A stretch of DNA of 35,479 nucleotides, from the NCBI RefSeq assembly GCF_000374005.1, contig NZ_KB893143.1, positions 1 to 35,479 on the forward strand, written 5' to 3'. Below are positions 1 through 35,479 of this stretch, piece after piece. Under the pieces are notes generated by a model that made no database searches, was not told where the DNA came from, and worked only from the letters and a program-made list of their open reading frames with translations. A program made the position numbers and the translations under genes. The stretch's first letter is position 1. Each line of letters starts with the position of its first letter. This DNA is from Kiloniella laminariae DSM 19542. GTDB lineage: Bacteria; Pseudomonadota; Alphaproteobacteria; Kiloniellales; Kiloniellaceae.

Positions 1-56
1 CCAACATGGGCATTGGCGGTATCACGCCTGCAATGAAACTGAAAATGGCTGCGTAA
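1..56 (+). CDS. IS3-family transposase (OrfB), C-terminal fragment
   Basis: This is the last part of a DDE integrase-type transposase, cut by the window edge. The readable tail is NMGIGGITPAMKLKMAA then TAA at 54-56, the typical C-terminus of IS3-family OrfB proteins (ERPNMG...GGITPA...). The longer copy of the same protein on the minus strand at 35291-35479 confirms the assignment. Nothing can be said about whether this copy is intact upstream. Confidence 0.8.
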   Translation, partial: NMGIGGITPAMKLKMAA

Positions 57-95
57 ATTCTACTGAATGAGCCCATTAAAAATGGGAGGATTACC
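1..95 (+). mobile_element. 3' end of an IS3-family insertion sequence (left copy)
   Basis: This stretch is the exact reverse complement of 35252-35346 at the other end of the window. It holds the last codons of an IS3-family transposase followed by a terminal inverted repeat ending at ...GGATTACC (88-95). Inside the terminus a six-base stem (CCCATT/AATGGG) surrounds a TTT loop. The element points into the window, so only its 3' end is present and the rest lies to the left. The boundary at 95 is set by the point where left and right copies stop matching. Confidence 0.85.
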
Positions 96-102
96 AGAGG
101 TC

Positions 103-1131
103 TTATATTGATTGCCATTTTTCAAGAGAGAATGGGCCCTGATCCCACGGTCGGAAAGAGATGTTGTTCCGTTCTATTATTTTATTGATGAAGACAAGAT
201 CTACTTGGCTTAATTGCTCGTGGTAGTAAGCGGGATCGCAAATATCCCAAAGTGAAAATCCTAAGTTTTGTATAGACTGAAGCCGTTCCGAGAGAGCATG
301 TAGCGGGCTTTCTATGATGATAGCGGCTGCATTACGTATCGTTTTATATCCACCGGAAATAATTTTATCTTCTAATCCATCCACGTCAATTTTTACAATA
401 TAGTCGTGCTCTTTTAGCATGATCTCGCTGAATAGTGAATCCAGATTCCTTACTTTGATAGCTGATGTCTTATACAGGTTTGGATGGTCGATAATTTGAG
501 GTCTCAAACTAGAATGGGATGTTGTTCCTTTGGTATGTAAATCGTATTCATGGAGGATCATTTCACCATCTAGATCTGAAAGAGCATAAGGTAATAAAGA
601 ATATTCTATTCCTGCATTGGTGTAGGTTGATTTGATCTTTTCATAATATTGTGCAACAGGCTCAACTAGGTGGTGTTTTGCCAAAGGGAATGATTTAATT
701 AAAAAAGGTGTCCCAAATTGAACGCCAATATCTATTATGTCAGTAATTGTGTTTGAAATATTAGAGTTAAATAGATGCAGTGCCTGTTCAAGAATTGGTT
801 GCCTGGTCGGAGGGGGGGAAAGCTCTATTGGAATTGAATGATGTTTCAGTGTTTCTTCTATCACATAAAATATTTTATAATGCGGGCAGAATATTGCAGT
901 GATCTTATATTTATTGATGATGCGTAATAACTCGTTGGAAAAATCCTTATGGTAGATCGTTGGGATATAGGCCCATTCTTCATACAGAGACTGTGAGGGG
1001 TCGTCAGCGATAGAGGATGCACCGACTGTTTTGTAGTTCAGTTTATCTACTGTTATTTTGTAAGATTTGGCTTCATCTGTGCCGGAGGGGATTATCAATT
1101 CTTTTCTAGGAGGAGAAGGGGCAGAGGGCAT
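103..1131 (-). CDS. FkbM-family methyltransferase with an N-terminal pre-ATP-grasp-like domain
   Basis: A 342-residue protein. Residues about 135-330 look like an FkbM-type SAM-dependent methyltransferase, with motif I around DIIDIGVQFGTP, an acidic VEP strand end, and a KIDVDGLE motif matching the KxDVEGxE seen in the family. Such enzymes O-methylate sugars. Residues about 10-90 do not belong to that fold: the opening IIPSGT, then VGASSIADDPS and a later FCPHYK resemble the pre-ATP-grasp Rossmann domain of carbamoyl-phosphate-synthase-like proteins, although no ATP-grasp domain follows. The stop codon lies only 8 bases inside the IS3 terminus. The start is an ATG with a weak AGAG upstream. 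A C7 run on the coding strand (812-818) lies inside the gene. The methyltransferase call is firm; the N-terminal domain is inference. Confidence 0.75.
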   Translation of the reverse strand: MPSAPSPPRKELIIPSGTDEAKSYKITVDKLNYKTVGASSIADDPSQSLYEEWAYIPTIYHKDFSNELLRIINKYKITAIFCPHYKIFYVIEETLKHHSIPIELSPPPTRQPILEQALHLFNSNISNTITDIIDIGVQFGTPFLIKSFPLAKHHLVEPVAQYYEKIKSTYTNAGIEYSLLPYALSDLDGEMILHEYDLHTKGTTSHSSLRPQIIDHPNLYKTSAIKVRNLDSLFSEIMLKEHDYIVKIDVDGLEDKIISGGYKTIRNAAAIIIESPLHALSERLQSIQNLGFSLWDICDPAYYHEQLSQVDLVFINKIIERNNISFRPWDQGPFSLEKWQSI

Positions 1132-1199
1132 GTTTGGAACTCTTTAAATCCGAGAAATCAGGAATTATCTTTTTACTCAAAAATGAGTGGAGATGGTAT

Positions 1200-2030
1200 T
1201 TACTTGTTTAGTTGGCTGTCGTTTCGCTTGGAATAGGAAATTCCTATTCCGGCCCCAGGATACCAATGTTTTTCTGGCTTTTCACAAAAGAAGATAAAGT
1301 CTCTGTTGTTTTTAAGGGAAAATTCAAGTAATTCGTTAGTACTATGCGAATTGTCCCCAAGGATGACAGAACGCTTTGAAAGCTTGTTGCTAATTGTCCG
1401 ATATTCGCAAGCTTCGTATTCGTTGGAATGGTCGCTGTCATTAATAAAAATATCAATTGTGTGGTTCAGATTTTTGAGGCTTTCTATCGAATCACCATAT
1501 ATGATCTCACCAAATTCAGCATAGGACCCAGAAAGCATGTATCCAGCTTTGGGGTTAATATCTGTACCGTAATAATAACCAGAATTTCCTTCTATGTGGT
1601 TCTTCTTGAGGGCAGCAGTAAGTACACAGGCTCCTAATCCCTTGTCGACACCAGTCTCCACAACAATATTGGGTTTTAGGGCCCTGACAATTGCATACCA
1701 GCCTACTCTTCGTCCATATCGAGCAGTTTGATCTGCCATAAAGGATAGGCTGCTTTTTGCGATATGCGATGATATATGTTTTTTCAATTCTTCATCATCG
1801 CAGATTTCAGTTATATATGAATTTATAATTTCAAACTTTGAGTTTGTAATGGCGGAAATTAAAAAAGCGAGGTGGAGTTTATTCTTTTCTTCGAGATCAT
1901 ATGTGTAATTTGTATTTTCATTTGAATTTTTTAGCCAGAAAATTGTTAGTTTTGCTTGTTTGATAAGAAAGTTTACAGGTGGTTTTGTTCTCGAAATGAA
2001 ATATAAGAATTTTCTTATTAATCGTCTCAT
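1200..2030 (-). CDS. Class I SAM-dependent methyltransferase (Methyltransf_24/CmcI-like)
   Basis: About 276 residues from the ATG at 2030. The start was chosen because AAGAAG lies about 11 bases upstream; an in-frame TTG at 2075 has no ribosome-binding site. The C-terminal two thirds is a Rossmann methyltransferase: VVETGVDKGLGA is motif I, YYGTDINP ends strand 2, and FINDSDHSNEYE is the acidic motif common in CmcI/Methyltransf_24 proteins of glycan clusters. The N-terminal region of about 80 residues is basic and hydrophobic (RRLIRKFLYFISR) and may contact the membrane. It is probably co-transcribed with the FkbM gene, which starts 69 bases downstream. The likely role is methylation of a sugar; the substrate is unknown. 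Confidence 0.7.
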   Translation of the reverse strand: MRRLIRKFLYFISRTKPPVNFLIKQAKLTIFWLKNSNENTNYTYDLEEKNKLHLAFLISAITNSKFEIINSYITEICDDEELKKHISSHIAKSSLSFMADQTARYGRRVGWYAIVRALKPNIVVETGVDKGLGACVLTAALKKNHIEGNSGYYYGTDINPKAGYMLSGSYAEFGEIIYGDSIESLKNLNHTIDIFINDSDHSNEYEACEYRTISNKLSKRSVILGDNSHSTNELLEFSLKNNRDFIFFCEKPEKHWYPGAGIGISYSKRNDSQLNK

Positions 2031-2276
2031 GATGCGAGTGACTTCTTTGTTAGGACTGTATACTAGCCTTAACAAAGAAAGTGGTCGGAAGGCAATGTAG
2101 GTTTTGTTTCTTTCTAATCGGGAAGAGTTGAATTGAGTTTGAAAATAAACGTGTGATTGTAATGAAATGTTGGTTTCAAAATTATAGTTTTCTTCGGGAC
2201 TAAATTTCGGAGCTGTGTCGCGGAATATTATAGAAGCTTAACAAAGCTTCATTTAAAGAATAGCTTGGGAAATAGA
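2031..2276. promoter_or_regulatory. Divergent intergenic region with a hairpin
   Basis: This gap separates the two minus-strand methyltransferases from the long plus-strand array, so it should hold promoters firing both ways. It is AT-rich, but I could not find a well-spaced -35/-10 pair that I trust. The clear structure is a perfect 7-base inverted repeat, GAAGCTT at 2233-2239 and AAGCTTC at 2244-2250 with an AACA loop, about 27 bases before the first plus-strand start. It is not followed by a T run on the plus strand, so a leader hairpin or protein-binding site is as likely as a terminator. Confidence 0.35.
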
Positions 2277-3560
2277 ATGAGAGTTGCTCAGATTAATCGG
2301 TGGGATGTGATGGGGGGAGCTGCAATTGCAGCTTATCGACAACATCAAGCTGTACGATCTGTGGGTGTGGATTCGGTAATGTATGTAAGGGAAAAGCTCA
2401 GCAATGATGAAACTGTACAAGAGCTCGATCTTACCTTTCTTTCTATGCTGGAGTTCGAAGAGCAAAAGGAGTTAGAGGCATACGAGGAAGCATTATTAGT
2501 GGATTATACTGGTGCGGTTGGAACAGATCTCGGGCCATTTTCACTTCCCTTTGCGCCTTATACTTCTCTAATGCAGAAACAAATCCCTGATATTGACATT
2601 ATCAACCTTCATTGGGTTTGTGATTTTGTTGATTATCCGAGCTTTTTTGGCTCATCTGCCACAAAAACTCCAATGGTTTGGACATTACACGATATGTATC
2701 CGTTTACTGGCGGGTGTCATTATGCTGGGGGGTGTAAGGGGTTTACTCATCAATGTGGTGCTTGCGGGTATATTGCTTCTGAGGTTGAATATGATTTGTC
2801 GCGGCAGATATATAAAATCAAAGAAACTGCATTAGCCAAGACACGATTTCCAATGAAGATTGTGACCCCAAGTAAATGGTTGGCCAACGAGGCGCGACAT
2901 AGCAGTTTGTTTTCTGGTTTTGATATTGAGATCATCCCCTATAGTGTGGACTTAAACCAATTTAAGCCTCGAATGCGAACAGTCTTGCGCGAAAAGTTCG
3001 GGCTACCGCAAGATAAGGTTATAGGTTTCTTCCCTTCTCATAATCTGACCGACCCGAGAAAGGGGTTAAGCTATCTTGAGGCTGCGTTACAGGGGTTGAC
3101 TGCAGCGGAGGCAGAAGGAATGATTTTACTCACTGCAGGATACACAAAAGGGAAGATCCAAAGTCCGGTGGAACATCGATCGCTGTCTTTTGTCAAAGAT
3201 CAAAATTTAATCAGCCAAATCTATAACGCAGTAGATTTTACTTTCCTTCCTTCTCTAGAGGATAATTTGCCTAATATTATCCTTGAATCAATGGCGAGTG
3301 GTACGCCTTTGATTGCATACGATACGGGAGGAGCTTCTGACTTCATTGTAAATGGAGAAACAGGGTGGTTGGTGCCTAAACGGAGTGTTGATGGCTTAGC
3401 CAGTGCCATACTTCAGGCGCTGTCGTGTGAGGAGGAGCTGAGGAATAGGGGGATGGCAGCTAGGTTCGTTGCAGAACGAGAATTTTGCCCTTCCGTTCAA
3501 GGGAATAGATACCAAGGTCTATATGAAAGCCTGATTGACCAAAAGAATAGTGCTAAATGA
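2277..3560 (+). CDS. Glycosyltransferase, GT4-like (GT-B fold, WcaC-like)
   Basis: A 427-residue GT-B glycosyltransferase that should move a sugar from a nucleotide donor to a lipid-linked glycan on the cytoplasmic face of the membrane. The N-terminal domain has the glycine-rich MGGAAIAAYR loop and an HWVCDF...WTLHDMYPFTGGCHYAGGC stretch typical of colanic-acid WcaC-type enzymes. The C-terminal domain has NLTDPRKG and the donor-binding EDNLPNIILESMASGTP motif (acidic residue-x7-E). The ATG at 2277 was chosen over an upstream TTG (2265) because GGGA lies 6-9 bases before it. It is the first gene of the plus-strand array. Family is secure; donor and acceptor are not known. Confidence 0.85.
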   Translation: MRVAQINRWDVMGGAAIAAYRQHQAVRSVGVDSVMYVREKLSNDETVQELDLTFLSMLEFEEQKELEAYEEALLVDYTGAVGTDLGPFSLPFAPYTSLMQKQIPDIDIINLHWVCDFVDYPSFFGSSATKTPMVWTLHDMYPFTGGCHYAGGCKGFTHQCGACGYIASEVEYDLSRQIYKIKETALAKTRFPMKIVTPSKWLANEARHSSLFSGFDIEIIPYSVDLNQFKPRMRTVLREKFGLPQDKVIGFFPSHNLTDPRKGLSYLEAALQGLTAAEAEGMILLTAGYTKGKIQSPVEHRSLSFVKDQNLISQIYNAVDFTFLPSLEDNLPNIILESMASGTPLIAYDTGGASDFIVNGETGWLVPKRSVDGLASAILQALSCEEELRNRGMAARFVAEREFCPSVQGNRYQGLYESLIDQKNSAK

Positions 3561-3625
3561 GGTTAATCGCATGATGGTCTAAGTGATATGTATCTTGGTT
3601 ATGGTCAATGAGGCGAAGGGGTCAG

Positions 3626-4441
3626 ATGATGAATATTCAGGGATCTGTTGAAGAGTTGCTTCAAAGACTGGCACCGTTAATTGATATAGTTCCTAGACGA
3701 GAAGCTGGAGATCTTGTCTGGAATGGCCAGAAATTTGAATATGTTGATCTGCACAGCTTCTATTACCAATTCAAACAGATCTTTGGTGAAGATCTTTATA
3801 ATTTTGACGCTATTACTGAGACACCTCGGATTATTGATTGTGGTGCTCATGTGGGGCTGGCCTCACTGTATTTTTTGAAAAATTATCCTCACGCACGTTT
3901 GACGAGTTTTGAAGCTGATCCACTAATATTTCAAGTTCTTGAACGTAACCTTTTCAATAATGGTTGCTACAATGTTGTTGCTGAACAAAAGGCGATCTGG
4001 ACGCATGAAGAAGGTGTGGGGTTCAATTCAACGGCAGATGATTCTGGTGCTATTCGTACTGGAGGGGCCAGGGTTCCCTCGGTTAGGCTATGTGATCTAT
4101 TGGCGAAGGAGGGGAGGGTCGATCTTCTTAAAATGGATATTGAGGGGGCAGAATATGATGTTGTTCTGGATTGTGCTGATGTGCTGTTTAAAGTCGACCG
4201 ATTAATTATTGAACTGCATGTTCTTAATCAGAATGAAGTAAATTGTCCTCGAATTGGTAAGTTGCTGTCTTTACTGGAAAAGCAGAGGTTTCGTTATATT
4301 TTAAATGACTTGCACTATGCGACTTGGGTAGGTAGGGCCCAAAAACCACCATTTCGGAGGGCGCCAACGGATCGATTCATTTGTACGGTTTTTGCATGGA
4401 AAGAAATCGTTGACCAAAATAATTTATCTGAGAAGAATTAA
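3626..4441 (+). CDS. FkbM-family methyltransferase
   Basis: About 271 residues. Motif I is IIDCGAHVGLASLYF, followed by FEADPL and the family hallmark LLKMDIEGAEYDVV, so this is a SAM-dependent O-methyltransferase of the FkbM type. The N-terminal 70 residues contain WNGQKFEY, a short beta region often preceding these domains. The start is set at the ATG at 3626, with AAGGGG just upstream; ATGs at 3608 and 3629 are in frame, and 3608 has no ribosome-binding site. It lies between a glycosyltransferase and a sugar dehydrogenase, which points to a sugar hydroxyl as the target. It differs clearly in sequence from the FkbM gene at 103-1131. Confidence 0.82.
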   Translation: MMNIQGSVEELLQRLAPLIDIVPRREAGDLVWNGQKFEYVDLHSFYYQFKQIFGEDLYNFDAITETPRIIDCGAHVGLASLYFLKNYPHARLTSFEADPLIFQVLERNLFNNGCYNVVAEQKAIWTHEEGVGFNSTADDSGAIRTGGARVPSVRLCDLLAKEGRVDLLKMDIEGAEYDVVLDCADVLFKVDRLIIELHVLNQNEVNCPRIGKLLSLLEKQRFRYILNDLHYATWVGRAQKPPFRRAPTDRFICTVFAWKEIVDQNNLSEKN

Positions 4442-4503
4442 TTTATATTTTATCATAGATACTTAGGTATTAATCTGTTGGTTGGTTCTAGTGGTGGTGT
4501 CTG

Positions 4504-5604
4504 ATGAAGCAAGGTGTGACTGTCAATTTTGCCTTAATGGGATGTGGGCGTATAGCTCAACGTTATGCTGCTTTGTTGGCCGGAGGTGAGGTGTCGGGAG
4601 GGCGCCTTGTTGCTGTTTGTGATCCGCAAGGAGATCGGGCGGAACTGTTGGCGCAAAAGGTAGGGCTGCCATTTTTTAAAGACTTAAATGCTATGATGTC
4701 AGGGTACGGGGGGCTGATTGATGTTGTATGTGTTCTGACCGAGAGTGGACACCATGCCAGAGATGTTTTGAATGTTGTGCAAAAGTACGTCAAGCATGTC
4801 GTCGTTGAAAAGCCGATGGCTCTTACTTTAAGTGACGCAGACCAAATGATCGCACAGTGTGATCAAAAGGGCGTCAAATTATTCGTTGTTAAACAAAACC
4901 GGCTGAACCTTCCTGTTCAAAAACTGCGTGAGGCATTCAGCGAAGGCAGGTTTGGCAAACTTGTTATGGGGAGTGTGAAAGTACGTTGGCATAGGGATCA
5001 ATCATATTACGATCAAGATGATTGGCGAGGAACTTGGGCTTTGGATGGCGGTGTTTTTGCTAACCAGGCGAGCCATCATATAGACCTCCTCGAATGGTTT
5101 TTTGGTGAGCCAGTTAGCGTTTTTGCAAAATCTTCAACCAGCTTGGTTGACATTGAAGTTGAGGATACTGGGGCAGCGATTATTAAATTTAAGTCCGGTG
5201 CTATTTGCGTGGTCGAGGCAACTACAGCGGCCCGTCCAAATGATATTGAAGGTTCCCTTACTATTCTGGGAGAGAAGGGGAATGTTGAAATTGGCGGTTT
5301 TGCGGTGAATAAAATTTTGCGGTGGGAATTTTCAGAGCCAATGAAAGAGGACGATGAAATACTCCGGAATTTTTCAGAGAACCCTCCTGATGTTTATGGT
5401 TTTGGACATAAAGCTTATTTGGAAAATGTTGTAAAAGCTATTTCTTTGGGAGGAGCGTCGTTGGTTGACGGATTGGAAGGGCGCAAGTCTCTTGAGTTGA
5501 TTTCGGCCATTTATGAATCGATTGAAACAGGAAGAGAGATAGCGTTACGGTTTAGCCCTTCAAAATGTAAGTTGGGTGTGTTGCGCTCAGATTCTTCTTT
5601 ATGA
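4504..5604 (+). CDS. wbpB: WbpB/WlbA-like UDP-N-acetyl-2-amino-2-deoxyglucuronate dehydrogenase (Gfo/Idh/MocA family)
   Basis: A 366-residue NAD-dependent oxidoreductase. The Rossmann motif GCGRIAQ is at 14-19, EKP at 102-104 and the sugar-binding DGG...NQASHH segment at about 181-192. The run KQNRLN, YYDQDDWRGTW, VEDTG and LTILGEKGNVEIGG closely follows WbpB/WlbA, which oxidise C3 of UDP-GlcNAc-uronate before amination. The next gene, an aminotransferase, overlaps its stop codon by four bases (ATGA), repeating the known WbpB-WbpE partnership. A classical WbpA 6-dehydrogenase is not adjacent; the only related gene here (20199) lacks the catalytic Cys. The substrate assignment rests on sequence resemblance and context. 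Confidence 0.75.
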   Translation: MKQGVTVNFALMGCGRIAQRYAALLAGGEVSGGRLVAVCDPQGDRAELLAQKVGLPFFKDLNAMMSGYGGLIDVVCVLTESGHHARDVLNVVQKYVKHVVVEKPMALTLSDADQMIAQCDQKGVKLFVVKQNRLNLPVQKLREAFSEGRFGKLVMGSVKVRWHRDQSYYDQDDWRGTWALDGGVFANQASHHIDLLEWFFGEPVSVFAKSSTSLVDIEVEDTGAAIIKFKSGAICVVEATTAARPNDIEGSLTILGEKGNVEIGGFAVNKILRWEFSEPMKEDDEILRNFSENPPDVYGFGHKAYLENVVKAISLGGASLVDGLEGRKSLELISAIYESIETGREIALRFSPSKCKLGVLRSDSSL

Positions 5605-6701
5605 AGATACCTCTGGTCAATCTAGAAAGGCAACACAGACATCTTCGGGCAGAGTTAGCGGATGCTTATGGGAAAGTACTGGATAGTGGAAATTTTATTC
5701 AGGGAGACTTTGTTCGTCGATTTGAAACAGAGTTCGCGAAAGCTCAAGAACTGCCCAATGCTATTGGTTGCGCAAACGGAACTGTTGCTCTTGAAATTGC
5801 TTTACGGACCTTGGCGGTTGGGCCTGGTGACGAAGTTATTCTGCCTGCGCACACATTTATTGCCACTGCAGAAGCAGTTTGTGCGGTAGGGGCGATTCCT
5901 GTATTCGCAGATATTTCTATTGTCAGTCATACGATAACCGCAGAAGAAGTTCTGAAAGTGTCAACATCAAGAACCAAAGCCATCATACCTGTACACATAT
6001 ATGGCTTTCCGTGTCCTATGGGTGAGCTTCTTGACGTTGCAGAAGAACATAAATGGTTTGTGATTGAAGATTGTGCGCAAGCTCATGGATGTAGTCTTTT
6101 GGGGCATCCGGTTGGAAGTTTTGGAGATGCAGCATCCTTTAGTTTTTTCCCCGGAAAGAACCTGGGAGCCTTGGGAGATGCTGGAATTGTTTCTTTTCGG
6201 TCAGAGGAAAATGAAACCTACGCTAGATGCTTAATTAACCACGGCCGTTCGAGCAAAAATATCCATAGGTTGGTTGGTGGAAATTTCCGTATGGATGAAT
6301 TACAGGCGGCTTTCTTGTCTGTGAAATTACCTCGACTGCCAAAATGGAATGCGAACCGACGTGCTCGGGCCAAACAATATAGAGAAGCTTTGGGCTCAGA
6401 GGGGTACAGTAGCCCTACCTCTATACCCGGTGCAGACCCTGTCTATCATTTGTTCGTTGTCGCTGTGTCTAACAGGGATGAGGTGATTATGGCAATGGAA
6501 TCTGCAGGAATTAACTGCGGTATTCATTATTCACCATCCTGTCATTTGCAAGGTGCTATGTCTGGATATTGGCGGAAAGCTTTACCGAATGCCGAACAGA
6601 TTTCTAGCCAAACGATAAGCCTTCCTATCTGTGGGGAACTTAGTGCCTGTGATGTAGATATCGTCTTGTCTGAATTCTTGAAGATTGCTAAGCCAAATTA
6701 G
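5601..6701 (+). CDS. wbpE: DegT/DnrJ/EryC1/StrS aminotransferase (WbpE/WlbC-like)
   Basis: A 366-residue PLP-dependent sugar aminotransferase. The Schiff-base lysine is K186 in SFFPGKNLGALGD, the PLP-ring aspartate lies in IEDCAQAHG (about 157) and the phosphate-binding turn is in CANGTVALE. The ATG overlaps the upstream stop (ATGA), so translation is probably coupled to the WbpB-like dehydrogenase. With that partner it would convert the 3-keto sugar to a 3-amino sugar (UDP-GlcNAc3NA) using glutamate. The amine then needs an acyltransferase: no WbpD-type single-domain enzyme is present, which makes the lipoyl-acyltransferase at 10758 a candidate. Family certain; precise substrate inferred. 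Confidence 0.75.
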   Translation: MKIPLVNLERQHRHLRAELADAYGKVLDSGNFIQGDFVRRFETEFAKAQELPNAIGCANGTVALEIALRTLAVGPGDEVILPAHTFIATAEAVCAVGAIPVFADISIVSHTITAEEVLKVSTSRTKAIIPVHIYGFPCPMGELLDVAEEHKWFVIEDCAQAHGCSLLGHPVGSFGDAASFSFFPGKNLGALGDAGIVSFRSEENETYARCLINHGRSSKNIHRLVGGNFRMDELQAAFLSVKLPRLPKWNANRRARAKQYREALGSEGYSSPTSIPGADPVYHLFVVAVSNRDEVIMAMESAGINCGIHYSPSCHLQGAMSGYWRKALPNAEQISSQTISLPICGELSACDVDIVLSEFLKIAKPN

Positions 6702-6717
6702 AAAGAATGGATGAACA

Positions 6718-7791
6718 TTGAAGTTTTTACAATATATGTCCTTCTATTCAGAGTATTTAAAGAACTTTTATACGCGGCATTCTGAATTACAAATCGCTTC
6801 ATTCCAAACGCAGATGATGGCATTGGAGACTGATGGCTTTTCTGGCGGGCATCTGTTTGCTTCCTCAATGAAACATCTCGGGTATGATACGGAGTTTGCT
6901 GTTGTTGACTGTATTCCTGCTCAGTGTGCTTGGATGGCGGAATATTGTTCGATGACAGGGAGCCCAAGTCGCTCCGAAATTATTAAGGCTCAGGTAGATA
7001 AAATTTGTCCGGATATTCTTTTTATATCTGATCCGGTTGCCCTCAATCCACAGGTTTTGCGTAGGTGTAACTGGAAGCCTCGCCTAGTGATCGCGTGGAG
7101 GGCGGCTCCTACGCCGAATGGTTCTGACTGGAGCGATGTTGATTTAATGATCTCTAGCCATGCAGGGTGTAGAAAACAGGCGCTTTCATTCGGGGCAAAA
7201 GCGGTCCAAGAATTCAGACCTGGTTTTCCCAATTTTGTATCGAAAGCCTTGTTGGGCGTAGGAAAGGTATTTGACGTGGTGTTCACTGGGCAAGTCGGAG
7301 AATACCACCATAAACGTATCGACACGATCAAACGATTAGCAGGAATTACGCGTTTGCAGAAAGAGCAAGGGTTATCACTGTTCTTGCTGAATCCATCTGG
7401 GATTGCTCTTGGTATTGCGGAGGCATATGCCAGACCTGCTGTATGGGGTATGGATATGTTTAAGGCCCTCAAACAGGGGCGTATTGTGGTGAATAGTCAC
7501 GTGGATATGGCGTTGGGGGAGAGCCAGAATATGCGTTTGTATGAAGCTACAGGTGTAGGGAGTTTTCTACTAACAGAATACAGTCCACAGCTTTCAGAGG
7601 TGTTCGAACCAGGAGTCGAGATCGAGACTTATGCAAGCGTTGATGAAATGGAGGATAAAATCACTTACTATCTGGACCATCCAGATAAGCGAGAACGTAT
7701 TGCACAAAAGGGGCAGGAACGCTGTTTAAAGGATCATGGCGTTGAGGTGAGAGCCAAGCAATTGGACGCAATTATTAAAGAGTATCTGTAG
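6718..7791 (+). CDS. CgeB-like glycosyltransferase (GT-B)
   Basis: A 357-residue protein resembling the CgeB/Glyco_trans_1_2 group. The N-terminal half has GGHLFASSMKHLGYDTEF and CPDILFISDP; the C-terminal half has VVFTGQVGEYHHKR, a hallmark-like FKALKQGRIVVNSH, then LYEATGVGSFLLTE and YASVDEMEDKITYYLDHP, as in the donor-binding end of this group. The start is a TTG, since no ATG in this frame lies before residue 7; GGATGA precedes it. It starts 16 bases after the aminotransferase stop. It probably adds a sugar to the growing repeat unit. Specificity unknown. Confidence 0.75.
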   Translation: MKFLQYMSFYSEYLKNFYTRHSELQIASFQTQMMALETDGFSGGHLFASSMKHLGYDTEFAVVDCIPAQCAWMAEYCSMTGSPSRSEIIKAQVDKICPDILFISDPVALNPQVLRRCNWKPRLVIAWRAAPTPNGSDWSDVDLMISSHAGCRKQALSFGAKAVQEFRPGFPNFVSKALLGVGKVFDVVFTGQVGEYHHKRIDTIKRLAGITRLQKEQGLSLFLLNPSGIALGIAEAYARPAVWGMDMFKALKQGRIVVNSHVDMALGESQNMRLYEATGVGSFLLTEYSPQLSEVFEPGVEIETYASVDEMEDKITYYLDHPDKRERIAQKGQERCLKDHGVEVRAKQLDAIIKEYL

Positions 7792-7800
7792 GTAATGTTT

Positions 7801-7923
7801 ATGATTTTTATTGAAGTGGTTTGCGGATTTTTGAGAGGTGTATATTGGAAAGTTATTTTGCAAAATCTCAGATTTATGCGGATTTCAGGTGGTGGCACTG
7901 TTGAGGTGAAATTTACAAATTAG
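7801..7923 (+). pseudogene. Short ORF resembling the N-terminus of a hexapeptide acyltransferase
   Basis: A 40-codon ORF with a plausible ribosome-binding site (TAGGT, including the previous stop codon). Its product reads as a hydrophobic/basic start (FLRGVYWKVIL) followed by FMRISGGGTVEVKF. This pattern is common at the beginning of left-handed beta-helix (hexapeptide) acyltransferases of polysaccharide clusters, just before the first hexapeptide turn, but the frame stops there. I infer a remnant of a deleted acyltransferase gene. It could equally be a chance ORF or a translated leader for the methyltransferase that follows. An in-frame ATG at 7795 would add two residues. Confidence 0.35.
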
Positions 7924-7954
7924 GGGTAGTTTGGTGCGGCGAGAAGTGAATTTG

Positions 7955-8593
7955 ATGAAGAATTATCCTCACTCAAACCGAAAGGTGGACGAGAGAGGAG
8001 ATTTAAAAACGGAGGCTGATCGTAGCATCGCCCGGAAGTTTGGTGAGGAATTTTTCGATGGATCACGTGTGCAAGGCTATGGTGGGTTTAATTATGCACC
8101 GCATTTTTGGGAAAAAGTTGTCCCTGATTTTCAGATGCATTGGGGTTTAAAGGCTGGTGACTGTGTGCTTGATATTGGCTGTGCCAAAGGTTTTATGCTT
8201 TATGATATGATGCGCTTGATTCCAGGATTAACTGTTAGGGGACTTGATATTTCTGAGTACGCTATTGCCAATGCAATTGAAGCTGTTAAACCTTTCTGCC
8301 AAGTCGGTACGGCACTGGCACTGCCTTTTCCAGATAAAAGTATTGACGTTACGATCTCCATTGCTGCGATTCATAATTTGGATCGTGGTGATTGTATAAA
8401 GGCCCTTAAAGAGATTGAAAGAGTTTCTCGAAAAGGAAGCTTTGTAACAGTTAGTTCGTATAGAGATTCAGAAGAAGAAAAAAGACAGTATGCTTGGAAT
8501 TTGACTGCGAAAACAATATTAAGTGTTAACGAATGGAAGGAATTGTTCGAGGAATCTGGATATACTGGTGATTATTACTGGTTTATTGCATAA
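7955..8593 (+). CDS. Class I SAM-dependent methyltransferase
   Basis: About 212 residues from the ATG at 7955, which has GAGAAG eight bases upstream. A GTG at 7934 preceded by AGGGG is an alternative start adding seven residues. The fold is a compact Methyltransf_11-type domain: VLDIGCAKGFML is motif I, VRGLDISEYAI binds the SAM ribose, and LPFPDKSIDVTISIAAIHNL is the motif following strand 4. The N-terminal RKFGEEFFDG...GYGGFNY segment occurs in a family of methyltransferases in sugar and glycan clusters. It is followed by a 206-base non-coding gap, so it may end a transcription unit. Substrate unknown. Confidence 0.8.
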   Translation: MKNYPHSNRKVDERGDLKTEADRSIARKFGEEFFDGSRVQGYGGFNYAPHFWEKVVPDFQMHWGLKAGDCVLDIGCAKGFMLYDMMRLIPGLTVRGLDISEYAIANAIEAVKPFCQVGTALALPFPDKSIDVTISIAAIHNLDRGDCIKALKEIERVSRKGSFVTVSSYRDSEEEKRQYAWNLTAKTILSVNEWKELFEESGYTGDYYWFIA

Positions 8594-8729
8594 TTGTGTT
8601 TGGTTATTGGGGATGTTTTTTTGGTATGCCGATTTGTTATGTTTCTCTATTTAGTTGATGAAGGGCGATATTTATTTTGGGCATTGATTTTTTTAAATAA
8701 ATATTTTCGGAAGACGGCTGTTTTTTATC

Positions 8730-8752
8730 TAGATTAGATTCAGTTTAATCTA
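8730..8752. promoter_or_regulatory. Inverted repeat upstream of the E1 gene
   Basis: TAGATTA at 8730-8736 and TAATCTA at 8746-8752 form a perfect 7-base inverted repeat with a 9-base spacer. The gap 8594-8799 is otherwise AT-rich with no gene. The repeat lies about 50 bases before the E1 start, where an operator or mRNA hairpin would be expected. No T run follows it, so it is a poor terminator. Function is not shown by the sequence. Confidence 0.25.
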
Positions 8753-8799
8753 TTGTTGAGCGTTTTGTATGATGTATGCGAAATAATTCAGGCAGAATC

Positions 8800-10761
8800 A
8801 TGAAGTCAAATATAGAGAAATATAAAAAAATTCTATTTACTCGCCGATTTGAAGAGCGATTACTTTCTGAGTTTGAGAATAATCAGATTAGAGGAACAAC
8901 GCATACTTCAATTGGGCAAGAGGCAGTTGCCGTTGCTGCGATGTCAGCGTTGGGCGAAAATGATGTTGTATTCTCAACGCATCGTTGTCATGCCCATTTC
9001 TTGGCATATGGTGGGGAGCCTCTCGCACTTTTGCACGAAATTATGGGTCATGAAGATGGTATTTGCCAAGGATATGGAGGATCTCAACATATTCATTGGC
9101 GCCAATTTTATTCCAATGGAATACAAGGTGGAAATTTACCTGTAGCTGCTGGTGCAGCGATGGCAGAGAAGCTCAATAATTCGAATGCTGTCGTCATGTG
9201 TTTTTTTGGAGATGGAACTCTTGGTGAGGGCGTGTTGTATGAGAGTTTTAATCTGGCATCTTTATGGAAATTGCCAGTTTTGTTCGTACTTGAAAATAAT
9301 CGCTACGCACAAAGTACGCCAATTGAAAAGGGGGTAGCAGGTAGTCTAAGTGATAGAGGGAGGGCTTTTGGAATTTCTGTAGATGAGATTGAAAGTAATG
9401 AGATTGGCGAACTTGAGGCAAGGTTCCATTCTGCTGTAAATTCCGTGAGGAAAACGGGCGCCCCTTTTTTGCAGATTATTCATTCATATCGTCTTGGTCC
9501 ACATAGTAAAGGAGATGATCACAGGAGTAGTGAAGAGATAAGATTTTGGAAAAAACAGGATCCATTATTTCTTGCTGGTCAAAAAATAGCTCCTCAGGTG
9601 CTGGAAAAATTGTCGCAAGACGTCACTAATACAATTGATAATCTTTTTTCCGTAGCGATATCAACACGGTACACTAATCAACGTAAGCCTCCTTTGCCAC
9701 GTCAATTGCCTGATCTGTATGATGGAACTGAAGCTTGGGTGAGTGGAGGAGAGACGGCTTGTGTAAGAAGGTTAAACGAAACGTTCGCTATGCTACTTTC
9801 CAGTCAACCGAATGTTCATTTTATTGGTGAAGATATTGATGCTCCATATGGTGGTGCATTTAAAGTCATGGGAGATCTTTCACAATTTTTTCCTAAGCAG
9901 GTTCATTCTTCACCCATTTCTGAGGCTGGAATTACAGGACTTGCTAATGGCATGGCGTTGCGTGGATTAAGGCCTATAGTTGAAATAATGTTTGGAGATT
10001 TTTTGACCTTGGTTGTTGACCAGGTCGTCAACCATGCTGCTAAATTTGGTGCGATGTATGGTAATAATGTTTGTTGCCCGGTGATTATCCGTACGCCAGT
10101 GGGAGGCTACCGTGGCTACGGCCCGACCCACAGCCAATGTCTGGAAAAGTTGTTCTTTGGAATACCTGGTTTAATCGTAACGGCATTAAGTCCGATACAT
10201 GCGCCTGAGCTTTTGTGGCGTAGAATGTTAGAGATAGATATACCTTGTCTTCATATTGAAAACAAAACCTTATACGGACGATATTTTATTCCGAAAACTG
10301 ATGGCCGTGTGGCTGGATTTTTAGCTTCATCCTATGGAGATTTTTTTCCGACACTGTTTTTAAATCCAGTTGCAAAAAATGAATCTGTCGATTTGACGAT
10401 TATAGCTTATGGAGGAATGGTAGAGCTTGCTCTTGACGTTTCTCGCCAGTTATTTGTTGAATCGGAAAAGATTGTTGAGGTTGTCGTGCCCAGTATGATT
10501 TCTCCAATACCTATCGACGCAATTTATTCCGCAGCCCAAAGAACAGATGCGATAATCACTTTGGAAGAAGGTACAAAAGCGAATGGGTGGGGGGCTGAAA
10601 TTATCGCACAGTTGAGTGAAATAATGGGGGAAAGCTTACCTAAAGTTATGAGAATTGCGGCTTTAGACACTATAATCCCGAGTAGTATTGAGCTTGAAGC
10701 GTTGGTTCTGCCCCGTATGGATACAATTATTAAACATGCAAAATCGTTGATGAGAAGATGA
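8800..10761 (+). CDS. Fused alpha-beta E1 component of a 2-oxoacid dehydrogenase (TPP-dependent)
   Basis: About 653 residues combining both halves of a heterotetrameric-type E1. The alpha half (about 1-300) has the TPP motif GDG at 137-139 and NN at 166-167, preceded by STHRCHAHFLAYGG and followed by YRLGPHSKGDDHR, matching the E1-alpha regulatory loop. The beta half (from about 315) has FIGEDIDAPYGGAF and the catalytic-type SPISEAGITG (E375). Such enzymes decarboxylate a 2-oxoacid and load the acyl group on a lipoyl arm. The ATG at 8800 has AGG eight bases before it; an in-frame ATG at 8776 does not. It overlaps the next gene, a lipoyl-domain sugar acyltransferase, by four bases, with no E2 core or E3 nearby. 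That implies a biosynthetic role in glycan acylation instead of central metabolism. The 2-oxoacid used is unknown. Confidence 0.8.
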   Translation: MKSNIEKYKKILFTRRFEERLLSEFENNQIRGTTHTSIGQEAVAVAAMSALGENDVVFSTHRCHAHFLAYGGEPLALLHEIMGHEDGICQGYGGSQHIHWRQFYSNGIQGGNLPVAAGAAMAEKLNNSNAVVMCFFGDGTLGEGVLYESFNLASLWKLPVLFVLENNRYAQSTPIEKGVAGSLSDRGRAFGISVDEIESNEIGELEARFHSAVNSVRKTGAPFLQIIHSYRLGPHSKGDDHRSSEEIRFWKKQDPLFLAGQKIAPQVLEKLSQDVTNTIDNLFSVAISTRYTNQRKPPLPRQLPDLYDGTEAWVSGGETACVRRLNETFAMLLSSQPNVHFIGEDIDAPYGGAFKVMGDLSQFFPKQVHSSPISEAGITGLANGMALRGLRPIVEIMFGDFLTLVVDQVVNHAAKFGAMYGNNVCCPVIIRTPVGGYRGYGPTHSQCLEKLFFGIPGLIVTALSPIHAPELLWRRMLEIDIPCLHIENKTLYGRYFIPKTDGRVAGFLASSYGDFFPTLFLNPVAKNESVDLTIIAYGGMVELALDVSRQLFVESEKIVEVVVPSMISPIPIDAIYSAAQRTDAIITLEEGTKANGWGAEIIAQLSEIMGESLPKVMRIAALDTIIPSSIELEALVLPRMDTIIKHAKSLMRR

Positions 10762-11846
10762 CTAATCCAATCTACATACCCAGAGTTAATGCAAATGACG
10801 ATATGGTCGTCGTTGTCAGTCTTAATGTGTCTGGAGGAGATATGGTCAATGTTGATGCTGTCTTGGGTCAAGTTGAAACAACAAAAGCGACGATTGATAT
10901 TGTTTCTACTGCTAATGGGTATTTCTACCCCAGGGTTGAAATTGGTGAGATTCTTCCAGTAGGTAATCTGTTTGGACACGTTCTAGATAATGAAGATCCA
11001 ATTTTTCTTGAAACTAAAAATGAAAAGCCATGGGACAGAGCACAGCTGCTCGTTTCAGATGCTGCTCGTGCATTATTGGATAAGCATGGATTAGCCCTTG
11101 ATAATTTCTCAAATAATCAGGCCCTAAGGGCTGAGGACGTCGTTCAGTATCTCGGGTTGATCAACAAGAAAGCCATGTCTAATGATTTTGTGGCGAAAAT
11201 CAACTCTGTTCCGAACCCCTTAATAATTTATGGAGCGGGACGTCATGGGCTTGTGGTATATGATGCTGTAATTGCGGGAGGTGAATATACGCCGGTTCTT
11301 TTGGTGGATGATAGCCCTGATTTGGATGACGGTTTTTATGACTTACCGATTTTGTCCCTTGATCAGTTAGAGCAAGTTGTATTTGAGACAGTCCCTTTTT
11401 TCCATATTGCAATCGGGGCTGTACCGTTGGCGAAAGAAGCCAGGAAAAAATGTCAAGATTTAGGGTTCGCCTCGGCAAAAGTTATCCACCCAATGGCATA
11501 TGTTTCTCCTTTAGCCGAAGTTGGTGAAGGTGTTTTTATTGGGCCGCAAACGGTTGTTGGCCCCAAAGTTGTTATAGGTGACATGGTTCACGTTAATAAT
11601 GGCGCAACTATTGCACATCATTGTTCTGTTGGTTGTTATGCACGTATCAGTGATGGGGCGCATTTAGGAGGGGCCGTCTCTGTCGGCGAAGGGACATTAA
11701 TAGGTATAGGTTGTGCGATTAATAAGGATATTGTGATTGGTTGTAATTGTACGGTCGTTTCTGGGGTAACGGTATTTGACAATCTGGAAGATAATATCGT
11801 TTTGCGGAGTGATGGAACCCTTTATTATTCTCGGCAAAGTGATTGA
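10758..11846 (+). CDS. Lipoyl domain + E3/E1-binding-like domain + NeuD/PglD-type sugar acyltransferase fusion
   Basis: A 362-residue three-part protein. Residues 1-75 form a biotinyl/lipoyl domain with the modifiable lysine K43 in VETTKATID. Residues about 98-133 (SDAARALLDKHGLAL...LRAEDVVQYL) look like the peripheral subunit-binding domain of E2 proteins, though the usual GTGxxGR loop is shortened. Residues about 154-350 are a NeuD/PglD acyltransferase: a Rossmann start IIYGAGRHG, then hexapeptide repeats with the catalytic-type His in ATIAHHCSVG (H287/H288). The start overlaps the E1 stop (ATGA). The E2 catalytic core is replaced by a sugar acyltransferase, so the likely role is transfer of an E1-generated acyl group from lipoyl-lysine to an amino sugar. 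Domains are visible; the direct transfer is inference. It might instead use acyl-CoA in the usual way. Confidence 0.78.
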   Translation: MTNPIYIPRVNANDDMVVVVSLNVSGGDMVNVDAVLGQVETTKATIDIVSTANGYFYPRVEIGEILPVGNLFGHVLDNEDPIFLETKNEKPWDRAQLLVSDAARALLDKHGLALDNFSNNQALRAEDVVQYLGLINKKAMSNDFVAKINSVPNPLIIYGAGRHGLVVYDAVIAGGEYTPVLLVDDSPDLDDGFYDLPILSLDQLEQVVFETVPFFHIAIGAVPLAKEARKKCQDLGFASAKVIHPMAYVSPLAEVGEGVFIGPQTVVGPKVVIGDMVHVNNGATIAHHCSVGCYARISDGAHLGGAVSVGEGTLIGIGCAINKDIVIGCNCTVVSGVTVFDNLEDNIVLRSDGTLYYSRQSD

Positions 11847-11864
11847 TTTATTGAGAGGTCGCAG

Positions 11865-13172
11865 TTGAGCTCGGACATTAAAAAAAGAGATATGATTAAT
11901 GAATTGACCGAAATTCTTGATTCAGGAGATTTGACTAAAGCCGTTATTTTTTACGATGAAACTCTTGGAAAATACCCTGAATGTTCAGAGATTTTGAGTC
12001 TGCGAAACGGTATCATTGTGCGTATTCGAAAAGCAATATCAGAGGTTACAGGAAAAGAAGGAATTGATGCTTTAGCTAAATTTAGTAAATCACCAGAAAT
12101 AGCTCATCTTGATGTTGGAAATGGATGTAATCTGCGATGTGTGTATTGTTGGGAGGCAACACGGCCTGAGCACTTGAATGTGGTTGCTCTTCCGACAGAA
12201 GAATTAAAAAAGAAATTAATATGGATGAAAGATATTGGGGTCAAGAAAGCTCGTATTAGTGGATTTGGCGAAGTTACAATTATGCCGAATTGGGCCGAAG
12301 TTGTTCGTTTTGCACAAGAATTAGGATTAAAGACTGGATTAATTACAAATCTTTCTAAACGATTATCAGAAAAAGAAATAGAAGTATTGGCTGGTGTTGA
12401 TGAAATTACAATCAGCGTGGATACCCTAAATGAAGAGAAGTCAGCTGAAATTCGAAAAGGTTTGAGAATTGAGGTGCTTAAAGATAACCTACGGGCTTTA
12501 CGGTTAAAGAAGCCCTATCCTTCTGCACCAATAATCGGCTGGAATTCGGTGACTATGGCCGAAACGCTTGATGATTTAGCCCAGCTTGTTGAGGAGGGGA
12601 TTGAATTTGGGGCACATGGTTTCATGTTTAATTCAATGTTTGTACTCCAAGGGTTGAAGGGGGCAACGCCGATCGGTTTTCTGCCTCCAGCAGGAATCCT
12701 TTATGCCAAGGAATGCCTACTCCGAGCTCAGAAAATTGCAAAAGATGCCGGGAGGTACTGTATTATTGATGCTGCCCTTTACGACCTCATTATGGGTAAT
12801 AACCAGGTAAAAAATAAATGTAATACAGCACCTTCTGGTGTTGTTATCGGGAAATCTAACCAAAGCCATTATCTCGAAGGATATTTCGAACCTGTTCGTC
12901 CAGGTAATACTAGACTTTGCCTTCATCCTTGGAATCACTTGACCTTGACAGGGAAGACCGAAGTAGCTGTGTGTTGTGAGGTTGGTGGTGTTGAATTGCC
13001 TGCTGAGAATACTTACTCGTCGGGTCCGTTGTTTGAGCTAAAAAAGGGTTTGTTAACAGGGAATTTAGCACAGAATTGCCAAAAATGCCGACTTGCTCCA
13101 GAAGTGTCAGTCGAAGCACAGCAGTATAATGTATTAAAATTATATCGTAAAACAGGCAACTCGCCATCGTGA
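11865..13172 (+). CDS. Radical SAM protein with C-terminal SPASM-like cysteines
   Basis: A 435-residue radical SAM enzyme. The [4Fe-4S] motif CNLRCVYC places C88, C92 and C95; RISGFGEVT and ITISVD follow as expected for the partial TIM barrel. The C-terminal part has further cysteines (CLHPWNHLTLTG, VAVCCEVGG, NCQKCRL) resembling a SPASM/twitch auxiliary cluster domain. The first 70 residues are helical and TPR-like (AVIFYDETLGKYPECSEILSL). The TTG start has AGAGG at proper spacing. The next gene starts inside its stop codon (GTGA). In glycan clusters such proteins may carry out radical sugar chemistry (dehydrogenation, dehydration or epimerisation), but no reaction can be assigned here. Confidence 0.8.
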   Translation: MSSDIKKRDMINELTEILDSGDLTKAVIFYDETLGKYPECSEILSLRNGIIVRIRKAISEVTGKEGIDALAKFSKSPEIAHLDVGNGCNLRCVYCWEATRPEHLNVVALPTEELKKKLIWMKDIGVKKARISGFGEVTIMPNWAEVVRFAQELGLKTGLITNLSKRLSEKEIEVLAGVDEITISVDTLNEEKSAEIRKGLRIEVLKDNLRALRLKKPYPSAPIIGWNSVTMAETLDDLAQLVEEGIEFGAHGFMFNSMFVLQGLKGATPIGFLPPAGILYAKECLLRAQKIAKDAGRYCIIDAALYDLIMGNNQVKNKCNTAPSGVVIGKSNQSHYLEGYFEPVRPGNTRLCLHPWNHLTLTGKTEVAVCCEVGGVELPAENTYSSGPLFELKKGLLTGNLAQNCQKCRLAPEVSVEAQQYNVLKLYRKTGNSPS

Positions 13173-14386
13173 AAAAAGCTATTGTTAATGTGGTTCCTTC
13201 TATAACAAATGAGTTCTTGCTTGAAGAGTCATGCCGTGAATCTTTTTTTGTTGAACGGGACAGAAAATTAGTTGTTCTCGTCGCGGACCGCCTCTTGGGA
13301 CGATATGAGAAAATAGGATCTGCTTTGGCCGCAGTGGGTCAACGGGTGATATTCCTTTGCGGTGAAGATCTTACCGTCCCCCTAGATTGGGCAGCATCTG
13401 TTCTGAAATATGATTCTCATGAACATGCATTGTTACTCGCCTGCAAATTCAATCCTGTTGTTTATCATGTCTTTTGCAGTTGGTTCTTTCAAGTTGGGTT
13501 TTTGTTTACAAAGTACAGACCAGGTCCTGTCATTATTGATGATTATGATGTTCTTACGGGTATGATACAGGAAAATCATCCCGATTACTCATCTTTTCAG
13601 AAGCTAGAAGTTAAGACTTTACTTGCTGCTGATGGACATTCATGCCGATCAATAGAGACGCAAATTATCAATCGTCAGGTAGGTGGTTTGCGAGGGGTAA
13701 GAGGGTTTTTCCCTGATTCTTGCTGGAACAGTGAAGCCGAAATACTGACTATCCCGAGAAAGCGAGATGAGTTGCATCTTGTGTATCAGGGGAATGTCTA
13801 TACTCGATTTGATGATGGGAGCGATCCTGCAAACTTCCATCCTTGGCTTGCCAGACACTGTCAGGCTCAAAGAATACACTATCATTTGTATCCAACTAAT
13901 TTTCCTCTCGATAAGAGTAATGATTCTATTTATCAGCCATTGATAAGAGAAAATAAGAGTAATCCGTATTTCCATCTACATCGTACGTTGTCAGCAAGTG
14001 AATTAATTGTTGAGCAAAGAAAATTTGATGCTGGCATACTTATTATGTCGAATAAATCTGATGGCCCTGAAACATCTACGTATACTTTGAGAAAATACGA
14101 ATATTGTATGAGTAATAAAATTTTTGATTTTTTTGATTCAGGACTACCAGTATTAATATTTCCGGCTAAATTTCTTTCTGCAATTGCCAAGAGATATGGG
14201 GGGGCGGTGGTTTTGAAACAGGAAAATCTGTTAAACCTGCGCGATTTTGTTAAAGGTCTTGATTTTGATAAGTTAAGAGAAGGGGCGTTGGCGTCTCGTC
14301 AAGCATATGACCATCGGAAAATGGGCCCCCGCCTTGTGACTTTTTATGATAAAGTAGTTGAGGTTGCTTATGAGTTTGGAAGATAG
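13169..14386 (+). CDS. Probable GT-B glycosyltransferase
   Basis: A 405-residue protein with a GT-B look. The N-terminal half has strand-turn repeats (VVLVADRLLG, VIFLCGEDL) and PGPVIIDDYDVLTGM; the C-terminal half has LHLVYQGNVY and the donor-site-like KYEYCMSNKIFDFFDSGLPVLIF followed by YGGAVVL. That last segment is typical of the nucleotide-sugar-binding end of glycosyltransferases in O-antigen clusters. The GTG start overlaps the stop of the preceding radical SAM gene by four bases, indicating coupled translation and perhaps a linked function. A G7 run at 14198-14204 lies near the 3' end. Exact family and donor are unclear. Confidence 0.6.
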   Translation: MKKAIVNVVPSITNEFLLEESCRESFFVERDRKLVVLVADRLLGRYEKIGSALAAVGQRVIFLCGEDLTVPLDWAASVLKYDSHEHALLLACKFNPVVYHVFCSWFFQVGFLFTKYRPGPVIIDDYDVLTGMIQENHPDYSSFQKLEVKTLLAADGHSCRSIETQIINRQVGGLRGVRGFFPDSCWNSEAEILTIPRKRDELHLVYQGNVYTRFDDGSDPANFHPWLARHCQAQRIHYHLYPTNFPLDKSNDSIYQPLIRENKSNPYFHLHRTLSASELIVEQRKFDAGILIMSNKSDGPETSTYTLRKYEYCMSNKIFDFFDSGLPVLIFPAKFLSAIAKRYGGAVVLKQENLLNLRDFVKGLDFDKLREGALASRQAYDHRKMGPRLVTFYDKVVEVAYEFGR

Positions 14387-14391
14387 AAAAC

Positions 14392-14415
14392 AACCTCCGG
14401 TTATTGAGGTTTTCT
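14392..14415 (+). terminator. Weak terminator-like hairpin
   Basis: AACCTC (14392-14397) pairs with GAGGTT (14406-14411) around an eight-base loop, with TTCT after the stem. It sits six bases after the glycosyltransferase stop, in an 81-base gap. The stem is short, so partial termination or attenuation is more likely than a full stop; the next gene is on the same strand. Confidence 0.3.
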
Positions 14416-14467
14416 ATGTGGCGTAAAAATTGCGTTAGATTTACGTACAATGAAAGCGAGATCATAA

Positions 14468-15745
14468 ATGTCTACAAACACTGCTAAATTGTCGTATCTT
14501 GATTTGGGAAAAAAGATTGAAGGCCATGCACCAAGAGTTCGGCACCTTCAGGAGTTTGGCTATACTTATCCTACTCATCTGACATTAGGCTTGGTGACGT
14601 ATTGTGATCAGTTTTGTAAAGGCTGTTATGCTGGTAGTTACCGCTTTAATCCGAAGATCATGTTCACTGCTTCACTTGAGGTTCTTAAGTCTCAATTGAA
14701 GCAGGCAGCTTCTGTGGGGAGGGAATATGAAGAAATATCTCATCCATTTTATTCTAAAGAAACTCTTGGTTTAAAGGCTGTTACGCTTGTTGGATCAGGT
14801 GAACCTTTATTGTATCCGCATCTTACTCAACTGCTGTACTATATGAAAGATGAGCTCGGATTAGATATTGGGATATATACAAACGGAAATAATATGGGTG
14901 ATAAAGGAGATTCCCCAAAAGATTTTATCGCCACGAGCATGCTAGAAACGATGCGTTTTATTCGTGTTTCTCTTGATGCAGCCTCGTCTGAAACTCATGC
15001 GATTGAACGAGGTGTTAAAGGGCAATTTTCAACAATTATTAAAAATATTGAAAACCTTGTGAAGAGAAGAGACGTACTCGGGCTAAGTGAACCGACCCTG
15101 GGAATTCAATTCACAGTTGATGATCATAATAGCCACGAAATTATCAAAATAGCTGAAATTGCTGCAGATTTAGGGGTTGATTATCTTGCTTATAAGCCGA
15201 AGTACCTTGCCGCACATGTGAAAACTAGGATACGCAATACTTCGACATCTCTTGAAAGCATACAAAAAAGTATTGATGCAGCTAAAGAATACGAAAATTC
15301 TCGACTTTCCATACATGGCAAAGCAATTCAGTTCGAAGAAGTTTGGGGCGAAGAGAAGTTTAATGATGGATTACAATATCGTGGATGCACTGGAATATGG
15401 TTGACGGGGTATATGGACGTTGATGTTGAATCTCCTGATCGGGATGATGCAAATATGAGGTATTTCATCTGTGTAAATAAATCCAAGAGCAGTAAAATGG
15501 GGGATGGTCAATATGAATGGTCACATGGACCTATTGGGGCAAAAAGTGATTTTTCAATAGAGTGGCGGAAGGGGATAGGGGAGATGTCTGATAGAGTTCG
15601 CCTAAAGAACTGTATCGCTGGATGTCGTAATGATCCCCATAATCGCATCTTGGATGGATTGTTATTTGAGCCGTCAGATAAACTCAATGAGCTATCGCAA
15701 AATCGGATATCTTTGCCACGAGATTGTCACGGAAATCACCTGTAA
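14468..15745 (+). CDS. Radical SAM protein (second)
   Basis: A 425-residue radical SAM enzyme. The cluster-binding motif CDQFCKGC gives C46, C50 and C53; TLVGSGEPLLYPH and IYTNGN follow, and RVSLDAAS marks a later barrel strand. The C-terminal region has scattered cysteines (RGCTGIW, YFICVNKS, LKNCIAGCRNDPHN) that could hold an auxiliary Fe-S cluster. It is clearly distinct from the radical SAM protein at 11865. The next gene, an NAD-dependent epimerase/reductase, starts 16 bases after its stop. Radical SAM dehydratase plus NAD(P)H reductase pairs are known in aminoglycoside deoxygenation (AprD4/AprD3), so joint deoxygenation or epimerisation of a sugar is a reasonable inference, not a demonstrated role. 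Confidence 0.78.
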   Translation: MSTNTAKLSYLDLGKKIEGHAPRVRHLQEFGYTYPTHLTLGLVTYCDQFCKGCYAGSYRFNPKIMFTASLEVLKSQLKQAASVGREYEEISHPFYSKETLGLKAVTLVGSGEPLLYPHLTQLLYYMKDELGLDIGIYTNGNNMGDKGDSPKDFIATSMLETMRFIRVSLDAASSETHAIERGVKGQFSTIIKNIENLVKRRDVLGLSEPTLGIQFTVDDHNSHEIIKIAEIAADLGVDYLAYKPKYLAAHVKTRIRNTSTSLESIQKSIDAAKEYENSRLSIHGKAIQFEEVWGEEKFNDGLQYRGCTGIWLTGYMDVDVESPDRDDANMRYFICVNKSKSSKMGDGQYEWSHGPIGAKSDFSIEWRKGIGEMSDRVRLKNCIAGCRNDPHNRILDGLLFEPSDKLNELSQNRISLPRDCHGNHL

Positions 15746-15761
15746 CGTACCCAAGGATGAA

Positions 15762-16784
15762 ATGAATATGATATCGGAGCTTCCCACGCACGTACTTGTC
15801 ACTGGTGGTGCGGGCTACGTCGGCAGCGCTCTCGTACCAGCATTGTTGGCAGATGGTTATAACGTGACTGTATATGACATTTGTTTCTTCGGCGATGATC
15901 ATCTTCCCAAAGACGATCCTCGATTACAAATTATCCGTGGGGATATTCGTGACACGGAAAGTTTGGCTGAAGCCTTCTTGGGCATTGATACTGTAATTCA
16001 CCTAGCTTGCATTTCAAATGATGCCAGTTTTGAGCTGGATGAAAAGCTGAGTACGTCGGTTAATCTTACATGCTTTGAGCCCATGGTTAAGGCTGCAAAG
16101 AGAGCTGGTGTTCAACGTTTTATCTATGCTTCATCTGCATCAGTATATGGTGTGTCCAATGTACCTGATATTACCGAAGAGCACCCTTTGAAGCCAGTGA
16201 CTCTTTACAATGAATTCAAAGGTTTGTGTGAACCAATTTTGTTGCGTTATCATGATGATGATTTCTGTTGCATTATTGTGCGTCCGTCAACAGTCTGTGG
16301 CTATGCACCTCGTCAGCGATTAGATTTATCAGTTAATATTTTGACGAATCATGCTGTAACCAATTCGGTTATTCGGGTGTTTGGTGGTTCTCAACGCCGC
16401 CCAAATCTTCACATCAAGGATATGGTTCGTCTCTATCGAATGATGCTGACTGCTGATTCTGCGAAAGTAGGAGGTGAGGTGTTTAATGTTGGATGTGAAA
16501 ACGCGAGCATTCTTAGTATTGCAAAGGTTGTTCGTGCTGTTGTTTCTTCAGAATATCCAGGCAAAAAATCAATAGATCTTGTCGTTGAACCTTCAGATGA
16601 TATTCGCTCATATCACGTAAATTCAGAAAAAATTTCCCGGATATTGGGCTTCGTCCCTGAATATGGGATTCGGGATGCTGTTCAGGATTTATGTAGTGCA
16701 TTTTCTCTTGGAAACCTTCCTAACAGTATGGCTAATAAAAACTACTATAATGTTCAGCGTATGAAGGAGCTGAACGTGCAATGA
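15762..16784 (+). CDS. NAD-dependent epimerase/dehydratase (extended SDR)
   Basis: About 340 residues. The cofactor loop TGGAGYVGS is near residue 14, HLACISND follows strand 4, SSASVYG holds the catalytic Ser region and YNEFK the YxxxK pair. C-terminal NLHIKDMVRLYR and EVFNVGC fit nucleotide-sugar 4,6-dehydratase/epimerase/reductase families. The ATG at 15762 is preceded by AAGGATGA; an open frame extends further upstream but into the preceding gene. The last four bases overlap the next epimerase gene (ATGA). It would act on an NDP-sugar; substrate and reaction are unknown, but the position next to a radical SAM gene is suggestive. Confidence 0.8.
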   Translation: MNMISELPTHVLVTGGAGYVGSALVPALLADGYNVTVYDICFFGDDHLPKDDPRLQIIRGDIRDTESLAEAFLGIDTVIHLACISNDASFELDEKLSTSVNLTCFEPMVKAAKRAGVQRFIYASSASVYGVSNVPDITEEHPLKPVTLYNEFKGLCEPILLRYHDDDFCCIIVRPSTVCGYAPRQRLDLSVNILTNHAVTNSVIRVFGGSQRRPNLHIKDMVRLYRMMLTADSAKVGGEVFNVGCENASILSIAKVVRAVVSSEYPGKKSIDLVVEPSDDIRSYHVNSEKISRILGFVPEYGIRDAVQDLCSAFSLGNLPNSMANKNYYNVQRMKELNVQ

Positions 16785-17776
16785 GGCCTTTAAAACCTGT
16801 ATCTGTCGTCACTGGTGGAGCTGGCTTTATTGGAAGTCACATGGTTGATCTTCTCGTTTCTGAAGGTCATATTGTTCGGGTTATTGATAATTTAAGTGGC
16901 GGACGGATAGAGAATCTTGTCCAACATACTGGTTCTTCTCAATTGATTGTTGAAGAAAAAGATATTATCGATTTGGATGCCAATGATCGCCTTTTCTCAG
17001 AAGTGGACAACGTGTTCCACTTCGCAGGAATAGGGGATATCGTTCCGTCAATTGAAACTCCCGTAGACTATATGAACATCAATGTTCAAGGCACCGTTAA
17101 GGTCCTTGAAGCTGCCCGAAACGCAAGAATAAAACGGTTCGTTTATGCAGCATCTTCTTCCTGTTATGGCTTGGCTAACACACCAACGTCTGAAACTGCG
17201 GCGATCGAACTGCAGTATCCCTACGCCCTTAGTAAATATCTGGGTGAATTGGCTGCTTTCCATTGGCAGAAAGTTTATGGATTAAGTGTAAATTCTGTTT
17301 GTATCTTTAATGCTTACGGTACCCGGTCACGAACCACTGGTGCTTATGGTGCCGTATTCGGAGTTTTCCTAAGACAAAAACTTGCGGGGCATCCTTTTAC
17401 GGTTGTAGGGGATGGTACACAGAGCCGGGATTTTGTTTATGTAACGGATGTGGCTCGGGCATTTCTTGCCGCGGCAGAATGTGTTGCAGTAGGGGAGAGA
17501 TTTAATGTTGGATCTGGCAATCCCAGAACAATAAGTACCCTGGTTGAATTGTTAGGAGGCAGCATCAAGTATATTCCTTGGAGAAAAGGTGAGCCTAAAA
17601 TAACTCATGCAGATATATCGAAAATCAAAACCATGACTGATTGGGAACCGACGGTTTCTTTTGAGGAAGGCGTCCAAATGATCTTATCTGAGATTGATTA
17701 TTGGAAAGAAGCTCCTTTATGGACAGTCGATAGGATCTCTAAAGCTACAGAGGCTTGGCATAAATATCTGTCATAA
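16781..17776 (+). CDS. NAD-dependent nucleotide-sugar epimerase (GalE/WbpP-like)
   Basis: A 331-residue extended SDR. It has TGGAGFIGSH at about 11-20, HFAGIGD after strand 4, ASSSCYG, the catalytic YALSK, and the NAYG, QSRDFVYVTDVA and FNVGSG segments typical of UDP-hexose or UDP-N-acetylhexosamine 4-epimerases. Its start overlaps the stop of the preceding SDR by four bases. It is most like GalE/WbpP-type enzymes, yet a 4,6-dehydratase or heptose epimerase cannot be ruled out. It would serve in the cytoplasm, changing the configuration of a nucleotide sugar before transfer. Confidence 0.8.
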   Translation: MRPLKPVSVVTGGAGFIGSHMVDLLVSEGHIVRVIDNLSGGRIENLVQHTGSSQLIVEEKDIIDLDANDRLFSEVDNVFHFAGIGDIVPSIETPVDYMNINVQGTVKVLEAARNARIKRFVYAASSSCYGLANTPTSETAAIELQYPYALSKYLGELAAFHWQKVYGLSVNSVCIFNAYGTRSRTTGAYGAVFGVFLRQKLAGHPFTVVGDGTQSRDFVYVTDVARAFLAAAECVAVGERFNVGSGNPRTISTLVELLGGSIKYIPWRKGEPKITHADISKIKTMTDWEPTVSFEEGVQMILSEIDYWKEAPLWTVDRISKATEAWHKYLS

Positions 17777-17835
17777 ATCCATTTATTTTTAATTTCGCCC
17801 TAGTTTTCTTGGGTAGTATGATTGAGGAAGAGCGG

Positions 17836-18417
17836 ATGGATTTTCAAAATTACCTGGATGAAGTAGCCAGAATATGTTCCGAGCTCAAGTCTAAAGATTA
17901 TGAAGCTATTGCCCAAGAATTATTAAAACTAAAGAAGCAGCAGGGAAGGCTATTCATACTCGGTGTTGGCGGGAGTGCTGCCAACTGCTCTCATGCCGTA
18001 AATGATTTTCGAAAACTTTGTAATATTGAAGCTTACGCACCTGTTGATAATGTTTCGGAATTGACTGCACGAACGAATGATGAAGGCTGGTGCTCTGTAT
18101 TTGTTGAATGGCTTAAAGTTAGCAGGTTGTCTGAAAAAGACGTTATTATGATCTTTTCCGTGGGTGGGGGCGATGCTGAACGTAATCTATCTGTTAACCT
18201 TATCCGTGCTATCGACTTCGCCAGAAATAGGGGGGCCAAAATTGTATCGATTCTTGGGCGACATGGTGGGTACGCTGAGAAAAATTCGGATAGATGCATT
18301 GTTGTTCCCACAATGAAAGCGGAGCTTGTTACTCCATTAGGAGAAGCATTCCAGGCCATTATTTGGCACGCTCTGGTGAGTGATGAAAGGTTACAAGAAC
18401 ACAAAACCGTTTGGTGA
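17836..18417 (+). CDS. SIS-domain phosphosugar isomerase (GmhA-like)
   Basis: About 194 residues, a single SIS domain like sedoheptulose-7-phosphate isomerase. The phosphosugar loop GVGGSAANCSH is near 43-53, SELTARTNDEGW follows, and IFSVGGG and VPLGEAFQAIIWH-like segments (TPLGEAFQAIIW) close the fold. The ATG at 17836 has GAGGA at good spacing; TTG 17809 and ATG 17818 are in-frame alternatives. GmhA converts sedoheptulose-7-phosphate to a heptose-7-phosphate. A transaldolase that could make that ketose lies directly downstream, and kinase/phosphatase/nucleotidyltransferase partners follow within 7 kb. The exact ketose may differ from sedoheptulose. Confidence 0.75.
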   Translation: MDFQNYLDEVARICSELKSKDYEAIAQELLKLKKQQGRLFILGVGGSAANCSHAVNDFRKLCNIEAYAPVDNVSELTARTNDEGWCSVFVEWLKVSRLSEKDVIMIFSVGGGDAERNLSVNLIRAIDFARNRGAKIVSILGRHGGYAEKNSDRCIVVPTMKAELVTPLGEAFQAIIWHALVSDERLQEHKTVW

Positions 18418-18502
18418 TTTTTGTGTTTTGGTTGGGGCGTTAGTAATCCCAAAAGATACAGGTGAAATATTTTGTTTCTATTTCCAAACAAAAGGGCGGG
18501 TG

Positions 18503-19204
18503 ATGTCGATCCTGTTATATTTAGATAGTGCGAACTTAGATGAAATAAGGGGCGCGGCTAAAGATGAAACGATTGGGGGAATTACGACCAATCCAACATT
18601 GATGCGCAAATCAGGCATATCTAATTACGAAGAATTTGCAAGAAAAGCTCTGGAAATTATCCCAAATAAGCCTGTTTCCTTCGAAGTTTTCTCAGACGAT
18701 TTTGACGCCATGAAAAGAGAAGCCAGGATAATTGCAAGCTGGGGGGAGAATGCATTTGTTAAAATACCTGTTTCGACTACGGGAGGAGAGTTAACTTTCC
18801 CCTTAATCCAAGAGCTCTCAAGTGAAGGGTTGCAATTAAATATCACTGCTGTTTTTACGTTGGATCAGGTGCGTGGGGTTTCACGGGTTTTATCAAAAAC
18901 TACTCCAGCAATAATTTCCATTTTTTCTGGACGGCTTGCTGACTCAGGTCAAGATCCTGAAGTGATATTTCAAAAGTCGGTTGATATTTGTCGCGATCAG
19001 AAAAATGTGAAATTGCTGTGGGCAAGTACGCGGGAGATTTTTAATATTGTTCAAGCAGAACGCTCTGGAGCTGATATTATAACTGTTACAGCAGATTTGC
19101 TTGGTAAGCGGGAGCTTTGGGGGAAGGATCCAGATGAGTTTTGCCGTGAGACAGTTCAAATGTTTTATAACGATGCTTTGGCGACCGGTTATAAAATTGG
19201 GTAA
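18503..19204 (+). CDS. Transaldolase-family protein (short TalC/FSA-like form)
   Basis: A 233-residue protein of the small transaldolase/fructose-6-phosphate aldolase group. D8 (LYLDSAN), N30 (TTNPT) and the Schiff-base lysine K87 (FVKIPVS) are in place. The residue after VSF is Glu (E61), as in transaldolases; fructose-6-phosphate aldolase has Gln there. The ATG has GGGCGGG just upstream. Transaldolase with fructose-6-phosphate and erythrose-4-phosphate gives sedoheptulose-7-phosphate, the substrate of the GmhA-like gene before it. A private transaldolase in a glycan cluster suggests a dedicated supply of the seven-carbon (or other long-chain) ketose phosphate. Confidence 0.85.
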   Translation: MSILLYLDSANLDEIRGAAKDETIGGITTNPTLMRKSGISNYEEFARKALEIIPNKPVSFEVFSDDFDAMKREARIIASWGENAFVKIPVSTTGGELTFPLIQELSSEGLQLNITAVFTLDQVRGVSRVLSKTTPAIISIFSGRLADSGQDPEVIFQKSVDICRDQKNVKLLWASTREIFNIVQAERSGADIITVTADLLGKRELWGKDPDEFCRETVQMFYNDALATGYKIG

Positions 19205-19248
19205 CTTCTTTATTTCAATAAATCAAATATGGATATGATTTAAATACG

Positions 19249-20199
19249 ATGCGTGTGATTATTTGCGGGTTGGGAAATCAAGGAAAAAAAAGATCACGTG
19301 TTGCTGGTGATGATGTTTGCGCAATGATTGATCCAATAGCTGTCGAGGCCGATTATAATAAATTTTCCGCTATTTCAGACTTGTCTTTTGAAGCCGGACT
19401 GATCTGTACACCAGAATACGAAAAGCTGAGTTTGATTAAATCACTACTGGATTCTGGTAAACATGTAATGGTCGAAAAACCATTGTATTCCAGTAATCAC
19501 ACTGAACTTCTTGAGTTGTTTAAATATGCTCGGGCGAACAATAAAGCTCTTTATGTTGCATATAATCATCGCTTTGAGCCCCATATACAGACTGCTAAAG
19601 ACCTCTTGGAACGTGGGAGTTTTGGGGCGATTTATAGTGTTAAAATGTTCTATGGGAATGGCACAGCACAAGATGTTCGGTCATCGCCTTGGAGAGATAG
19701 CGGGCTTGGTGTCCTCGGAGATTTGGGGTGTCACTTACTAGATTTGACATTGTTTTTACTTGGACCAAAAACCAAATCCGCCACATTTATGCCGTGGATC
19801 GTTAAGAGTAATGAAAACAAAGCTCCTGACTATTGCCTCTTTGGTACTCAAGGTTCTTCAAACTGCCCAAGGATCGTTCTCGAGGCTAGTTTACTCTCCT
19901 GGCGGAATATGTTCTCGATAGAGATTGTATGCGAAAAAGGAAGTTTACTAATTGATTCCTTATGTAAGTGGGGAAGAAGTACTCTTACTGTAAGGATGCG
20001 AAAATACCCAAGCGGTCGCCCTGACGAAAAGATCACGACAATAGTTGCGGACGATGTCACCTGGGAGCATGAATATTCTTTTTTCAAAGATCTTTGTTCT
20101 GATTTGGGAGGATATGATTGGGAGCGAGATATTTGGATTAATACTGTTATGCAGAAGCTAGCTCCTGAGCTTTTCTGTCAAATTGGTGGAGAGATTTAG
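19249..20199 (+). CDS. Gfo/Idh/MocA-family oxidoreductase
   Basis: A 316-residue NAD(P)-dependent sugar oxidoreductase. The Rossmann motif is ICGLGNQGKKR (5-15), EKP is at 76-78, and GDLGCHLLDL carries the active-site-type histidine. It is shorter than most family members and unlike the WbpB-like gene at 4504 in its C-terminal half. Its stop shares one base with the GTG start of the next gene (TAGTG), so the two are probably translated together. Context inside the heptose-like module suggests oxidation or reduction of a heptose or amino-heptose intermediate, but the substrate cannot be read from sequence. Confidence 0.78.
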   Translation: MRVIICGLGNQGKKRSRVAGDDVCAMIDPIAVEADYNKFSAISDLSFEAGLICTPEYEKLSLIKSLLDSGKHVMVEKPLYSSNHTELLELFKYARANNKALYVAYNHRFEPHIQTAKDLLERGSFGAIYSVKMFYGNGTAQDVRSSPWRDSGLGVLGDLGCHLLDLTLFLLGPKTKSATFMPWIVKSNENKAPDYCLFGTQGSSNCPRIVLEASLLSWRNMFSIEIVCEKGSLLIDSLCKWGRSTLTVRMRKYPSGRPDEKITTIVADDVTWEHEYSFFKDLCSDLGGYDWERDIWINTVMQKLAPELFCQIGGEI

Positions 20200-21467
20200 T
20201 GGAAGGACAGATTGCTGTTGCAGGACTGTCTCATATGGGAATTGTGATGGCGGCAACGTTTGCGGCCAAGGGTATGAATGTCGTTGCAATTTCAGAAAAT
20301 TCCTCTCTTGTTGACAAGTTAAAGAAGGGGGAGGCGAATATAAGTGAGCCCGGGTTGGAGGCGGTTCTTTTAAATGTTGGCGACCAAATTATATTCAGTA
20401 CGGATGATGCATTATTGTCAGAATGCCAACTGATTTTTTGTTGCTTGGATGTGCCCACTTCGGATTCAGGAGAAAGTGATCTGAGTTCTGTCTCTAGATA
20501 TCTTGATCTGATCGAAAGGCGTGCTCCAGCGAGTGTAGTGGTGATTATGAGCCAGGTACCGCCTGGGTTTACTCGACAATGGGCTAAAACGCGTCAGTCG
20601 AATACCTATTACCAAGTAGAGACATTGGTTTTTGGTGAGGCGATGCAAAGAGCAAAAGCACCTGAAAGGATCATAATCGGCTCTGATGGAGGGGAGGATA
20701 AAGTTCCTCGGCTTTATCAAGATTTACTTGATAAATTTTCATGTCCTTTGTTTCATATGTCATTTGAAAGTGCTGAGATTGCTAAGATTTCCATAAATTT
20801 GATGCTGGTTGCATCTATTTCAGCCGCAAATACCCTCGCAGAGATCTGTGAAGCCCATACTGCGGATTGGTCGGATATCCAAAAAGTTCTGCATATGGAT
20901 CGCCGTATAGGTCCTTTTGCCTACCTTACTCCTGGGCTCGGGATTGCAGGTGGAAACCTTGAACGTGATCTTGAAACTATTGATAATTTACTCGTAAACG
21001 CTCATGACGATGTCGGAATTGTTGCTGCTTTCCGTCGGAATAGTTTATGGCGTAAAACGTGGCCGGAGAGGGTATTAGAAAGGGAGTTCGGTGATTCGTT
21101 AAAGGATTGTAGAGTAGCTTTGTGGGGACTGGCGTATAAATCCGAGACCGATTCTTTGAAAAATGCAGCCTCTCTCATATTGTTAAAATACCTTAGCTTA
21201 ACTCATGTCGCTATTTTTGACCCAGTAGTACAGTCTTTTACGCCTCAAAATTCAAACCATAGAGTAAGTCCGACCGCCTTGTCGGCCTGTGAAGGAGCAG
21301 ATGCTCTAATTGTCATCACACCGTGGAAACACTTTTCCAATTTGTGCCCTAAAGAAGTTGCCTCTGTAATGAAAGGCAACTTGGTTCTCGATCCTTTTTC
21401 ATGTTTGGACCGACAAGCTTGGGAAAAGGCTGGATATAAAGTTTTGGCGCTGGGACGTGGAATTTAA
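20199..21467 (+). CDS. UDP-glucose/GDP-mannose dehydrogenase homologue lacking the catalytic cysteine
   Basis: A 422-residue member of the nucleotide-sugar 6-dehydrogenase family. The N-terminal Rossmann motif is AVAGLSHMG and the C-terminal domain has ALWGLAYKSETDSLKNA, matching the family's conserved ending. Catalytic K196 and N200 are kept (EIAKISIN). However, the segment that normally reads GxGGxCxPKD is GIAGGNLERD: counting back from the conserved D257, the nucleophilic Cys is N253. Without it the enzyme should not complete the aldehyde-to-acid oxidation. It may do a single oxidation, act at another carbon, or have lost dehydrogenase activity. GTG start coupled to the preceding Gfo/Idh gene. 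Confidence 0.75.
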   Translation: MEGQIAVAGLSHMGIVMAATFAAKGMNVVAISENSSLVDKLKKGEANISEPGLEAVLLNVGDQIIFSTDDALLSECQLIFCCLDVPTSDSGESDLSSVSRYLDLIERRAPASVVVIMSQVPPGFTRQWAKTRQSNTYYQVETLVFGEAMQRAKAPERIIIGSDGGEDKVPRLYQDLLDKFSCPLFHMSFESAEIAKISINLMLVASISAANTLAEICEAHTADWSDIQKVLHMDRRIGPFAYLTPGLGIAGGNLERDLETIDNLLVNAHDDVGIVAAFRRNSLWRKTWPERVLEREFGDSLKDCRVALWGLAYKSETDSLKNAASLILLKYLSLTHVAIFDPVVQSFTPQNSNHRVSPTALSACEGADALIVITPWKHFSNLCPKEVASVMKGNLVLDPFSCLDRQAWEKAGYKVLALGRGI

Positions 21468-21473
21468 CTGGCT

Positions 21474-22352
21474 ATGTCAACGAGAAAACAAAAAGTAGCT
21501 GTTGTGACCGGGGCTAGCAAAGGTATTGGAGCAGGGGTCCGTGATTACTTACTCGAAGATGGATGGTTGGTATTCGGTCTATCTCGTTGGGCCGAAAAAT
21601 CGATTCATAAATCATACATTCCTGTCGTTTGTAACGTGTCTGATGAAACATCCGTCAAGGATGCTTTTTCTGTAATCTCAACACAAACGAAATTTTTAGA
21701 CGCTGTGATTAATGCCGCTGGTATCTATGGCCCCATAGGCCCTACACTTGATGTTCCTGTGGAGGAATGGCTTGAAACGTTTAAAGTTAATACCTTGGGG
21801 CCTTTACTGATAATACGAAATAGTATTGATCTATTAAAGAAGACAAAGGCGCCATCAATAGTCAATTTTGCCGGGGGAGGCGCATTTGATCCTTTACCTC
21901 GATACTCGGCGTATGCTGTTTCAAAATCAGCAATTGTTCGTCTTACGGAGACCCTTGCGGTAGAGTTCGGTCACGGCATTACTATTAATGCCGTTGCACC
22001 AGGATTTGTCGCTACCGAGATCCATCAAGCAACATTGAATGCAGGTGTTGAGATGGCGGGCGAGCAATTTTATGAGCATACCTTGCGTAAGCTTGAAGAA
22101 GGCGCAGTGCCTATTGAGTTGCCGGTTAAACTGGTTTCCTGGTTACTGTCTCCGTATACACGTGGGCTGACTGGGAAAACACTTAGTGCTAACTTTGATC
22201 CTTGGCAGAGCCCTGAATTTCCTGACCTTGTTGAGATGATTAATGCTTCGCCACTCTATACGATGAAACGGATCAACCCAGTTAACCTGGAGCAAGATGA
22301 TAAAGTCCTACGAAAGATGATCGTCGGGATTGATAATGTGTTGGAATTGTAA
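21474..22352 (+). CDS. Short-chain dehydrogenase/reductase
   Basis: A 292-residue classical SDR with TGASKGIG (12-19), NAAG (79-82) and the active-site pair Y146/K150 (YAVSK). The position 13 residues before the Tyr, normally Ser, is Gly in FAGGGAF, so the classical Ser-Tyr-Lys triad looks altered; Ser or Thr elsewhere may substitute. A C-terminal extension of about 45 residues follows the usual SDR end (from NFDPWQSPEF). The gene starts six bases after the upstream stop and its stop shares one base with the next ATG (TAATG). Probably a keto-sugar reductase of the heptose-like module; substrate unknown. Confidence 0.75.
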   Translation: MSTRKQKVAVVTGASKGIGAGVRDYLLEDGWLVFGLSRWAEKSIHKSYIPVVCNVSDETSVKDAFSVISTQTKFLDAVINAAGIYGPIGPTLDVPVEEWLETFKVNTLGPLLIIRNSIDLLKKTKAPSIVNFAGGGAFDPLPRYSAYAVSKSAIVRLTETLAVEFGHGITINAVAPGFVATEIHQATLNAGVEMAGEQFYEHTLRKLEEGAVPIELPVKLVSWLLSPYTRGLTGKTLSANFDPWQSPEFPDLVEMINASPLYTMKRINPVNLEQDDKVLRKMIVGIDNVLEL

Positions 22353-22897
22353 TGGGCAAGATCAAAGGGCTGTTTCTTGATCGTGATGGTGTTCTTAATT
22401 ACTCACTAATTAGAGAAGGAAAGCCCTTTGCGCCACGTTTTCTCTGTGACTTTAAGTTGTATGAAGAACTTAAGTGGGACTTGTTTCAACTCTCCGATCA
22501 GGGAATAAAAATAATTGTCGTTACCAATCAACCTGATCTGTCAACAGGAAAGCAGACACCAGAAATTTTATCAATAATGCATGAAAAATTGCTCGATACC
22601 TTTCCTATTGATGAGATACTGACTTGCCCACATATTGAAGAGCATGGTTGCTTTTGCCGTAAGCCTTTACCAGGCTTAATTCTTACTGCAGCACAAAAAT
22701 GGGATATTGACCTTGAGTCGAGTATTTTGATCGGTGATCGATGGCGTGATATTGAGGCTGGTATTGCTGCAGGTTGTTTTTCAATTTTTATTGATCATGG
22801 GTATGTTGAGAAGTATCCGAGCGGGATGGATTTAACGGTAACTCACCCCTTAGATGCCATACGTTTTTCCTGTGAAAAGCTTTTGGATTTGGGCTGA
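22352..22897 (+). CDS. gmhB: HAD phosphatase, GmhB-like (heptose bisphosphate 7-phosphatase)
   Basis: A 181-residue HAD-IIIA phosphatase. The DxD motif is DRDG (D10, D12), VTNQ is motif II, and the zinc-binding set C92, H94, C100, C102 (CPHIEEHGCFCRKP) marks the GmhB/HisB-N group. GmhB removes the 7-phosphate of D-glycero-manno-heptose 1,7-bisphosphate before nucleotide activation. It is followed by a strong hairpin terminator, ending this block, while the HldE-like kinase/nucleotidyltransferase that would act before and after it begins about 250 bases further on. Family and general reaction are well supported; the natural sugar is inferred from neighbours. Confidence 0.85.
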   Translation: MGKIKGLFLDRDGVLNYSLIREGKPFAPRFLCDFKLYEELKWDLFQLSDQGIKIIVVTNQPDLSTGKQTPEILSIMHEKLLDTFPIDEILTCPHIEEHGCFCRKPLPGLILTAAQKWDIDLESSILIGDRWRDIEAGIAAGCFSIFIDHGYVEKYPSGMDLTVTHPLDAIRFSCEKLLDLG

Positions 22898-22936
22898 TTT
22901 TTTTTGAAAATATTATTTCCAGATTATATCTTTAAG

Positions 22937-22974
22937 AAAAAAGAAAGGCTGGGTAATAGCACCCTTTCTTTTTT
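22937..22974 (+). terminator. Rho-independent terminator
   Basis: AAAAAAGAAAGG (22937-22948) and CCTTTCTTTTTT (22963-22974) are perfect complements around a 14-base loop, giving a stem with a 3' T-rich arm about 40 bases after the gmhB-like stop. It is the strongest hairpin in the window and should end the transcript from upstream. Its A-rich 5' arm could also work for antisense transcripts. The remaining gap (22975-23142) has no visible gene and probably holds the promoter of the next gene, but I see no clear -35/-10 pair. Confidence 0.8.
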
Positions 22975-23142
22975 GTAAAGTATGGGGGAATTCTTTAGAA
23001 AAACGATAGGTTTCCTAGACAAAAATCAAGCCGATAAGCATAAGTAAAATTGTACGATATATATTTTAATTGAAATGTAAGTGAGAATCTTTGCTCGAAA
23101 AGATCAGGTTCTTTCATCAAGGAATTGGATTTAAGTAAAACC

Positions 23143-24678
23143 ATGAGTAAGCTATCGGATGCATACGGATACAAAGTTAAAACAGTTTCAGAGCTGCTTG
23201 AAGCGATAGGTACATTTCCCCGCGAAAAGAAAGTAGTAATGTGCCATGGTGTATTCGACTTGGTTCACCCAGGCCATCTTCGTCATTTGCTTTATGCGAA
23301 AGATAAGGCGAATATTCTCGTAGCTAGCCTAACGTCAGATCAACACATAAATAAAGCAGCGTATCGTCCCTATGTTCCCCAGGAGCTCAGGGCATTAAAC
23401 TTGGCAGCTCTAGAATTTGTTGATTATGTAATTATTGATGACAATGCGACCCCACTTGCAAATCTGCGAGAAGTAATGCCTGATGTTTTTGCCAAGGGTT
23501 TCGAGTATGATAATGGGCAGTTACACCCAAAGACTGTAGAAGAGCTAAATGTTCTTAATGAATATGGTGGAGAAATTCTTTTTACGCCTGGTGATGTTGT
23601 ATATTCTTCCTCAACTCTCATTGAAAAATTTCCTCCAAACTTATCAGTAGAAAAATTATTGGCAGTATTGGATGGTGAAGGCATTTGTTCAGAAGAATTG
23701 TTCTTAGCCTTAAACGATTTTTCGGATAAAAAAGTGCTCGTGGTCGGGGATACTATAGTCGATACCCTGACTCATAGTACTATGATTGGGGGGATGAGTA
23801 AGACGCCAACGATCTCTGTTCGTCGTGAATCTGTTGATAGTTTTGTCGGTGGTGCAGGTATAGTCAGTAAGCATATTAAAGCAGCAGGAGCTAATGTCGA
23901 ATTACTCACTGTTTTGGGCGAAGATATTCTTGGGCATTTTGTAAAGGAAGACCTTGCCCGTTATGGTGTCACTATTCACCCGGTCTATGAAACAGGACGC
24001 CCGACAACAGAAAAGAATGTGATTGTTGCGGCAGATTATCGGCTTTTGAAAATTGATGTTGTGGATAATCGTCCGATATCTAATCGTACGCTTGAGACCT
24101 TTATCGATATAATCAAGAATAGAGACTATGACTTGGTTATATTTTCGGATTTCCGGCACGGAATTTTCAATAAAACGACTATTTCTGAACTGGTTTCTGC
24201 AATTCCTGATACTACATTTAAAGCGGCAGATAGTCAGGTTGCTAGCCGATGGGGAAATATTACAGATTTCAAACAATTTAATTTGGTATGTCCAAATGAA
24301 CGTGAGGCTCGTTTCTCTCTTGCCGATCAGGATACAGGAGTGCGTCCGCTAGTGGCGAAACTGAGGCAAGCCTCCAAAAGCGACGTCGTAATTATGAAGA
24401 TGGGCGAGCGAGGTGTTATGGTGTGTCGCTCGGATAACGAGAACGATGTTCGTTCTTCATTTGTCATTGATAGTTTTGCAAGTGATGTTATTGATCCTGT
24501 GGGAGCTGGTGATGCCCTCTTAGCTTATGCTAGTCTTTCTTTATGTAGTAATCAGTCTCCAGTAATCGCTGCCGTACTTGGTTCCATTGCGGCAGCGCTT
24601 GAGTGCGCAGTTGATGGGAATGAACCTATCTTGCCTGAAGATATTCGTCTGCGGTTGGAAAAGATCTTTTCTATGTGA
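23143..24678 (+). CDS. Bifunctional nucleotidyltransferase + PfkB sugar kinase (HldE-like, domains swapped)
   Basis: About 511 residues. The N-terminal domain (about 28-165) is a cytidylyltransferase-like nucleotidyltransferase with HGVFDLVHPGH (HPGH at 42-45). The C-terminal domain (about 195-505) is a PfkB/ribokinase-type kinase, starting VLVVGDTIVDT and ending with the anion-hole motif DPVGAGD (catalytic D457). HldE of E. coli has the same two activities in the opposite order, kinase first. It would phosphorylate C1 of a heptose-7-phosphate and then add a nucleotide after dephosphorylation by the GmhB-like enzyme. The ATG at 23143 was preferred; a TTG at 23125 has its AAGGA too close. Sugar and nucleotide specificity are open. 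Confidence 0.82.
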   Translation: MSKLSDAYGYKVKTVSELLEAIGTFPREKKVVMCHGVFDLVHPGHLRHLLYAKDKANILVASLTSDQHINKAAYRPYVPQELRALNLAALEFVDYVIIDDNATPLANLREVMPDVFAKGFEYDNGQLHPKTVEELNVLNEYGGEILFTPGDVVYSSSTLIEKFPPNLSVEKLLAVLDGEGICSEELFLALNDFSDKKVLVVGDTIVDTLTHSTMIGGMSKTPTISVRRESVDSFVGGAGIVSKHIKAAGANVELLTVLGEDILGHFVKEDLARYGVTIHPVYETGRPTTEKNVIVAADYRLLKIDVVDNRPISNRTLETFIDIIKNRDYDLVIFSDFRHGIFNKTTISELVSAIPDTTFKAADSQVASRWGNITDFKQFNLVCPNEREARFSLADQDTGVRPLVAKLRQASKSDVVIMKMGERGVMVCRSDNENDVRSSFVIDSFASDVIDPVGAGDALLAYASLSLCSNQSPVIAAVLGSIAAALECAVDGNEPILPEDIRLRLEKIFSM

Positions 24679-24706
24679 TTATTAGTGTACTTTGAGAAAC
24701 TGCAAG

Positions 24707-25801
24707 ATGACAAAAAATATACCCTTTTCTAATATAGTGGCAACGAACACTTCACTACTGGGTGAGTATCAAAAGGTACTTGATCGAGTATGTAAGTCGA
24801 GTCAGATAGTTCTTGGTTCTGAAGTCTCTGCCTTTGAAACTGAGTTCGCGGACTATATTGGTGTCAAGCATGTGGTGACTGTGGCCAGTGGCACAGATGC
24901 GCTTATCCTTGCTCTTAAGGGGCTAGGAATTGGTGCTGGTGATGAAGTGATTACTGTTGCGAACTCGTTCTTGGCTTCAGCTTCTTGTATTGCCCTGTCA
25001 GGTGCCTCACCTATTTTTGCTGATGTTCGTGATGACTTAAATATTGATCCGGAATCAGTCTCCCGTAAGATTACGAGCAAAACCAAAGCGATTATTGCTG
25101 TGCATTTAACCGGGCGTCCTGCAGCGATGGCTGAACTGAAACAGCTTTCTTTGCAGCACGGTCTATTTTTGATTGAGGATGCCGCACAAGCTGTTGGTGC
25201 AGCAATTGATGGTGTGAAGGTTGGAGGTATTGGTGATGTCGGCTGTTTCTCGTTCCATCCAAATAAAACTCTTTCTGCTCTAGGAGATGGGGGAGCTTTG
25301 TCGACGGATGATGACAAGTTGGCTAGTTATTTTCGACAAGCGAGGAATCATGGTTTGATTCATGGGGATTGTGAATTTTGGAGTGTGAACAGCCGATTAG
25401 ATGAGCTCCAAGCGGGTTTCTTACGTGTGAAATTACCGTATCTGGAAAAGTGGAATGCACGTCGGCAGTTTATCGCACAATACTATAAGGATCATCTTAA
25501 TGATTACGTGTCTTGTCCGGAAACTCAAGACAATGTTACGTCTGTTTATCACACTTATGTCATTAAAACGGATCAGCGGGATGCTCTGTTTAGCTATTTG
25601 ATGGCTAAGGGCATTGGATGTGGAATTCATTACCCGACACTGACAAATGACCATTCTGTATGCTCTGCCCAGAAAAGTGTTGATATTCCTGTTTCTAGTG
25701 AGCTTGTAAAAAAAATCATATCCCTTCCAATATCAGAATCTCTAACTAATAAACAAATAAAGAGTATTGTTCAGGAGATACAAAAATTCTTCCAAGGGTA
25801 G
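24707..25801 (+). CDS. DegT/DnrJ/EryC1/StrS aminotransferase (second)
   Basis: A 364-residue PLP-dependent sugar aminotransferase. K187 in FSFHPNKTLSALGDGG is the Schiff-base lysine and IEDAAQA (about 156-162) supplies the PLP-binding Asp; ASGTDALIL holds the phosphate turn. It differs substantially from the aminotransferase at 5601, so it should act on another keto sugar. It lies 28 bases after the HldE-like gene, which suggests amination of the activated heptose-like sugar made by that module. The ATG at 24707 was chosen over a TTG at 24692. No further gene follows until an IS remnant, so it may close this transcription unit. Confidence 0.8.
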   Translation: MTKNIPFSNIVATNTSLLGEYQKVLDRVCKSSQIVLGSEVSAFETEFADYIGVKHVVTVASGTDALILALKGLGIGAGDEVITVANSFLASASCIALSGASPIFADVRDDLNIDPESVSRKITSKTKAIIAVHLTGRPAAMAELKQLSLQHGLFLIEDAAQAVGAAIDGVKVGGIGDVGCFSFHPNKTLSALGDGGALSTDDDKLASYFRQARNHGLIHGDCEFWSVNSRLDELQAGFLRVKLPYLEKWNARRQFIAQYYKDHLNDYVSCPETQDNVTSVYHTYVIKTDQRDALFSYLMAKGIGCGIHYPTLTNDHSVCSAQKSVDIPVSSELVKKIISLPISESLTNKQIKSIVQEIQKFFQG

Positions 25802-25865
25802 TTTCTCGATAGCTATATAATCTCTTGAGCAATTTTCATCGAACTGATTAACCTTTCTTCTGCTT

Positions 25866-26308
25866 AAATTTTTGGGGCTGGGGTAAAAATCCAGTGTTTG
25901 GCTTGTTAAAACGAGGAGGAAGAGTCTACACAAAAATCATTCCAGATGCTTCTTCCGCGACCTTACTGCCGATCATTGAGCGTAAAGTGGTGCCTGATAG
26001 CATTGTGTATTCAGACTATTGGCGAGGCTATAATGTGCTCGATGTTTCCGACTTCAAACACTTCCGTATTAATCATTCTAAGCTGTTTGCAGACAAGAGG
26101 AATCATATCAACGGCATTGAGAATTTCTGGAATCAGGCGAAGCGACATATGCGCAAATTTAACGGTGTTCCCAAGGAGCACTTTGGGGTACTTTTGAAGG
26201 AATGTGAGTGGCGTTTTAATCACAGTGACCCGACAACTCAATTACTGCAATTAAGGCAATGGGTTAGACGGTATTTAAACTAGTTATCTAGGACAGCCCC
26301 AAATTTTT
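25866..26308. mobile_element. Internally deleted IS1595-family element with 8-base target duplication
   Basis: The element itself spans 25874-26300 and is bracketed by the direct repeat AAATTTTT (25866-25873 and 26301-26308), the 8-base duplication expected for IS1595-family insertions. The right inverted repeat reads inward as GGGGCTGTCCTAGATAACT. At the left only GGGGCTG remains before sequence internal to the transposase begins. The 5' half of the element, including the rest of the left repeat, is therefore missing. It lies between an aminotransferase and manC and does not break either. Confidence 0.85.
25894..26283 (+). pseudogene. IS1595-family (ISXO2-like) transposase, C-terminal fragment
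   Basis: A fragment of about 130 residues matching the C-terminal part of the IS1595/ISXO2 transposase: GLLKRGGRVYTK, VYSDYWRGY (second catalytic Asp) and INGIENFWNQAKRH (third acidic residue), ending with CEWRFN. The same frame continues upstream as WGKNP to the left end of the element. The N-terminal zinc-binding region and first catalytic Asp are gone, so the product cannot be active. The GTG at 25894 is only a convenient first codon. Confidence 0.85.
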
Positions 26309-26403
26309 TTATCACGAATGATCGCCCTGTTATAGATTTGTTTTTTTTTCATGTGTAACCATGTTTTTAATCATATTGCTTATGTAAATATTTAAAGGGC
26401 AAA
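26309..26403 (+). promoter_or_regulatory. AT-rich leader upstream of manC
   Basis: The gap between the IS remnant and manC holds a T9 run (26341-26349) and AT-rich stretches but no coding region. A promoter for the GDP-fucose genes would be expected here, since the IS insertion separates them from the upstream unit. I see AAGGG ahead of the TTG start but no convincing -35/-10 pair. Confidence 0.3.
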
Positions 26404-27840
26404 TTGTTGATTTATCCAGTCATTCTCTCAGGCGGATCGGGAAGTCGCCTCTGGCCTGCTTCGAGAATTAGCCACCCGAAGCAGTTTTTGGCAATAGTTT
26501 CTGAAAAACCGATGATTATTGAAACGGCAGAACGCGTAAATAATCCTCTGTATGAAGCTCCGACGATTATATGTAACGTAGACCATCGATTCTTGGTTGG
26601 GGAGAGCTTTACAACGGCGAAAATCGTGCCGAGACAGATTCTGCTTGAGCCTGTTGCACGAAATACAACAGCTGCAATCGTGGCTGCAACCTATTCAATT
26701 TATCAGGACAATCCTGAGGCACTTGTTCTGATAATGCCTTCTGATCATATGATAAAGAATATTCAGGCGCTCCACGATGCGTTAGTATTGACAAAACCGA
26801 TTGCCGAAGACGGATGGCTTGTTACCTTTGGGATTAAGGCAGCAAGGCCCAATACCGGATATGGCTATATTGAGCGAGGATGTCCAGTTGAGCCAGGCAG
26901 TGAGGTTATGTCTATTGTTCAATTTCATGAGAAGCCGGATATAAAAACTGCAACTGAATACATTAAATCAGGCCGCTTTTGCTGGAATTCTGGTTTGTTT
27001 TTTTTTGCGGCAAAGACGTTGCTTCAGGTCTTTAGAACACTAGATCCAGACAATTTTTCCTATGCAGTTATGGCAGTTGATAACGGTATTAAAGATTTGG
27101 ACTTTTATCGATTAGATCCAGTTTGGTTTTCTAAAATGCCTTCGGAGGCATTTGACGTATCAGTTATGGAAAAGCATATAAAATCTGCTGTCCTTGAAGT
27201 GGAAATGGGGTGGAGTGATATTGGGTCGTGGAGTGCATTACACGATGTCTCCAAGCAAGATAACCAGGGAAACACTGCCTTCGGTGAAGCCTCTATGATT
27301 GATACGCATAACTCTTTGGTATGGAATGGCGATAATGGTGTTGTGGCCACTGTCGGCATAGAAGATCTATTGGTAGTCGTCAAAGATGGGAGTGTTCTTG
27401 TCACTTCTCAAAAAAGAGCTGAGGATGTAAAAAAGCTTGTTGAACAGCTTGAAAACAGTGGGTTGGAACAGCATTTGATTGCCCGGACAGTCCATCGTCC
27501 TTGGGGTTGTTATCGCTCTCTGGATGTGGGGGAAGGATACCTCGTAAAACGTATAGAAGTGAAACCTGGAGCACGCCTCTCCTTACAATATCATAATTAT
27601 CGTGCTGAGCATTGGGTTGTCGTTTGTGGAACCGCGCGTGTAACAAGTGGAGAAAAAACCTATGATCTCGATTCAAATGAATCTACGTACCTACCAATAG
27701 GCACTATACATCGTTTGGAAAATATTGGTTCTGGTCAGCTTGTGCTGATTGAAGTTCAAACGGGTGTTTTATTGAGTGAGGAGGATATAATCCGGCTTGA
27801 CGATGTTTATGGTCGGAAAGATGTTCCTGGAATTGTTTGA
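26404..27840 (+). CDS. manC: Mannose-1-phosphate guanylyltransferase / mannose-6-phosphate isomerase
   Basis: A 478-residue bifunctional enzyme of normal length. The nucleotidyltransferase half starts PVILSGGSGSRLWPASR, with HPKQFL and LLEPVARNTTAAI; MPSDH carries metal-binding residues. The C-terminal cupin half has RPWGCYRSLDVGEGY, KPGARLSLQYHNYRAEHWVV and PIGTIHRLEN, the type II phosphomannose isomerase signature. It makes GDP-mannose from mannose-6-phosphate, feeding gmd and fucose synthase directly downstream. The TTG start has AAGGG five bases upstream; the next codon is also TTG and could be used instead. No phosphomannomutase is visible in the window. Confidence 0.93.
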   Translation: MLIYPVILSGGSGSRLWPASRISHPKQFLAIVSEKPMIIETAERVNNPLYEAPTIICNVDHRFLVGESFTTAKIVPRQILLEPVARNTTAAIVAATYSIYQDNPEALVLIMPSDHMIKNIQALHDALVLTKPIAEDGWLVTFGIKAARPNTGYGYIERGCPVEPGSEVMSIVQFHEKPDIKTATEYIKSGRFCWNSGLFFFAAKTLLQVFRTLDPDNFSYAVMAVDNGIKDLDFYRLDPVWFSKMPSEAFDVSVMEKHIKSAVLEVEMGWSDIGSWSALHDVSKQDNQGNTAFGEASMIDTHNSLVWNGDNGVVATVGIEDLLVVVKDGSVLVTSQKRAEDVKKLVEQLENSGLEQHLIARTVHRPWGCYRSLDVGEGYLVKRIEVKPGARLSLQYHNYRAEHWVVVCGTARVTSGEKTYDLDSNESTYLPIGTIHRLENIGSGQLVLIEVQTGVLLSEEDIIRLDDVYGRKDVPGIV

Positions 27841-27842
27841 TC

Positions 27843-28808
27843 ATGACTGATGCAGCAAGTTTGCTATACGACTTAAAAGGAAAACGAGTATGGGTTGCTG
27901 GCCACAAGGGGATGGTTGGCTCTGCGCTTATGCGCCGTTTGGCTGAGGAAGATTGTACAATACTTACTGTCGATCGCGGGAAACTCGACTTAAGAAGACA
28001 AGATCTCGTTGAATGTTGGTTTAATGAGCATAAACCTGATGCTGTTATACTCGCCGCTGCAAAAGTGGGAGGGATTCAAGCAAATCGAAGCCTTCCAGCA
28101 GAATTTTTGTATGATAATTTGATGATTGAGGCAAATATTATCAATGGAGCATATCAGGCAGGAGTGGGCAAATTACTGTTTCTAGGGTCTTCTTGTATCT
28201 ATCCACGGGATATTCTTGTTCCAATCTCTGAAGAGCACCTGTTAACGGGCCCTTTGGAAACAACCAACCAATGCTATGCGATTGCCAAAATTGCAGGAAT
28301 AAAATTGTGCCAAGCTTATCAGGAGCAATATCAAAAGAATTTTATTTCGGTAATGCCAACAAACTTATATGGGCCCGGCGATAATTTCCATCCTGAATAC
28401 AGTCATGTACCGGCAGCTCTGTTGCGTCGTATTCATGAGGCAAAGATGGCAAAAAATAAGTCTGTTATTGTCTGGGGAACAGGAACGCCTAGAAGAGAGT
28501 TCCTTCATGTAGATGATATGGCTGATGCGTGTGTTTTCTTAATGAAACACTATTCAGAAAAAGGGCCAATTAATGTTGGAACTGGTTCAGATCTCGCGAT
28601 TGCTGACTTTGTTTCTGTTTTACAGGATGTCGTTGGATACCACTGTGCAGTTGAATTTAACCACGAAATGCCTGATGGCTCGCCACGGAAAATACTCGAC
28701 GTTAGTAAAATTAATAACCTTGGCTGGACTGCAAAAATCCCTATAAAAGATGGATTAAGAAAATATTATCAATGGTTTTTGGAAAATATTGACCATCTTA
28801 GAAAGTGA
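27843..28808 (+). CDS. fcl: GDP-L-fucose synthase
   Basis: A 321-residue extended [15 protein letters not shown] binds [12 protein letters not shown] and [10 protein letters not shown] are hallmarks of the family, and YAIAK holds the catalytic Tyr and Lys; later [11 protein letters not shown] is conserved. It converts GDP-4-keto-6-deoxymannose to GDP-L-fucose by 3,5-epimerisation and reduction. The ATG at 27843 lies two bases after the manC stop. Here it precedes gmd; in the colanic-acid cluster the order is gmd-fcl. Also called wcaG. Confidence 0.93.
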
Positions 28809-28825
28809 ATAAAGGTCAAAGAATA

Positions 28826-29857
28826 ATGAAGAGAGCGCTGATTACAGGAATTACTGGACAAGACGGAGCTTATCTTACTGAGTTATTACTTGGTAAGGGG
28901 TATGAAGTTCATGGTGTAAAACGCCGTTCATCATCGTTTAATACCGGTCGTATCGACCATATGTATCAAGATCCTCATTCTATAGACAAAAACCTTTACC
29001 TTCATTATGGAGATATGACCGATGCCACAAATTTAATTCGTCTGATCCAGGAAACCCAACCGGATGAAATCTATAATCTTGCTGCGCAGAGTCATGTTCA
29101 GGTTAGCTTTGAAACTCCGGAGTATACTGCAAATTCAGATGCTCTGGGACCTCTGCGTATTCTGGAAGCCATACGTATATTAAATCTTGATACGACGAGA
29201 TTCTATCAAGCCTCAACATCCGAATTATTTGGTAAAACTCAGGAAAATCCTCAAACAGAAAACACTCCTTTTTATCCTAGATCACCATATGCCGCAGCTA
29301 AACTTTATGCTTACTGGATCAGTGTAAACTACAGAGAGGCATATGGGATGTTTGCTGCTAACGGTATTCTTTTTAACCATGAAAGCCCCATTAGGGGAGA
29401 GACTTTTGTTACACGAAAAATCACTATGGCGGTTGCTGCCATTGAACAGGGGCGGCAGGAATGTCTTTATCTTGGAAATATTGATTCGCAGCGAGATTGG
29501 GGACATGCGCGGGACTATGTCGAAGGGATGTGGCGAATTTTACAGCATCATACTCCTGACGATTATATTCTTGCTACAGGAGAAAGCCATTCCGTCCGTG
29601 AGTTTGTGGAACTAGCGTTTGCAGAAACTGGCCATATTATTGAATGGCAAGGAAAGGGGATCGATGAACTCGGGATTAATGCTGCGACGGGGGAGGTTTT
29701 GATCCGTATAGACCCTCGTTATTTCCGGCCTACAGAGGTTGGTTTTCTGATGGGAGATGCTGCAAAAGCTCGTGAAGTTTTAGGTTGGAAACATACCACT
29801 TCCTTTACACAGCTTGTTAAAGAGATGGTTGCGAGTGACCTTGCTGTAAATTCTTAG
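28826..29857 (+). CDS. gmd: GDP-mannose 4,6-dehydratase
   Basis: A 343-residue extended SDR with [11 protein letters not shown] at the start, the diagnostic [27 protein letters not shown], the active-site [13 protein letters not shown], and [16 protein letters not shown], all highly conserved in Gmd. It converts GDP-D-mannose to GDP-4-keto-6-deoxy-D-mannose, the substrate of the preceding fucose synthase. The ATG at 28826 was preferred over a GTG at 28805 that overlaps the previous gene, because the conserved N-terminus begins MKRALITG. With manC and fcl it gives a complete route from mannose-6-phosphate (after mutase) to GDP-L-fucose. Confidence 0.95.
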
Positions 29858-29961
29858 TGTGATCATGACTGAAATATTTTGTCCGCTAATTTCTCCAAGT
29901 TCAACTAGCCAAATGCAGAAATTATCAGAGCTGTTGTGGCTTATCTAGGTGTTTGTATTAG

Positions 29962-30906
29962 ATGAAGAAATGTACTGTTCTCGATATTCTCCTATTATTC
30001 CCGGTATATTTCTCAGCATTTCTATTAAAAAAAATTAGACGATATGGCGTGCGAAAGCTTCCACTGTGTAAAAACGCGCTCATGAGGATTGGGGTTTTCC
30101 CAATAGATGATCATTATTATGAACCGCAATTCGATATGCGGAATTGCAAAAGACCATTTTCAGAAAAAAGACCTCTAGAAGGGATTTTCTGGAACCTGCA
30201 AGATCAGCTTGGTCTACTCAAACATCTGACCTTTGCAGATGAGATTACAGACATTCCTCAGACCCGTTCTGATAAAATAGAGTTTCATTTTAATAATGGG
30301 GCATTTGAAACTGGAGATGCTGAATACTGGTACCAATTCTTACGATTTAAAAAACCAGGAAGGTTGTTTGAAATCGGAAGTGGGAGTTCAACTTTATTGG
30401 CACAAAAGGCAATCAGGGAAAATAGACGAACAAATCCCGAATATGATTGCCAGCATGTTTGTATTGAGCCCTATGAAAGGCCTTGGTTAGAAAAAATAGG
30501 AGTGACCGTTGTACGAGAAAAAGTTGAAGACCTTGAGATTTCTTTTTTCTCGGAACTAGACGCAGGAGATATTCTTTTTATTGATTCTAGTCATATCATC
30601 AGGCCAGAAGGTGATATTCTCTTCGAGTATTTGACGTTACTTCCTTGTTTGAAAAAAGGTGTTATTGTTCATGTTCATGATATTTTTTCACCCAGAAATT
30701 ACCTGGCAGATTGGCTGGTTGAGGATGTTCGGTTTTGGAATGAGCAGTATTTACTTGAAGCTTTTCTGACGAATAATTCTGAGTGGAAAATTATTGGGGC
30801 TTTGAACTTGATACATCATGATCATTTCGACGAGCTTTTAAAAGTGTGCCCTTTTTTAACACGAGAGAGAGAGCCGGGCTCTTTTTACATGGAAAAAATT
30901 GGCTAG
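29962..30906 (+). CDS. Class I SAM-dependent methyltransferase-like protein with hydrophobic N-terminus
   Basis: A 314-residue protein. The N-terminal TVLDILLLFPVYFSAFLL is a hydrophobic segment followed by basic residues (KKIRR), consistent with membrane anchoring. The C-terminal half is a methyltransferase fold of the Methyltransf_24 type: LFEIGSGSSTLLA is motif I, CIEPYERPWL ends strand 2, DILFIDSSHIIRPEGD is the acidic motif, and VIVHVHDIFSPRNYL follows. Proteins like this occur in glycan clusters and may methylate a lipid-linked glycan at the membrane. It stands in its own 100-base gaps on both sides. Substrate unknown. Confidence 0.72.
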   Translation: MKKCTVLDILLLFPVYFSAFLLKKIRRYGVRKLPLCKNALMRIGVFPIDDHYYEPQFDMRNCKRPFSEKRPLEGIFWNLQDQLGLLKHLTFADEITDIPQTRSDKIEFHFNNGAFETGDAEYWYQFLRFKKPGRLFEIGSGSSTLLAQKAIRENRRTNPEYDCQHVCIEPYERPWLEKIGVTVVREKVEDLEISFFSELDAGDILFIDSSHIIRPEGDILFEYLTLLPCLKKGVIVHVHDIFSPRNYLADWLVEDVRFWNEQYLLEAFLTNNSEWKIIGALNLIHHDHFDELLKVCPFLTREREPGSFYMEKIG

Positions 30907-30997
30907 TGGGGAAAAACAGTTTTTTGAATACTTGCAGCTCGTTTGGTATTTTAAACGATAATTTCTATCGCTTGTAGTAATAGGAAAGGCCGGGGTT

Positions 30998-32902
30998 TTG
31001 TTCAGTCGTGCGTGGCATTCATTAATACCTGAAAAAACGAATGTATGCAGACTCGGCATGGATACGTTTGTAGATTTTTTTTCAAATAAAAAAGTATTAA
31101 TAGTTTCAGAGCGTCTCACACAAACCTCCCTTGCCTTATATCTGGGGTTAAGAAAAAGCAAAAAACTTGGCGAGTGGTCGGCACTTTTTGTTGAGGAATG
31201 TGATGGGCAAGAATTGGGTGACAGCATCTCACTTTTGCCCTCAGTTAAAGAGAAATATGGTATCTCGCCGCCTTTTATGCCTTTAAAGAGTTTTTGTCTG
31301 TTTAAAGAAATCTGTGATTTACAGCCGGATCTTGTCATCTTTGATGGGAGCCCTGCTCTCGGTCACTATAGTCTGTTATCGCGAAGTCAGGCAGATATCT
31401 TGGGGGGGGTTTCTATTTGGTTATATCGTCCTGTCGCGAGGGCATATCAATTAGAAAAAGCTGCCGCGTTCCCGTCTGGTAGGACAGATTTAGAACTCAA
31501 TGCTCTTGAAAAGGATGCTTTTAGTAAATTTGACTTGGTTCTTGATAACGAAAACTCTGATTTTGTTAATTGGTTTGAGCTTGCAGGTTGGGGGATGTCC
31601 CAGCTAGCACTAATTGCTGAAAACGACGATATTGCTTCCAATAAAATTGCTGATATTGAGAAAAATATTTTCAAAGAACTCAAAGAATACAGAGAGCCGA
31701 TTGAGAAAGTACCCGACATCTCTGTTTGTATTGTGACTTTTAATCGTCCAGATTATTTGAGTGAGGCGTTAAAAAGCATTGAGTATCAGAGCAGGCAGGT
31801 TTTTGAAGTTATTATCATTGATGATGGCAGCTCTCTACCCAATCTTGTCAAACTGAAAGCCCTCGAAGAAAAGTATAGAAAAAGGGGGTGGACGTTTTAT
31901 TACCAAGACAACTTCGGACCAGCTAAAGCGAGAAATTTTGCGGCAAGTATGGCAACAGGAGAATATCTGTTGTTTATGGATGATGATAACTGGGCTTTGG
32001 CTAATGAGATAGAGGTTTTTGCTCAAGCAGCTCAAAAAAGCGATGCAGATATATTTACCTGTATTCCAGGATGGCACCCTGATTCTGAGCTTTGTGCGGG
32101 TACTTCTATTAAAGTCATCTCGCCGGATACTTTTTACCCAGTCGTATCACTCGATTGGCTCCCTTTGGGGGGCTATGCTGAACTTGGTGTACTGATTAAC
32201 TGTTTTGGAGATACAAACGCCCTGTATCGAAAAAAAATGTTCGATGCCTTAGGTGGATACAAAGAAGACCGAACTTTCATTCTGGAAGATATGGAGTTCT
32301 TTACCCGGGCAGTTCTTGAGGCATACCAGCTTGAAGTAGTTCCTGAAGTTCTTTTTCTTTATCGTAAACACAGCCAGTCAAGAACCGGATTGAAGGATCC
32401 TATTTTTAGTTCCCATCTCCATAGTATGAGCGCGTATCTCAATCTTTCTGATGATCGTCTTTGGCCGCTTCTCCTCTGCTTACGTAAAGGATTTTATGAT
32501 CGACATCGAGATATATCTAAGGCTTTAGACACTCACAGCCAACAAATTACTACTGGTGAATGGGTAACGATTACGAAAGAAAACACAAAGTTTTTTCTAG
32601 AAGGAGGACGCTTTGAAGATGATCAATGGTTTGCACAAAAAAACTCAAAACTAAGTTTTTATTTTAAAGATCCTGGTCGTTTTAATAGCCTTATTTTTGA
32701 ATGTACCGGTCCCGGAGATTTAATTTTTGTGATTAGTGAAAGAAGATACGATTTTATTAATAAATTTGAGAAAGAGAAAAATATAATCGAATGCCCATTA
32801 CTGCCTGGTGCCATTAATCATTTGGGTGAAACAACAATCTCTTTTTTGTTTAACAACTCAGTTGGAATACACCGTTTCGCCATTATGAAAAATGATGAAT
32901 AA
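30998..32902 (+). CDS. Multidomain family 2 glycosyltransferase
   Basis: About 634 residues. The central part (about 240-460) is a GT2 GT-A domain: VSVCIVTFNRP-like ISVCIVTFNRPDYL, IIIDDGSS, NFGPAKARNFAA, FMDDDNW (DxD-type metal site), then ILEDMEFFTRA near the catalytic base. Residues about 30-225 form another Rossmann-like domain (VLIVSERLTQTSLALY, QPDLVIFDGSPALGHY) that looks like the N-terminal half of a GT4 enzyme without its donor half. The C-terminal 140 residues are beta-rich and could bind carbohydrate. The start is a TTG with CGGGG before it. A G8 run (31402-31409) lies in the N-terminal domain and could cause frameshifting. Donor and acceptor unknown. Confidence 0.75.
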   Translation: MFSRAWHSLIPEKTNVCRLGMDTFVDFFSNKKVLIVSERLTQTSLALYLGLRKSKKLGEWSALFVEECDGQELGDSISLLPSVKEKYGISPPFMPLKSFCLFKEICDLQPDLVIFDGSPALGHYSLLSRSQADILGGVSIWLYRPVARAYQLEKAAAFPSGRTDLELNALEKDAFSKFDLVLDNENSDFVNWFELAGWGMSQLALIAENDDIASNKIADIEKNIFKELKEYREPIEKVPDISVCIVTFNRPDYLSEALKSIEYQSRQVFEVIIIDDGSSLPNLVKLKALEEKYRKRGWTFYYQDNFGPAKARNFAASMATGEYLLFMDDDNWALANEIEVFAQAAQKSDADIFTCIPGWHPDSELCAGTSIKVISPDTFYPVVSLDWLPLGGYAELGVLINCFGDTNALYRKKMFDALGGYKEDRTFILEDMEFFTRAVLEAYQLEVVPEVLFLYRKHSQSRTGLKDPIFSSHLHSMSAYLNLSDDRLWPLLLCLRKGFYDRHRDISKALDTHSQQITTGEWVTITKENTKFFLEGGRFEDDQWFAQKNSKLSFYFKDPGRFNSLIFECTGPGDLIFVISERRYDFINKFEKEKNIIECPLLPGAINHLGETTISFLFNNSVGIHRFAIMKNDE

Positions 32903-32908
32903 AAAAAG

Positions 32909-34510
32909 ATGAGGAGGAAGAAGCAGAAGATCTCTTTGTTGATCACTCAGGGGAAAGCGCATTCTAAAAAAGAAGTATTCCGGGCACTTTATATTATTTT
33001 TGCTCAAGATCTTGCAGATAAGAATTTCCTAGCTGTCGGACAGACGCCTGAAAGTTTTGCAGAAACACGGCTCTACTGTCACTTGAACGCTAAAGGGTAT
33101 CTTCAGTCATTTGATTTGTTACAGTCGAGTATTATCACTGTTTCAAGTGAACAAATTCAGGATAGAGAAACACGATTCTGGCATGAGGTATTGGAAGGTG
33201 GTGAAGGACAGTGCTTATCGCTAAGGCTTGATTCCGAGATGCTTGATGATGAGTGTTCCTGTCATCTTCCTACAAGCTTAGAAAAAAAGAATTACTTGTT
33301 TCATATCTTACCCAAAAAATCGGGATTTGCTGCAAAAGTCCAAAGAGATTTGTTTTTTCAGCCGACTGCGAAGTTATGGACTGACTATGGACCTCAACAC
33401 GATACATTTTTTCGTTCTTTTGGATATACTGTTCTCGGCCCGGTCTTTTATAGCTATGGGCATTGGGTTATTGAACAGAACGTACAAACTCCTTTCTTTG
33501 GTATTATGCGCGAAGGGCAATTTTTATCTGAAGTTGTTGCTCGTTTGGGTGGAGAGATAGGGGGCCTCCTTTATATAAACAGATCCCTCTCTCTTAAAGC
33601 TAGTTTAGGTGATGCTAATGAAGAAGATGCACTCATAAATTTTCTTGTAAGAAGCAGAATTGAACCTCTTTCACTGAAGGCGGCATTAGATCAGTTGAAT
33701 GTTTCCGTTCGCCAGGAGCAACTTCCTTTCTCCCCGGAAACATTGTTGTCGATTGAAATACTGCCGAAAATACTTTCTTGGCTAAACGAAAAAAATATCA
33801 AAGATCAAATTGTGTACTCTGCTTTTCAGCTTCAAGAAAGACTTCTTAGACACATCGAAAATGTGCTTTCTGGGCATGAAGGAGACCTGTATCTACTTGA
33901 TATGGGATATGCGGGTAATATACTTTCGAACTTACAAAAAATATTCATATACAGAAATATGAACTTAATGTGCCGGGGACGGTTTCTTTTATCAAGTGTT
34001 GGAGCGGTCTGGGCTCAGCAAAGATGTGAAGTCCTAGGTTTTTTGGCCCAGAATGGTGCTCCGGCAAAATTTTCTCATTTATATTTCCGCACACCTGAAA
34101 TTTTGGAGCTATGTGCAAGTGCAAATCTAGGAACAACCATTGATTATACTGTCTCAGGTGAACCGATATGTGATCTGTCTCCTCTTCCATTCCAGCAGTA
34201 TGATGAAATTTTGGAAATTCAAAAAGGGATTTTTAACTATATTGACGACTTTAAGGGGGGGGGGGCACTAAAGACTGACCTCGATGAACTTAAACTACAG
34301 TCTCAAAATATCCTGTCTCGCCTTATCCGGCAGCCAAATCTTCAAGAGGCTGAAAAACTCGGGCGTTGGTCTTATGACGAGAATATGGGAGATAAAAAAG
34401 GTAGGAAATTGATCGAGTTTAATAAAGAAAATCTTGATTATGTAAAAACTTCGCGTGGTGAGTTATTCTGGCCTCAAGCTAGGCAGGTTCTAGATAATGT
34501 GGTTGAGTAA
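32909..34510 (+). CDS. Large protein resembling the C-terminal region of HAD-containing glycan proteins
   Basis: A 533-residue protein of uncertain function. The segment from about 170, FGYTVLGPVFYSYGHWVIEQ, followed by GIMREGQFLSEVV and LYINRSL, resembles the region that follows the HAD domain in large HAD-containing O-antigen cluster proteins; DLYLLDMGYAGNILSNLQ is another conserved-looking core. The HAD part itself is encoded by the next gene, overlapping by 14 bases, so this is a split and reordered version of that architecture. A run of 11 G (34255-34265) at about residue 450 makes it a strong candidate for slipped-strand phase variation. An AGGAGG directly after the ATG is odd, since there is no good ribosome-binding site upstream. 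Function not assigned. Confidence 0.6.
   Translation: MRRKKQKISLLITQGKAHSKKEVFRALYIIFAQDLADKNFLAVGQTPESFAETRLYCHLNAKGYLQSFDLLQSSIITVSSEQIQDRETRFWHEVLEGGEGQCLSLRLDSEMLDDECSCHLPTSLEKKNYLFHILPKKSGFAAKVQRDLFFQPTAKLWTDYGPQHDTFFRSFGYTVLGPVFYSYGHWVIEQNVQTPFFGIMREGQFLSEVVARLGGEIGGLLYINRSLSLKASLGDANEEDALINFLVRSRIEPLSLKAALDQLNVSVRQEQLPFSPETLLSIEILPKILSWLNEKNIKDQIVYSAFQLQERLLRHIENVLSGHEGDLYLLDMGYAGNILSNLQKIFIYRNMNLMCRGRFLLSSVGAVWAQQRCEVLGFLAQNGAPAKFSHLYFRTPEILELCASANLGTTIDYTVSGEPICDLSPLPFQQYDEILEIQKGIFNYIDDFKGGGALKTDLDELKLQSQNILSRLIRQPNLQEAEKLGRWSYDENMGDKKGRKLIEFNKENLDYVKTSRGELFWPQARQVLDNVVE
34255..34265 (+). repeat. Poly-G tract (11 G) inside a coding region
   Basis: Eleven consecutive G residues encode Gly-Gly-Gly flanked by Lys and Ala codons. 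It is the longest homopolymer in the window. Loss or gain of one G would shift the frame for the last 80 or so residues of the 533-residue protein and alter its overlap with the downstream HAD gene. G8 tracts at 31402-31409 and 34994-35001 occur in the two adjacent genes. Confidence 0.8.
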
Positions 34511-35252
34511 GCTCAATCGTGTTTTGAGGCAGGCAGATATCAAAGTGATCTCTGTTGATGTCTTTGACACATTACTTTTACGTACAACCCGGCCAGAGTT
34601 ACAAAGGTTTAGAGACTTTGTACAAAAGCAACATGCGTTTTTCTTACTTGAGGATTTTTTTTCGGTTGAAGAACTTTATCAGTCTCGTTTAAGAGCGGGG
34701 AAAGTTCTTTATGATCGAATTAAAAATACGGATGGGAACGTAGAAGTAACTTACCAAGATATCTGTCTGCAGATGCAAACAGAACTTCCTCTTTTGAAAC
34801 AACTACAAAATGATTGGTGGCGTAACTTTCTCGCAATAGAGCTCGCTCAGGAGTTGACAGGGCTAACTCCTCGCAAGGATCTGTGGGACTTATTAAAACA
34901 CTATGAAAACAAAGGAAAAACGGTAATTTTTTCAAGTGACATGTATCTAAATACCTCCAGTTTAGGCTTCCTTCTTGAAAAGCTCTTTGATGAGGGGGGG
35001 GATACAGAAATTTATGTTAGTAGCGATTTACAAAAAACGAAACGGCAGGGAACACTATATCGATTGTTGTTGGAAAAGTTTCAGATTGAACCAAGGCAAA
35101 TGATCCATATTGGTGATAATTTTGTTTCTGATATTTTTATTCCCAAGGCTATGGGGATCCAAACATATTATTTACCCAGATCCTTATTGTGGAGGTTGTT
35201 ACAGAGCATTAGGAAAAAAAACTACGCCAATAGTTTAAGGAGAAAGGGTTAG
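34497..35252 (+). CDS. HAD-superfamily hydrolase-like protein, 3' end formed by the IS junction
   Basis: A 251-residue HAD protein. Motif I is SVDVFDTLL (nucleophile D21; the +2 residue is Phe, not Asp, as in dehalogenase-like HADs), motif II is FSSDMY, a Lys-containing TKRQGTLYR serves as motif III, and HIGDNFVSDI is motif IV. It starts inside the preceding gene (14-base overlap). A G8 run lies at 34994-35001. The stop codon TAG uses as its last base the first G of the IS3 terminus at 35252, so the original reading frame may have been longer and cut by the IS. It probably works with the upstream gene product in glycan synthesis; the reaction is unknown. Confidence 0.72.
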   Translation: MWLSKLNRVLRQADIKVISVDVFDTLLLRTTRPELQRFRDFVQKQHAFFLLEDFFSVEELYQSRLRAGKVLYDRIKNTDGNVEVTYQDICLQMQTELPLLKQLQNDWWRNFLAIELAQELTGLTPRKDLWDLLKHYENKGKTVIFSSDMYLNTSSLGFLLEKLFDEGGDTEIYVSSDLQKTKRQGTLYRLLLEKFQIEPRQMIHIGDNFVSDIFIPKAMGIQTYYLPRSLLWRLLQSIRKKNYANSLRRKG

Positions 35253-35479
35253 GTAATCCTCCCATTTTTAATGGGCTCATTCAGTAGAATTTACGCAGCC
35301 ATTTTCAGTTTCATTGCAGGCGTGATACCGCCAATGCCCATGTTGGGGCGTTCGTTGTTGTAAGTCCATAGCCATTGTGTGGCCAGATCCTGTGCCTCCT
35401 CGATTGTTTCAAAGATATACTGGCCAAGCCATTCACCACGAACCGTGCGGTTATAGCGCTCGATATAAGCATTTTGTTG
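35252..35479 (-). mobile_element. 3' part of an IS3-family insertion sequence (right copy)
   Basis: The terminus begins GGTAATCCTCCC at 35252 and contains a CCCATT/AATGGG hairpin. The first 95 bases are identical to the reverse complement of positions 1-95. The element is in the opposite orientation to the left copy, so both 3' ends face the gene block, as in a composite transposon with inverted IS arms. It continues beyond the window. Confidence 0.9.
35291..35479 (-). CDS. IS3-family transposase (OrfB), C-terminal part
   Basis: Sixty-two residues of the integrase-core transposase are readable, cut by the window edge. NAYIERYNRTVRGEWL contains the third catalytic acid of the DDE triad, followed by TIEEAQ, WTYNNERPNMGIGG and the ending KLKMAA. 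This is the standard C-terminus of IS3-group (IS51/IS407-like) OrfB proteins. The transposase would cut and join the IS ends; completeness cannot be judged. Confidence 0.9.
   Translation of the reverse strand, partial: QQNAYIERYNRTVRGEWLGQYIFETIEEAQDLATQWLWTYNNERPNMGIGGITPAMKLKMAA

Follow-up and report, generated by a model that had tools for sequence, protein, structure and literature searches.

A lipoyl-NeuD fusion paired with a fused E1 in Kiloniella laminariae points to a putative coenzyme A-free acyl transfer to amino sugars

In the 2-oxoacid dehydrogenase complexes, an acyl group passes from lipoyl-lysine to coenzyme A (CoA). The locus described here resembles the PDH, BCKDH and acetoin dehydrogenase systems in the domains and motifs of its alpha-beta E1, in a lipoyl domain with an ETxK motif, in a subunit-binding domain and in the E1 gene lying directly upstream. 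However, a PglD/NeuD left-handed beta-helix takes the place of the 2-oxoacid_dh E2 core (HxxxDG), and the genes lie among sugar genes. On the sugar side, the closest described proteins are PglD, PerB, PglB, VioB and NeuD (TIGR03570), from which the present protein differs in being fused to lipoyl and binding domains, in being linked to an E1 and in lacking the C-terminal GxPA motif, with position 335 also changed in most fusions. Lipoyl proteins that work outside the classic complexes have a precedent in LbpA, the lipoate-binding proteins of sulfur oxidation, which have specific lipoate ligases; the LbpA proteins serve sulfur oxidation and not acyl transfer, and the opening of the abstract mentions no E1 or acyltransferase (PMC6067878). 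No description of a lipoyl-to-sugar acyl relay was found in the literature searched, the scope of which excluded most subscription journals and preprints, and the probable acyl transfer from lipoyl-lysine to an amino sugar is, as far as we found, undescribed chemistry.

The window analyzed here is the whole stretch of 35,479 nucleotides from contig NZ_KB893143.1 of K. laminariae DSM 19542, and all features given below by start and end lie on its + strand. The ThDP-dependent alpha-beta E1 of the 2-oxoacid dehydrogenases is present in the window as a fused protein of 661 aa (8776..10761, with an alternative start at 8800). Its alignment with seven relatives (A1, 8 rows) showed 35 to 43% identity, with G145, D146, G147 and N175 invariant in the ThDP motif GDG...ENN that was read from the sequence (residues 145 to 175; 9208..9300). 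Likewise invariant is E383 in PISEAG (9922..9924; E375 by the numbering of the first-pass annotation), presumably the counterpart of Glu59 in human PDH beta, which activates the cofactor. These residues, together with the domain matches, bear out the fused alpha-beta E1 with a ThDP motif that had been proposed in the first-pass annotation; PDH-like models scored below their cut-offs.

The next gene (10758..11846), which shares its first 4 bases with the end of the E1 gene, encodes a protein of 362 aa in which lipoyl, subunit-binding and PglD/NeuD domains are joined, as had been claimed at first. A domain search of this gene recovered the PglD/NeuD part; Pfam E3_binding was absent among the matches listed, and the lipoyl domain (residues 1 to 80; 10758..10997) was sub-threshold by Pfam (Biotin_lipoyl) alone, with other support that includes the predicted model. 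In that model, the predicted lipoylated lysine, K43 of the motif ETTKA (10884..10886), occupies the turn linking strands 35-40 to 45-49, and both this lysine and E40 are kept in 36/36 aligned fusions. The peripheral subunit-binding (E3/E1-binding) domain, at approximately residues 97 to 134 (11046..11159), is indicated by the model and by a profile from which 12 of 33 rows were left out. VIA-align coverage of the fusion falls mainly on residues 151 to 362, the assignment of the two N-terminal domains resting on the model and the other evidence.

At the position of the E2 core stands the PglD/NeuD left-handed beta-helix sugar N-acyltransferase domain (residues 152 to 357; 11211..11828), with PglD_N and Hexapep matches and the corresponding fold. 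Both the PglD_N nucleotide-sugar domain and the beta-helix are present, and the score against TIGR03570 is 150.9 bits, under the curated cut-off of 160.8. The best-matching solved relatives are PerB, PglB, VioB, PglD and Pcryo_0637, which their structure titles or general background identify as amino-sugar acetyltransferases. H287 (11616..11618), conserved in 36/36 fusions and in 51/52 stand-alone NeuDs, is likely the catalytic base, since alignments suggest its equivalence to PglD His125 and Pcryo_0637 His142, a site whose catalytic-base role is described in the published structural account (PMC8040287). No match to a 2-oxoacid_dh (HxxxDG) core was obtained in the fusion, nor did the domain scan find one beside it within the window. 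Hence, of the 2-oxoacid dehydrogenase features, the lipoyl domain with its modifiable lysine and the peripheral subunit-binding domain are present and the E2 catalytic core is absent; the fusion is an E1-linked protein in which a sugar acyltransferase replaces the CoA transferase.

The same architecture next to an E1 gene, for which a survey of genomes had been suggested, recurs in many loci, one of them in Magnetospirillum moscoviense BB-1 (L024). In a scan of genome contigs, with the best 80 of 570 relatives kept, E1 lay within 1.4 kb of a lipoyl-NeuD gene in 32/80 loci and beside a lipoyl domain with an E2 core instead in 33/80. The first-pass annotation would have been contradicted by fusions occurring consistently without E1; an E1-blind profile search of 398 genomes retrieved six full-length fusions, all with E1 directly upstream. 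Because the pair is found in many phyla and also in the E1-blind search, chance or artefact was ruled out as its origin. The spacing between E1 and fusion is 0.8 to 1.4 kb in 6/36 loci, the two genes are divergent in L071, and the fusion precedes E1 in L050 and L099; the window itself (L128) was dropped from the 29 NeuD places. Four E1 loci (L065, L074, L095 and L101) show no lipoyl gene in their downstream sequence, which extends for 1.4 kb or more. An 825-aa "radical SAM-lipoyl-NeuD" ORF in L050 was not counted as a genuine fusion, given an ambiguous residue in its sequence and the occurrence of these genes as separate ones in L099, a close relative of L050; the radical SAM part of the ORF showed no clear kinship to the radical SAM of the window at 11865 (best blastp E of 0.043).

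Closer to the window, neither the 60 other genomes of the order (E <= 1e-20) nor the 384 others of the class (E <= 1e-25) gave a match; these thresholds would miss copies of about 25% identity, and a later profile search did match one genome of the same class (G696). Recent vertical inheritance in the lineage of the window was thus not seen in the order and class searches at these E values. None of the 35 plasmid and 5 phage records with matches covered 80% of the query, the matches listed falling within NeuD or immediately ahead of it, and viral contigs gave no match.

Next, the history of the partnership was read from trees. On the E1 tree, which leaves out L087 with its truncated E1, the NeuD, E2 and other left-handed beta-helix (LbH) partners need at least 7 changes, and the NeuD-type L014 falls inside a starred clade whose 23 rows are mostly E2-type. 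A single clade for all 36 NeuD-type E1s versus the 37 E2-type was rejected (AU p 7e-10, in a test performed with the tree already known). Partner exchange between NeuD and E2 has occurred more than once on this tree, and such switching within one E1 clade is what the presence of NeuD in place of the E2 catalytic core predicts, supporting the original reading of the gene. On the NeuD tree 4 label changes are needed, of which the strongly supported (starred) branches force only 1; as a result, these sequences suggest multiple fusion events and are compatible with a single origin.

Based on this organization, we consider it probable that the pair forms a biosynthetic, CoA-free variant of the 2-oxoacid dehydrogenase complex, in which the acyl group would move from lipoyl-lysine straight to an amino-sugar nucleotide. 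Using thiamine diphosphate, the fused E1 would decarboxylate a 2-oxo acid and then reductively acylate the lipoyl group on K43 of its partner, after which the lipoyl domain would swing over to NeuD, presumably trimeric like its relatives. There, His287 would activate the amino group of the bound nucleotide-activated amino sugar, and the acyl group would be transferred from dihydrolipoyl-lysine to the sugar nitrogen with no participation of CoA. An E3 bound to the subunit-binding domain, probably the housekeeping enzyme here and a dedicated one in some relatives, would finally re-oxidize the dihydrolipoyl-lysine. An acyl group other than plain acetyl is likely, since acetyl would not call for a dedicated E1. 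The passage from lipoyl-lysine to a sugar had been proposed in the first-pass annotation, and what supports it is genomic and sequence evidence: the gene linkage, the partner switch, the retained histidine, the loss of a CoA-side motif and the E3 and LplA genes found in some clusters.

The supply of E3 and of lipoylation is for the most part not encoded in the clusters. An E3 gene lies in the cluster in only 3/36 loci and a lipoate ligase of the LplA family in 2/36 (L051 and L052, the latter with the series E1-lipoylNeuD-LplA-E3). No E3 was found among the window ORFs scanned; the genome itself holds three E3s over the TIGR01350 cut-off, as well as LipA.

It could instead be that NeuD is an ordinary acyl-CoA-dependent transferase, merely tethered to E1 by the lipoyl and binding domains, with acyl-CoA made via a housekeeping E2 elsewhere. 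Such a donor would suit a fold shared with acetyltransferases, of which the characterized Pcryo_0637, and PglD as cited in the same account, use acetyl-CoA (PMC8040287), and the genome itself has lipoyl proteins adjoining E3 genes (contigs C34, C24 and C6). The C-terminal tail (11760..11843) argues otherwise. At this site most stand-alone NeuDs carry GxPA, a cis-Pro turn linked to CoA in a section of the published structure report (PMC8040287, section 8). The motif is absent from the window and from all 36 fusions, which are related by ancestry and so are not independent observations; it is present in 19/28 stand-alone NeuDs, in 23/24 of the nearest stand-alone relatives (those stand-alone matches of the E1-blind search that were available as loci, L152-L175) and in 42/52 overall, 10/52 likewise lacking it. 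A looser GxP occurs in 4/36 fusions (L016, L023, L034 and L079), and window column 335 is Asn in 26/36 fusions (Ser in the window) versus Ala in 43/52 stand-alone NeuDs. On alignment evidence, losing GxPA means that the donor side has changed, from which inability to bind CoA does not follow. The lack of an E2 core in the fusion or next to it, the invariant K43-type lysine and the LplA-family gene in two clusters also speak against a CoA donor, and we regard this explanation as unlikely.

For the CoA-free relay, the likeliest acceptor in the window is the amino sugar of a gene pair at 4504-6701. This pair comprises a Gfo/Idh/MocA dehydrogenase (4504..5604), a candidate 3-keto sugar maker with a weak match to the UDP-GlcNAc 3-dehydrogenase model NF040723 (80.2 bits versus a cut-off of 450), and a DegT aminotransferase (5601..6701; 339.9 bits), the candidate source of the amino group to be acylated. 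The window also holds several further sugar-pathway genes, which would fit a relay that ends on a hydroxyl (O-acylation) or on a non-sugar amine. Nevertheless, the best-matching solved relatives of the domain are amino-sugar acetyltransferases by title or general background, Asp184 of the nucleotide-sugar loop is kept in 31/36 fusions, and DegT/PseC-like aminotransferase genes occur in 15/36 NeuD-type loci versus 2/37 E2-type loci, which makes another kind of acceptor quite improbable. It is hardly credible that E1 and the lipoyl domain carry out a carbanion transfer or a reduction, such as C-C bond formation on a keto sugar, with NeuD as a sugar-binding trimer only: E1-type ThDP enzymes are capable of carboligation, but a mere scaffold would not need the invariant catalytic histidine (36/36), and sister loci have transferase folds as the alternative partner (E2 core, other LbH).

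Related loci place the pair within known sugar pathways. L051 and L141 resemble the pseudaminic acid pathway (PseB-C-H-G-I-F) in carrying PseB, PseC and PseF over cut-off. L051 is a pseudaminic-acid cluster of the series PseB-PseC-PseF-PseI-E1-lipoylNeuD-LplA-E3-formyltransferase-deacetylase-PseG, in which PseI exceeds its cut-off and PseG narrowly misses it. L051 differs from the pathway in having no PseH match among 10 proteins (NCBIfam, E <= 1e-15) but an E1, lipoyl-NeuD, LplA, E3 and formyltransferase, so that the formyltransferase is also a candidate, beside lipoyl-NeuD, for the missing step. L141 reads PseB-PseC-PseF-DegT-E1-lipoylNeuD and L139 reads PseF/NeuA-like-NeuB-NeuC-E3-polysaccharide deacetylase-E1-lipoylNeuD, and a weak PseH-like gene is also present in L023 (55.7 bits versus a cut-off of 93.1).

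We see evenly balanced chances that these loci belong to a widespread and so far unrecognized class of systems for CoA-independent acylation, in which biosynthetic E1s would charge lipoyl-lysine from 2-oxo acids and interchangeable C-terminal transferases would pass the acyl groups on. The acceptors would be amino-sugar nucleotides for the NeuD type and for one or more further beta-helix types, the sugars receiving non-acetyl groups, probably following release of the amine by a deacetylase in some loci. For the E2-core type they may be acyl-carrier proteins or polyketide synthases, as those loci often carry a 4'-phosphopantetheinyl-transferase-family gene (18/37). The pair is small, with overlapping genes, and is amenable to assay with two or three purified proteins. 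If true, the relay would represent a novel reaction and give lipoic acid a further role, would make the E2 core of a very well-known enzyme complex a replaceable module, and could explain unusual N-acyl groups on bacterial surface sugars as coming directly from 2-oxo acids.

When the window's fused alpha-beta E1, a ThDP-dependent enzyme of the 2-oxoacid dehydrogenase type, was used as query against 398 genomes of the phylum, matches at E <= 1e-90 were obtained in 12 genomes: the window itself, seven fused E1s (L011 to L017) and four conventional split E1s (L018 to L021). A gene with an N-terminal lipoyl domain adjoins every one of the seven fused E1s, running on into a NeuD domain in three (L014, L016 and L017) and into an E2 core in four (L011, L012, L013 and L015). 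Genome contigs were also scanned with the E1 alignment. Among the best 80 of 570 relatives, the partner was lipoyl-NeuD in 32, lipoyl-E2 in 33 and a lipoyl protein with another beta-helix in three (L053, L055 and L062); one lipoyl piece is cut by a contig end (L098), one E1 is truncated (L087), and no lipoyl gene was seen near the E1 in 10. The downstream sequence in these 10 covers less than 300 bases in six, 1.5 kb in L074 and about 10 kb in L065, L095 and L101, and tblastn did not find the fusion in these last four loci. The three with about 10 kb and no lipoyl gene found are Planctomycetota/Phycisphaerales E1s of the same family. By record titles, the NeuD-type loci (E1 with a lipoyl-NeuD partner) among the best 80 of 570 relatives include members of Anaerolineales/Chloroflexota, Planctomycetota, Myxococcales, Magnetospirillum, Desulfovibrio, Lachnospiraceae, Selenomonadaceae, Gemmatimonadetes and Hydrogenedentes.

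The E1 and the fusion lie at most 113 bases apart in 29 of the 36 NeuD-type loci and 0.8 to 1.4 kb apart in six; in L071 the fusion is divergent, 429 bases from E1. We also observed a common gene between the two in Anaerolineae (L032:12029-13306, L036:7489-8772, and also L027, L041, L043 and L047), encoding about 426 aa, or about 223 to 239 aa on the opposite strand. Two UBP9 genomes (L050:6567-9041 and L099:7336-9939) have, immediately 5' of lipoyl-NeuD, a gene for a radical SAM protein that by visual inspection resembles lysine aminomutases; the single radical SAM-lipoyl-NeuD ORF in L050 contains an ambiguous residue and is probably no true fusion.

The fusion was also sought without reference to E1, by running its alignment profile over the 398 genomes and scoring the best five candidates per genome. 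The profile matched in 76 genomes and recovered six full-length fusions (the window, G696, G586, G666, G491 and G787); in the remaining rows the match starts no earlier than profile position 120, inside the NeuD part or shortly ahead of it. The first-pass annotation had proposed an acyl relay from lipoyl-lysine to sugar, to be given up if the fusion consistently lacked an adjacent E1; all six have E1 directly upstream (the G586 contig ends inside it), and the proposal therefore survives this particular check.

In the E1 tree (n = 91), 87 sequences form one clade (support 100), separate from four PDH-type E1s. Partners in this clade are E2 in 37, NeuD in 36, another beta-helix in three and lipoyl only in one, with none seen in 10. 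The tree requires at least seven changes among NeuD, E2 and other partners, and constraining the 36 NeuD-type E1s together versus the 37 E2-type was rejected (AU p = 7e-10, the constraint being chosen after the tree was inspected). The tree was built quickly and contains long rows (L017), so individual placements are unsure. The partner swaps indicate that E1s of one lineage supply an E2 core in some loci and a sugar acyltransferase in others. This is the strongest argument that, in the acyl relay, NeuD stands where the E2 core would.

Variant architectures occur in the same family. The lipoyl proteins beside E1 at L055:4056-5084, L062:4303-5346 and L053:11952-13550 end in a hexapeptide region with only a weak match to the NeuD profile, and are another kind of partner swap. 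In Ruminiclostridium sufflavum DSM 19573 (L088:11965-19134), E1 is followed by a 2390-aa protein whose first 1345 residues carry lipoyl, E2 core, ketoacyl synthase and dehydratase domains. It joins an E2 of the 2-oxoacid dehydrogenase type to a polyketide synthase. L049:13301-13942 encodes a PPTase-superfamily protein (PF01648 at residues 109 to 195, after an N-terminal part of about 100 aa of unknown kind) near E1 and a lipoyl-E2 core; the gene cluster with a PPTase-family representative was found in 18 of 37 E2-type versus 0 of 36 NeuD-type loci, which are of unequal length. The E2 motif of E2-type loci ends in EG in 15 of 37, NG in five, DG in five and another residue plus G in four, and DHR was not found in eight. 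Possibly, the E2 of this sister type delivers its acyl groups to a carrier protein and not to CoA.

All 36 aligned fusions retain the lipoyl Lys (K43), E40 and the NeuD His (H287), and 31 of them retain Asp184 of the nucleotide-sugar loop. H287 is the counterpart of PglD His125 and Pcryo_0637 His142, the likely active-site base according to PMC8040287, which also describes a conserved Pro of the last turn that takes the cis form when CoA is present and the trans form when it is not. From this one structure paper, we infer that the nearby GxPA motif may mark CoA use. Among stand-alone NeuDs, 19 of 28 TIGR03570 matches from the class have GxPA within their last 60 residues, as do 23 of 24 nearest profile relatives that came as loci; none of the 36 fusions does. 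The rows in all these motif counts are kin to one another. A looser GxP occurs in four of 36 fusions versus 21 of the 28 TIGR03570 matches, and Pro occupies the aligned column in 5 of 36 versus 45 of 52 stand-alone NeuDs. At column 335, 26 fusions have Asn and eight, including the window, have Ser, where 43 of 52 stand-alone NeuDs have Ala. The invariant H287 and the absent GxPA thus suggest that the catalytic side was kept and the CoA side remodelled.

Gene neighbourhoods place the module among sugar genes. DegT/PseC-like genes occur in 15 of 36 NeuD-type versus 2 of 37 E2-type loci, again of unequal length. In L051 (Lachnospiraceae), PseB, PseC, PseF and PseI, all over cut-off, precede E1 and lipoyl-NeuD; next in order come a lipoate-protein ligase (271 bits, cut-off 280), a dihydrolipoyl dehydrogenase (328 versus 409), a formyltransferase, a BshB1-like deacetylase (65 versus 182.5), which belongs to the PIG-L family, and PseG (136 versus 153.6). 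No PseH was matched among 10 L051 proteins (NCBIfam, E <= 1e-15) and no GNAT among six, four of them new (Pfam), with ORFs of 139 and 146 aa outside both scans; the same six included MBOAT and Acyl_transf_3 membrane acyltransferases. L139 (G666) has NeuC and E3 over cut-off, PseF/NeuA-like and NeuB under it, then a polysaccharide deacetylase, E1 and lipoyl-NeuD. L141 (G787) has PseB, PseC and PseF over cut-off, with DegT, E1 and lipoyl-NeuD; L024 (Magnetospirillum moscoviense) has a tight run of DegT, E1 and lipoyl-NeuD; and L023 combines a weak PseH-like gene with PseC and PseG that score over cut-off. In L023, L051 and L139, as well as in L053, which has the other beta-helix, the acylation module has a deacetylase as neighbour, a hint that acetyl may be swapped for another acyl group. 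L052 (Selenomonadaceae) carries E1, lipoyl-NeuD, an LplA-family gene and an E3-family gene. E3 is present in 3 of 36 NeuD-type loci, with a fourth at the edge of L045, and LplA in 2 of 36, which suggests that such clusters do produce a lipoyl group and put it through its cycle.

The host genome encodes LipA and has three E3s over cut-off, so the means for lipoylation and re-oxidation should exist. The closest amino-sugar genes to the fusion in the window are Gfo/Idh (4504) and DegT (5601). The Pfam scan covered 30 of the 38 window ORFs of at least 100 aa (the other eight being one of 129 aa and seven on the minus strand that overlap other genes). Apart from the fusion, it matched no hexapeptide, GNAT or formyl transferase, which leaves the fusion as the sole acyltransferase candidate among those 30 ORFs of the 35-kb contig. 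Just 3' of it lie two radical SAM proteins (11865-13172 and 14468-15745), under the cut-offs of all NCBIfam models among the matches listed. The genes at 17809-25801 (SIS domain, transaldolase, Gfo/Idh, UDP-sugar dehydrogenase, SDR, HAD phosphatase, PfkB plus cytidylyltransferase, and DegT) look like a heptose-like sugar pathway that includes transaldolase.

Overall, the genome evidence supports well that the window pair works like the 2-oxoacid dehydrogenase complexes, but it is not a member, because the E2 core is missing. The NeuD domain is present in the fusion, yet it scores under the curated cut-off and the CoA-side motif is absent. Direct, CoA-free transfer would be the most likely mechanism, and we consider it quite probable. 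We read the pair as a new variation on the 2-oxoacid dehydrogenase theme, in which a predicted PglD/NeuD sugar N-acyltransferase replaces the E2 core.
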